Below are positions 1 through 64,000 of a DNA stretch of 64,000 nt, one piece after another (position 1 is the first letter of the stretch; each line of letters begins with the position of its first letter). The DNA comes from Parelaphostrongylus tenuis (lineage: Eukaryota > Nematoda > Chromadorea > Rhabditida > Metastrongylidae). The translations under genes and the position numbers were made by a program. The notes beneath the pieces are model-generated. The model saw only the letters and a program-made list of their open reading frames with translations, was not told the origin of the DNA and searched no databases. The stretch spans positions 1 through 64,000 of the forward strand of contig JAHQIW010000690.1 in assembly GCA_019055375.1 (NCBI GenBank), given 5' to 3'.

Positions 1-2500
1 GTGTGCCGGTGCGGTGTGTCCGTGTGCGGTGTGTCCGTATGCGGTGTGTCCGTATGCGTATGTCCGTATGCGGTATGTCCGTGTGCGGTGTGTCCGTATG
101 CGGTAGTGTCCGTATCCGGTATGTCCGTATGCGGTATGTCCGTATCTGGTATGTCCGTATCCGGTATTTCCGTGTGCGGTGTGTCCGTATTGCGGTGTGT
201 CCGTCTGCGGTATGTCCGTATCCGGTATTTTCGTGTGCGGTGTGTCCGTATGCGTTGTGTCCGTATGCGGTGTGGCCGTATGCGGTATACGGTATGTCCG
301 CATGCGGTATGTCCGTATGCGGGATGTCCGTATCCGATATGTCCGTATGGGGTGTGGTCAGTATGCGTTATGCAGTATGTCCCGTATGCGATATGTCCGT
401 ATGGGGTGTGTCAGTATGCGTTATGCAGTATGTCCGTGTGCGGTATGTCCGTATGCAGTATGTCCGTATGCAGTATGTCCGTATGCGGTGTGTCCGTATG
501 CAGTATGTCCGTATGCGTTATGTCCGTATTGCGGTGTGTCCGTATACGGTGTGTCCGCATGCGGTATGTTCCGCATGCGGTATGTCCGCATCCGGTATGT
601 CCGTATGCGGTGTGTCCGCATGCGGTATGTCCGTATGCGGTATGTCCGTATGCGGTTGTGTCGTTATGCGGTAATGCCCCGTGTGCGGTATGTTTGCTGT
701 ATTCGCTATGTTCCGTGTGCGGTGTGTCCGTATGGCGGTGTGGTTCCGTATGCGGTGTGTCCCCGTATGCGGGTGTGTCACGCATGCGGCTATGGTCCGC
801 TATGCGGTTGTCCCGTATGCGGTGTGCCGCGTGTGCGGTGTGTCCGTGTGCGGTGTGTGTCCGTATGCGGTGTGTCCGTTATGCTGGTATGATCCGTATG
901 TCGGTACTGTCCGTGTGCGGTGTGTTCGTATGCGGTGTGTCCGTATCCGGTATGTCCGTATGCGGTAATGTTCCAGTATCTTGGTATGTCCCGTATGGGT
1001 GTGTGTCCGTATGCTGGTATTGTCCATATATGGCGGTAATGGTTCCGTATGCGGTGTGTCCGTATCCGGTATGTCGGTGATGCGGTACGTCCGTTATGCG
1101 GTGTGTCCGTATGCGGTGTGTTTCCGTATGCGAGTGTGTCCGTTATTGCTGTGTGGCCGTATGCGGTGTGTCGTCTGCGGTATGTCCGTGTGCGGTAATG
1201 TTCCCGTGCGTGTCATTATGTCCGTATGCGGTATGTCCGTATGCGTTGTGTCCGTATGCAGTATATGTCCGTATGCGCGGTAGGTCCCCTCCTGCATTGT
1301 GTCCGTAATCGGCGGTACGCCATGACGATTTCTCTGTTCCCTCTGGTCGCCGTCGTATTGTCCAGTCATAGCTCCGGGCATGTCCGTTGATTGCTGCCGT
1401 ATTGTCTCGTATGCGGTAATGTGATCGCAGGGTGTGCGGTTGTTGCTCCGGCATATTGCGGCAAGATGTCCGTTCAGTGCCGGTATGTCCTCGTATTGCC
1501 GTGTGTGTCCGTATGCTTTGTGCGGTATGTCCCGTCCTGCGGTATGATCCGCTAATGCCGCATGTTCCGTATGCGGTATGGGTTTTTTCCGCCCGGCCCC
1601 CCCCCGTATCCGGTGGTCTGTCCGTATGCGGTTGTCCGTATGAATCCGTGTGCGGTACGCAGCAATCGTCCGTAGTGCTGCTATGTCCGTATGCCGGCAT
1701 AGTCCGTACTTGGCGGTACTGCCCCGCATCCGGCACTGTCCGTAGTGCGGCATGTCATTATGTCCGTGCGCGGTACGCTGCAATTCCGTATGGCGGTGTA
1801 TGGTTCCGTCTGCGGTATGTGTCCGTATAGCAATACTGTCAGTATGCAGGCCTGTCGATAGCGATATGGTTCCCGCATGCGGTGGTTGGCCGTTTGCGGT
1901 TGTGTGATCCCGCTTGTGCCGCGTATGTCCGCATAGCGGGATATGTCCGCGTAGCCGTATACTGTCCGTATGCGTTGTAGGTTCCCGTATCTGGTGTGGT
2001 CCCGTGCATGCGTTAGCAGTAGTCCGTTGTGCGGTTATGCTCCGCATGCGCCGGTATAGCCGCTCTGTCGTTATGTCCGTATGCGGCATGTCCGTAGCTA
2101 GTGGATATGTCCGCGATGCGGTGGGTGCTCTTTATGTCCGATATGCGGGTATGTTCGGTATGGCCGCTAATGTCGGTATGTCGAGGTTTGTTCTACGTGA
2201 TGCGGTTATGTCTCCGCATGCGGTATGCGTTCGTTTGCGGTTGTGTCCCCCCCCGTGTACCTGTCCCCGCGCGTGTGTCCAGCACGCGGTCTCGCGGTAT
2301 GTGCCGCATGCGGTTATGTGTCCGTATGGCCGGTTGATGTCAGCGTATCGCAGGTGTGCTCCGGTGTATGCAGGTTATCGTCCGTATGCGGAAAGTGTCC
2401 CGTAATCCGGTATGTCCCGTATGCGTGTATGTCCGTATGTCGGTGTGTCCGTAATGCGGGTATCGTCCGTATGCGGTATGTCCGTGTGCGGTATGTTCCG
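1..2500. repeat. Degenerate left part of the minisatellite
   Basis: Here the 15-bp period is heavily broken by single-base gains and losses. Around 1,290-1,480 and 1,900-2,400 long runs barely match the unit. A C-rich homopolymer lies near 1,594-1,603 and another near 2,246. Either this is an old decayed flank of the array or a poorly polished consensus; the sequence alone cannot separate the two. Confidence 0.7.
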
Positions 2501-5500
2501 CCATGCGGCATGTTCTCGTCATTTGCCGGTAGGTCCGTTATGCAGGTATGGTCCGTATGCAGTATGTCCGTATGCGGTGGTGGTCCCGTTATGCGGTATG
2601 TCCGTATGCGGTATGTCCGTATGCGGTGTGTCCGTATGCCGGTATGTTCGTATGCGGATGTCCGTATGCGGTATAGTCCGTATGCGGTATGGTCCGGTAT
2701 GCGGTATGTCCGTATGCGGTATGTCGGTTGCGGTATGTCCGTATGCGGTATGTCCGCATGGCGATGTCATCCGTATTGTCGGTATGTACCGTATGCGGTG
2801 TGTCCGCATGCGTAGTATCCGTATGCGGGTATGTCCGTATCCGGTATGTCCGCTTGCGGCATGTCCGTATGCGGTATGTCCGTATCCGGTATGTCGGTAT
2901 GCGGTGTATGTCTGCTATGTCCGTGCGTATGTCCGTATGCGGTATGCGTGATGCGGTATGTCGTATGCGCTGTGTCCGTATGCGGTATGTCGTATGCTGT
3001 TCCGATGCGGTATGTCCGTATCCGGTATGTCTCGTGTGCGGTATGTCTGTCCGTATGCGGTATGTCCGTATGCGGTGTGTCCGCTATGCGGTATGTCCGT
3101 ATCCGTTATTTCCGTGTGCGGTATGTCCGTATGCGGTATGTCCGTATGCGGTATGTCCGTATCCGTGTGTCCGTATGCGGATGTCCGTATCCGGTATGTC
3201 CGTTGCGGTATGTTCCGTATGCGGTGTGTTCCGTATGCGGTATGTCCGTATCCGGTATTTCCGTGTGCGGTATGTCCGTATGCGGTCATGTCCGTATCCG
3301 GTATTTCCGTGTGCGGTGTGTCCGTATGCGGTATGTCCGTATGCGGTATGTCCGGTATGCGGTATGTCCGTATGCGGTATGTCCGTGTGCGGTAATGTCC
3401 GTATGCGGTATGTCCGTATCCGGTATTTCCGTGTGCGGTGTGTCCGTATGCGGTATGTCCGTATGCGGTGATGTCCGGTGCGTATGTCCGTATGCGGATG
3501 TCCGTATCCGGTATGTCCGTATGCGGTATGTCCGTATGCCGGTATGTCCGTATCCGGTATGTCCGTTGCGGTGTTGTCCTTATGCGGTGTGTCCGTATGC
3601 GGTATGTCCGTATGCGGTGTGTCCGTATGCGGTATGTCCATGCGGATGTCCGTATGCGGTTTCGTGCGGTATGTCCGTATGTCCGTATCCGGTATTTCCG
3701 TGTGCGGTGTGTCCGTATGCGGTATGTCCGTATGCGGTATGTCCGTATGCGGTATGTCCGTATGCGGTATGTCCGTATGCGGCTATGTCCGTATGCGGTA
3801 TGTCCGTATGCGGTATGTCCGCATGCGGATGTCGTATGCGATGTCCGTATGCGGTATGTCCGTATCCGGTATGTTCCGTGTGCGTGTATGTCGGTTTGTG
3901 TCCGTATGCGGTATGTCGTATGCGTATGTCCGTATGCGTATGCCGTGTGCGGTATGTTCGTATGCGGTATGCGTCCGTATGCCGGTCGTGTCCGTATGCG
4001 GTATGTCCGTATGCGGTATGTCCGTGTGCGGTGCTGTCCGTATGTGCGGTATGTCCGTATGCGGTATGTCCGTATGCGGTATGTCCGTATGCGGTATGTC
4101 CGTATGCGGTATGTCCGTATGCGGTATGTCCGTATGCGGTATGTCCGTGTGCGGTATGTTCGTATGCGGTATGTCCGTGTGCGGTGTGTCCGTATGCGGT
4201 ATGTCCGTATGCGGCTTGTCCGTATGCGGTATGTCCGTTATGCGGTATGTCCGTATGCGGTATGTCCGTATGCGGTATGTCCGTATGCGGTATGTCCGAT
4301 ATGCGGCATGTCCGTATGCGGTTGTGTCCGTATCCGGTATGTCGGTATGCGGTATGTCCGTATGCGGTATGTCCGCATGCGGTATGTCCGTATGCGGGAT
4401 GTCCGTATGCCGGTATGTCCGTATGCGGTATGTCCGTATGCGGTATGTCCGCATGCGGTATGTTCCGTATGCGTGTGTCCGTATGCGGTGTGGCCGTATG
4501 CGGTATGTCCGTATGCGGTATGTCCGTATGCGGGTGTGTCAGTATGCGTATGCAGTATGTCCGTATGCGGTATGTCCGTATGCGGTGTGTCAGTATGCGT
4601 TATGCGGTATGTCCGTGATGCGGTATGTCCGTATGCAGTATGTCCGTATGCAGTATGTCCGTATGCGGTTGTGTCCTGTATGCAGGTATGTCCGTATGCG
4701 GTATATCCGTATGCGGTGTGTCGTATGCGTTATGCAGCATGTCCGTATGCAGGATGTCGCGTATCCGATATGTCCGTATGCGGTATGTCCGTCTGCGGTA
4801 TGTCCGTATCGCGGTATGTCCGTATGCGATGTGTCCGTATGCGGTGATGTCCGTATGCGGTGTGTCCGTATGCGCGTATGTCCGTATGCGGTATGTCCGT
4901 ATCCGATATGTCCGCTTGCGGTATGTCCGTATGGGGTATGTCCGTATGCGTTATGCAGTATGTCCGTGTGCGGTGTGTCCGTATGCGGTGTGTCCGTATG
5001 CGGTATGTCCGTCTGCGGTATGTCCGTATCCGGTATGTCCGTATGGGATGGTCCGTATGCGGTGTGGTCCGTATGCGGTATGTCCGCATGCGGTATGTCC
5101 GTATGCGGTATGTCCGTATCCGATATGTCCGTATGCGGTATGTCCGTATGCGGTATGTCCGTATCCGGTATGTCCGTGTGCGGTATGTTCGTATGCGGTG
5201 TGTCCGTATGCGGTATGTCCTTATCCGGTATTTCCGTGTGCGGTTGTCCGTATGCGGTATGTCCGTATGCGGTATTTCCGTGTGCGGTGATGTCCGTATG
5301 CGGTATGTCCGTATCCGGTATTTCCGTGTGCGGTGTGTCCGTATGCGGTATGTCCGTATGCGGTGTGTCCGTATGCGGTGTGTCCGCATGCGGTATGTCC
5401 GTATCCGTTATTTCGCGTTGCGGTATGTCCATATGCGTTATGTCCGTATCCGGTATGTCCGTATGCGGTATGTCCGTATGCGGTGTGTCCGTATGCGGTA

Positions 5501-5879
5501 TGTCCGTATCCGGTATTTCCGTGTGCGGTATGTCCGCATGCGGTATGTCCGTATGCGGTATGTCCGCGTGCGGTATGTCCATATGCGTTATGTCCGTATC
5601 CGGTATGTCCGTATGCGTTATGTCCGTATGCGGTATGTCCATATGCGTTATGTCCGTATCCGGTATGTCCGTATGCGGTATGTCCGTATGCGGTGTGTCC
5701 GTATGCGGTATGTCCGTATCCGGTATGTCCGCTTGCGGTGTGTCCGCATGCGGTATGTCCGTATCCGGTATTCCGTGTGCGGTGTGTCCGTATGCGGTAT
5801 GTCCGTATGCGGTATGTCCGTATGCGGTGTGTCCGTATGCGGTATGTCCGTGTGCGGTATGTCCGTATGCGGTATAGTC

Positions 5880-8800
5880 CGTATGCGGTATGTTCGTATG
5901 CGGTCGTCCGTATGCGGTGTGTCCGTATGCGGTATGTCCGTATGCGGTATTTCCGTGTGCGGTGTGTCCGTATGCGGTATGTCCGTATGCGGTATGTCCG
6001 TATGCGGTATGTCCGTATCCGGTATTTCCGTGTGCGGTATGTCCGTATCGGTATTTCCGTGTGCGGTATGTCCTTATGCGGTTGTCCGTATGCGGTATGT
6101 CCGTATGCGGTGTGTCCGTATGCGGTGTGTCCGTATGCGGTATGTCCGTATGCGGTATGTCCGTATGCGGTATGTCCGTATGCGGTATGTCCGTATGCGG
6201 TATGTCCGTATGCGGTATGTCCGTATGCGGTATGTCCGTATGCGGTATGTCCGTATGCGGTATGTCCGTATGCGGTATGTCCGTATGCGGTAGTGTCCGC
6301 ATGCGGTATGTCCGTATGCGGTATGTCCGTATGCGTGTGCGGTATGTCCGTATGCGGTATGTCCGTATGCGGTATGTCCGTATGCGGTATGTCCGTATGC
6401 GGTATGTCCGTATGCGGTAGTGTCCGTATGCGGTATGTCCGTATGCGGTATGTCCGTATGCGGTATGTCCGTATGCGGTTGTCCGTATGCGGTATGTCCG
6501 TATGCGGTATGTCCGTATGCGCTATGTCCGTATGCGGTATGTCCGCATGCGGTATGTCCGTATGCGGTATGTCCGTATGCGGTGATGTCCGTGTGCGGTA
6601 TGTCCGTATGCGGTTGTCCGTATGCGGTATGTCCGTATGCGGTATGTCCGTATGCGGTGTCCGTATGCGGTATGTCCGTATCGGTATGTCCGTATGCGGT
6701 ATGTCCGTATGCGGTATGTCCGTATGCGGTATGTCCGTATGCGGTATGTCCTATGCGGTATGTCCGTATGCGGTATGTCCGTATGCGGTATGTCCGTATG
6801 CGGTATGTCCGTATGCGGCTATGTCCGCATGCGGTATGTCCGTATGCGGTATGTCCGTATGCGGTATGTCCGTATGCGGTATGTCCGTATGCGGTGTGTC
6901 CGTATGCGGTATGTCCGTATGCGGTATGTCCGTATGCGGTGTGTCCGTATGCGGTGTGTCCGTATGCGGTATGTCCGTATGCGGTATGTCCGTCTGCGGT
7001 ATGTCCGTATGCGTTATGTCGTGTGCGGTGTGTCCGTATGCGTTGTGTCCGTATGCGGTGTGCCGATGCGGTATGCGGTATGTCCGCATGCGGTATGTCC
7101 GTATGCGGTATGTCCGTATGCCGATATGTCCGTATGCGGTATGTCCGTATGCGGTATGTCCGTATGCGATATGTCCGTATGCGGTATGTCAGTATGCGTA
7201 TGCGTATGTCCGTATGCGTATGTCCGTATGCGGTGTGTCAGTATGCGTATGCGTATGTCCGTATGCGGTATGTCCGTATGCGTATGTCCGTATGCAGTAT
7301 GTCCGTATGCGGTATGTCCTGTGCGTATGTCCGTATGCGGTTATGTCCGTATGCGGTGTGTCCGTATGCGTATGCGTATGTCCGTATGCGGGATGTCCGT
7401 ATGCGTATGTCCGTATGCGGTATGTCCGTATGCGGTATGTCCGTATGCGGTATGTCCGTATGCGGTGTGTCCGTATGCGTTATGCAGTATGTCCGTATGC
7501 GGTATGTCCGTATGCGGTATGTCCGTATGCGGTATGTCCGCATGCGGTATGTCCGTATGCGGTGTGTCCGTATGCGGTATGTCCGTATGCGGTATGTCCG
7601 TATGCGGTATGTCCGTATGCGGTATGTCCGTATGCGTATGTCCGTATGCGGTATGTCCGTATGCGGTGTGTCCGTATGCGGTATGTCCGCATGCGGTATG
7701 TCCGTATGCGGTATGTCCGTATGCGTTATGCATGTCCGTGTGCGTATGTCCGTATGCGGTATGTCCGTATGCGGTATGTCCGTATGCGGTATGTCCGTAT
7801 GCGGTATGTCCGTATGCGGTATGTCCGTATGCGGTGTGTCCGTATGCGGTATGTCCGTATGCGGTATGTCCGTATGCGGTATGTCCGTATGCGGTATGTC
7901 CGTATGCGGTATGTCCGTATGCGGTGTGTCCGTATGCGGTATGTCCGTATCCGGTATGTCCGTATGCGGTATGTCCGTATGCGGTATGTCCGTATGCGGT
8001 GTGTCCGTATGCGGTATGTCCGTATGCGGTATGTCGGTATGCGGTATGTCCGTATGCGGTATGTCGGTATGCGGTATGTCCGTATGCGCTATGTCCGCAT
8101 GCGGTATGTCCGTATGCGGTATGTCCGTATGCGGTATGTCCGTATGCGGTATGTCCGTATGCGGTATGTCCGTATGCGGTATGTCGGTATGCGGTGTGTC
8201 CGTATGCGGTATGTCCGCATGCGGTATGTCCGTATGCGGTATGTCCGTATGCGGTATGTCGGTATGCGGTATGTCCGTATGCGGTATGTCCGCATGCGGT
8301 ATGTCCGTATGCGGTATGTCCGTATGCGGTATGTCCGTATGCGGTATGTCCGTATGCGGTATGTCCGTATGCTGTGTGCCGTATGCGGTATGTCCGTCTG
8401 CGGTATGTCCGTATCCGGTATTTCGTGTGCGGTGTGTCCGTATGCGGTATGTCCGTATGCGGTATGCCGCATGCGGTATGCGGTATGTCCGTATGCGGTA
8501 TGTCCGCATGCGGTATGTCCGTATGCGGTATGTCCGTATCGGTATGTCCGTATGCGGTGTGTCCGTATGCGGTATGTCCGTATGCGGTATGTCGGTATGC
8601 GGTATGTCCGTATGCGGCTATGTCCGTATGCGGTATGTCCGTATGCGGTATGTCCGTATGCGGTATGTCGGTATGCGGTATGTCCGTATGCGGTATGTCC
8701 GCATGCGGTATGTCCGTATGCGGTATGTCGGTATGCGGTATGTCCGTATGCGGTATGTCCGTATGCGGTATGTCCGTATGCTGTGTGCCGTATGCGGTAT

Positions 8801-11600
8801 GTCCGTATGCGGTATGTCCGTATGCGGTATTTCGTGTGCGGTATGTCCGTATGCGTGTGTCCGTATGCGGTGTCCGATGCGTATGCGGTATGTCCGCATG
8901 CGGTATGTCCGTATGCGGTATGTCCGTATGCGGTATGTCCGTATGCGGTATGTCCGTGTGCGGTATGTCCGTATGCGATATGTCCGTATGCGGTGTGTCA
9001 GTATGCGTTATGCGGTATGTCCGTATGCGGTATGTCCGTATGGGGTGTGTCCGTATGCGTATGCGTATGTCCGTAGTGCGGTATGTCCGTATGCGGTATG
9101 TCCGTATGCGGTATGTCCGTATGCGGTGTGTCCGTATGCGTATGCGTATGTCCGTATGCGGATGTCCGTATGCGGTATGTCCGTATGCGGTATGTCCGTA
9201 TGCGGTATGTCCGTATGCGTTATGTCCGTATGCGGTAGTCCGTATGCGTATGCGTATGTCCGTATGCGGTATGTCCGCATGCGGTATGTCCGTATGCGGT
9301 ATGTCCGTATGCGGTATGTCCGTATGCGGTATGTCCGTATGCGGTATGTCCGCATGCGGTATGTCCGTATGCGGTATGTCCGTATGCGGTATGTCCGTAT
9401 GCGGTATGTCCGCATCCGGTATGTCCGTATGCGGTATGTCCGTATGCGGTATGTCCGTATGCGGTAGTGTCCGTATGCGGTATGTCCGTATGCGGTATGT
9501 CCGTATGCGGTATGTCCGTATGCGGTATGTCCGTATGCGGTATGTCCGTATGCGGTATGTCCGTATGCGGTATGTCCGTATGCGGTATGTCCGTATGCGG
9601 TATGTCCGTATGCGTATGCAGTATGTCCGTATGCGGTATGTCCGTATGCGGTATGTCCGTATGCGGTATGTCCGTATGCGGTATGTCCGTATGCGGTATG
9701 TCCGTATGCGGTATGTCCGTATGCGGTATGTCCGTATGCGGTATGTCCGTCTGCGGTATGTCCGTATGCGGTATGTCCGTATGCGGTATGTCCGTATGCG
9801 GTATGTCCGTATGCGGTATGTCCGTATGCGGTATGTCCGTATGCGGTATGTCCGTATGCGGTGTGTCCGTATGCGTGTGTCCGTATGCGGTATGCGGTAT
9901 GTCCTGCGTTATGCGGTATGTCCGTATGCGGTATGTCCGTATGCGGTATGTCCGTATGCGGTATGTCCGTATGCGGTATGTCCGTATGCGGTATGTCCGT
10001 ATGCGGTGTGTCCGTATGCGGTATGTCCGTATGCGGTATGTCCGTATGCGGTATGTCCGTATGCGGTATGTCCGTATGTGCGGTATGTCCGTATGCGGTA
10101 TGTCCGTATGCAGTATGTCCGTATGCGGTATGTCCGTATGCGGTATGTCCGTATGCGGTATGTCCGTATGCGGTATGTCCGTATGCGGTATGTCCGTATG
10201 CGGTATGTCGTATGCGGTATGTCCGTATGCGGTATGTCCGTATGCGGTAGTCCGTTGCGGTATGCGGTATGTCCGTATGCGGTATGTCCGTATGCGGTAT
10301 GTCCGCATGCGGTATGTCCGTATGCGGTATGTCCGTATGCGGTATGTCCGTATGCGGTATGTCCGCATGCGGTATGTCCGTATGCGTATGCGTATGTCCG
10401 TATGCGGTATGTCCGTATGCGGTATGTCCGTATGCGGTATGTCCGTATGCAGTATGTCCGTATGCGGTATGTCCGTATGCGGTGTGTCCGTATGCGGTAT
10501 GTCCGTCTGCGGTATGTCCGTATGCGGTATGTCCGATCGGTATGTCCGTATGCGGTATGTCCGTATGCGGTATGTCCGTATGCGGTATGTCCGTATGCGG
10601 TATGTCCGTATGCGGGATGTCCGTATGCGATATGTCCGTATGCGGTATGTCCGTATGCGGTATGTCCGTATGCGGTATGTCCGTGTGCGGTATGTCCGTA
10701 TGCGGTGTGTCCGTATGCGGTGTCCGTATGCGGTATGTCCGTATGCGGTATGTCCGTATGCGGTATGTCCGTATGCGGTATGTCCGTATGCGGTATGTCC
10801 GTATGCGGTATGTCCGTATGCGGTGTGTCCGTATGCGGTATGTCCGTATGCGGTATGTCGGTATGCGGTGTGTCCGTATCCGGTATGTCGGTATGCGGTA
10901 TGTCCGTATGCGCTATGTCCGCATGCGGTATGTCCGTATGCGGTATGTCCGTATCGGTATGTCCGTATGCGGTGTGTCCGTATGCGGTGTGTCCGTATGC
11001 GGTATGTCGGTATGCGGTGTGTCCGTATGCGCTATGTCCGCATGCGGTATGTCCGTATGCGGTATGTCCGTATCCGGTATGTCGGTATGCGGTATGTCCG
11101 TATGCGGTATGTCCGCATGCGGTATGTCCGTATGCGGTATGTCCGTATGCGGTATGTCCGTATGCGGTATGTCCGTATGCGGTATGTCCGTATGCGGTGT
11201 GTCCGTATGCGGTATGTCCGTCTGCGGTATGTCCGTATCGGTATGTCCGTGTGCGGTATGTCCGTATGCGGTATGTCCGTATGCGGTGTGCCGCATGCGG
11301 TATGCGGTATGTCCGCATGCGCTATGTCCGCATGCGGTATGTCCGTATGCGGTATGTCCGTATGCGGTATGTCCGTATGCGGTATGTCCGTATGCGGTTG
11401 TCCGTATGCGGTATGTCGGTATGCGGTGTGTCCGTATGCGCTATGTCCGCATGCGGTATGTCCGTATGCGGTGTGTCCGTATGCGGTATGTCGGTATGCG
11501 GTATGTCCGTATGCGGTATGTCCGCATGCGGTATGTCCGTATGCGGTATGTCGGTATGCGGTATGTCCGTATGCGGTGTGTCCGTATGCGGTAGTGTCCG
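5880..11600. repeat. Homogeneous core of the minisatellite
   Basis: Long runs of identical or nearly identical 15-bp units occur here, for example 6,120-6,290, 7,740-8,340 and 9,460-9,860. Such uniformity points to recent amplification or gene conversion in the centre of the array, unlike the ragged 1-2,500 part. Confidence 0.8.
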
Positions 11601-14600
11601 TATGCGGTGTGCCGTATGCGGTGTGTCCGTCTGCGGTATGTCCGTATGCGGTATGTCCGTATGCGGTATGTCCGTATGCGTGTGTCCGTATGCGGTGTGC
11701 GCATGCGTATGCGGTATGTCCGCATGCGGTATGTCCGTATGCGGTATGTCCGTATCCGGTATGTCCGTATGCGGTATGTCCGTGTGCGATATGTCCGTAT
11801 GCGATATGTCCGTATGCGGTGTGTCAGTATGCGTTATGCAGTATGTCCGTATGCGGTATGTCCGTATGCGGTGTGTCAGTATGCGTTATGCGGTATGTCC
11901 GTGTGCGGTATGTCCGTATGCAGTATGTCCGTATGCAGTATGTCCGTATGCGGTGTGTCCGTATGCGTTATGCAGTATGTCCGTATGCGGGATGTCCGTA
12001 TGCGGTATGTCCGTATGCGGTATGTCCGTATGCGATATGTCCGTATGCGTTATGTCCGTATGGGGTGCGTCCGTATGCGTTATGCAGTATGTCCGTATGC
12101 GGTATGTCCGCATGCGGTATGTCCGTATGCGATATGTCCGTATCCGGTATGTCCGTATGCGGTGTGTCCGTATGCGGTATGTCCGCATCCGGTATGTCCG
12201 TGTGCAGTATGTCCGTATGCGGTATATCCGTGTGCGGTATGTCCGCATCCGGTATGTCCGTATGCGATATGTCCGTATCCGGTATGTCCGTATGCGGTGT
12301 GTCCGTATGCGGTATGTCCGTCTGCGGTATGTCCGTATGCGGTATGTCCGCATCCGGTATGTCCGTATGCGATATGTCCGTATGCGGTATGTCCGTATGC
12401 GGTGTGTCCGTATGCGGTGTGTCCGTATGCAGTGTGTCCGTATGCGTTATGCAGTATGTCCGTGTGCGTATGTCCGTATGCGGTATTTCCGTATGCGGTA
12501 TGTCCTCATCGGTATGTCCGTATGCGATATGTCCGTATGCGGTATGTCCGTATGCGGTGTGTCCGTATGCGGTATGTCCGTCTGCGGTATGTCCGTATGC
12601 GGTATGTCCGCATCCGGTATGTCCGCATCCGGTATGTCCGTATGCGGTATGTCCGTATGCGGTATGTCCGTATGCGGTATGTCCGTATGCGGTGTGTCCG
12701 TATGCAGTGTGTCCGTATGCGGTATGCGGTATGTCCTTTGCGTTATGCGGTATGTCCGCATGCGGTATGTCTGTATGCGGTATGTCCGTATGCGGTGTGT
12801 CCGTATGCGGTATGTCCGTATGCGGTATGTCCGTATGCGGTGTGTCCGTATCCGGTATGTCCGTATGCGGTATGTCCGTATGCGGTATGTCCGTATGCGG
12901 TATGTCCGTATGATCCGTGTGCGGTATGTCCGTATGCGGTATGTCCGTATGCAGTATGTCCGTATGCGGTGTGTCCGTATGCGGTATGTCCGTCTGCGGT
13001 ATGTCCGTATCCGTATGTCCGTATGCGATGTGTCCGTATGCGGTATGTCGGTATGCGGTGTGTCCGTATGCGGTGTGTCCGTATGCAGTGTGTCCGTTTG
13101 CGGTATGCGGTATGTCCTTGCGTTATGCGGTATGTCCGTATGCGGTGTGTCCGCATGCGGTATGTCCGTATGCGGATGTCCGTATCCGATATGTCCGTAT
13201 GCGTTATGTCCGCATGGGGTGTGTCCGTATGCGTTATGCAGTATGTCCGTGTGCGGTATGTCCGTATGCGGTATATCCGTGTGCGGTATGTCCGTATGCA
13301 GTATGTCCGTATCCGGTATGTCCGTATGCGGTGTGTCCGTATGCGGTATGTCCGTCTGCGGTATGTCCGTATGCGGTATGTCCGCATCCGGTATGTCCGT
13401 ATGCGATATGTCCGTATGCGGTATGTCCGTATGCGGTGTGTCCGCATGCGGTATGTCCGTATGCGGGATGTCCGTATGCGGTATGTCCGTATGCGTTATG
13501 TCCGTATGCGGTGTGTCCGTATGCGTTATGCAGTATGTCCGTGTGCGGTATGTCCGCATGCGGTATGTCCGTATGCGGTATGTCCGTATGCGGTATGTCC
13601 GTATCCGGTATGTCCGTATGCGGTGTGTCCGTATGCGGTATGTCCGTCTGCGGTATGTCCGTATGCGGTATGTCCGCATCCGGTATGTCCGTATGCGGTA
13701 TGTCCGTATGCGGTATGTCCGTATGCGGTGTGTCCGTATGCGGTGTGTCCGTATGCAGTGTGTCCGTATGCGTTATGCGTATGTCCGTGTGCAGTATGTC
13801 CGTATGCGGTATGTCCGTATGCGGTGTGTCCGCATGCGGTATGTCCGTATGCGGGATGTCCGTATGCGGTATGTCCGTATGCGTTATGTCCGTATGCGGT
13901 GTGTCCGTATGCGTATGCGTATGTCCGTGTGCGGTATGTCCGTATGCGGTATGTCCGTGTGCGGTATGTCCGTATGCGGTATGTCCGTATCCGGTATGTC
14001 CGTATGCGGTGTGTCCGTATGCGGTATGTCCGTCTGCGGTATGTCCGTATGCGGTATGTCCGCATCCGGTATGTCCGTATGCGGTGTGTCCGTATGCGGT
14101 GTGTCCGTATGCGGTGTGTCCGTATGCGGTATGCGGTATGTCCGTATGCGTTATGCGGTATGTCCGCATGCGGTATGTCCGTATGCGGTATGTCCGTATG
14201 CGGTGTGTCCGTATGCGGTATGTCCGTATGCGGTATGTCCGTATGCGGTATGTCCGTATGATCCGTGTGCGGTATGTCCGTATGCGGTATGTCCGTATGC
14301 GTATGTCCGTATGCGGTTTGTCCGCATGCGGTATGTCCGTGTGCGGTATGTCCGTATGCGGTATGTCCGTATGCGGTATGTCCGTCTGCGGTATGTCCGT
14401 ATCCAGTATGTCCGTATGCGATGTGTCCGTATGCGGTATGTCGGTATGCGGTATGTCCGTATGCGGTGTGTCCGTATGCAGTGTGTCCGTATGCGGTATG
14501 CGGTATGTCCTTGCGTTATGCGGTATGTCCGTATGCGGTGTGTCCGCATGCGGTATGTCCGTATGCGGATGTCCGTATCCGATATGTCCGTATGCGGTAT

Positions 14601-17600
14601 GTCCGTATGCGGTATGTCCGTATGCGTTATGTCCGTATGCGGTGTGTCCGTATCGGTATGTCGGTATGCGGTATGTCCGTATGCGGTATGTCCGTATGCG
14701 GTATGTCCGTATGCGGTGTGTCCGTATGCGGTATGTCCGTATGCGGTATGTCCGTATGCGGTATGTCCGTATGCGGTATGTCCGCATGCGGTATGTCCGT
14801 ATGCGGTATGTCCGCATCCAGTATGTCCGTATGCGTTGTGTCCGTATGCGGTGTGTCCGTATGCGGTATGCGGTATGTCCGCATGCGGTATGTCCGTATG
14901 CGGATGTCCGTATCCGATATGTCCGTATGCGGTATATCCGTATGCGTATGTCCGTATGCGTTATGTCCGTATGGGGTGTGTCCGTATGCGTTATGCAGTA
15001 TGTCCGTGTGCGGTATGTCCGTATGCGGTATATCCGTGTGCGGTATGTCCGCATCCGGTATGTCCGTATGCGGTATGTCCGTATCCGGTATGTCCGTATG
15101 CGGTGTGTCCGTATGCGGTATGTCCGTCTGCGGTATGTCCGTATGCGGTATGTCCGCATCCGGTATGTCCGTGTGCGATATGTCCGTATGCGGTATTTCC
15201 GTATGCGGTGTGTCAGTATGCGTATGCAGTATGTCCGTGTGCGGTATGTCCGTATGCAGTATGTCCGTATGCAGTGTGTCCGTATGCGGTGTGTCCGTAT
15301 GCAGTATGTCCGTATGCGTTATGTCCGTATGCGGTTGTGTCCGTATGCGGTATGCAGTATGTCCGTATGCGGGATGTCCGTATGCCGATATGTCCGTATG
15401 CGGTATGTCCGTGTGCGATATGTCCGTATGCGTTATGTCCGTATGGGGTGTGTCCGTATGCGTTATGCAGTATGTCCGTGTGCAGTATGTCCGTATGCGG
15501 TATATCCGTGTGCGGTATGTCCGTATGCAGTATGTCCGTATGCGGTATGTCCGTATGCGATGTGTCCGTATCCGGTATGTCCGTATGCGGTGTGTCCGTA
15601 TGCGGTGTGTCCGTATGCAGTGTGTCCGTTTGCGGTATGCGGTATGTCCTTTTGCGTTATGCGGTATGTCCGTATGCGGTGTGTCCGCATGCGGTATGTC
15701 CGTATGCGGGATGTCCGTATCCGATATGTCCGTATGCGTTATGTCCGTATGGGGTGTGTCCGTATGCGTTATGCAGTATGTCCGTGTGCGGTATGTCCGT
15801 ATGCGGTATATCCGTGTGCGGTATGTCCGTATGCAGTATGTCCGTATCCGGTATTTCCGTATGCGGTATGTCCGCATCCGGTATGTCCGTATGCGGTTTG
15901 CCCGCATCCGGTATTCCGTGTGCGATGTGTCCGTATGCGGTGTGTCCGTATGCGGTATGTCCGTCTGCGGTGTGTCCGTATGCGGTGTGTCCGTATGCAG
16001 TGTGTCCGTATGCGGTATGCGGTATGTCCTTTGCGTTATGCGGTATGTCCGTATGCGGTGTGTCCGCATGCGGTATGTCCGTATGCGGGATGTCCGTATC
16101 CGATATGTCCGTATGCGTTATGTCCGTATGGGGTGTGTCCGTATGCGTTATGCAGTATGTCCGTGTGCGGTATGTCCGTATGCAGTATTCCGTATGCGTT
16201 GTGTCCGTATGCGGTATGCGGTATGTTCGTCTGCGTTATGTCCGTCTGCGGTATGTCCGCATGCGGTTTGCCCGTATGCGTTGTGTCCGTATGCGTTATG
16301 TCCGTATGCGGTGTGTCCGTATGCGGTGTTTCCGTATGCAGTGTGTCCGTATGCGGTATGCGGTATGTCCTTTTGCGTTATGCGGTATGTCCGCATACGG
16401 TATGTCTGTATGCGGTATGTCCGTATGCGGGATGTCCGTATCCGATATGTCCGTATGCGTTATGTCCGTATGGGGTGTGTCCGTATGCGTTATGCAGTAT
16501 GTCCGTGTGCGGTATGTCCGTATGCGGTATATCCGTCTGCGGTATGTCCGTATGCAGTATGTCCGTGTGCGGTATGTCCGTATGCGGTATGTCCGTCTGC
16601 GGTATGTCCGTATGCAGTATGTCCGTATGCGGAATGTCCGTATCCGGTATGTCCCGTATGCGGTGTGTCCGTATGCGGTATGCGGTATTTTCGTCTGCGT
16701 TATGTCCGCATGCGGTATGTCCGTATGCGGTGTGTCCGTATGCGGTTTGTCCGTATGCAGTGTGTCCGTATGCGGTATGCGGTATGTCCTTTTGCGTTAT
16801 GCGGTATGTCCGCATGCGGTATGTCTGTATGCGGTATGTCCGTATCCGGTATTCCGTATGAGGTGTGTCCGTATGCGGTGTGTCCGTATGCGGTATGCGT
16901 TATGTCCGTCTGCGGTATGTCCGCATGCGGTATGTCCGTGTGCGTTGTGACCGTATGGGTTATGTCCGTATGCGGTGTGTCGTATGCGGTATGCGGTATG
17001 TCCGTATGCGGTGTGTCCGTATGCGGTGTGTCCGTATGCGTTATGTCCGTATGCGGTATGCGGTATGTCCGCATGCGGTATGTCTGTATGCGGTATGTCC
17101 GTATCCGGTATGTGCTATGCGGTGTGTCCGTATGCGGTATGTCCGTATGCGGTATGTCCGCATCCGGTATTTCCATGTGCGGTGTGTCCGTATGCGGTGT
17201 GTCCGCATGCGGTATGTCCGCATGCGGTATGTCTGTATGCGGTATGTCCGTATCCGGTATGTCCTATGCGGTCGTGTCCGTATGCGGTATGTCCGTATGC
17301 GGTATGTCCGCATCCGGTATTTCCGTGTGCGGTATGTCCGCATGCGGTATGTCCGTATGCGGTATGTCCGCATCCGGTATTTTCGTGTGCGGTGTGTCCG
17401 TATGCGGTGTATCCGTATGCGATACGTCCGCATGCGGTATGTCTGTATGCGGTATGTCCGTATCCGGTATGTCCTATGCGGTGTGTCCGTATGCGGTATG
17501 TCCGTATGCGGTATGTCCGCATCCGGTATTTCCGTGTGCGGTGTGTCCGTATGCGGTGTGTCCGTATGCGGTATGTCCGTCTGCTGTATGTCCGCATGCG

Positions 17601-17605
17601 GTATG
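11600..17605. repeat. Higher-order repeat part of the minisatellite
   Basis: Variant units recur in a fixed order. A cassette with TATGGGGTGTGTCC followed by GTATGCGTTATGCAG recurs near 14,973, 15,443, 15,748, 16,127 and 16,466, about 300-470 bp apart. At the right end, a cassette with a TGTCTGTATG variant recurs at about 17,071, 17,221 and 17,431, spaced 150 and 210 bp, both multiples of 15. Multi-unit blocks have therefore been copied as units. Confidence 0.75.
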
Positions 17606-18145
17606 TTCCATGATTGCTCTAAGTGTTCCAATATCTAAGTCTTCTCATAAGCTTTCATGCTAGAGCAATAAACACGTTGTTCACCAAAAAGAAGTATTTA
17701 AATTGCTTGGCAACACTATTCAGTGTGTGCGCCACTAGCCAGAACATATTTCTGCCATCTACCACTTCTGCCATTTCCCCATTAAGATTGATTTCTGGGT
17801 TTATAAACGCAGTAAAAATTGAATAGATGGTGAACGCGGTAGCGAGTAATATTCTGTGTAGTCAATTTGTGTTCCAAACAATTTTAACTTCTTCATATAA
17901 CTGGGTGAAAATTTCGCGGATTTCTCCTTTTGCTATCATGCTTACCTTTTTATACATATGGTACGGTAATTATGACCCTTCAGAACTATTCTCAAGCTCC
18001 TGAAGCCTTGTTAGGCTCACACGAAAACTAATTAGGTCGTCAGAACGTAGTGACTACGAAGGCAAAGGTTCGCTTCCGTCGCTAATGCACTATTGATTGA
18101 TGATTTTCAGGATTAATATAGCAATTTAACAAATATCTGTTAACC
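17606..18145 (+). repeat. Block F, inverted copy of 63,400-63,930
   Basis: Starting with TTCCATGATTGCTCTAA directly at the end of the minisatellite, this stretch matches the reverse complement of 63,400-63,930 over about 530 bp with scattered substitutions. Shared landmarks include TATCTAAGTCTTCTCATAAG and AACGCAGTAAAAATTGAATA. The small ORF across it (17,623-17,826) has stops in the partner copy and no recognisable domain, so I do not call it a gene. Confidence 0.85.
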
Positions 18146-19961
18146 TGTTAACATACGGTGCACTCTGAATACAAAAATAGCTACAGTACTTCCAACTGTA
18201 TCGCCGTGTTGTATTGACAGCTAAAAAATTCAAATAAGAAGCTACATTATCGAAACTGAAAATGTGAGGGACAGACATAAAAATTCTTCCAAATATCTCT
18301 TGAAAATTGTCGAGTATAAACAACAGCAAGGTAAAAAAAATATACGTACATGAGCGACGACTGGTCAATAGGTGTGTATCACTTTCAAACAACCAGTTAC
18401 ACATGCATTGCTACACATATGGCAAAACATAACATGTACATCATTGCTTCCACCTCAAAAACTCACTTCAATACAATGATAAATTAGAAATAAAGTGATT
18501 AGTATATCAAGGAATAGGTGAGTATGAAAGGAAAACCAATCTACTGAACAGTAAGACTGTGCTTCTGCATACCTTTTATATAAACGACAACCAGCATACT
18601 GACATAAGAATGAACCGACCGGCTGACAAACTGATAGACACGCAGCTTTCACCGCATCTACAAGAACTAAATCTCCTGATCAGAGTGCAGTTTGGATATA
18701 TAGCTTTTCTTTTTTTCCGTGATCGACCCACTACTTCACTTAACTTTCTTGAATTCTGATTTAACGAAAAGAGCTGTTATATGAGAAGAATGCTATGGCC
18801 AGCAGAAGTTGTATCTATGGAAAATTGGTTTAAGCGAAAAAAACGAGATTTATGCAGAATATATTAAAACTTGTCATTTCAAAAGAGTCTTTATATCTGA
18901 TAAAAAATGCGCTAGCAACTGTTCAGCAACAATCGGTTTTTTCGCAGTTTAAACTTTTTACAGCTACAAGAAGTGCTCAATGTCACATTCGTTTCTTCTG
19001 ATTATTCACTTAGGTTTTTTTCTCATGTGTTCCTCTTGATTAGATGTTCAACCTTGAAATTATAATTCGAAATTGAAGCCGATAAAAAATTTCACTAAAT
19101 CAAACTAAAATACTCCATACTGTAGTTTTTTTTTGAAGCAAAAAAAATAACCGAGATGGTGAATGCAAGAATTCTTTGAAATGATCGGTCATGCAGGATT
19201 GCTTGTAGAGCAAATAAGCGCATTTTTAATAGTAGCCATGAGCGTGTTGTGGGAATCAGCAGCACATAAATAAGATGAATAGGTTCAGTAGTTGTGAAAG
19301 TAGCAACGATTGAATCAAAATTGGGAGTGATGGAGAAATTCGGATTTAACTTAACATGATACAAAAAAATTTTAAGGAATCTGGTCCGTTGTTTACTGTC
19401 AAACATCGATTCGTTCTGTTGCAATTGCGATCGCCACCACCTTTCTGTCACAACCAACGACGATGACGACAGGTGTTTAGTGGAAACCGGCTAAAGAGGC
19501 GATGGACAACGTCGGATGAGATGCAAATGAGTTCCACTTCATTGAGTTTATCAACGCAACATTCTGCAGTTATCTGCTGAAGAAAAAGTGAAGGAAGGAA
19601 GTAGATAGATACTTTTTTTATTGAAAACTAAATACTTGAAAGCTTCGTAAATCGGGCAAAAATCTGCCCAAACCAATATTCATGATGACTGGTATTATGT
19701 TCCTAGGAATCTTATATACCTTGTGCAATGACTGTAATATTCAAGCAAAATTCTTTTTATTTAGCCGCTTTCAACGGTTGGACGATGCTAAAGATGTACC
19801 TAATGATGTAGAGTGTTGTGCAAACTTGTGCGTCAGCTGGGATGTACGCAAACCATAGATTTTTTGCCAGATTGATTCCACTAAACACTTTGAAAATTAA
19901 TATGTGAAGGTCGTGATAGTTAGAATATTTGCATAGTTATTTGCCCTGATGTAGCTCAGTA
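18146..19961. other. AT-rich intergenic stretch without recognised features
   Basis: I see no second copy in the window and no protein similarity. Several poly-T and poly-A runs occur. The short ORFs here (for example the minus-strand one at 19,095-19,457) lack recognisable motifs. Confidence 0.5.
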
Positions 19962-20552
19962 ATTACTTCTTTTCAATTTTATCACTTTATTTAACCCATG
20001 GTACAGTTTTCATTTCGTCGAAGTGGTCCCAATGCTTCCAACATTAGTCATCTCCTCCCTTGCTTGAGCTTTCATCTTCTTCACGAATGTCGTAGAATAC
20101 TGAACGAGCACTCTTCCTCGTAATCTCGAAGATAAAATGGCTGAAAACATTCCGTGGGCGTTCGTTATTGATTGCAGAAGGGTACTGAAAGACAGTGAGG
20201 ATTTACACCCTCGTCGATTTTCGTCAAGCATTATTAGCCACTCACGACTCTGAGAGCAGGTTTTTTCAGCAAAATAAGAGCGAGATAAGAGAAAAAAACG
20301 CGGTTTTATGAGACATGATTTTGCTTTTGAATGTCAGGGCGTTATAAAGGAATATTTTAGAGAATTGGCGAAGTGGGACGGTATCATCAAGTCTAAACTT
20401 TCGAATGGGTACCAACATTCTTGTGAAAAATTTCTTGCACCCTGAAATCACCACATTCTAAGTGCCGTCATTCGCTAACAAGAAAGTTTAAAAAACTAGA
20501 GATTTTCTGCTCTCGATCTCAATTCGCAAGACAACGAGGTATAAAAGGGCTT

Positions 20553-20633
20553 GGTGGGCCTTGGGCGCATTACCGAACCATCGACAACGCATGTGTGACA
20601 GGATACTTCTAACCACTGCGCTACAAGCGCCCC
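20553..20633 (-). repeat. tRNA-derived SINE head
   Basis: On the minus strand the sequence begins GGGGCGCTTGTAGCGCAGTG, giving a pol III A-box-like TAGCGCAGTGG. A B-box-like GATGGTTCGG follows about 40 nt downstream. It cannot fold into a full cloverleaf with a 7-bp acceptor stem, so it is a SINE head, not a tRNA gene. The downstream body runs to about 20,000 and matches 47,069-47,735. Confidence 0.65.
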
Positions 20634-20770
20634 ACAAAGCAACATACTAGAGCAAGGCACTGATAGAAAGCAGCTTCTTTGATATTTGTAGTTTAGTAGT
20701 ATAAACCATCTATAGATGGCTGCTGTTAGCTTTGACACCTAGTATCACAGAAAGAGTGATCGCTAAATAG

Positions 20771-20848
20771 GAGCCGCGGTAGTGTAGCGGTCAACACGCA
20801 CTCCCGTAAAAGGTAAAATACGGGTTCGACTCCCGCTCTAGCTGAAGG
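20771..20848 (+). repeat. tRNA-derived SINE head with perfect B box
   Basis: GGTAGTGTAGCGG (20,778-20,790) fits the A box and GGTTCGACTCC (20,823-20,833) is a canonical B box inside a 4-bp T arm. The acceptor arms do not pair along their length, so this is a tRNA-derived element. The diverged partner in block G' is at 46,865-46,932 on the other strand. Confidence 0.7.
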
Positions 20849-22261
20849 TTTTCCAGAAAACTTAATACTACTGAAGATATTGTTGCTGATGATTGATTGT
20901 TGACGCCTCAAAAATTCTCCTTCAACAAAACTTCGACATGCAGTAAGAAATATTTATCGCAATTATTTCTGCTGGTGTTATGGAAGTATGTGACCGAATA
21001 GACTGCGAAGTAATCAAAACCGGCACCTTTCCTCAGACGATAGGTGATAAAGAAACGATCCCTCCCACTGGACAAAAACTTTCATAAAAGTGTTAGTGAT
21101 CATTCAAAAGCTCAAATCTCTAGCTACTGCCGTACGTGGCCGATTTAGTAGAAGCCTTTTAATAACGCTCCAGCGAAAGGAAAACTTTTGTGTTTTACAT
21201 GAGGCAAAATCCTTGCTGGACAAAGTCCTCTTTCAGAGTATTGGTAATCATTCGACAGCGTAAGTCTCCACAATTCAAAAGGTGTGCCTGTTTATTGGCA
21301 AAACCGTTTCACTGCAGAGTACCGGGGAAAATATGATCGAGTTTCACATATGCGGGCATCTGCTTCTCGGTTAGCGTGTAAGCTGGATATCTGGTGGCCG
21401 TAGATTTGATACAGCGTTCCGCCACCTATCGATCAACCCTGCGGAGGCGACTCACATGTGGAATGCAATCCTTGTTATTTATTGACGATTTCTTCTTCAC
21501 TTTAAAGAAACTTCAAATAAAGAGTATGACTGAATCTGACACTACAAAACTTCACCTGCACGTTCAGATGTTCTTCGTGCTTTTGGTGAAGTAACAGTTG
21601 AGACGCGTGGCCGGTGTTACCATAATTTTGTTCTGAATGTTACGGAGTTATAACACTGAAAAATCCTTTAGAAGAAGGAGCACATAACCCAGTAGCCTGA
21701 GATTCAGGTTTTCTAATGATTACTGACATTCTTATCAGAAATTCTTGTTAGACGAAAGGGGTCGTTTCTTCACTTGTTCCCGATAACAGAGACGCATCGA
21801 AAATCATCCTGTGCTTGACGCCATCGATACATAGATTTGACAAATTTTTTTCTTCTGAACTGATGTTGATGTTTGGCTAAGTGGTTTATGAACAACCTGA
21901 TCTTTCCAAGTTCTGAACAAAGCAAAACCGTCGAAATGTCAGCTCATCAAGTAAATCGTACTATGACAATCTGGCAATTACCTTAGAAAAAAAATTTATA
22001 TATTTTTTATAGATGCATAGTCGACAACGAGATTGCTTGTGATATCGCAAATCCAGCTGGACATAAAGACTTGCCGATGGCATCTTCGCTTTTAGGAACG
22101 TCACCCTCACCAATCCCTAACTTGAAAAGGCAAGAATTCATATCCTGCCTGAAATCAGATCTTCAGAATTGGTTGAATGGAATGTCTAGACACTCATAGT
22201 TGTGTTTTGATTTTGTCATTCGACAAGCAGTGATTCTAAAGAATTCGTTGTCAATCCCTTA

Positions 22262-25020
22262 ATAAGTAGAGGTATATTGCCTTGCAAGAGACTGGCTGAA
22301 CGAAATGGCACCATGTCACTGTGAGTCGTTAACGACAATAATAGTAGACCTGATTAAAGGCTCAAAGCATGTTATTAGACTACTAGGTTGTCAAAATACA
22401 TTATTTTCTTTTGCTGATGATGATTCTTGAGGCTTTAAAAGACCAATATTGGTAATGAGTGGAGCTGGGATTTTTAAGAAACGATCTGAAAACTGTACGA
22501 ATACTGTCTTGACTTCGCAAGTAGCTTAAGTTGTTATTTCTTGCTTGTTTTGTGCCTAAATACTTGTTTTGTGTTTCACAAAAATTTGTACGTATTGGCG
22601 ATTATGCTTGCCTCGTCTGATCCACACGCTCCACCAGTTACCCTTTATAGAAGAGAAGGAGAGTTGTAGAGTGTCAACACATGGCAAAGTCAATTGTTGC
22701 CAGAATTCATATAGTTGATAAGACGCAGTTGCCATTTATTATTTATTTGAACATTATCTTTCTCTCGATTGTTTTTAAAACCTTGTTTTGAAGTTTGATG
22801 TACTTTGTTGGAAGGCAATGTCTGAATAAATTTGGGTATTTATCTGATAGACACCGATAAATGAATACTTGACTTCAATTGCTGGACAAGAATTTTTCTA
22901 TAGGACTGCTAGTTATCTTGAAAACTCAAATCTCGAGCTAAAACCGTACATGGGTGGCCTTTCAGAACGCTTTTTTAAAACACTGTATCCAAAAGAAAAA
23001 AGTTGTAACACACCTTCAGCGAGTTGTTGCCTTTCACGCGTATAATTTGCTGGAAGTACAAAAGCATACGAAATTGTAAAGGAAGTTTTGTAGTAACTGA
23101 GTCAATCGCTTTATATGGAGTTTCTTGAAAAGCGGAGAAAGAATTCTCAATTGAAAACAAGATCGTCCAACACATCTAACCCGTATCGATCGCTCGTCCG
23201 AATTTGCTTTCTCGGCCGTGAGTTGGCCGTTGAATAAGCCCGTCGAGTATGTGACGCTCGATCTTATTTTCCCTGCTTCAGTGCAGAGAAACTGTCATTC
23301 CCAATAACTAAATATAGTGTTGGATTTAATGAAACCTACGCTATCGAATGTCTGCTAATAGTCTAAAGAAAGAGCTTAGCGTACGGAGGTGCAAAGCACA
23401 AATTTCTCTTTCTTCTACAGCGTTATTGAGGAAGCTTTTTTGAAGAACAAACATACTTTTATGTTCATCAAGACTCCTGTTGTCCAAGGAGTGCTAGCAC
23501 TAAAGGAAGGAGCCCTGTCCAGCAAAATTATGTGAGATAAGGAAAAAAAACGCATGATCGTGTGAAACGTAATTTCATTTTGAATTTTACAGCGTTTGGA
23601 AGGGTGTTTCAAAAACTGGTCATGTATAGTTCTAGCACAAATTTAAGCTTTAGAGTGACTACTGATAGTCGTAAGAAAAACCTTGTCTAGTGAATAAGGC
23701 CGGATATTTATTTATCGCTGTCTGAGATATAAGTACGCAAATAAGTTATGACACCTGCGTGTCTTCAATTTGGAAGACTCGGCAATATATCACTTTGTCA
23801 GGTCATAACATTCTGTCTCTCCCTCCTTAATACGTAGAACGACTGCTGGGGCGTCTGGCTTAGAAGAGACAAGCGAAATTGCCGAAACGTACGTAAACCA
23901 AGCACGCAACAAACTTCAAAAAGGCCGAAAAGTTTATTAGAGTGAATCAAATTTCAGAACGAGGTTTTACAATCAGTCGATCAAAAGCAATGTTTAACTC
24001 TGTTCATTGTAATTACAGACTGAGGGAAGTCGTCTGCTACATCTAACGCTAAATTATGGTCGGCGTTGAAGGATCGAAATCCGACACTAACACAACAATA
24101 ATGGAACATCTAGCTGGATCAGATAGTTCATTTGGAACAGAAACTAGTTATAGCAGTAAAATTCAGTGTTTAGATGCTTGTACACCTATTTATAACAATT
24201 CATTTTTTTCCTCATATACACTGTTTCTTTGTTCTATCCATGTTCCAAACTTTGCCTATATCTGAACACTCTGCTAGTTGTTTCTCAGATCGCACCTTGT
24301 CAAGATCAGTAAATTGGAACAGTTCAGTGTTTAAACTCTCTTCCTTTGTTATTGTCATGTTCCAAAGCAGTCTATGTACGCCGTTTTCTTATCTGCAAAT
24401 TAACATGTAAAAATTCTGGACATGTCAGCTTACACGACATTGTTACATTTTATCATCGCTTTAATTTCCTAGCAAGTCAGCGTTTTTTAAGATCTTGAAG
24501 AATAAATTCATTTGCAACCAATAAGATATCCAATCAAGGTCGGGTTCACAACTACCTAATATTCATATGCCATGAATAAGTTTGCCTAGTACAGTGGCTC
24601 TTGTCAATTACATAGGCAAAAGATAACTCCTTGTCTGTCAACACGTGATTCAGGATGAGACATATCGGCAAAATAAAACCTTATCATCTTCAAAAAATCA
24701 CTTCCGGATGCTAAATTCCATAAATTCCACTTCTCTATTCTTTCAGTCAGCTTCAGTTTTCCCCATAGTATCATCAACCCTACGGAAACGTTGACAATAC
24801 AACTTATCTTGACGTTTATTCGATTCCCAACATTCTCCACTAAATCTCTCAAACCTCATACTCTGGAATCTGTATAGGACTTGTCTCGATAGGCTGACTT
24901 TCTCAATATCATTGCGAAGCTCCCCTATCTCAGTGATCCAGGGAAAATAGTTCGACCGTTATTGAGTGATAAAGACCACGTAGCCATTACCCCTCAGTCG
25001 CAGCCTACTAGCATTAACAA
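22262..25020 (+). repeat. Block A, first part (copies at 32.4-35.6 and 52.7-57.1 kb)
   Basis: This stretch matches 52,840-56,400 in direct orientation and 33,120-35,480 in reverse complement, with gaps. Landmarks are GGCACCATGTCACTGTGAG near 22,300, the GCGGAGAAAG motif near 23,137, and AATTCATTTGCAACCAATA near 24,505. A recurring module reads roughly TAGTAATCATTCGAAAGC followed by CTCAAATCTC and a CCGTACATGG phrase. It appears at about 21,100, 22,900, 30,810, 34,200, 34,890, 46,020, 46,590, 53,520, 55,150, 59,140 and 59,860. No conserved coding frame was seen. Confidence 0.85.
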
Positions 25021-25029
25021 TTAGAAACC
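25021..25029. repeat. Left copy of putative target-site duplication
   Basis: TTAGAAACC precedes the hammerhead array and TTAGAAAACC follows it at 28,341-28,350 (one extra A). The uninterrupted copies of this block near 33,120 and 56,375 show only one such phrase. Confidence 0.55.
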
Positions 25030-25086
25030 TTCAATATAATTCCAAAAAAAGAATGATTTAAGCTCAAAAAAGGGGTTGGTAAGCCA

Positions 25087-25134
25087 GGGTCATACACCGG
25101 TGTTTCGGAGGTTCGTCCTCCTCATCAGTGACCC
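25087..25134 (-). ncRNA. Hammerhead ribozyme, leftward copy 1
   Basis: On the minus strand: stem I 5' arm GGGTCA, core CTGATGA, stem II GGAGG and CCTCC around the loop ACGAA, then GAAA. A short stem III follows (ACA with TGT around CCGG), the GTA cleavage triplet, and the stem I 3' arm TGACCC. All stem I and stem II pairs are Watson-Crick. Confidence 0.9.
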
Positions 25135-25357
25135 CCGCCCCACATTCAGCCCTGCATTGAAGCAAGGAGGGTGGCGTATGTGGTGATGGCACAGTGTACT
25201 ATGACACTGTACCATCACCACCTCTCAGTCGATAGATTTTTGCTGTTAGATCAAAACTATATCAAAAGATCGACTGTTTTTGAAACCCCCAAAAAAACAT
25301 TCAATATAATTCCAAAAAAAGAATGATTTAAGCTCAAAAAAGGGGTTGGTAAGCCCA

Positions 25358-25405
25358 GGGTCATACACCGGTGTTTCGGAGGTTCGTCCTCCTCATCAGT
25401 GACCC
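25358..25405 (-). ncRNA. Hammerhead ribozyme, leftward copy 2
   Basis: Identical in core and stems to the copy 271 bp to its left. The predicted cut lies between GTA and TGACCC. Confidence 0.9.
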
Positions 25406-25628
25406 CCGCCCCACATTCAGCCCTGCATTGAAGCAAGGAGGGTGGCGTATGTGGTGATGGCACAGTGTACTATGACACTGTACCATCACCACCTCTCAGT
25501 CGATAGATTTTTGCTGTTAGATCAAAACTATATCAAAAGATCGACTGTTTTTGAAACCCCCAAAAAAACATTCAATATAATTCCAAAAAAAGAATGATTT
25601 AAGCTCAAAAAAGGGGTTGGTAAGCCCA

Positions 25629-25676
25629 GGGTCATACACCGGTGTTTCGGAGGTTCGTCCTCCTCATCAGTGACCC
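25629..25676 (-). ncRNA. Hammerhead ribozyme, leftward copy 3
   Basis: Identical in core and stems. It is the last copy before the switch of orientation at 25,839/25,840. Confidence 0.9.
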
Positions 25677-25839
25677 CCGCCCCACATTCAGCCCTGCATT
25701 GAAGCAAGGAGGGTGGCGTATGTGGTGATGGCACAGTGTACTATGACACTGTACCATCACCACCTCTCAGTCGATAGATTTTTGCTGTTAGATCAAAACT
25801 ATATCAAAAGATCGACTGTTTTTGAAACCCCCAAAAAAA

Positions 25840-25872
25840 GGACGAACCTCCGAAACACCGGTGTATGACCCT
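25840..25872 (+). ncRNA. Truncated hammerhead at the array's orientation switch
   Basis: The rightward arm starts inside stem II (GGACGAACCTCC), followed by GAAA, stem III and the cleavage triplet. The CTGATGA half of the core and the stem I 5' arm are absent, so this copy should be inactive. The preceding leftward arm stops in its A-run, so the junction is not a simple palindrome. Confidence 0.85.
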
Positions 25873-26093
25873 GGGCTTACCAACCCCTTTTTTGAGCTTA
25901 AATCATTCTTTTTTGGAATTATATTGAATGTTTTTTTGGGGGTTTCAAAAACAGTCGATCTTTTGATATAGTTTTGATCTAACAGCAAAAATCTATCGAC
26001 TGAGAGGTGGTGATGGTACAGTGTCATAGTACACTGTGCCATCACCACATACGCCACCCTCCTTGCTTCAATGCAGGGCTGAATGTGGGGCGG

Positions 26094-26141
26094 GGGTCAC
26101 TGATGAGGAGGACGAACCTCCGAAACACCGGTGTATGACCC
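26094..26141 (+). ncRNA. Hammerhead ribozyme, rightward copy 1
   Basis: First complete rightward ribozyme, with core CTGATGA and GAAA, 6-bp stem I and 5-bp stem II. Confidence 0.92.
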
Positions 26142-26278
26142 TGGGCTTACCAACCCCTTTTTTGAGCTTAAATCATTCTTTTTTTTTGGAATTATATTGA
26201 ATGTTTTTTGGGGGTTTCAAAAACAGTCGATCTTTTGATATAGTTTTGATCTAACAGCAAAAATCTATCGACTGAGAG

Positions 26279-26320
26279 GTGGTGATGGTACAGTGTCATA
26301 GTACACTGTGCCATCACCAC
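26279..26320 (+). other. 18-bp hairpin found in every monomer
   Basis: Representative copy. The arm GTGGTGATGGTACAGTGT pairs with ACACTGTGCCATCACCAC across the loop CATAGT, with one G:U pair. It sits about 45 nt upstream of each ribozyme. The hairpin is kept in the diverged relative near 32,185-32,225, which suggests it matters for RNA structure, or that it is simply old. Confidence 0.85.
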
Positions 26321-26365
26321 ATACGCCACCCTCCTTGCTTCAATGCAAGGCTGAATGTGGGGCGG

Positions 26366-26413
26366 GGGTCACTGATGAGGAGGACGAACCTCCGAAACAC
26401 CGGTGTATGACCC
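26366..26413 (+). ncRNA. Hammerhead ribozyme, rightward copy 2
   Basis: Complete; 272 bp from the previous copy because of a longer T-run in the spacer. Confidence 0.92.
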
Positions 26414-26636
26414 TGGGCTTACCAACCCCTTTTTTGAGCTTAAATCATTCTTTTTTTGGAATTATATTGAATGTTTTTTTGGGGGTTTCAAAAACAGTCG
26501 ATCTTTTGATATAGTTTTGATCTAACAGCAAAAATCTATCGACTGAGAGGTGGTGATGGTACAGTGTCATAGTACACTGTGCCATCACCACATACGCCAC
26601 CCTCCTTGCTTCAATGCAGGGCTGAATGTGGGGCGG

Positions 26637-26684
26637 GGGTCACTGATGAGGAGGACGAACCTCCGAAACACCGGTGTATGACCC
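26637..26684 (+). ncRNA. Hammerhead ribozyme, rightward copy 3
   Basis: Complete; 271 bp from the previous copy. Confidence 0.92.
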
Positions 26685-26907
26685 TGGGCTTACCAACCCC
26701 TTTTTTGAGCTTAAATCATTCTTTTTTTGGAATTATATTGAATGTTTTTTTGGGGGTTTCAAAAACAGTCGATCTTTTGATATAGTTTTGATCTAACAGC
26801 AAAAATCTATCGACTGAGAGGTGGTGATGGTACAGTGTCATAGTACACTGTGCCATCACCACATACGCCACCCTCCTTGCTTCAATGCAGGGCTGAATGT
26901 GGGGCGG

Positions 26908-26955
26908 GGGTCACTGATGAGGAGGACGAACCTCCGAAACACCGGTGTATGACCC
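26908..26955 (+). ncRNA. Hammerhead ribozyme, rightward copy 4
   Basis: Complete; the following spacer has altered T-run lengths, which shift the monomer ORF. Confidence 0.92.
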
Positions 26956-27178
26956 TGGGCTTACCAACCCCTTTTTTGAGCTTAAATCATTCTTTTTTTT
27001 GGAATTATATTGAATGTTTTTTGGGGGTTTCAAAAACAGTCGATCTTTTGATATAGTTTTGATCTAACAGCAAAAATCTATCGACTGAGAGGTGGTGATG
27101 GTACAGTGTCATAGTACACTGTGCCATCACCACATACGCCACCCTCCTTGCTTCAATGCAGGGCTGAATGTGGGGCGG

Positions 27179-27226
27179 GGGTCACTGATGAGGAGGACGA
27201 ACCTCCGAAACACCGGTGTATGACCC
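27179..27226 (+). ncRNA. Hammerhead ribozyme, rightward copy 5
   Basis: Complete; the distance to the next copy is 270 bp. Confidence 0.92.
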
Positions 27227-27448
27227 TGGGCTTACCAACCCCTTTTTTGAGCTTAAATCATTCTTTTTTTGGAATTATATTGAATGTTTTTTGGGGGTTT
27301 CAAAAACAGTCGATCTTTTGATATAGTTTTGATCTAACAGCAAAAATCTATCGACTGAGAGGTGGTGATGGTACAGTGTCATAGTACACTGTGCCATCAC
27401 CACATACGCCACCCTCCTTGCTTCAATGCAGGGCTGAATGTGGGGCGG

Positions 27449-27496
27449 GGGTCACTGATGAGGAGGACGAACCTCCGAAACACCGGTGTATGACCC
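27449..27496 (+). ncRNA. Hammerhead ribozyme, rightward copy 6
   Basis: Complete; core and both long stems unchanged. Confidence 0.92.
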
Positions 27497-27719
27497 TGGG
27501 CTTACCAACCCCTTTTTTGAGCTTAAATCATTCTTTTTTTGGAATTATATTGAATGTTTTTTTGGGGGTTTCAAAAACAGTCGATCTTTTGATATAGTTT
27601 TGATCTAACAGCAAAAATCTATCGACTGAGAGGTGGTGATGGTACAGTGTCATAGTACACTGTGCCATCACCACATACGCCACCCTCCTTGCTTCAATGC
27701 AGGGCTGAATGTGGGGCGG

Positions 27720-27767
27720 GGGTCACTGATGAGGAGGACGAACCTCCGAAACACCGGTGTATGACCC
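27720..27767 (+). ncRNA. Hammerhead ribozyme, rightward copy 7
   Basis: Complete; 271 bp from the previous copy. Confidence 0.92.
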
Positions 27768-27990
27768 TGGGCTTACCAACCCCTTTTTTGAGCTTAAATC
27801 ATTCTTTTTTTGGAATTATATTGAATGTTTTTTTGGGGGTTTCAAAAACAGTCGATCTTTTGATATAGTTTTGATCTAACAGCAAAAATCTATCGACTGA
27901 GAGGTGGTGATGGTACAGTGTCATAGTACACTGTGCCATCACCACATACGCCACCCTCCTTGCTTCAATGCAGGGCTGAATGTGGGGCGG

Positions 27991-28038
27991 GGGTCACTGA
28001 TGAGGAGGACGAACCTCCGAAACACCGGTGTATGACCC
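27991..28038 (+). ncRNA. Hammerhead ribozyme, rightward copy 8
   Basis: Complete; 271 bp from the previous copy. Confidence 0.92.
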
Positions 28039-28261
28039 TGGGCTTACCAACCCCTTTTTTGAGCTTAAATCATTCTTTTTTTGGAATTATATTGAATGTT
28101 TTTTTGGGGGTTTCAAAAACAGTCGATCTTTTGATATAGTTTTGATCTAACAGCAAAAATCTATCGACTGAGAGGTGGTGATGGTACAGTGTCATAGTAC
28201 ACTGTGCCATCACCACATACGCCACCCTCCTTGCTTCAATGCAGGGCTGAATGTGGGGCGG

Positions 28262-28309
28262 GGGTCACTGATGAGGAGGACGAACCTCCGAAACACCGGT
28301 GTATGACCC
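28262..28309 (+). ncRNA. Hammerhead ribozyme, rightward copy 9 (last)
   Basis: Complete. The array ends 31 bp downstream in GAGCTTAAA, so this ribozyme has its cleavage site but no full monomer after it. Confidence 0.92.
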
Positions 28310-28340
28310 TGGGCTTACCAACCCCTTTTTTGAGCTTAAA

Positions 28341-29060
28341 TTAGAAAACCCTTGCAAATGGTGGATGCGAGTTAACGAATAGGGTGTAAAAAGCGCCTGC
28401 ACAATGTGATACATGTCATATTAGCCCATGAAAGGTTACACTAAACTTCCAAACTATTAATAGATTGACGAATGGTTCATCACTGAAGCAATTTTCTTGC
28501 AAAAGTCATATGCAAATTTTTTTCATCTAATGGTGCAAAAAATTTCAATGATACAACAGATTTACTCATTTCATCGATTACATCGCTCATATATGATTCC
28601 GAATTAGAGATCTTCAGAAGGAGAAGTTTATATGGTTTCTCTTATGAATAGCGATTTTTGACACTTAAAACACTAGAGCATATCCAGACACAGCTCACCA
28701 AGACTTTGGAGAGGGCTTAGATAGGCCTTCTTCCATACTTATTGCTTGAAGTGATTTTTGTTTTTCTGATTATTTTTGCCATCACAGTCTATCATTGAAA
28801 TCTTGATGGCGTAAACTCATAATAGAAGGCGTCTCAAATTTGTCGAGGCAGGTACAATCGGTTGGGAAAGAAAATGCCTTTGTGAAAGTCTCTTCGGCGA
28901 AACCAATTTTTTTTTGCAACACTGAAGTTTGCCTTGAAGCTAATTTTTATTGTACATAGACAAGATTTTCATTGGAACACGGCCTAATATTGGCGCCGTT
29001 CGATCGAGAGAGGCTCACTTCAGAACGGCACAAATCGTTTTAAACCTTTGAACACTCTCT
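28341..29060 (+). repeat. Block A, second part, resuming after the array
   Basis: It begins with the right copy of the putative target duplication (TTAGAAAACC, 28,341-28,350). It continues the block A homology to 56,380-57,110 (direct) and 32,420-33,130 (inverted), for example the phrase ATATGCTCTA/TAGAGCATATCC and a CAGTCTATCATTGA segment near 28,785. Confidence 0.85.
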
Positions 29061-30910
29061 GTAATACCAAAGAAGATTATTTCTTCGCTTCGAGTGTTTT
29101 CTTGAAACCGCGGCTCTAATTTCAATATGCCAGATACTCATTTTTGAGCTACGCATGTCATGTGGTCTGTTAAATGGGCTGGCATATAGAGCATGATACA
29201 CGTGTTTCGATCTTGAAAGCTTAAAAATGATTATCTGCCATATTTGAATTTAAGCTGTGATCATGAAAACACTCGAAACGAAAGATATGATATATTGAAT
29301 TTATTAGCCAAGAGCAATAACTTGACCGTCTGCTTTACTGAAGTCTAAAAAGATGCTCATATCAAAACGTCATTTACAAAATGATACCAATAAGGAATAC
29401 TGCCAACCTGTTCAACAGCTGTGCAATAGTGATAAAGAAGCAGGTCAAAGTGAAAAAGTCACAAATTTACATGATTTTCTCAGGTCCATACGGCGATACA
29501 GAGTCGCACAAACAGGATGCAATCGCCAGTGTCTAGAATTCTGAAAAGATGCATATTGAAGCATGCCGAGGTTAATAGACAGTCGGTCTTGGGCATTGTT
29601 GCAGAGAGTTTACGAAGACTTTACTGCAAAGGAAACAGCACTATTGTAATGGGGCAGCGGAATACGAAAAGAGCATTTACAGTGCTTGTCAACAGTTCAC
29701 CAATTATGAGATATGGCAACGACTCTTCGAAGTCCGGTCGGAACTTCTGCTTCCAGGAAAAGCAGAAATTTCACAATTCGAATGGCAATGGATGAGGGAG
29801 GAGTTGCGTGAGTAATCACGATTTCAGTAGGACAGCAGGATCTACTGGGCGATTGGAGAAGATTCACACTATATGGACCTCACAAAGGCATTATGAGAGT
29901 GGAGGACATTACATTGTCCAAAGCTCATTGACTTCGAAAGAGCTGCAAACTCAATTGAGAAATGGAAGCCACTGTCAAAGTTTTGCACAGCATGGCAACC
30001 ATTATGAAGTACACGAAGATTAATAGCGAGGTCTATAACAACTCACCCTCTGGTGTTTTATTATTGTGTTACAACATTTCCATGGACGTGAAACGGAAAT
30101 TTCGATGATGAACATTCGCAAGCACCGGCTAACGCCTAATTTCGAGACGGTTTGTAAAGATTAGATAAAGGTAGCTCAAAACTAAGTAGCGTCGAATCAC
30201 ATAATCTCTTCACTGTTGGTAGGAGGTGACGAATGGTCTAGAGAGACTGCGAAGTATCATTGAAGCAAAAGGCCTGTATTTGTGATAAAGTAAAAGCACT
30301 GCGAGTTTCACAAACGAGCAATCTAGTGTACCTTTATAACAGTTAACACGTACGTTTGCTGGTGCTTACTCATTTCACTCTGAAACGAAACAAGGACAAA
30401 TAATACAGATAGCAGCAGAAAACACTTCTCCAGATCTAACAGAATTTTTAAAGAGTAGCAGATAAACCGCACTTCTGAGACACATTCGCTCGAATTTTAC
30501 ACGAGTCCAGATGAATTGCAAAATATGACAAGCGTTTTTTAAATCTAATAAGTTTACATTAATACCCGTTGCGGTGTGGTTCTCGAGGTAGTGAACAAAA
30601 GTCTCGCTCGATGAATCCATTGAGACTTGTTAAACATCGCTCAGTTATCTCAATAAATAAACGAAACAATCGAACAAGACGGCGAGGTCATGACTGCCAA
30701 GTTCGTCAGCTATATTCTAACAACTTGTCTTAACTTTTCCGGCTGTTTTCCGTTATCCAGCAAAAAATTAAAAGAGGGCCTTTTTTGCTGTTCAACAACT
30801 TCTATAAAAGTATTAGTAACTATCTGAAAGCTCAAATCCCGAGCGACTGCTGTACGCGCTCACTTCTCGAAGAGACCTTATAGCGCTATGATGAAAAAAT
30901 GTTTCATTGT
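28780..30910 (+). repeat. Block D, inverted copy of 59,780-63,400
   Basis: The reverse complement of 59,780-63,400 aligns here, but the right copy is longer because of a mariner insertion and extra hammerhead-family sequence. The 63-codon ORF at 29,353-29,544 starts MLISKRHLQND and has a counterpart at 61,853-62,050 on the minus strand. The frames diverge after about 20 residues, so coding function is doubtful. The stretch at 29,138-29,242 is a reversed relative of the MITE-like element at 62,601-62,711. Confidence 0.8.
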
Positions 30911-31009
30911 CGACCGTTAATTTTCACTCCCATATCGTCCCATTATGATGTTCGCATGACGTTTTGTAGGCTGGCAGTGAATAGTTTTGGCTAAATTGTA
31001 TCGCCTTGT

Positions 31010-31206
31010 CGAACCACTCTTCTTACGTCAATGGTGATGTTGTTGTAAAATGAAGATATTTTGGTCGTGAAATCTATATAAAGCTCACGAAGGGTCATCA
31101 TGTACCGAGTAGGGACGCCCTGGTTATCCAGAGCCTCTATAACCGCTTCCCTTTCCACTGAATCAAAGGCTTTCTTCAGATCGATGAAAGTGAGACAGAG
31201 TGGTTG
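31010..31206 (-). pseudogene. RTE-type LINE reverse transcriptase fragment
   Basis: The minus-strand translation has CLTFIDLKKAFDSVE, the reverse transcriptase motif with the first catalytic aspartate of the palm, and about 50 residues later VRRVVRQGDTI, the conserved turn before the YADD region. It is cut on both sides and has no endonuclease or downstream palm motif. The family is inferred from these motifs and from matching RTE C-terminal fragments elsewhere in the window. Confidence 0.8.
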
Positions 31207-31234
31207 TTTGGGTTTAATATAATAATATTATAAG

Positions 31235-31237
<3 letters not shown>

Positions 31238-31269
<32 letters not shown>
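31238..31269. repeat. (AT)n microsatellite
   Basis: About 16 uninterrupted AT dinucleotides. Confidence 0.97.
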
Positions 31270-31270
<1 letters not shown>

Positions 31271-31950
31271 GATTGCGACATTTCGTTATATGAACATATG
31301 TCTCTGAATGTGATGTATCGTCTTGTGACGATAATGCGAATAAAGTGAACGTAATTGATGAACTATGGATGTTGTTATTAACGGAACATGACTAGGCGGC
31401 GGAGCCCGTTTGGGGTTGCTATGTTCGCCCCCAAGTAGAGGCACCGGCGGCGGGAACCAGTGGGTGAGTATGTAGTGCTAGCAGTGGGGTCACAACTGAT
31501 TATATATGGGCAGAATCCCTTAAACACGCTGGTGGGCCGAGCATAGCCTGATTGATTGCTCCGCCACCTAAGTGATATGTTTCGCTCACAATTATACTGA
31601 GTTTATCTGACAGTTGTATGAACTCAACCTTATGATAGGAATTAGTTATACGATAACGAGACTATGTGGAGAGAGCAATAATGAGTCGACAATGAACTGA
31701 GGTGAGGTGGTCGGGGTGAGGTCAGACGACCGTTCGAATGATGCCCGTCGATCGAACTGTGTGCTGAGATTGGTGGCAGCTGGGTGCCGCCCTCGCCACT
31801 TGGACCATTTTCTGTCTAAGGTACTCGAAACTCTGCAGTACCACTTGCTCTCCAGAGTCATGGACCATCTGCGTTGCCTGAATTATCATGTAATTCCCGA
31901 AAAGATAGCAAAACTTCCTACGGAAGTTTGCTATAATGTGCAAAAATTTT
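31270..31950. other. Intergenic, GC-richer patch, no recognised element
   Basis: 31,390-31,470 is GC-rich (GGCGGCGGAGCC-like) in otherwise AT-rich DNA. I could not match it to anything else in the window. The ORF at 31,707-32,051 lacks recognisable motifs and runs into a SINE. Confidence 0.4.
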
Positions 31951-32030
31951 GCGCCAGGCGAGACTCGAACCCATACCTCACCTTATCCGGACGAGCGTCT
32001 CTAACCAGTTGTGCAAGAGAAGTGAGAGGT
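31951..32030 (-). repeat. tRNA-derived SINE (family of 38,590 and 45,040-45,335)
   Basis: The minus strand carries the B box GGTTCGAGTCT (31,961-31,971) and an A-box-like TTGCACAACTGG. The tail continues leftward with a TTTTTGCACA phrase shared with the copies at 38,590 and 45,197. Confidence 0.65.
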
Positions 32031-32161
32031 GTGCAAAATGGGCGTCACTAGTGCAAATTGACCCATGGCATCGTTTGTTTCTAAAAACTCGCAATAAACA
32101 TTCAATAAAAATTTTAAAAAATGTTCAGAACCTTACCCGTGTTTTTCTTTAACCAGCCGAG

Positions 32162-32400
32162 ATTTATCGACTGAAAAGTAATGATGGCACAGTGTTATTG
32201 TACACTGTGCCGTCACCACATCCTCCTTCCTCTTTGCTAAAATGCAGGGCTCAATGTGGAGCGTGAGTCATTGACGATGAAGGGGGGACCCCCCGAAACA
32301 CGCGTGTATAGCCCTGACGTACTAATCTCAAGCAAGGCTTTGAACATTCTTAAAAATCAATATTGAATGTTTGCTGCGGGGTTTTAAAGCAGTCGATGCC
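32162..32400 (+). repeat. Diverged single copy of the 271-bp hammerhead element
   Basis: It matches the monomer over its length: GATGGCACAGTGT hairpin, AATGCAGGGCT, ribozyme region 32,264-32,316, then AATGTTTGCTGCGGGGTTT. The core reads TTGACGATGA instead of CTGATGA, so C3 is lost and cleavage is unlikely, although GAAACACGCGTGTA remains. It lies at the outer end of arm B; the mirror copy is 57,115-57,260. Confidence 0.8.
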
Positions 32401-35400
32401 ATGGATCAATTATAGAGTGTTCGAAACTTTCAAAACGAATTGTGCTGTTTTCAAGTGAACCTTTCGCTATCGGACGGCGCCAATATTCAGCCGTGTTCAA
32501 ATGATAATCTTGCCTTATCACAGTAAAAACTAGATTTAAAACGAACTTCAGTGTTGCAGAAAAAATTTAATAACGTCGAAGAAATTGTCATATAGGCATT
32601 TTTACTTCGGACCAAGTGCACCTGCCTCGACACATTTAAGGCGCCGTCTATCATGAACGTGGTTTACACTATCAGGATTTCAATGATAGAGTGTAATGGC
32701 AAAAAAGTCAAAAGAAGGAAAACACATTGAGCAATAAGTATGGAAGAAGGCTTACCTAGGCCCTCTCCAAAGTCTACGTGAGCTGTGTCTGGATATGCTC
32801 TAATGCTTTGCGTGTCAAAAACCGCTATTAATAAGAGAAACCATGCATACTTCTCCTTCTCAAGATCTTTATTTTTGAATCATATATGAGCGAATAATTG
32901 ATGAAATGAGTAAATCTTTTGCATTATTGAGATATTTTGCACAATCAGATAAAAAAAATTCGCACATGACTTTTACGAGAAAATTGCTTCCAGTGATGAA
33001 CCAATTGTCAATCTACTAATATTTGGATGTTTATCGCAACATTTCATGGACTGTTATCACATGTATCACATTGTGCAGGCGCTTTTTGCACCCTATTAGT
33101 TAACTCGCATCCACCATTTGCAAGGGTTTTTAGCTGTTTAATGCTAGTAGGCTGCGATCAAGAAGTATTGGCTACGTGGTCTTTATCACTCAATATCGGT
33201 CCAACTATTTTCCCTGGATGAATAAGATAGCGGAGCATCGCAATAACATTTGAGGATGCAAGCCTATCGAGACAAGTCCAATACAGGATCTAGGGTATGA
33301 GGTTTGAGAGGTTTAGTAAAAAATATTGGGACTCGATTAAAGATCAAGATAAGTTGTACTGTCGACGTTTCAGTAGGATGCTGTTAGTATGGGAAAAACT
33401 GAAGTTGACTGAAAGAATAGAGAAATGAAACTTATACAATTTAGCAGCTGGAAGTGATCTTTTGACAACGATGAAACTTTATTCCCGACCTTGATTGAAT
33501 ATATTATTGGTTGCAAATGAATTTATTCTTCAATATCTTGAAGAACGCTGAATTATCAAGAAATACAAGCGACGATATCATGTAAACTGACATATCAAGA
33601 ATTTTAACATGCTAATTTGCATATAAGACTACGGCGTACAGACTATGAAAGTTTTGACACTTAATCAGTGCCAATTTGCTATTCGTGGCATGGTACGATT
33701 TAAAATACAACCAGCAGAGGTAGCGGAGCTTCTCAGATATAGGCAAAGTATGGAACATGGATAGAGCAAAGAAACAGTGTATGTAAGAGAAAAAATGAAT
33801 TGTTATGAATAGGTGTACAAGCAACTGAACGGTGAATTTCACAGCTATAGCCAGTTTCTGTTCTAGGTGAACCATCTTATCCAGCTACATGTTCCATTAT
33901 ACTCATGCTGAATTTCGGATTTGGATTCTTCAACGTCGGCCATTATTTAGCGGTAAATGTAGTAGGCGATCTTCCTAAGTCTGCAATAACAATCACAGTT
34001 TAGACATTGCTTTTTCGTTGAATGATAGTAAAGCCTCATTTTTAAACTTGATTCACTCTAATAAACTTTTCAACCTTTTGAAGTTTGTTACGTAAGTGGC
34101 TTACATACTTTCGGCGACTTCGCTTGTCTCGTCAAAGCCAAACGCCCCACCAGCCGCCGTACATATTAGGGAAGGGGAGACGTCTCAGTAGTTATTCTAA
34201 AGCTCAGATCTCTGACTAGAGCCACACATGGCCAGTTTTTGATAGGCTCTTCTAAAAGCTGCAAGACTCAAAATAAAATTATGCTTCGCACGACCGTACG
34301 CTTTTTCCCTTATCTCATAATTTTGCTGGACAAGGCCCCTTTCTTGAGTGCTAGTACCCCTCGGATAGCACGAGTCACGATGAACTCAAATGTGTGTTTT
34401 TTTGGGATAAGCTCTTTTGGCAGTGCTGTAGAAGAAAGAAAAATTTGTGCTTTACATCTCGCTGGGCAGAGCCCTTTCTTAGACTATTAGTAGATATTCG
34501 ATAGTGTAGAATTCACTAATTACAATACTGTACTTAGTTTCTGGGAAAAATCATTTTCTGCATTGAAGCAGCTAAAATAAGATCGAGCTTCACATACTCG
34601 GCGGACTTAATTACCGGCCAACTCACGGCGAGAGGGCGGAGGCGGACGATAAATTGATACGGGGTTAGATGTGTGGGGCACAACCTGTTTTCGATTGAGA
34701 ATTCTTCCTCCGCTTTCTAAGAAACTCCGTACAATACGACTGACTCAGATGCTACGAAACTTCCTCTACAAATTCGTATGCTTTTCTCTTCCAGCAAATT
34801 AAACGCGTAAGAGGCGTGAAAACTCGCAGAGGGCGTATTACAATTTTATTTTGGATCTTACACTGTTTTTAAAAGGTATTCTAAGAGGCCACCCATGTAC
34901 GGCTTTAGCCCGAGATTTGAGTCAAAAGATAATGTCTAAATAAATATTAAGTGACAACCGCGTCTTATCAACTCTATGAATTCTGGCAAAATTTGACCTC
35001 GCCACATCTTGATAATCTGTTTCCCCATCCCTTCTATGTAGGGTAACTGGTTGAGCGTGTCGCTCTGACGAGGTGACGTAAATGCCGAAACGTATTTTTT
35101 GTGGAACACAAAATGAGCATTTGGAGACAAAACAAGGAAGGAATAATAACATAAGCTACATGCAAAGTTAAAATAGCATTCGTATATTTTTCAAATCGCC
35201 TGGCAAAAATCACACAACTTCAGTCATTCACCAATATTAGCCTCTCAATACCTCAAGAATCATTATAAACAAGAAAGAACAACGTGTTTTGATAACCTGG
35301 TACTATAATAACAACATATTTAGAGCCTTTAGTAGGTCTTTTATGGCGCTTATACAGAGTTAGACAGCTGTTTCGTTGTTAAGGGCTCATAGTAACATGG

Positions 35401-35600
35401 CGGCGCCATTTGGTTCAGCCAATCTTTTGCAAGAGGATACACCTCTACGTATTAAGGGCTTGACGCCAATTATTTATATTACTGCATATCGAGTGACAAA
35501 TTCCTAGACATTGCAGTGAATGCCTCGAGCTCTCATGGCTGGTCGAAAGAATCATATATTTACTCTCGACTGTTTGTCTAGGCTCGTTCAAAAACTATAA
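32400..35600 (-). repeat. Block B, inverted relative to blocks A and C
   Basis: The reverse complement matches 22,262-29,060 (without the hammerhead array) and 52,740-57,110 (without the 953-bp insertion). It gives the empty-site sequence GCATTAAACAGCTAAAAACC (reverse complement, near 33,120-33,150) for the array's integration point. Confidence 0.85.
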
Positions 35601-37166
35601 TAATCTGATAGCATGTCTCGAGTATTGAGGAGGTCTGGTATGGCACTTATGCAGTGCTACACGGCTGTTTCGCCGCAACGGGCTCATGAACAGAAGGATT
35701 GGGAATTGCCTGAACCGAATGGCACCTCCTACCGATGAACTTCAACGACGAAACAGCTGTCTAGCACTTTATAAGTCAGACCTCATGACTAAAGGCTTAA
35801 AGCATCTTATCAGACTATCGGATTATCATTGTTTTTAAGCGAATTCTATAAAAATTGTCGAAAGTAAAGATATTTCAATAAGTTGATGCATTTGTGCTGC
35901 TTTTGTTGCACTTCTTCAAAGAATATCTCTCTATTTGGAAACATCAGCTCAGTATGAGTCGGTCTCACATACCTTGCAAAAGGCTCCTGCTCACAAATGC
36001 TTTTAAGGAAAGGAATAATGCATTCCTCCACCATCTGCAATGCATTAAATACTTCTACAGTGAAAGGTATAAAAATAATGATTGGAAAATTCAACAAAAA
36101 ATAACGAACAAAGTGCCAAGGATACCCACACTTTAAGTTGCGTAGAAGAATGCTCTGCTGTTGATAAAAATCAACACATTTCTCATTGAAGCCGCAGGAG
36201 ATTCCTCCAATTTATTTTCTAATGTCTAAAAATGACTTTACTAATAAGACAGATTACTCATGACCGAAGCAACGTGCATATCAAGATCCATCACAGCGAC
36301 TGAGTACAACTGCCGAATATTCTTTTCGGACTACAGAATTAGCTTGTTAATAAACAGCCAATTATATATGATTCAGTTGCTGTTGCCAACCGTATTTTCA
36401 GCATCGTTTTTTAATCTCCAAACTGTATCAAATGAATAGTGTTTCTTGCAAAGCTTACAAATTGACAAACCTTAATTGTCGAGTGGAATAGGTTCGCCTG
36501 TCACGCGTAGTCTCTGGCTTCATTTCGCGGCCAATTCATCGCTTGAATTCCATGGTCACAGGAATATAGGGCAATGAAGTTAGGTGGAGTCGGTTATGTA
36601 TCAGGATGAGGAACTAGGAGCCTCTCCAAGCAAAGGGCGAGACGGGTTTCCACAACCGAAGTGTTTGAACGAGTGAAATGGCAAGCATATATAAGATATC
36701 GACAGAGGGCGTGGCTTGTGATACTAATCAATGGATAGCAATAAACATGTAATTGACGAGTTAAGGGGGAGGTTATAACAGTTATGAACAACGGAGAGCA
36801 TCCGCTAAGCGAAGCATGGCCAAGATTGCTGCCTACACACATGTGAAGCGCCTGGTGCAGACCAAAGTGACATTTAAATGCCGCCAAAAACAACGTAAAG
36901 AAAGAGTAAACGTGTAATATGGGGGACTAGTGATAATTCGTTGAACAACTCCTAAGCCGTTGACTGATACTCTGCCTTATTGTAGTCTTCTAGATAACTC
37001 GTTTGTCAAACATCACTTGATCGCTGCCGGGCTCAGAAGTATTACTTAGATCGCAAAGTGATGAGTTCTTGGCACCCATAGACAAAGCAACGTCTATAAG
37101 CGTCGCACTCGACCCCTTTTTAGAGTTCCCCTTAGCAGGACTTTACCTTACCTCATATGGCGCTAT

Positions 37167-37500
37167 TTATACTTGCACTCCTGCGGAATAATATTCCTCT
37201 ATCACCTGCCGTCCTGTTGATCTCCGATTAATTCCAGGGGCACCAGCAACACTCGCTCCAGGGATTCGCTGAGCATCATATCTTTCTTCCATGCCGTTGG
37301 TGAACAAATCGGACCACTCGGTAGGTGTGGGGAGGTAGTCTTCTTGTTGAGCGCCTGACATCCCGAGAAATCCAGTCGATAACAGCTCTAGTTCATCAGT
37401 TGTCGTTGGAGTGCATTACGTGTTCGACCCACCTTATTTTCGATATCCTAATGTGTAGAATGGCATCGCTGACCTTCAATCGATGATGTTGGCCACACTT
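37167..37500 (-). pseudogene. RTE-type LINE C-terminal fragment
   Basis: Minus-strand frames give pieces such as ISKIRW, AVIDWISRDVRRST and EWSDLFTNGMEERYDAQRI, matching the C-terminal region of nematode RTE reverse transcriptases. Several frameshifts and stops separate them. Its inverted partner is 49,495-49,830. Confidence 0.75.
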
Positions 37501-37668
37501 CGATCCCTTATCCCGTTTAATACGTTGGGTGTTAAAACGCTAAAAACAGGATAATAGTACCACGAGACAAACTAGACTCATGTAAGATATTATTGATTGC
37601 TGTCTGTTCAAAAAATGAACTTATCGCAGAAAATGTTAGTGTATTATTAGTTACTGTTACAGTACACG

Positions 37669-37905
37669 TGGCGCCGTGGCCAAGTGGTTGTAGTGCTCCT
37701 CGCGGTGCGTCTGGAGTGGAGTTCCATCCGCAAACTCTTTCCGGCAGCCAACAACAACGCCCTATGGAACGTCACAACCAGGCTGTGCTCAAGATTGCAA
37801 GTAGACTTGCTCAACCAGTATTCTGGACGCACAACAAAAAGAGGAACACGATTTGAATGATAGAAATAATGGGATCCGCACTGTGAAGGATCAATAAAGT
37901 GTCTA
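37669..37905 (+). repeat. tRNA-derived SINE with long body
   Basis: The A box is TGGCCAAGTGG at the head. The body has the phrase CCGGCAGCCAACAACAACGC and ends near GATCAATAAAGTG. The minus-strand partner at 49,066-49,322 belongs to the inverted E/E' pair. Confidence 0.7.
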
Positions 37906-37949
37906 AAGTTTTGGTACTGTTGTTAGGCTCAAACCACCTTTCACGGATA

Positions 37950-38110
37950 GATCTCTAGGAATGCTTAAAACTTTACCGAGGCTGTTACGTCAGCCATACA
38001 GGTGTTTCGGACGTATTCCTTCTTCATCAGTGGCCCATGCCCCACAATGAGCTCTACTTTGTAGAAGAGCGGGAGACGTATATGGTGGTAGTAGGGGCAT
38101 TAAACATTGT
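37950..38110 (-). repeat. Decayed hammerhead element, minus strand
   Basis: The minus strand at 37,991-38,036 keeps the core CTGATGA and GAAA, a 5-bp stem I (GGCCA with TGGCT, one G:U) and the GTA cleavage triplet. Stem II (AGAAG against CGTCC) pairs poorly. It faces the plus-strand relative that starts about 30 bp further right, so the two form an inverted pair. Confidence 0.65.
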
Positions 38111-38129
38111 TAGAGACTTATTGAATGTT

Positions 38130-38420
38130 TATAACGAGATTAAATGACCGTCGATGAGGTGGATCAAGTTACATCTACCAGCCGCAATAGATCGACAAAA
38201 AATGGTGATAACAGAATGTCATTGTACGTCGGGCTGCCACCACATACGTCTCCCTCTCTGCTACAAAGTAAAGCTCAGTGTGGGGCATGCGCCACTGATG
38301 AAAAGGGCGACACCCCCAGAAAACTTGCGTGGCTCTACCGTAACAACCTCGGGAAAACTTTAAACATTCTTGCGGACTATATTGAACGTTTATAGCAAAG
38401 TTAAAAGACAGTCGATGAGG
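38130..38420 (+). repeat. Decayed hammerhead element, plus strand
   Basis: It keeps GTCGAT and ATCGAC arms, the CCACCACATACG phrase of the monomer, and CTGATGA at 38,295-38,301. GAAA is at 38,319-38,322, but the sequence after it (ACTTGCGTGG) lacks the normal cleavage triplet, so self-cleavage is unlikely. Confidence 0.7.
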
Positions 38421-38489
38421 CGGATCAATTTATAACTACCCTTCACGGATATATTATCGAAATTTCGCAGTTGAAAGAAGGGATCCGGA

Positions 38490-38590
38490 GTCTTGACCCA
38501 TGTCGACGATCGAAGATAAAAAACGCCGTTCTATACGTCAGACTATCGAAACTAAGATGGGTCGGATATGTGATGAGCTTCAACGACAGC
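38490..38590 (+). pseudogene. RTE C-terminal fragment joined to a SINE
   Basis: The translation reads RSKIKNAVLYVRLSKLRW then GYVMSFNDSRL, as in the fragment at 49,495. It breaks off directly into tRNA-like SINE sequence. Confidence 0.7.
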
Positions 38591-38735
38591 CGGCTCGCGC
38601 TCCCGAATCGGGTGAAATGTGGGTTCGAGTCTCAGCTGACGCCGAAGTTTTTCACATCACTCTACATCATTAGGTATATTCATAACATCGAGCAGCTAGA
38701 AACGGTCAAATAAAAAGGAATTCTATTTGATCATA
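38590..38735 (+). repeat. tRNA-derived SINE
   Basis: It carries a B box GGTTCGAGTCT, then a CACTCTACATCATTAGGTAT phrase and an A-rich end (AATAAAAAGGAATTC). The same order is found at 45,197-45,335. Confidence 0.65.
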
Positions 38736-39630
38736 TGAAAACTAACCTTAGCAGCTACTGGCTATTAGACTGGTGAAATTTAATAGCAGTTCATCACGTC
38801 AAACCATATTCGCTCCTAGACCTTGCTTCAAAAAGGCGAGAGTAATAGAATGAAGCATGAGTTGTTCTCTAGTATCTCGTGTAGTCTTACAAGGATCATC
38901 TTCGATTGCTTTTCTCATGACTTCCAATGGGACTGATACAGTAGTAGTTGCGCTTTATGTATTGTAAAATTCGTCTCTTCACAAAAATTTATGAATCATC
39001 ACTCAGTTTACATTTGCCACCATTTCCTGAGTCAAATTCACAGTTGATAACGCGAGTTGTCTCTGCTGCTGCTTCATGACCCATTTCGAACTGACGGTTT
39101 TGAGCCGCAACTACTTTACACTAACCAACATCCTTTCAGTAGACTGAGACGAGACAGGTATAAAATAAAGAGCAAGTAATGCGTCGAAAGCAGCCAAACA
39201 TAAATTGAGAAATTTTCCATAAAAATCTTGCATAGCATAAACATATTTACTCAAGAATACATTGCAAAAAACCGGAGTTACTTTTGCACCGTCAATATCT
39301 CATTGCAAGTTAGTGAAATAGATCTCGGTTATCTTGTAGATTGAGAGAAGAGTGGAGGAAGATACGGTAAGGGTGAAACATAAGTTGATATTTACGCATT
39401 CCATCATGTAAAACCTCATATCCCGCTTCCCATAAATATGTGAAAATTGGTTATTAGACAAGTGGAAATTACACGACTCACGAACGTATGAGTGTTACTA
39501 TATATGTATAGAAAAGGAAAGAACAAGGCCTGTGGAAACAGACAGGTTTCCATTCCGCACTTTATCATCTATTCATTATTAGTGGACGCACCACGTGGAC
39601 CCGTGACTATTGCTCCTCAGATCACCAGTT
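38736..39630. other. AT-rich intergenic stretch, nothing recognised
   Basis: No repeat partner in the window and no protein similarity seen. Confidence 0.45.
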
Positions 39631-39639
39631 CAAGATCCA

Positions 39640-40080
39640 TAAAAAGAATAAAGGATAAAGCTCTAGAAGTTGATGAATCCCTGAGGGATGTGTCATGCAT
39701 TCGTCTATTTCTAACCTTATACCTTTCATTTCGAGTGTTTTATTTAGATCAACCTCAAATTAGAATATATCTCATAATTACTATTTGAGCCTGAAAGGCC
39801 GAAAAACTTGCATCGGGCTGTATAAGAGCCTATTAACTGGCCACATGACATGTTGGCTCAAATAATAATTATGAGATATTTCTAACTTTGCTTGAGGTGA
39901 TGAAGGTTCACCTCGGCTTTACAGTGACTCGCGGTGGTCTCCCGCTGTACCAAGTCAGTGCTGTTTATCTTCCCGCCTGCGAGCAGTCTGCTACCAATTT
40001 AACGACGGCAATGGATGGTTTGGCTATCTATGAGCGCAGGATCGAACCGTAGACCATCTACCAATCTATCGTAATGGATA
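39640..40080 (-). repeat. SINE (family of 48,232 and 50,013) split by a MITE-like insert
   Basis: The minus strand from 40,080 leftwards has GGTTCGATCCTGCGC, then AGTCACTGTAAAGCCGAGGT and TCACCTCAAGC. The tail phrase (CCCTCAGGGATT and CTTTATCC) resumes at 39,705-39,640. The interruption contains the inverted-repeat element at 39,760-39,885. Confidence 0.7.
39760..39885. mobile_element. 126-bp MITE-like element with about 31-bp inverted ends
   Basis: The left end starts TTAGAATATATCTCATAATT and runs to GAGCC (39,791). The right end (39,855-39,885) is its near-perfect reverse complement, with two or three mismatches. It has no ORF. Its inner part (CCACATGACATG) resembles the element at 62,601-62,711, so the two may be related. 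Confidence 0.7.
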
Positions 40081-42854
40081 CGGGGTGACATTAACATTTA
40101 GGCATGTATCTTCTCAACTCTTCACCTACTTTTCCTTCCATCGATCAAATAGATTAGAAAAAGGGTTGGTTGATATATTTGGATTCTAGAAAAAATGACT
40201 CATAATCTGATTCATGTGCTTATCTACCCTATTTAGATTGGACCTCAAATTTCATCGCTCATGAAACTTCATATTTGGAAATCGAGAATAAGAAATGAAA
40301 GTGAAACGCTCAAGAGACGTCCATTACTTGAGTTTTAAAGTGTTCATTCCAATGTAGAAAAATATTTTATACACTTCCAAAAAAGAAAATGTTTCGCATA
40401 ATTAGAATCTTGATATCACATTCATTCGAATGACATAAAATTCGATGAAAAGACGGAGAAATAAATTTATTGCAACTAAATAAAAATAACAAAAGAAACG
40501 ACAGAGCTTAGTTTTCAATCCATTAACAGTGACGCTTCGTTATACATCTGAAAGGGTTTCTAGCCAACTGATTAGTCCTACGAACTCTGTGAAAGCGAAT
40601 TAACTTCGATCGACAGCTGAATTCTTGACACTCCGTTGAATCATCAATACTATTCAAGAAACACGAACAGTTGTAATATGCAAGCTTTGCTAGATCGATT
40701 TTTTATAACAGCCAAAATCACGTTTGTGTGTCTTCGATAAAATGATGGCTAATTCTATGCAGAAGTATTCTGTAAAGCAAAGGTTCTTTTACTACGGCGA
40801 AACCAATCAGTCACATTTCCCTGCTGATCAAACCTGTCGTGTTAATGAGGTGTTAATTAAAATATCCTTCGGCTAACGTTTTGATGCCTTTCTTTCCTTT
40901 CCCAGGTCGATGGTTAGAGTCCATCGGGTAGCTGATTAGCATAGGTTCTTCTTGAAAAATTGAGCTCGCCGAGTGAGGTTCTTCATACGAGCGATACATT
41001 ACTAAAAGCGGGATCGATCCGAGCTAGACGAAGGTGAAGTTCCACAACGAGTATGAACGACAGTGGACGATAGACTCGAGCCATCGGCTACCACGAAGAC
41101 AATAGGCGTCGAAACGTTAGTCGTATATATTGTTATACGTTGTTATTAACACCTCGTGCTACAGGCTTAGTCAATTGCAAAAATTCTTTGCAGAAGTCTT
41201 CAATAGTGCCCACCATGGAATCTTCACCATATGCCTTTGATTAGACGTCAAAAACATTCTGCCTTCGAAAATAATTTTATAGATGAGGGATGGAAGTGTG
41301 GTGGTGACCATCATCAGTTGACATGACGCGCCCCGCGAATCTCATGCCATTCAGGCTTAGAGAAAAAATCGCCCTTTCTATGCAATAGTATGTTGTTATT
41401 TACCACTGTCATCATTAACACAAAGAGAGCCCGACATGAGTGGATTTCTACTCACATCTCAATCGGCGTAAACGGATATTCACTTATAGCATACATTGGT
41501 CATCATTGGTCTTCAACATCACCTGAGATCTGATCTAGCTCATACATTTGAGCCGATGTAAAGTTTGGATTCAAAAGAATAGACCATTGGTTCAACACAA
41601 GTCATATCCATAAAAAGAATAGTCTTAAAAGTTACAGGGAAGGTTATAGTTACTAATCATGATTTTGTGACTTCATATATTGAAAACGCAGTGTCAATGT
41701 GGCGGAAGACAACTTGCGATTTTACTATCAGGACTATTTTCGATATTCTAGTGTTGGCGACGTGAATTTTATTCCATATGAAAATTTTCATATTTACATG
41801 ACATAGTACTACAGCATACCAGTCGTCTATGTTTATTCACAATCTGATGTACCTTTAATTCCTGACCTGCACAGAATGTCAAACAATGAGACTTAGAGAC
41901 CCATACAGATGATCCTTGATGAAAACATGTTTACTGCCTATGGAATTGTCATTATGCTAAATTTACTGCCAGCGTTACTGCATAGCAATTTTTATATATG
42001 AACTGTTCTGAAAACTGAGTTAACGCAAAATATTTTAGGTCTTAAAACGATTTTAAACGAACAAATTACATTAGTGTACGTGTGAATGACTGCACCCATG
42101 CAAGAGTTCGTTTCTGAAATGCTAACAGAAGAAGGGACTGAGCAGAACTGAGCTCAGCAAGACTGTGTACAGTGTTTTGGAATCTCTGAGGCTGAGATCC
42201 GAAGCATTGATAACATATCGAAATTGAAATTTTGTTAGGCACAAGAAAGAAAAGATTCTCAACTTTGCGATACCACTCAGGCTATTTTTATATGTGATGA
42301 ATATGATTTATACAGGGAGAAAATGTCTTTTGTGTCTTTTGAAAAATAAGAAAAAAGAAAATGAAAATGAATTTTTGACATGTCTAAAGCTGTGATTTTA
42401 CCTCAATATGTTTTCTCGATCGATAAGATTTCTCCACTATTTTGATAACAAAGGACTTCCCCACAGCTTGTTGGACAAAGATTTCCTTTCGTCTTCAGTG
42501 GATCTGTGCATGTCAAAAAAGTGCTGGTCGCCTAACTGCTTGAAAAAAATTCTTCAACATATATTCATTTCGTATTATTTGTATTACTATCTCGTCCTAT
42601 TAGCAATATTCTGGTGCTCATCTGAATAGCACTCAGTATATTATGTGAACAGAAACAAGGATTTAAGATCGAGAAATAATTGGATGCGATTTCGGAACTT
42701 ATCATAAATTTCAACTGTTTTCATGCTCTGTCAATTACCACATAGACATGGGGGGAGTCACAAGTATCAAGAATACTGTAGGAGCACTGGTCCTATATTT
42801 AAACGCTTCCATTCAACCTACAACATCAATCGTTTCGTTCTGGTATTTCCGTCT
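40081..42854. other. AT-rich intergenic stretch upstream of the SOD gene
   Basis: No gene recognised. 40,900-41,165 holds a more GC-rich segment ending in GGCGTCGAAACGTTAG near 41,106-41,121, reminiscent of a decayed hammerhead (GAC/GTC stem then GAAAC) but without the CTGANGA half. No promoter element could be assigned with confidence. Confidence 0.4.
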
Positions 42855-42866
42855 GTTCAGCTTCAG
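42855..42866 (+). promoter_or_regulatory. Possible trans-splice acceptor just before the SOD start
   Basis: Two overlapping acceptor-like phrases, GTTCAG and CTTCAG, end 8 and 2 bases before the ATG at 42,869. Nematode mRNAs often receive a spliced leader at such sites. This is inference only. Confidence 0.3.
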
Positions 42867-42868
42867 TT

Positions 42869-44017
42869 ATGACAAAGATGCAGCTGTTCGTCTCTCTAGT
42901 CTTCATTACTATGGCATCATGCTCCACTCCAATTAGTCGAGGTGAAACCAACCGTTAATTTTACAACAACATAATTGCTGAGAAAGTTTCTTTTCACAAA
43001 CCGTTACTCATTGATTACCGTCACTTATGTTACAACAAAAGTGGAAGCTCCCAGCTATGTTTGTTTAAGAAGTGACGTGAATCAGATTAGTTTGGAAACG
43101 TTCAAAACTCTACAAAAAATAAGCATAATAGAAATATATGAAATACATCCTTTCTTTGATAGTACCAAGAACTCGTGCCATAATTTACCAAGCTCGTACT
43201 GGCGGTTACCCAAACAACATTCTTGGAATTTTGGACTTGACAGAACGCCAAGGAGTAGTGACGGTAAGCTCGTTGGTCGCTCGATACGCTCACAAAGCGG
43301 CAGATGATATGAATGATTTGTCCATTTAGATTACTGGCAGTATAAGTGGTCTACCAACAGGTCCACACGGCTTCCATGTTCATCAATACGGTGATCTAGG
43401 TAATGGCTGCTTGGCAGCAGGTGAACATTTCAATCCTCACAGATCAAACCACGGTGGGCCAGGAAACTCACCTTCTAGACGACATGTCGGCGATCTTGGA
43501 AACATCATAACACCTGCTGTGAGTCTATATTTTTGCTCAGTTGATAACTCATTTGTTTCTAATTCTTAGGCAAGCCTTAATCTTACCTTATTATACTTGC
43601 AAGAAGAGAAATAGCACAAATACGAAGACTATAATCATTATAAAATCTTCATTTAGATATGTGACTATTAACCACTAATCATCGCTCCAACGAACTCGAC
43701 TATTTTTATATATTTCGATGTAATTTTAACACCCGAACTTAAAACTGACAAAATTTTTTATTTTTTGCAGCAAAATTTTTCTAAGGAAGCAATACTCAAA
43801 AATCAATTTTAAGGGAAATGGATCAACAGTAATCAACATCCGGGATTCTTTCATTGCCTTTACCGGTAATCGCGGTATTGCCGGACGAGCTTTTGTCATT
43901 CATAACAATACAGACGATCTTGGCACTGGCGGTAACGAAGGAAGTCGCACAACGGGCAATGCCGGTTCTCGCCTCGCTTGTGGAGTCATCGGTTACGTTA
44001 TGCCAGGAAATGCTTAA
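42869..44017 (+). CDS. Secreted Cu/Zn superoxide dismutase (4 exons)
   Basis: The enzyme converts superoxide to oxygen and hydrogen peroxide; the signal peptide places it outside the cell or in the secretory path. Exons: 42,869-42,941, 43,163-43,263, 43,330-43,518 and 43,814-44,017. Intron phases are 1, 0 and 0, all GT-AG, giving 188 residues. Residues 1 to about 19 are hydrophobic ([15 protein letters not shown]). All metal ligands are present: HVH (two Cu histidines), [20 protein letters not shown] (His and the zinc Asp) and [11 protein letters not shown] (last Cu His). The disulfide cysteines are in GNGC and RLACG, and the latter also holds the active-site arginine. The loop normally reading GGHE is GGNE. 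A better-looking acceptor (TTTTGCAG, ending at 43,770) would put a stop in frame, and the pseudogene copy supports the 43,814 start. The family call is firm; the extracellular location is likely. Confidence 0.93.
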
Positions 44018-44159
44018 ATCCAGTTCCGTAACTTGTATTCGCGTTCTATAAATGAATATGCTTCGCAACATTCTATCAAATCCTTCAATGATATCAACAT
44101 TTTAGCGAACATTTTCTACTCAACGAGCAAAGTTCTCAATCAAGCATATATCTCTAAGA

Positions 44160-44169
44160 AATAAATAAA
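44160..44169 (+). terminator. Candidate polyadenylation signals of the SOD gene
   Basis: Two overlapping AATAAA hexamers lie about 145 bp after the SOD stop codon. Confidence 0.5.
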
Positions 44170-44470
44170 AACTGTGTCGGTGGAAGTGAGGAATGACAAA
44201 CGAAAGTGGGGTTCCACGTACGAAGCAAATCGTCACAATACATCGGTGGCACTTCAAACTCGGCTTTGTTTTATATGAGAATCTGGCACTAAAGTAACGT
44301 AAATCCAGTAGCGCGGTCGTTGACTCAATCCCATGCACCACGCTCTCTGAGCTCGAATAAGAAAAACATAAAAGTATACTCATAATTTCAATGGTTTGAC
44401 AGCATTTCTCGCAGTGCTACGATGTTTCCAATACACTTAAGAGAATTGAGTGATGAGCAAAAATACGACC

Positions 44471-44545
44471 TCAGCCGGGAGTTAGACCCGCGTTTCATCC
44501 ATCCCGGAGACGCGTGCTAGCGCTACACCACCGAGGTACATTTCG
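44471..44545 (-). repeat. tRNA-like SINE head
   Basis: The minus strand has GGTGTAGCGCTAGC (A-box-like) and GGGTCTAACTCCCGG (T-arm-like, B box degraded). A related phrase (TCGACTCCTCTCTGAGG) follows at 44,610. No cloverleaf acceptor stem. Confidence 0.55.
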
Positions 44546-45039
44546 CCACCACTCATTCTTCAACATCTTTGTATTAGCTATGGTGTAGATGGAACGTGTG
44601 TTCGACTCCTCTCTGAGGTCGTATTTTTGCTCACTAAGTCAATTCTCGCAGGTGTATTGGAAACAAAGGTAAACATAAAAACATTTAAGAATGTATAGAA
44701 GAGCATGGACCACACGATAGAAGAGAAAATCGGAGAATTTTTTAAGCACAGAAGAAGACCGATCTATAGAAAAGTAATCACAATAAATAGAGGCAAGGTC
44801 ATATATAAAGTGGAGCAAAGGCCCGTGTGACATTCTTAGGTACCACAGTATACGCAGCGAACAATTAGAGTTTGCCCATCCCGCATAAGCGAAGTTGGAA
44901 GTGATTGAGAAAGAGCTAAAATGACTTTGACAAGAGCAATATCGAGAGTGACTACTTTGTCGAATATGGACCAGCTCGAATCGACCAGCACACAGAGCAT
45001 CATAAACGATAGTTTCACACGTTCCATCTGAACTGCGAC
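44546..45039. other. Intergenic, nothing recognised
   Basis: Short ORFs only (44,639-44,833 and 44,836-45,027, minus strand), with no motif I recognise and no second copy in the window. Confidence 0.4.
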
Positions 45040-45335
45040 ATTCTAGAAGATGTTCAATAAATGCTATGGAAAAACCATGTGCAGAATGATATTATTGTGC
45101 CCAATAATGCAGAATGGTGTACAAAAACCTTTGTTTCAGGTGCAATTCGAACCCACATTTCACTCTATCCGGGAGCGCATGCTGAACCGTTGCACAACCG
45201 ACGCTCCCGGATAGAGTGAAATTTGGGTTCGAATCTCAACTAACGCGAACGTTTTTGCACACCACTCTACATTATTGGGTATATTGTACATCATAACACT
45301 GCAAGTGGCGCTCAAATAAAATGAATTCTGATTGA
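45040..45335. repeat. Head-to-head inverted pair of tRNA-derived SINEs
   Basis: The minus copy occupies about 45,040-45,183 (B box GGTTCGAATTG, complement). The plus copy occupies about 45,197-45,335 (B box GGTTCGAATCT). The heads share the phrase CGCTCCCGGATAGAGTGAAA in opposite orientation with about 15 bp between, so the site is a near palindrome. Both tails contain a CATTATTGGG phrase. Confidence 0.75.
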
Positions 45336-45489
45336 ATATTATGTCGTGATGGCGGACGATTCGCATTTCACTATCCATACTTGTACAAACCGGTTGCAGG
45401 CTATGCAGATTCAAAGTGGAATTATGTTCAGATCTTCACCTTGTTCAATAGAAAATCCCGTTAATAAAATTAATTAGCCCTCTACAGCG

Positions 45490-47738
45490 TAATATTAATA
45501 GGGATTGGCGACGAACATTTCAAAATAACTGCATGTCGAGTGACAAAATCAAAAGACAACTATGAGTTTCTACATTTCAGACAGGATACGAGTTCTTGCC
45601 CTTTCAAGGTAGGGCTGGGTGAGGGTGACGTTCCTAAAAGCGAAGATGCCATCGGCAAGTCTTTATGTTCAGCTGGATATGCGGAAGCACAAGCAATCTC
45701 GTTGTCGACTATGCATCTATTAGAAAATATATATAAGTTTTCTTTCTAAGCCAATTGCCAGATTGTCATAATACGACTTACATGATAGGCTTTCAACGAT
45801 TTTGCTTTGTTCAGAACCTGGAAAGATCAGGTTGCTCATAAACCACCTGACCAAACATATTCATTAATTCAGAAGAAAAAAATCGTCAAATCTATTTATC
45901 GATGGCATCAAGCACAGGATAATTTTCAATCGTTCTCTGTTATCGGGGAACAAGTGAAGAAACGACCCCTTTCGTCGGACAAGAATTTTTTATAAGAGTA
46001 TTAGTAATCATTGGGAAACTTAAATCTCAGGCTACTGCATTACGTGCTCCTTCTTTTAAAGGACCCTTATATTTCTCCGTAACATTCGAAACAAATTATG
46101 TGATACATCGGCCGCGCGCCTCGAGTGTTAATTCACTGAAAACACGAAAAATATATGAACATTTAGGAGAAGTTTTGTGGTATCAGAGACACTTTATCTA
46201 GAGCTTTTTTTTCAAAGTGAAGAAGAAATCGTTAATAAATAACAAGAATTACACTCTACTTGTGAGTCGCCTCTGCGGGGTCGATCGATAGGTGGCGGAA
46301 CGCTGTATCGAATTTACGGCCACCAGATATCCAGCCCACACGCTAACCGAGAAGCAGATGTCCGCGTATGTGAAAATCGATCATACTTTCCCCGCTACTC
46401 TGCAGTGAAACTGTCTTGCCAAAAAATAGGCACAGCTTCGGAATCATGAAAACTTACGTTGTCGAATGACTACTAATAGTCTAAAAGAGGACTTTGGCCG
46501 GCAAGGATGTGGAACACAAAAGTTTTCCTTTCGCTGAAGCACTATTAGAAAGCTTCTTTCAAATCGGCCATGTATGGTAGTAGCTGGAGATTTGAGCTTT
46601 TGAATGATCACTAACACTCTTATGAAAGTTTTTGTCCAGTGGGAGGGATCGTTTCTTTACCTATCGTCCAAGGAAAGGTACCGTTTTGATTACTTCGCAG
46701 TCCATTCGACATACTTCGGTAACACCAGGAGGAATAATCGCGATAAATATGTTCGCACTGTATGTCGAGGCTCTGTTGAAGGCGAATTTTTCGAAGCGTC
46801 ATCAATCAATCAACAGCAACAATATCTCCATAGTGTTGAGTTATCTGCAAAAGCTTCAAACTAGGGTGGGGGTTGATCCCTCACTTTACCTTTTATGGGG
46901 GCGCGTGCTAACCGCTGCACTACCGTGGCTCCTATTTAGCTACCACTCTTTCTGTGATACTAGGTGTCAAAGTTAACAGCAGACAACTATTGACGGCTTA
47001 TACTACTACGCTACAAATATTGAAGGAGCTGCTTTTGGTAGAGCCTTGTTAGCGTATGCTGACGTGTAGGGCCCGTGTAGCCCAGTGGTTAGAAGTGCCC
47101 TGTTACACATGCGTTGTCGATAGTTAGGTCCTGCTCCCAAGGCTTACCAAACTCTCTATACCTTTTGTCCTGCGAATTGAGAGCGAGAGCAGAGATCTCT
47201 ATTTTTTTTACCCTTCTTGTTAGCGAATAGCGACACTGAGAATGTGGTGATTTCAGAGTACAAGAAATTTTTCACCGCAGTGTTAGTAACGATTCGAAAG
47301 TTCAGACTTGATGCCACAGTCCCACCTCGCCAATTCTTCAAAACATTCCTTTATAACGCTTTAACATTCAAAATAAGATTATGTCTCATAAAACCGCATT
47401 TTTTTCGCTTTTCTCGCTTTTATTGTGCTGGGAAAATCTCCTCTCTCAGAGTGGTAAGCGACCAGCGATGCTTGCCGAAAATCAGCGCCGGTATGAATCC
47501 TCACTGTCTTTCAACACCCTTCTGCAATCAATAACTAACGTCCCACGAAACGCCTCACCCTTGCTATCCTCCAGATTACAAGGAGGAATGCACGTTCAGT
47601 ATTCTACGACATTCGTGAAAAAGGCGCAATCTTACGCAAAGGTGGAGACGAATCTAATGTTGAAGTATTGGGACGGGTTCAGCGACACGAGAGCTGTATA
47701 AATAAAGTGGTAGAATTGAAAGGAAGTAATTACTGAGA
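45490..47738 (+). repeat. Block G', inverted copy of 19,962-22,265
   Basis: Same order of landmarks as block G on the opposite strand, including the two SINE heads at 46,865-46,932 (minus) and 47,069-47,140 (plus, GTAGCCCAGTGG). The B boxes are more eroded here than in block G. The ORFs at 46,604-46,976 and 47,217-47,701 cover SINE and spacer sequence and are not conserved as proteins. Confidence 0.85.
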
Positions 47739-48231
47739 ATTTAGTGGCATCTTTTGATTTCTCGCATGGAAATCTATCTGAAAATGCTCTCATCTTGGCT
47801 CAAACGTTTGAAAGCGTCTAGGAAATTTGAGTTGAATATTACAGGGTTTCACCCTAATGTAGTATAACACCTTCACATTCCAAATGTCAAGATTCAGTCT
47901 TTTCTAGGAGGATCCGATCATCGGTTTGGCTCACCTTATTTTTGATATCAGTACTGCGAGGATTGCAGACTTTTGGTTGAATATTTTTGGCGTGGAATCA
48001 TTCGATGTAACTGACAAACACACTGTCCTACAGAATTTTTGTCGATGAAATTAATAAGCTGTGAAAGTCTTGATTTTGGAAGGAAAAGATGACTGATAAT
48101 GACAGATTAACTGATCTAACCGCTGATTTGATTTTTCTTATTGAGTACCTCTAAAACTTGTCACAACATTTCGTCTTCTGTCGTCAGAAATTAAAGTTGT
48201 CGGGATGGTGATACCCAGTTTTTTGGTTCTC
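47739..48231. other. Intergenic, nothing recognised
   Basis: AT-rich sequence without repeat partner or gene. Confidence 0.4.
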
Positions 48232-48525
48232 TTGTGTCACAGTGGTTAAAGGTGTTCCACGACATACATTTGCCCACCAATCGGTCGTTGGTGCGACCAC
48301 ACGATCAAGGCTCACCAAGCCTTCCATCCCTCTGGAATAGGTAAATAATAACGCGACTTGTTAGAAGGATAGAAACACAGACCTGATGCACCGGTAGGTC
48401 AGCACAAGTCATTGTAAAGACTAGATATGCATTCAGTCACCTAAACGAAGCTGAAAATTGAAGACTACTGCACGGTGGGTCCCTCAGGGATTGGTCAACG
48501 CTTAGAGTTTTATCCTTCTACTATT
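48232..48525 (+). repeat. SINE, about 290 bp
   Basis: A-box-like TCACAGTGGTTAAAGG at the head. The body has a CATCCCTCTGG phrase, then GATATGCATTCAGTCACCT, then a CTCAGGGATTGGTCAACG tail and a T-rich end. The same order is found at 50,013-50,305. Confidence 0.75.
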
Positions 48526-48639
48526 CAGTAATAATGACAAAGTTAAGCCTATCGGCTCGAACATTATATTCAGTGGCGATAGTGCTAGTAATGATATAGA
48601 TAATGCAAATAGCACGATAGTCAGTAATTACCTGTATCA

Positions 48640-48960
48640 CCTGTCACCTGTCGTCCCTTTAATCATCGAGTGACTGGAAAGGGCACCAGCAACACTTCTA
48701 TTTTTACCTATCGTGTGCAAGAGTAACGCAGTGGGTCGTGCTCGCTCTAGAGATTTGTTGATCATCATAATTTCCTTCTAGGCTTTTCGTGAAGAAATCA
48801 CACAATCGGATCAGTAATCTTCCTACGTGCTTGACATCCCGAGGAATCCAATCAGCAACGGCTTTCGTCCATAGGTTGTCGCTGAAGGGTATCACGTATC
48901 TCCCTCACCTTAATTTTGATAGCCTGGCGCGTTGAACGGTGTTTTTGATCTTCGATCGTT
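48640..48960 (-). pseudogene. RTE C-terminal fragment
   Basis: The minus-strand translation gives WTKAVADWIPRDVKH, CDFFTKSLEGNYD and CVTLAHDR, in the order expected for the RTE C-terminus. The upstream reverse transcriptase and the start are missing. Confidence 0.75.
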
Positions 48961-49065
48961 GACTTCGGTCAAGAATTTGGATCCCCTCCCTCATTAGCGA
49001 GATTTCGGTAGTAAATCCGTGAAAGGCGATTTGAACGCTAACAGCAGTAATATAACATCAGACAC

Positions 49066-49322
49066 TCTATTGATCCGTCTTCACAGAACTTCCTTTTTCA
49101 CTGTGCGGATCCCAGTACTTCCAGCATTCAATTTTTTTTCGTCTTCTTCTTGAAAGGCGTAGAATACCGACTGAGCGATTCTCCTTGCAATCTCGAAGAG
49201 AGCCTGATTGTGGCGTTTCATGGGCGCTGCCGTTGACTGCCGGAGAAAGTTTGCGGGTAGAGCTCGCTCCAAGTGCGCCGCGGCGGGCAACACAGCCACT
49301 CGACCACGGTGCTCTGTGCACC
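49066..49322 (-). repeat. tRNA-derived SINE, inverted partner of 37,669-37,905
   Basis: The minus-strand head CACCGTGGTCGAGTGGCTGT is followed by the same body (CTCCGGCAGTCAACGGCAGC) and the same tail (GGATCAATAGAGTG). Confidence 0.7.
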
Positions 49323-49494
49323 ATAACAGTAATTAACAATACGCTTACATTATCATCTAAAAGCACGTTTTCTGATCAGACAACAATTAAATATATCTCA
49401 GACGAGCCTAGTTTCTTTCGTGGTAATATTATCCTGTTCATAGCGTTTTGACACCCGACGTATGAAATGAGAGAAAAGATCGAAGTTCTGACCT

Positions 49495-49830
49495 ACTTAC
49501 AGATCGAAGGTTAAGAATGCCGTTCTACAGGCTAGGATATCAAAAATAAAGTGGGCCGGACACGTGATGTGCTTCAACGACAACCGATGGACGAGAGCCG
49601 TTACCGACTGGATTCCTCGGCATATCAAACGCTCTACAGGAAGACCACCGACCCGATGGTCCGATTTCTTCACGAAAAGACTTGAAGAAAGATATGATGC
49701 TCAGCGAATCCTTTGAGCGAGAAGGATCCACTGGACTACTCTTGCACGCGATTGGGAAAAATAGAATAGTTAGTGGTACCCGATCGAGTCACTCGACGAT
49801 CAACGGGACGACGGGTGATACAGGAATATT
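49495..49830 (+). pseudogene. RTE C-terminal fragment
   Basis: The translation reads RSKVKNAVLQARISKIKW, GHVMCFNDNRWTRAV, DWIPRHIKRSTGRPPTRW, SDFFTKRLEERYDAQRI and then a stop, followed in another frame by HWTTLARDWEK. This is the typical end of nematode RTE polymerases. It is the longest such fragment in the window and is broken by a stop or frameshift near 49,713. Confidence 0.85.
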
Positions 49831-50012
49831 ATCCTGTTGGAGTCCAAGTAGAAAAAACGCCACCGTGAGGAAAGGTAGAGCCTCGCTGAGGGAAACTTCA
49901 AAAATATTTTATATTGTTGTATGAGGCTGCTACACTCCTTGCTCTCGCCTGCAATAGCAGAAAAAATCAAGCAGTGAAATAACTAACACACTATATTTGG
50001 AACATTCTTGCA

Positions 50013-50305
50013 TGTGGCGCAGTGGTTAGAGGTGCACTGCGTCGGACACGATGTTAGTGGTTTAATCTCACGCACATGGATCACCAATCCATCCATCCCT
50101 CCGGGGTCGGTAAATTGTCCCGGACTGGTCGCGGACTCATCTAAGAGGATAAGCAGCATTGACTAGGTGCAGTGGGAGGCTACCTCGAGTCACTGTGAAC
50201 GCCAGATATGCATTCAATCACCTCAAGCGGAATTGAAAATTGAAGACGAATGCTAAAGGATCCATCAGGGACTGATCAACGACGAGGACTTTATCCTTGA
50301 TTCTT
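50013..50305 (+). repeat. SINE, about 290 bp, inside an E'-specific insertion
   Basis: A box GTGGCGCAGTGGTTAGAGG at 50,013-50,031, then CATCCATCCCTCCGG, GATATGCATTCAATCACCTC and a GGGACTGATCAACG tail. It lies in the part of E' (about 49,917-50,757) that is missing from E, so it arrived after the duplication or was lost from E. Confidence 0.8.
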
Positions 50306-50757
50306 TACTAAACATACTCGAAACAAATGCAGTTTCGGGATTCAAAAGTATTAAGGTAACAAATCTACCTCTTGCCGGCATACTCGCATCTTTTTTGTAT
50401 CATTCCCGTGAGCGTAACTTGTTTGATGTCATTGCAAACTCTCCCATCTGCATATACACTAGCAACCACAATCCATCGACTTAAAAAAATGATGATAACA
50501 CAATACCACTTGCTAAGAGTCTGTAATATGCATTTCATTTATATTAAGAAGTAAGTCCAATCCGTGAATACCTTGCAATGTATTCTAAGTGACTATTCAA
50601 GCATTTAGACTGATTTACGACATATTCGACAATAGTGAAGTTACTCGTTCTCACATATCCGAACAACCTAACACTTTTCTGTATGTTGTCCCATAATTAA
50701 TAATAAGGTGAATAAAAAAGGTGCAATTTATAAGGTAAATGACTTCTTTCATTATTA
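50306..50757. other. Remainder of E'-specific insertion, unassigned
   Basis: AT-rich sequence with no partner in block E and no recognised gene. Confidence 0.4.
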
Positions 50758-51130
50758 TAAAGGCTCGAGTGCAACGCGTATAAAGCTTATTGTGTCTATG
50801 AGTGCTAAAAACTCATCACATTCCGGTCTTAATAATATTTCTGTGTTCGGCGGCGATCAAGTGATATTTGACATACAGGTTTTCTCGAAGCTTAGAAGTT
50901 AAGGCATAATATGAGCGAACGACATAAGTACTATTTAGTGAACTATTTGCTAGTTCTCCATATTAGACGCTTACTCTCTCTTTACGGTGTTTTTTGGCGG
51001 CGTTCAAATGTCACTTCGCCTATACAAAGCGCTTCACGTGCCTGTATTCACCAATCTTGGTCATGCTTCGCTTAGCGGAACTTCCCGTTATCTCATGATT
51101 ATTATAATCTCCCCCTTATCCTGTCAGTTA

Positions 51131-51549
51131 ATAGGTTGAGGAGAAAGTTTCCGGAATTTGCTTATAAAAACTTTATTTATGCATCAATCAAGTTCGAACA
51201 AAAGACAATTTAATAGTCAGTGAGTCAATAATTAATAGTCAATAGTTGATAGTCAATAATTTAATAGTCCTTGAAGTGATCGTAGACAGCTGTCTTTCCA
51301 ACAGTTCCTTCGCCCCATGCCTCATTGATTCGACGAACAGTGTCAGCGGCATTTGTGCCCACTTTGTACTCGCTAAGCATCAACAGTCGTTTGTGTCGCG
51401 GTTCAGTTCCATCTTGCGGCAGTATAGAAGAGTTATATATCAATCGATGCGCAGGAAAACGAGCTTTTAAACCATGTGAAAATCGCATATAAAACATGCG
51501 AACATGTTAAAGTTATGGGCAAATTCCGGAAACTTTCTCCTCAACCTAT
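51131..51549 (-). mobile_element. Internally deleted mariner (419 bp)
   Basis: Terminal inverted repeats start ATAGGTTGAGGAGAAAG and extend about 31 bp nearly perfectly, flanked by TA on both sides (51,129-51,130 and 51,550-51,551). Inside is only the start of the transposase on the minus strand, with YKVGTNAADTVRRINEAW of the first helix-turn-helix. The catalytic DDD domain is absent. Block E at about 36,755 shows the empty TA site. It resembles hookworm bandit and the Hsmar1 group by this motif; the subfamily is inferred. Confidence 0.9.
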
Positions 51550-52739
51550 TACATATTAATTGCTATTCATTGATTAGTATCACAAGCCACGCCCTCTGTC
51601 GATAGCTTATATAAGCTTGCCATTTCTATCGTTCAAACACTTCGGCTGTGGAAGCCCGTCCCGCCTTATGCTTGTGAGAGGCTCCTAGTTTTCATCCTAA
51701 TACATAACCAACTCCACCTAACTTCATTGTTCTATATTCCTCTGACCATCAAATCCAAGCGATGAATTGGCCGCGAATTGAAGCCAAAGAATATGCGTGG
51801 CAGGCGAACTATTTCCACTCCACAACTGTGGTTTGGTAATTTGTAAGCTACGATATAAACACTTTTGATAATACGGCTCGAAGATTATGAGACGATGCTG
51901 AAAATACGGTTGGTAATAGCACAGAATCACAATTAACTGGCTGTTTATGAAGAGGTGAACTCTGTGATCCAAAAAGAGTAGCCGGCAGTTGCACACAATC
52001 GCTGTCCTGGCTCTTGATATGCATGTTATCTTTAGTGATGAGTGATCTGATTTATTAGTTTAGCCATTTTTAGGCATAAAAAAATAAGCTGAAGAGATCT
52101 CTTTTAGCTGCGATGAGAAATATGCTGGTTTTATAAACATTAGCTTATTCCTCTACGCAATCAGAGTGAAGGTATTCTTGCACTTCGTTCGTGATTTGTT
52201 GTGGATTTCCTACTCATTATGTGTAAACCTTTCAGTGTAGAACGTAATAGATGAAATACAGCGAGTGGAGGGACGCATTATACCTGCCCTCAAGAGCATA
52301 TGCGAGCAGGAGTCTATTGCAAGGTATGTGAGACCGACTCATATTGAGCTGATGTTTCTATATACATATTATTTGGAAAACTGCAACAAAAGCAGCAAAA
52401 ATCCATTAACTTATTAGAATACCTTTACTTTCGACAGTTTATATAGACTTCGCTTAAAAGCAATGATATTCCCATAGTCTGATAAGATGTTTTAAGCCTT
52501 TAGTGAGGTCTGAGGTTTGACTTATAGAGTGCTACACAGCTCTTTCGTCGTTAAAGGCTCATCGATAGGACGGTGCCATTCGGTTCAGCTAATCCCCAAT
52601 CCTTTTGTTCATGAGCTCGTTGTTGCAAAACATCCGTCTAGCAGTGCATAAGTGTCATAACAGACCTCCTTACACACTCGAAACATGCTATCAGATTATT
52701 ACAGATTTTAAGCGATCCTATACAAACAGTCGAGAGTAA

Positions 52740-55700
52740 ATATATGATTCATTCGACCAGCCAGGAGAGCTCGACGGTCTTCACTGCAATGTCGGGGAAT
52801 GTGTCACTCGACATGCAGTTATTCAAATAATTCGGCGTCAGCCCCCATTACGTGGAGGTATATCCTCTTGCAGAAGATTGGCTGAACCAAATGGCACCAT
52901 GTCACTATGAGCCGTTAAAGACGAAACAGCTGTTAATACTGTATAAGTATCATACCAGACCTACTAAAGACTCAAAACATGTTATTATAGTACCAGGTTA
53001 CAAAACATTTGTTCTTTCTTGTCGATAATGATTCTTGAGGTGTTGAGAGACTAGTACTGGTGAATCACTGAAGTTGGGTGATTTTTATTAGGCGAATTGA
53101 AAAAAGGACGAATGCTGTACTGACTTCGCAAGTAGTTTATGTTATTATTCCTTGTTTGTTTTTCCTTTAAATACTCGTTTTTGTGTTTCTCAAAAAAGTA
53201 CGTTTCAGCGATTACCTCTCCTCGTCAGGGCCACACGCTCAACGACTTACCCTACATAGAAGGGAAGGGGAGACGTAGATTGTCTAGATATGGCAAGGTC
53301 AAATTTTGCCGGGATTCATACAGTTGACAAGACGCGGTTGTCATTTATTGTTTATTTAGACGTTATCTTTGATCGATTGTTTCTGAAACTTTGTCTTAAA
53401 CTATAATGTGCCCTATTGAAAGGCAATGTCTAAATAAATTTGGATACTTATTCGTTAGACAGCGATAAATGAATATTCGACTTCAATTGCTGGACAAGAA
53501 TTTTTCGTAGGAGCATTAGTTATCATTCGAAGGCACAAATCTCTGGCTAGAGCCGTACATGGGTGGTCTGTCAGAACACCTTTTCAAAACACTGTAAAAT
53601 CCAAAAAAATTATAACACACCCTCCGCGAGTTTTCACGCCTCTTACGCGTATAATTTCGTGAAAATACAAAAGCATACGAATTTATAGAGGAAGTTTAGC
53701 AGAATCTGAGTATATCGCTCTGTATGGAGTTTCTGTAGTGGTTGCAGTAGTGAATGCCCCGTCGAATGCTATGTGTTAGTATACCTGCCACGCGGATTAA
53801 TTTATTAGGAATAACAGCCAGAATAAATCGCTAATAGAAAACAACCTATAATAAATGATAATTACATATAATACATTCACATCCGCCAACCAATCCAATT
53901 GGCGGAGCAAAAGTTCATATTTCGCAACAGTCGTTAAATCAATACATTGTAGTGGCTCGAGTAGTAGCTATTTCGTAACATGAGTAGTATGTCAGCGTGG
54001 GTCGAATACATGAGGACAAAGAGCCAGAGTTGACTCTATTTAACTTAGAAGGTTTGCAAACGTCAATCAGGAGACGGGGGAACCAGGGAGGCTATCGTGG
54101 TCGCCTCGGAATTACGAAACCCCAGGGCGGTATGTCGGGTCGACGATGTGTGAGTGTCATAGTCGTCATAAGTCATAAAGTCTCACACTGTATGTTCGAG
54201 ATCGTCTCACGAGCCCGCTACCCATCCCTAGGGGTGAGTCGCCCACGACCCCCACCACTGGGCACGTCTCCGTGACCTGGGTTTGCATTCACAATGTCTA
54301 GTGGATCATCGAGCAATCAGTCAAAGTAAAAGGTGGTGAACATAATTACGTCTCGTGGACAAAGTCAGCAGACGACAACTGAACTGGGCCACATCGAGTC
54401 ATAAACAATAATTGTAGGCGATCGGTATGCTAAAGGGAGAAGGAAACAAATACGAAAACGAAAGGTAACCCGGCGGCCGCACGGACCAGTTGAAGGCGCT
54501 CGACTCTCGTCGTCGTCGGCCCATGGATTGCGAAACTCCAGTCCATGCTGCGCACCAGTCCTCCCATAGCGCAACGCCGCCTCTCGCATCCAACTCTACC
54601 TTAACAATCGAACTCGTTATGTTATTACTCATATAGAAAGATAATGTAAAAATAGCAATGAATGTTGCATGAGTTGCTATAGTTTCTTAGAAAGCGGAGA
54701 AAGCATTCTTAATTGAAAACAAGTTGTGCGCACACATCTAACCCATATCGATCTATCGCCCGCCGAGTAAGTTAAGCTCGATCTATTTTCGCTGCTTCAA
54801 TGCAGAGAAATGGTCATTCTCAGAAACCAAGTACACTACTGGAATTAGTGAAACCTACGCTATCGAATGTCTACTAATACTCTAAAGAAAGAGCTCTGCC
54901 CAGCAAGGAGTGAAGCACGAATTTTTCTTTCTTTTTCAGCGCTATTAGAAGAGCTTTTCCCAAAAAAACATACTTTCAAGTTCATCGTGGCTAGTGCTAT
55001 CCAAAGAGTACTAGCACTAAAGGAAGGAGCCTTGTCCAGCAAAATTATGTGAGGTAAGGAAAAAAACGCACGGTCCTGTAAAACATAATTTTATCTTGAG
55101 TATAACAGCGTTTAAAAGGGTGTTTCAAAACTGGCCATGTATGGATCTAGTCAGAGATTTGAGCTTTAGAATGACTACTGAGACGTCTCCCCTTCCCTAA
55201 TATGTACAGCGGCTGGTGGGGCGTTTGGGTTTGACGAGACAAGCGAAATCGCCAAAAACTACGTAAGCCACTCACGTAACAAACTTTAGAAAAGGCTGAA
55301 AAGTTCCATAGAGTGAACCAAAACTCAAAAACGAGGTTTCACAATTAGTCGATTGAAAGCAATGTCTAACTTTGTTGATTGTTATTGCAGACTGAGGAAG
55401 ATCGTCTACTGCATCAATCGCTAATTCACTGTCGGAGTTGAAGGATCGGAATCCGAAACTCAGCATGACATTGATGGAACATGTAGCTGGATCAGATGGT
55501 CCACCTGGAACAGGAAACTTGTTATAGCTATAATTCAATATTTAGTTGCTTGTACACCCATCTATAACAAATCTTTTATTTTTATATTTTTTTTTCTTAT
55601 ATACACTATTTCTTCACTCTATCCATGTTCCAAACTTTGCCTATTCTTGAACACTCTGCTGGCTGTATTTAAGATCGTACCATGCCAAGAATAGGAAATT

Positions 55701-57110
55701 GGCACTGATTGAGTGTCAAAACTTTCGTAGTCTATGTACCGCCGTAGACTATATGCAAATTAGCATGTTAAAATTCTTGATATGTCAGTTTGACGAGATT
55801 GTTGCATATTACCATCGCTTGTATTTCTTGATATTTCAGCGTATTTCAAGATCTTGAAGAATAAATTCATTTGCAACCAATTAGATATTCAATCGAGGTC
55901 AGGTTCACAATTATCTTATCCTCATTCGCCATGAACAAGTTTGCTCAGTACAGTGACTCTTGTAAGTTACATAGGAGAAAGATAAGTCCTTATTTCTGTC
56001 AAAACATGATTTGGGATGAGACATATCGACAAAATAAAGTTTTATCAACTTCAAAAGATCACTTCCGGATGCTAGATTCTATAAGCTTCATTTCTCTATT
56101 CTTTCAGTCAACTCCAGTTTTTTCCCAAAGTAACAGCATCCTACTGAAACGTCGACAGTACAACTTATCTTGACCTTTATTCGAATCCCCACATTCTTCA
56201 CGAAACCTCTCAAACCTCATACCCTTGAATCTGCATTGGACTTGTCTTGATAGGACGACTTTCTCAAATCTAATTGCGAAGCTCCGCTGTCACAGTGATC
56301 CAGTGAAAATAGTTCGACCGTTATGAGTGATAAAGAGTACGTAGCCAATACTCCTCAATCGCAGCCTACTAGCATTAAACAGTAAGAAACCCTAGCAAAT
56401 GTGGGTGCAAGTTAACGACTAAGGTGTAAAAAGCACCTGCACAATGTGATACATGTCATATCAGCCCATGAAATGTTACAATGAACATCCAAATTATTAG
56501 TAGATTGACTATTGGTTCATCACTGGAGCAATTTTCTCGTAAAAGTCATATATAGATTTTTGTTATCTAACGGTGTAGATAATCTCAATGGCACAAAAGA
56601 TTAACTCATTTCATCGATTATATCGCTCATAAATGATTCAGAATTAGAGATTTTGAAAAGGAGAAGCTCATATGGTTTCTTTTATGAATAGCGATTTTTG
56701 ACACGTAGAACACTAGAGCAGATGCAGGACACATGTCAGGTAGACCTTCCAGAGGGCTTAAATAAGCCTTCTTTCATACTTTTTGTTCAAAGTGTTTTCT
56801 TTTTTTGACTTTTTTTTTTGCCATTGCAGTGTATCATTGAGATCCTGATGGTATAAACTATGTTTACGATAGACGGCGTCTCAATTTTGTCAAGACAGGT
56901 ACACTCGGTCCGGAGTAAAAATGCGTTTGTGAAACTTTCTTCGGCGATATTGAGTTTTTTCTGTAACGCTGAAGTTCGTTTTGAATCTAGTTTTTACTGT
57001 ACACAGGCAAGATTTTCATTTGAACACGGCCTAATATTGGCGCCGTCCGATCCGGAAAGGTTCATTTGAAGATAGCACAATCCATTTGAAAGTTTCGAAC
57101 ACTCTCCATA
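52740..57110 (+). repeat. Block C, direct copy of A and inverted copy of B
   Basis: It continues from E' without a break, so E'+C mirrors B+E. The empty array site is at about 56,375 (GCATTAAACAGTAAGAAACC). Poly-T tracts and modules match those of A and B. Confidence 0.85.
53735..54687. mobile_element. 953-bp insertion specific to block C, flanked by a 7-bp repeat
   Basis: AGTTTCT occurs at 53,728-53,734 and again at 54,681-54,687, and blocks A and B are uninterrupted at this point (GAGTTTCTTGAAAAGCGG near 23,124). The insert is GC-richer in its middle (54,080-54,560). Short ORFs on both strands have no recognised motif and I see no clear terminal inverted repeat, so the class is unknown. 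Confidence 0.6.
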
Positions 57111-57114
57111 ATTG

Positions 57115-57260
57115 ATCCATTATCGACTGTTTTTAAAATCTCGCAGTAAACATTCAGTACAAAATTTTAAAGAATGTTTAAAGCCTTACCGAGATTAGTA
57201 CGCCAGGGTTATACACGCGTATTTCGCGGGTCTCGCCCTCTTCGTCAGTGACCCACGCCG
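57115..57260 (-). repeat. Decayed hammerhead element at the outer end of arm C
   Basis: The minus strand at 57,206-57,254 has stem I GGGTCA with TAACCC (one mismatch), core CTGACGA (position 7 is free in the consensus), GAAA and the GTA triplet. Stem II keeps three GC pairs near its loop but is mismatched at its base. It is the mirror copy of 32,162-32,400 but better preserved in the core. Confidence 0.75.
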
Positions 57261-58007
57261 CCACATAATATATGACGCCGACTTTTGCAGGATTTAGTGC
57301 ACTTCGAAACTGGATCAACAGATCATATCGGATAAAGGTAGATTGAAATTCATCCCACCCAAAATGTCCCGCCAGGTACAGGAATTTCATTCAAGCGATC
57401 TTTCCTTTCATGGATTTCACTCGATGAGGCGACATTGACCAACATCACACTTGATCCATTTGATCCTACTTTCGTTGATTCTTTTCTCACCTAAAAAGTT
57501 TTTTAAGTTGAAGTTTAATGTAATATGTGAATGCTATCGATGAGATGCATTGTTCACTGATGAGTTTCATCTAGTTCTCGGACGATATAAGGCTGATTCA
57601 CTCATCGTTTCATTCAGAAATGTTCATCTGCTTTGTTTGAATAAGATTGTCGAATAGAAATCTCAATTTGAAGCAATGTTCAATCGTTCAATCTCTCTAG
57701 TAATTCAATATTTGTTTTCAACATGCTTTGTTTTATATTCATTCACCATGTTACATAGTGTTGATTTACTCCGCGCTGCTATTTCAATTTGAATTTGTAA
57801 ACAAAATTATGAATCGAAGAGTAAAAATGCCACATGTTCAGATTTGATTCTTAAATAGACAGTATTATTTCTTAGCTTGGAGAAGTTCATTTTTTACACG
57901 AAGGAATCTGCAATTTGCAAAGTCGTTGTGAATACGCTTCTACTTTCACTCCAGCAGCTAGATACCTAAATCTATTGCTTCAATTCTAGAAAATCCTCCG
58001 AACTCGT
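57261..58007. other. AT-rich stretch upstream of the SOD pseudogene
   Basis: No second copy in the window and no gene recognised. It does not resemble the sequence upstream of the intact SOD gene. Confidence 0.45.
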
Positions 58008-58897
58008 ATGGCGGGAATGAAGTCCTTGCTCTTCATCTCTTTGATTTTCATATCGATAGCAAATTGCTCGTTTTCAGGTGAGACTTAATGTCATATCACA
58101 TTCACATAATAACTTTGCCATTCGTGATATCAAAGAAACCACAGTATTTACCATCACAGCTGCTGCTGGTTGTGAAATGAACACGTTTCAATGAACAGCT
58201 TGTAAAAATGCAAAATGTAAACAGCCTGTTACGGTGCGAAAAGCTCATGCCGTTATGTTTTAAGCAGCTCCTGGCGGCAACCCAACAACTGTTATTCGAG
58301 ATATCAATATGACAGAGTACAATGGATCGGTGACGATAAGCTGATGGATGATTTGATGTAATCAGGAGCGATTTATGACTCTAATTTAGCACATCGTTTA
58401 CATCACGAGTAATCTAACTTGGCCTAGCCTCAGTCTCCACGGTTTTCACGTTCATCAGTTTAGCGATCTCAGCAATTGATGCTTAGCGGCAGGAACGCAC
58501 TTCAACCCCTTTCGAACGCCTCACGGTGGGCCATTCGACCCACCTTCGAGACGACATGTCAGATATCTTGGAAACTAGTGGCACCTGTGAGCTTTCTAAG
58601 TTTCACACTGATGATGTTTAATGGCTATTTCTATACATTTTAAAATGTCTTAGATACATTTATCTTACAATTCTTCACTTTCATTACACCAATTTTTTTA
58701 GCAAAGTGGTCCCACAATGTTTGTCATCCAAGATTATCTCATTACGTTCACCGGAAGTTCGTGGTGTTACTGGACGATCATTTGTGGTCCATGAGCAAAT
58801 GGATGATCTTGGGAGAGGAGGAAATATCGGAAGTCTCACAACAGGTAACTCTGGCCGTCGAGTTGCATGTGGAATAATTGCCTACGCTATGCCGTGA
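58008..58897 (+). pseudogene. Cu/Zn superoxide dismutase pseudogene
   Basis: The exon plan mirrors the intact gene: signal peptide exon 58,008-58,077 (MAGMKSLLFISLIFISI), then 58,235-58,335, 58,402-58,586 and 58,702-58,897. Second-exon length (101 nt) and intron phases match. Damage: the intron 1 acceptor reads GG, the intron 2 donor AT and the intron 2 acceptor AC. In-frame stops lie at 58,261-58,263, 58,477-58,479 and 58,576-58,578, the last with a 4-bp deletion. A one-base insertion near 58,756-58,759 shifts the frame. The zinc ligand Asp is Tyr (58,564-58,566). Cu ligands HVH, THFNP, PHGGP and FVVHE are still readable. It clearly was a secreted SOD once; I see no way to express it. Confidence 0.93.
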
Positions 58898-59059
58898 AAT
58901 GTTTAACTTTGTTTTCACGATAACAGTTGTGTATTGTAAGGAGGAGTTTTCTCTTTATTTCTGTGAATTCCTTGAATCTCGCGCTATTTCTGCGAATGCA
59001 TGACATATTTCAACAAAGATTTCAAAAAAAGATGCTCTATATGAAAAGAACTTGCAAGT

Positions 59060-59860
59060 GACAGTAGTTCTTTTCCGTCATCCGGAATTAAATGACGAAG
59101 CGACCCCTTTCGCTAGACAAGAAGTTCTCATAAGAGTGTTAATGATCATTCGGAGACTAAAATTTTGAAGGTAATGCTGTTCGTGGGCCTTTTTTGAAAA
59201 GCTTTTCTTGTAGCGCTGTGCTTTGATAATTTTGCACTTATGCTTCGCTGGAAGCACGGAAAAAATACGAACGTGTAGAGAAATATGTATCATCAGAGTC
59301 ATATATTGTGGCTCTGATTTTTGTCAAAGGGGAGAAAAATCTAAAGTTCAATAAGAAAGATCGCACTATACATGTGAGCCGCAGCTGCGGGATCGGTTGA
59401 TTGCATATTTTAACACGCCCGCGCACTCATTCTAACCGACGAGTAGATCGGCGACTTATGTAGTACTCAATCTTATTTTCCCTTCTGCATTGGAAGAAGA
59501 CGGTTTTTCGAGAAAATAAACATAGCGATGAAATCGTTGAAATTTGCACTATTAAAAAGTCATTCGCGATTCGAGGGAAGAGCTCTGTCCTGCGAGAAAT
59601 ACGGGTGTGTACAAAACAAAATTATTTTTTTACTGCTTTTCCGAAAGGCAAACCGATAGTATTTGAGCTATCGAACGGTTATTAAGCAGTTTGACGAAAA
59701 AGTTTCATCCGGAGAGTATAAGCATAATAATAATTAGAGCGCGCGGAGCGTATGAAACATAATCTTGACATAAAATGTGAAGCATTTTTTCATCATAGCA
59801 CTTCATAGCACTATAGGGTCTCTTCGAGAAGTGAGCACGTACAGCATTCTCTCGGGATTT
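59060..59860 (+). repeat. Partial G-type block
   Basis: It matches 45,940-46,480 in the same orientation and 21,290-21,790 inverted, for example CGACCCCTTTCGCTAGACAA at 59,100-59,119, then the CATTCGGAGAC module and the GCCGCAGCTGCGGGATCGG phrase near 59,381. More diverged than G and G'. Confidence 0.7.
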
Positions 59861-60351
59861 GAGCTTCAAAATCGTTACTAATATTTTTCTGGATGTCCAG
59901 CAAAAAAGGAATTCTTTTCATTTTTTGCCGGATAACGGAAAGCAGCCGGAATAATTAAGACAACTTGTTAGAATATGGATGCCCTGACGAACTTGGCAGT
60001 CATAACACCACCGTCATGATTTGATTTTTTCGTTTCTTTTAGTGAGAAAATTGAGCGATGTTTGACAAGTCTTAATGGATTCGCCGAGTGAGACTTTTGT
60101 TCGCTACCCCGGGTACTACGCCACAGCGGGTATTGAGATATACTTATTAGATTGGGAAAACTCTTGTCATGTTTTGCAATTTATCTGGACTCGTGTAAAA
60201 TTCCAGCGAATGTGTCTCAGAAGTGCGATGGATCCGCTACTCTATGAAAATTCTGTTAGATCTGGAGAAGTGTTTCCTTCTGCTATCTGTATTACTTATC
60301 CTTGTCTCGTTTCAGAGTGAAATGAGTAGGCACCAGCAAGAGTTCGTGTTA

Positions 60352-61110
60352 ATAGGTTGAGGAGAAAGTTTCCGGAATTTGCTTATAAAAACTTTATTAT
60401 GCATCAATTAAGTTTGAACAAAAGACAATTTAATAGTCAAAGTGGTCTCCTGAGCCGATAACGTTCAGCCACAGATCGTCAAAATTGTCTTCTGATCACA
60501 ATCAAAACTCATCACCCCACAATCGTGAACTCAGCGTGTTAATAGGTTGAGGAGAAAGTTTCCGGAATTTGCTTATAAAAACTTTATTTATGCATCAATT
60601 AAGTTTGAACAAAAGACAATTTGATAGTCAAAGTGGTCTCCTGAGCCGATAACGTTCAGCCACACATCGTCAAAATTGTCTTCTGATCACAATCAAACTC
60701 ATCACCTCACAATCGTGAACTCAGCGATGGGCACTCTTCCATTCGGTCAAGAATTGCTTGGCGGTCGACTTCTCGTGAACGTCCCGATCGTGGCTTGTCA
60801 GACAGACTCTCATTTCGTGCCTTGAACTCCTTGAAGTGATCGTAGACAGCTTTCTTTCCAACAGTTCCTTCGTCCCATGCCTCATTGATTCGACGAACAG
60901 TGTCAGCGGCATTTGTGCCCACTTTGTACTCGTTAAACATCAACAGTCGTTTCTGTTCGCGGTTCAGTTCCATCTTGCGGCAGCATAGATGAATTATATA
61001 TCAATCGATGCGCAAGAAAACGAGCTTTCAAACCATGTGAAAATCGCATATAAAACATGCGAACATGTTAAAGTTATGGGCGAATTTCGGGAACTTTCTC
61101 CTCAACCTAT
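60352..61110 (-). mobile_element. Internally deleted mariner (759 bp) with duplicated end
   Basis: TA-flanked (60,350-60,351 and 61,111-61,112) with the same terminal repeats as the copy at 51,131. The left 190 bp, with its terminal repeat and a GTGTTA flank, is tandemly duplicated (60,352 and 60,542). On the minus strand 60,707-60,973 encodes 88 residues: the HTH with YKVGTNAADTVRRINEAW, then the linker SDKPRSGRSREVDRQ, then a stop. The catalytic domain is missing, so it cannot move itself. Block D near 30,343 gives the empty TA site. Confidence 0.9.
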
Positions 61111-62298
61111 TAACTTCTATAAAGGTACACTAGATTGCTCGTTTGTTAAACCCGCAGAGCTTGCAATTTTCCACAAATACAGGCGTTTTGCTTCAGTGAT
61201 ACTTCGCAATCTCTCTAGACCATTCGTCACCTCCTATCAACAATAAAGAGATTATGCGACTCGACGCTACTTTGTTTTGTGCTACCTTTATTTAATCTTT
61301 ACAAACTGCCTCGGAATTTGGCTTCAGCCGGTGCCTGCGAATGTCCATCATTAAAATCTTCATTTCACGCCGACGGAATTGTTGTAACACAAGAAACACC
61401 AGAGGTGGAGTTGTTATAGACCTCGCTATTAATCATCGTGTACTTCATAATGGATGCCTTGCTGTGCAAAACCTTGATAGTGGCTTCCATTTCTCAATTG
61501 AGTCTGCAGCTCTTTTGAAGTCAATGAGTTTTAGACAATGTAATGTCGTCCACTCTCATAATGCCCTTGTGAGGTTCAAATCGTGTGGGTCTTCTCCAAT
61601 CGCCCAGTAGCTCCTGCAATTCTACTAAAATCGTGCTTACTCACGTGACTCCTCCCTCATCCATTGCCATTCGAATTGTGAAATTTCTGCTTTTCCTGAA
61701 AGCAGAAGTTCCGCTTGGAAGTCGCAGAGTCGTTATCATATCTCATAATTGGTGAACTGTCGGTAAGCGTTGCAAATGCTCTTTTCAAATTCCGCTGTAC
61801 CATTACAGTAGTGCTGTTTCCTTTTCAGTAAAATCTTCGTAAAATCTCTGCATCATCTTGCAGTTCTAGACACTGGCGGTTGTCTCATGTTTGTGCGACT
61901 CTGCATCACCGTATGAACCTGAGAAAATCTTGTAAATTTGTGGCTTCCCCATCTTTGACTTGCTCCTATAGCACTACTGCACAATTGTTGATCAGGCTGG
62001 CAGTATTCCTCATAGGTATCATTTTGTAGGTGACGTTTTGATATGAGCATCTTTTTAGACTTTAGTAAAGCAGACGGTCAAATTATAGCCGTTTTCTATT
62101 CTCTTCTAAACTTCACAAATTTCCTTAAACTCCTTTCCGGAAAAAAACGTGCGAAAAAGTGATAGGATAATGTGTTACGCTATAGAGGAACAGCATTGGG
62201 GCTGTGTTATACTTTGATTTTATTATGGTGCCGTATGTTTCATAAAGTCAATCCTCACAGCAAAGCTGTACGGAAGGTGAACAAATCTTCTTTGCGCC

Positions 62299-62480
62299 AG
62301 ATAATCATTTTTGAGCCACGCATGCCATGTGGTCTGTTAAATGGGCTTACATATGAAGCCCCATACACGTGTTTCGACCTCGACGGTCTCGTCAGTCGGG
62401 AAGTTACCCTTTCGTCTTCAGCCAATCTTCTGTGGTTGATCCACTCCTCATACTAAGAGTTAGCGACGACGACATTTTAC
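62299..62480 (-). repeat. Second hammerhead-bearing element family, minus strand
   Basis: It begins at the AGATAATCATTTTTGAGCC end and runs through GGTCTGTTAAATGGGCT to a hammerhead on the minus strand at 62,358-62,400. Its spacer sequence is unrelated to the 271-bp monomer. Confidence 0.65.
62358..62400 (-). ncRNA. Hammerhead ribozyme, second family
   Basis: Minus strand: CCCGA, core CTGACGA, stem II GACC and GGTC around GTCGA, GAAA, short stem III (CACGTG), GTA triplet, then TGGGG. Stem I has one G:G mismatch next to the closing U:A pair. The core is canonical. Confidence 0.75.
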
Positions 62481-62600
62481 ACTGTGAGTCCAGTGAAATT
62501 GTCACTGAACACAGAGCGTTGCACACTCGATCGTTCTTGGCTAGTATAATTAATCTGTCACATCTTTCGCTTCGAGTGCTTTTTTTTTGAGTTCACAGCT

Positions 62601-62711
62601 CCAGATAATCATTTTTGAGCCGTCAAGTTCGAAACACGTGTATCGTGTCCTATATGTCAACCCATTTGACAGACCACATGACATGCGTGGCTCTGAAATG
62701 ATTATCTGGCA
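62601..62711. mobile_element. 111-bp inverted-repeat element containing half a hammerhead
   Basis: Ends CCAGATAATCATTTTTGAGC and GCTCTGAAATGATTATCTGG are inverted copies with a 2-base difference. Inside, TTCGAAACACGTGTATCGTG keeps the GAAA, stem III and GTA half of the second-family ribozyme, while the CTGACGA half is gone. The diverged equivalent in block D is 29,138-29,242. Confidence 0.7.
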
Positions 62712-62869
62712 TATTGAAATTTGAGCCGTGGTCTTGAGAAAACACTCGAAAGATGTGATATATTAAATACACCAGTCAAGAGCAATCGAGTGTACAACAC
62801 TGTTTGTTCAGTGATAATTTTACTAGACTTACAATGTAAAATGTTCGTTGTCGCTAACTTTCAGTGTGA

Positions 62870-63020
62870 GGACTGGAGCACTCACAGAGTATTGGCAAGA
62901 CAAAGGGTGACTGCCCGACTGACGAGACCGTCAAGGTCGAAGCCCGTGTATCGGGTTCTGTAAGTCAGCCCATTTAACAGACCACATGAAATGCGTGGCC
63001 CAACAGTGACTATTTTGCAT
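62870..63020 (+). repeat. Second hammerhead-bearing element family, plus strand
   Basis: Same family as 62,299-62,480 but in the opposite orientation: ribozyme, then CAGCCCATTTAACAGACC, ATGCGTGGCCC and a degraded GACTATTTTGCAT end. The two elements face away from each other around the 111-bp element. Confidence 0.65.
62914..62955 (+). ncRNA. Hammerhead-like motif, second family, with GAAG core
   Basis: Stem I CCCGA with TCGGG is perfect (5 bp), the core CTGACGA is intact, and stem II GACC with GGTC closes the loop GTCAA. The last core base reads GAAG instead of GAAA (A15.1 changed) and stem III is weak, so activity is doubtful. Confidence 0.65.
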
Positions 63021-63399
63021 TTTGAAATGAGTTGTGGTCTTAAGAAAACACTCAAAGCGAAAGAAAAATCTTCTTTGGTATTACAGAGTGAGTTCAAAAC
63101 TTCCAAAACGGTCTGTGACATTTTGAAGTAAGCCTCTCCCGATCAAACAGCGCCAATATTCGGCCATGTTTCAATGAAAATCTTGTCTATGTGCAATAAA
63201 AAATGGATTTAAAACAAACTTCAGTGTTGCGAAGAAATTTAGTGTCGCGGAAGAAACTTTCACAAAGGCACTTTTACTTCGAACCGAGTGCACCCGCCTC
63301 GACAAATTCAGGACGCCGTCTATCATAAACATAGTTTACACCATCAAAATATCAATGATAGACTGTAATGGCAAAAATAGTCAAAAGAGAAAAACACTT

Positions 63400-63930
63400 T
63401 AAGCAGATATTTGTTGAATTGTTATCTTAATCCTCTGAATCATCAGTTAATAGCGTAGTCGTGGCGGAACAAATCTTTATCTTCGTAGCTTCCCAAGTTA
63501 TGACAAGCTAAGTAGTTTGGTCTAAGCCTAACAAGGCCTTCAGGAGCTTGAGAATTGTTTTGAAGGGCCATAACTACCAAACCATACGTCTAAAGATGTA
63601 CTCATCGCCGCTAAAAGGCGAAATCCGCGAAATTCTTCTCCAATCATATGGAAAAGGTAAAATTATTTGGGAACACAAAATTGACTGCACAAAATATACC
63701 CGCCACCGTGCTCATCATCTATTCAATTTTTACTGCGTTCAAGAAACTAGAGACGAATCATAATGGAGAGATGGCAGAAATCTGTTCAGGCCAGTGGCGC
63801 ATGCACTGAATAGTGTTGCTAAGTAATTCAAATACTTCTGTTTAGTAAATTTGGTGTTTAATGCTCTATCATGAAAACTTATGAGAAGACTTAGATATTG
63901 CCACTTTTAGAGCAATCATGGAATGCGTTT
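63400..63930 (-). repeat. Block F', inverted copy of 17,606-18,145
   Basis: It joins block D' near TTTAAGCAG at 63,395-63,403 and runs to CATGGAATGCG at about 63,927. The ORF at 63,548-63,763 is not kept in block F. The last 70 bp of the window have no partner. Confidence 0.85.
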
Positions 63931-64000
63931 CATCACAACGTACGACAGCTCTATCACGACGAATACATTTCCCTTAGCGATCTTCACAACTGCACGCAAT

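Follow-up and report, generated by a model that had tools for sequence, protein, structure and literature searches.

Hammerhead repeats and Penelope-like elements of animals

The metazoan non-LTR retrozymes described from coral, mussel and axolotl (Cervera and de la Pena 2020, PMC7229834) consist of 150-450 bp repeats with a GC content below 50% and target-site duplications (TSDs) of over 4 bp, and the arrays reported here resemble them in carrying a type I hammerhead ribozyme in dimers to long multimers, in the self-paired monomer and in a stem III that is short and capped by a tetraloop. Features of the present arrays that were not encountered in that account are the regular pairing of arms head-to-head, the TSD of 12 bp and the preferred position of one outer end. 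The hammerheads of newt and axolotl repeats, likened here by description, have a weak stem III, a palindromic tetraloop and best cleavage as dimers (PMC7229834), properties which are predicted for the present ribozyme, although their repeats are of 330-350 bp and their hosts are vertebrates, as opposed to a 271-bp unit in a nematode. The Schistosoma Sm-alpha repeat (PMC6155905), also likened by description, is another helminth repeat with a type I hammerhead, but its host is a trematode. LINEs or Penelope elements have been named as candidate movers of animal retrozymes (PMC7229834), while the repeats are stated to show no motif that identifies the mobilising enzyme (PMC7761336). Penelope copies, as described for Adineta vaga (PMC3846280), possess pseudo-LTRs with head-to-head inverted ends, 8-10 bp TSDs and an optional 31-bp tail at one end, which recalls the unequal outer ends described below; unlike those elements, the present array contains no open reading frame.

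The array and its ribozymes

The window, i.e., the whole 64,000-nucleotide stretch of Parelaphostrongylus tenuis DNA that was analysed, contains a single head-to-head insertion at 25030-28341 (the last two bases are ambiguous with the target), composed of three units pointing leftward and nine pointing rightward. Its features are as follows, all complete hammerheads being those located by the type I descriptor:

25030-25838, minus strand: left arm, made up of 3 leftward retrozyme units (from unit position 67 to 63)
25087-25134, minus strand: hammerhead, left arm, outermost
25358-25405, minus strand: hammerhead, left arm, middle
25629-25676, minus strand: hammerhead, left arm, innermost
25839-28339, plus strand: right arm, made up of about 9.2 rightward units (from unit position 245 to about 37)
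25839-25871, plus strand: truncated hammerhead, ending inside stem II at the junction
26094-26141, plus strand: hammerhead 1 of 9, predicted cleavage after 26135
26366-26413, plus strand: hammerhead 2 of 9
26637-26684, plus strand: hammerhead 3 of 9
26908-26955, plus strand: hammerhead 4 of 9
27179-27226, plus strand: hammerhead 5 of 9
27449-27496, plus strand: hammerhead 6 of 9
27720-27767, plus strand: hammerhead 7 of 9
27991-28038, plus strand: hammerhead 8 of 9
28262-28309, plus strand: hammerhead 9 of 9

A first-pass annotation had described a simple tandem array within a nematode satellite. The repeated units and the nematode host (a lungworm-like relative of Angiostrongylus) are confirmed, while the layout is inverted, head-to-head, and the term satellite has been replaced because the array is an insertion with a TSD and empty-site paralogs, and because many dispersed sister arrays occur in the genome. 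Among the eleven full-length monomers, of 270-272 bp, the sole differences are in the length of a T-run and at one G/A position. As in metazoan retrozymes, the tandem units fall within 150-450 bp, bear one type I hammerhead apiece and combine a GC content below 50% (44.3% for the 271-bp unit) with a lack of coding capacity, no frame of 110 aa or more being present in the window array; the array thus also lacks the long reverse transcriptase and GIY-YIG frame by which a Penelope-like element is recognised.

The 42-base string CTGATGA-GGAGG-ACGAA-CCTCC-GAAACACCGGTGTA^TGACCC occurs in exactly 12 copies in the window, each preceded by GGGTCA, with nine on the plus strand (the first at 26100, the last at 28268) and three on the minus strand (25087-25128, 25358-25399 and 25629-25670). 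A mechanical type I descriptor, applied to both strands of the whole window, returned those 12 cores and no others, and all 12 possess CUGANGA, GAA(A), an NUH triplet, three stems and an open-ended stem I. The descriptor in its loose form matches by chance at a rate of 0.035 per 64 kb (400.5 Mb of simulated sequence) and found no match in the 43,032 real bases outside the array and a minisatellite, the 12 core copies being counted as one independent event. The earlier claim of twelve identical, lesion-free hammerheads of type I architecture, and of the position of their predicted cleavage site, is upheld by both string and descriptor, and the only damaged copy in the array is a thirteenth, at 25839, which breaks off within stem II where the two arms meet. 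Recent spread, likewise proposed, agrees with the near-identical units and the empty-site paralogs. Active selection on the ribozyme is not borne out: the entire 271-bp unit is equally identical, and ribozyme identity therefore indicates only youth or homogenisation.

The Rfam model RF00163, which the first-pass annotation had put forward as a check, gave no type I match in the array at three settings. A scan of the whole window at gathering scores returned no match, a scan of 24900-28500 at E<=1 returned no hammerhead, and in a 101-base piece the core aligned to two models, RF03152 (15.6 bits against a cut-off of 56.3) and RF00008 (14.4 bits against 48.5), and to no other. At E<=0.5, neither the arrays of seven sister loci nor the Penelope motifs of loci L039, L016 and L027 were called hammerheads, and a different hammerhead family in L036 also fell below the RF00163 threshold (27.2 of 34 bits). 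This gathering score is a library's test rather than a chemical definition, and the array is probably missed because stem III is short. A covariance model built from the window recovers the copies by construction and hence provides no independent test, and covariation has been left out as support because base-pair covariation across the unit and four decayed relics was not above that of shuffles. Inverted repeats and hairpins account for the sub-threshold microRNA matches (MIR7723, mir-4446, mir-592 and others), which were rejected. Motif scans of viral contigs and of a genome contig collection returned no matches.

In folding predictions, a single 74-nt piece (-28.8 kcal/mol) has a stem III pair probability of about 0.01, while two such pieces folded together form a double hammerhead (-73.1 kcal/mol) whose stem III spans 10 bp and in which stem I continues beyond a small internal loop. 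The same 10-bp stem III, of palindromic sequence ACACCGGTGT, appears in the predicted fold of a tandem dimer of whole units. Cleavage would, according to this modelling, involve two units acting together by means of the palindrome and not one unit on its own.

Insertion sites and sister arrays

The flanks of the array, its empty sites and older relics of the family in the window are the following:

25020-25029: TSD, left copy, ATTAGAAACC
28340-28350: TSD, right copy, ATTAGAAAACC, with one extra A, the first two bases ambiguous with the unit
32056-32411: old relic of the retrozyme family (minus piece 32056-32137, plus unit 32141-32411)
33125-33134, minus strand: empty site, paralogous repeat copy B
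37957-38440: old head-to-head relic (minus 37957-38091, plus 38100-38440)
56382-56391, plus strand: empty site, paralogous repeat copy C
57113-57266, minus strand: old relic, repeat copy C, at a point of the repeat that matches the position of the relic in copy B

The TSD of the window array is 10-11 bp long with one indel, in keeping with the TSDs of over 4 bp in metazoan retrozymes. The hammerhead core of the relic at 32056-32411 has decayed to TTGACGA, while the relic at 37957-38440 is flanked, as judged by eye, by the direct repeat ACC(T/C)TTCACGGATA at 37936-37949 and 38438-38451. A fragment of a non-LTR reverse transcriptase lies at 30994-31227. A Pfam search of ten long window ORFs yielded nothing over the cut-off, and marked coding periodicity among six repeat-block pairs was confined to 37252-37948/49015-49721.

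A genome-wide search, in which the best 40 of 993 candidates were scored, identified at least 295 unit matches. L001-L008, which overlap later loci, and L034 and L035, whose flanks are identical to those of L023 and L022, were dropped before counting, and a second block in L029, 2.6 kb from the counted one, was left out; an autonomous copy between these two L029 arrays was considered and dropped, as no intervening frame exceeds 157 aa. Among the 38 distinct loci, which are the best-scoring ones and not a random sample, 30 are head-to-head (five with one arm below 100 bp), none is tail-to-tail and eight are one-armed. The arms either abut or are separated by no more than 362 bp, too little for a coding region. 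L009 reaches about 31 units and runs off its contig on the left, so that the end on that side does not count as a true outer one. Exact hammerhead segments number 219 of 228 in the 39 best-scoring loci plus the window, duplicates included.

Direct repeats scoring at least 9 border 22 of the 38 edge pairs versus 7 of 774 mismatched flank pairs; they are 9-18 bp long, most commonly 12. Exactly one outer end falls at unit positions 97-114, an interval picked after inspection of the data, in 28/38 loci, and both do so in none; this preferred end near 105 is absent from the window array, whose outer ends lie at unit positions of about 67-69 and 37-38, and from nine other loci. The two outer ends are some 30-85 nt apart in 23/38 loci. 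Inner ends are also non-random, with 28 of 60 at unit positions 1-50 (11 expected) and six at positions 1-10 (2.2 expected). The same enrichment would follow if linear cleaved multimers were copied up to run-off at their 5' ends, and a circular template is therefore not required. Both inner ends lie within 40 nt of one another in 8 of 30 junctions, compared to about 9 expected at random, and within 10 nt in only three (L014, with arms 362 bp apart, L028 and L043). Self-priming, by which junctions would be palindromic as they are in A. vaga (PMC3846280), is disfavoured by this proximity, which is no greater than random.

The same genome contains at least 150 GIY-YIG matches (the best 150 of 1723 candidates, every one over the cut-off) with open frames of up to 902 aa, which we read as putative Penelope-like elements, recognised here by their GIY-YIG frames. 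Adjacent GIY-YIG pairs within 5 kb, tallied by eye among the matches listed, are head-to-head in 20 of 22 cases, same-way in two and tail-to-tail in none. A degenerate Penelope copy in L039 and Penelope 3' regions in L016 and L027 carry, as judged by eye, a distinct and minimal hammerhead, which was missed by a scripted pattern and by a descriptor that demands longer stems. The 271-bp arrays of L039 and L027 are each bordered by a separate 12-bp duplication.

Proposed route of insertion and meaning

The analogy with metazoan retrozymes, drawn in the first-pass annotation, is supported, and the window array is likely to be a recently inserted non-LTR retrozyme of the non-autonomous kind, formed from two target-primed cDNAs joined mid-way, probably with the use of Penelope enzymes. 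Under such a route, arm transcripts would self-cleave after GTA into 271-nt monomers with 5' TGACCC, most efficiently with two units pairing through their palindromic stem III (ACACCGGTGT), and the monomers would be ligated into circles. A reverse transcriptase-endonuclease would nick both target strands about 12 bp apart, and both 3' ends would prime on retrozyme RNA, with a preference in one case for the vicinity of unit position 105 and in the other for that of 20-75. Each cDNA would copy several units of the circular (or linear multimeric) template, and joining of the two at an inner point would yield multimers that point outward and consist of near-identical units. A likely source of the enzyme is the GIY-YIG Penelope-like elements, which abound in this genome; a LINE could also act, given the reverse transcriptase fragment at 30994-31227.

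An unlikely alternative is that a non-LTR retrotransposon inserts the retrozyme RNA by twin priming, the head-to-head layout arising by 5' inversion. This is in keeping with duplications some 12 bp long and with inner junctions that vary, and pieces of such reverse transcriptase are present in the window (30994-31227) and in L035. However, 30 head-to-head loci out of 38 is a high share for 5' inversion, the rate of which in human LINE-1 is below this value; no poly(A)-like tail is seen at the outer ends of the window array, and the GIY-YIG frames of the genome show the same head-to-head bias.

We consider it very improbable that the unit represents a pseudo-LTR belonging to an autonomous Penelope element, with the arrays as solo or tandem pseudo-LTRs rather than a separate retrozyme. 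The layout matches that of Penelope pseudo-LTRs and hammerheads occur in both, but the Penelope regions of L039, L016 and L027 carry a different, minimal hammerhead, the 271-bp arrays of L039 and L027 are bounded by duplications of their own, the arms lie too close together to enclose a coding region, and the 2.6 kb between the L029 arrays holds no frame over 157 aa. Less probable still is an ordinary satellite grown and homogenised by unequal exchange with the ribozyme as a passenger, for while the units are near-identical and L009 is about 31 units long, the unit occupies at least 38 distinct places with edge duplications in 22/38, the window array has empty paralogs, the same unit forms both arms with all inverted junctions seen being head-to-head, and the window array and many sister loci are bounded by insertion scars, which satellite arrays at a fixed chromosomal site would not be.

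Extending double target priming from this locus to animal retrozymes at large is a more tentative step: they may integrate through double target-primed reverse transcription, in which both nicked strands prime on a retrozyme RNA that is probably circular, with two preferred priming sites, multi-unit cDNAs joined mid-way, and a Penelope reverse transcriptase and GIY-YIG endonuclease. It is similarly conceivable, if short of an even chance, that outward-pointing head-to-head multimers with 12-bp duplications, here in a nematode, are the signature of double target priming.

The term "nematod" is absent from the main texts of PMC7229834, PMC7761336, PMC3088659 and PMC6155905, as is "inverted" from that of PMC7229834, and no earlier report of a nematode retrozyme was found by title and abstract, which is weak evidence of absence as most subscription journals lie outside the coverage. 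Judged from sequence, the present arrays are seemingly intact retrozymes, and their host is a nematode from a parasitic group. The insertion scar shared by dozens of arrays in one genome, directly comparable with that genome's own Penelope copies, bears on which enzyme moves animal retrozymes.

Architecture of the array and its hammerhead unit

Scanning of both strands of the window (with 24000-29500 read) identified twelve complete hammerhead cores, nine on the plus and three on the minus strand, all of which are identical, thus bearing out the copy number proposed in the first-pass annotation. The 271-bp period it had assigned also stands, but the layout is not a simple tandem: two orientations meet head-to-head at 25839, where one more hammerhead copy is truncated within stem II. 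Tandem Repeats Finder delimits the two arms as follows:

25025-25839, minus strand: tandem array, 3.0 copies, period 271 (left arm)
25839-28341, plus strand: tandem array, 9.2 copies, period 271 (right arm)

The eleven full monomers measure 270-272 bp and differ solely in T-run length and by a single G/A difference. A type I descriptor demanding at least four pairs in stem I and at least three each in stems II and III has a chance rate of 0.035 per 64 kb (400.5 Mb of simulated sequence), while the window motif possesses stems of 7, 5 and 4 pairs by the same script's count, and chance is therefore ruled out as a candidate. On its ribozyme strand, the unit carries T-runs of 6, 7 and 7; such runs would stop RNA polymerase III, and transcription by polymerase II is more likely. 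Each unit also contains a near-perfect long hairpin (26278-26321 and equivalents), which retains 80% identity in a relic, i.e., a decayed old copy of the unit, at 32182-32222.

The Rfam check proposed at first pass (RF00163) did not call the array: no match was returned for the whole window at gathering scores, and no hammerhead for 24900-28500 at E<=1. As a 101-base piece, the hammerhead core scored 15.6 bits with RF03152 and 14.4 bits with RF00008, both far under their cut-offs, in an output that shows the best match per clan only and may thus mask a weaker RF00163 match. Arrays in seven loci fetched from the same genome (designated by L-numbers) were again without a hammerhead call at E<=0.5. 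We think that the short stem III (ACA/TGT, loop CCGG) explains the missing call. For a single 74-nt piece, the predicted fold favours an alternative pairing, with a stem III probability of ~0.01; two such pieces are predicted to co-fold into a double hammerhead whose stem III runs unbroken for 10 bp (ACACCGGTGT), at -73.1 versus 2 x -28.8 kcal/mol singly, and this stem forms again in the predicted fold of two whole units in tandem. The hammerheads of axolotl and newt, which have a weak stem III, are reported to act as dimers; in one axolotl group, the tetraloop of that stem is palindromic (PMC7229834).

Two other hammerhead families were observed. The first, at 62913-62956 (stem I GCCCGA/TCGGGT), lies inside repeats having inverted copies; the repeat around it is also present in L028, L013, L019, L031, L033 and others, with a similar motif in L033, where RF00008 scored 25.4 bits against a cut-off of 48.5. 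The second comprises L036 4085-4132 and 4412-4459, which are head-to-head, and L015 2296-2343, with sub-threshold RF00163 matches of 27.2, 26.2 and 23.8 bits (cut-off 34).

Insertion site and relics

The array flanks recur without the array at 55960-56840 and, inverted, at 32678-33483, with 82-86% identity. The filled site carries ATTAGAAACC at its left edge and ATTAGAAAACC at its right edge, and each empty copy holds a single such stretch altered at a few bases; the whole double array therefore looks like one insertion, and appears much younger than the surrounding repeats. Decayed relatives of the unit are found at three positions:

32056-32411: decayed relative
57113-57266: decayed relative
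37957-38440: decayed relative, head-to-head, edged by direct repeats of 14 bp that differ at one base (by eye)

These relics are 70-77% identical to the unit in longer BLAST pieces and 60-70% in lenient alignments, and their hammerheads are changed to varying degrees, with no base-pair covariation among them above shuffles. Very old hammerhead-like relics lie at equivalent positions within three repeat copies (23844-23916, 34081-34151 and 55215-55286; E ~3e-5 to 7e-7 with our own model). The window also contains a 17.6-kb minisatellite with a 15-bp unit (TGCGGTATGTCCGTA) at 10-17606, and a large repeat unit in several copies, some inverted (~17653-30891, 32056-38730, 48644-57266 and 59803-63876), mostly 70-85% alike and with no long open frame in common. 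The pieces 51127-51551 and 60348-61112 are 95-97% identical, i.e., younger than their surroundings, and the latter is accompanied by a 191-bp tandem duplication at 60345-60726.

Sister arrays and their ends

The 481.5-Mb assembly containing the window yielded at least 295 unit matches (40 scored of 993 candidates). Thirty-nine further array loci were fetched from the best-scoring rows, a non-random sample which with the window gives 40, or 38 distinct loci once L034 and L035 are dropped as duplicates of L023 and L022 (identical flanks). Thirty of these 38 are head-to-head, four plus only, four minus only and none tail-to-tail; the minor arm is <100 bp in five of the thirty, and 362 bp separate the arms in one. 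Edge direct repeats scoring >=9 flank 22 of the 38 (lengths 9-18, commonest 12; that of L016 is a simple AAT repeat), whereas mismatched pairings of flanks, taken across all 40 loci, reach this score in 7 of 774 cases. Across the window and the fetched loci, duplicates included, 228 hammerhead segments lie within 6 edits, of which 219 are exact.

Counting from the predicted cleavage site, unit position 97-114 holds exactly one outer end (array edge at flanking DNA) in 28 of 38 loci, both in none and neither in ten, among them the window array (P ~5e-18 under uniform ends, for an interval chosen post hoc). The other outer end falls at 19-73 in 23 of the 28, one (L009) being a contig end and no true outer end. 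Inner ends, at the central junction, lie <=40 nt apart in 8 of 30 head-to-head loci, where 9 are expected: those of the two arms are mutually unrelated, and fold-back priming, of which there is thus no sign, is disfavoured. The outer ends have preferred positions and the inner junctions vary, the arms point outward and the duplications are staggered. In combination, these features suggest synthesis that starts from the outer ends, with two cDNAs meeting in the middle; many-unit arms would require a circular or multimeric template. Within the imprecision of BLAST-defined arm edges, inner ends are non-uniform, with 28 of 60 at unit positions 1-50 (11 expected) and six at 1-10 (2.2 expected), a zone just past the predicted cleavage site that includes two T-runs. 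As position 1 is the predicted 5' end from self-cleavage, some templates may be linear cleaved multimers; alternatively, the T-runs at 23-28 and 44-50 may cause synthesis to stall.

Candidate helper, host and novelty

Penelope elements have been proposed as retrozyme helpers (PMC7761336; PMC7229834). Their inverted pseudo-LTRs are described as head-to-head with 8-10 bp duplications and an optional 31-bp tail at one end (PMC3846280), which the asymmetry of the retrozyme outer ends (~105 versus ~20-75) recalls. The genome returned at least 150 GIY-YIG matches (150 scored of 1723 candidates), each listed row above cut-off, with open frames of up to 902 aa among the matches listed; we infer that these represent Penelope-like elements. 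Listed adjacent pairs <=5 kb apart (n=22, transcribed by eye) comprise 20 head-to-head, two same-way and no tail-to-tail. L039 contains a degenerate Penelope copy with reverse transcriptase pieces (RVT_1, 21.4 bits, under the cut-off of 29.6); inspection by eye also shows a GIY-YIG segment and, in the 3' region, a minimal hammerhead motif (GGCT CTGACGA ... GAAAC GTT AGCC), found with a few changes in the 3' regions of L016 and L027. In the Rfam search of the seven fetched loci (E<=0.5), none of these motifs was called as a hammerhead; minimal type I hammerheads are reported in Penelope elements (review, PMC7761336). It is possible that a LINE, and not Penelope, acts as the helper.

The neighbouring coding sequences are:

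30994-31227: reverse transcriptase fragment, non-LTR type
43330-43566, 43730-44014 and 58622-58894: exons of Cu/Zn superoxide dismutase that seem to belong to two genes

The reverse transcriptase fragment best matches Angiostrongylus cantonensis (76%) and Necator americanus (79%), followed by Haemonchus, Heligmosomoides and relatives, all of them strongylid genera, and the exons at 43330-43566 and 43730-44014 best match Angiostrongylus costaricensis (75%). The nematode assignment made at first pass is thereby upheld, and these matches place the host close to Angiostrongylus. In the literature on retrozymes, inverted head-to-head arrays and Penelope, no title or abstract among the matches listed reports such a nematode host or insertion scar. 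The metazoan non-LTR retrozyme is an already known kind of element; what is new, as far as the literature searched goes, is its nematode host and its regular insertion scar.
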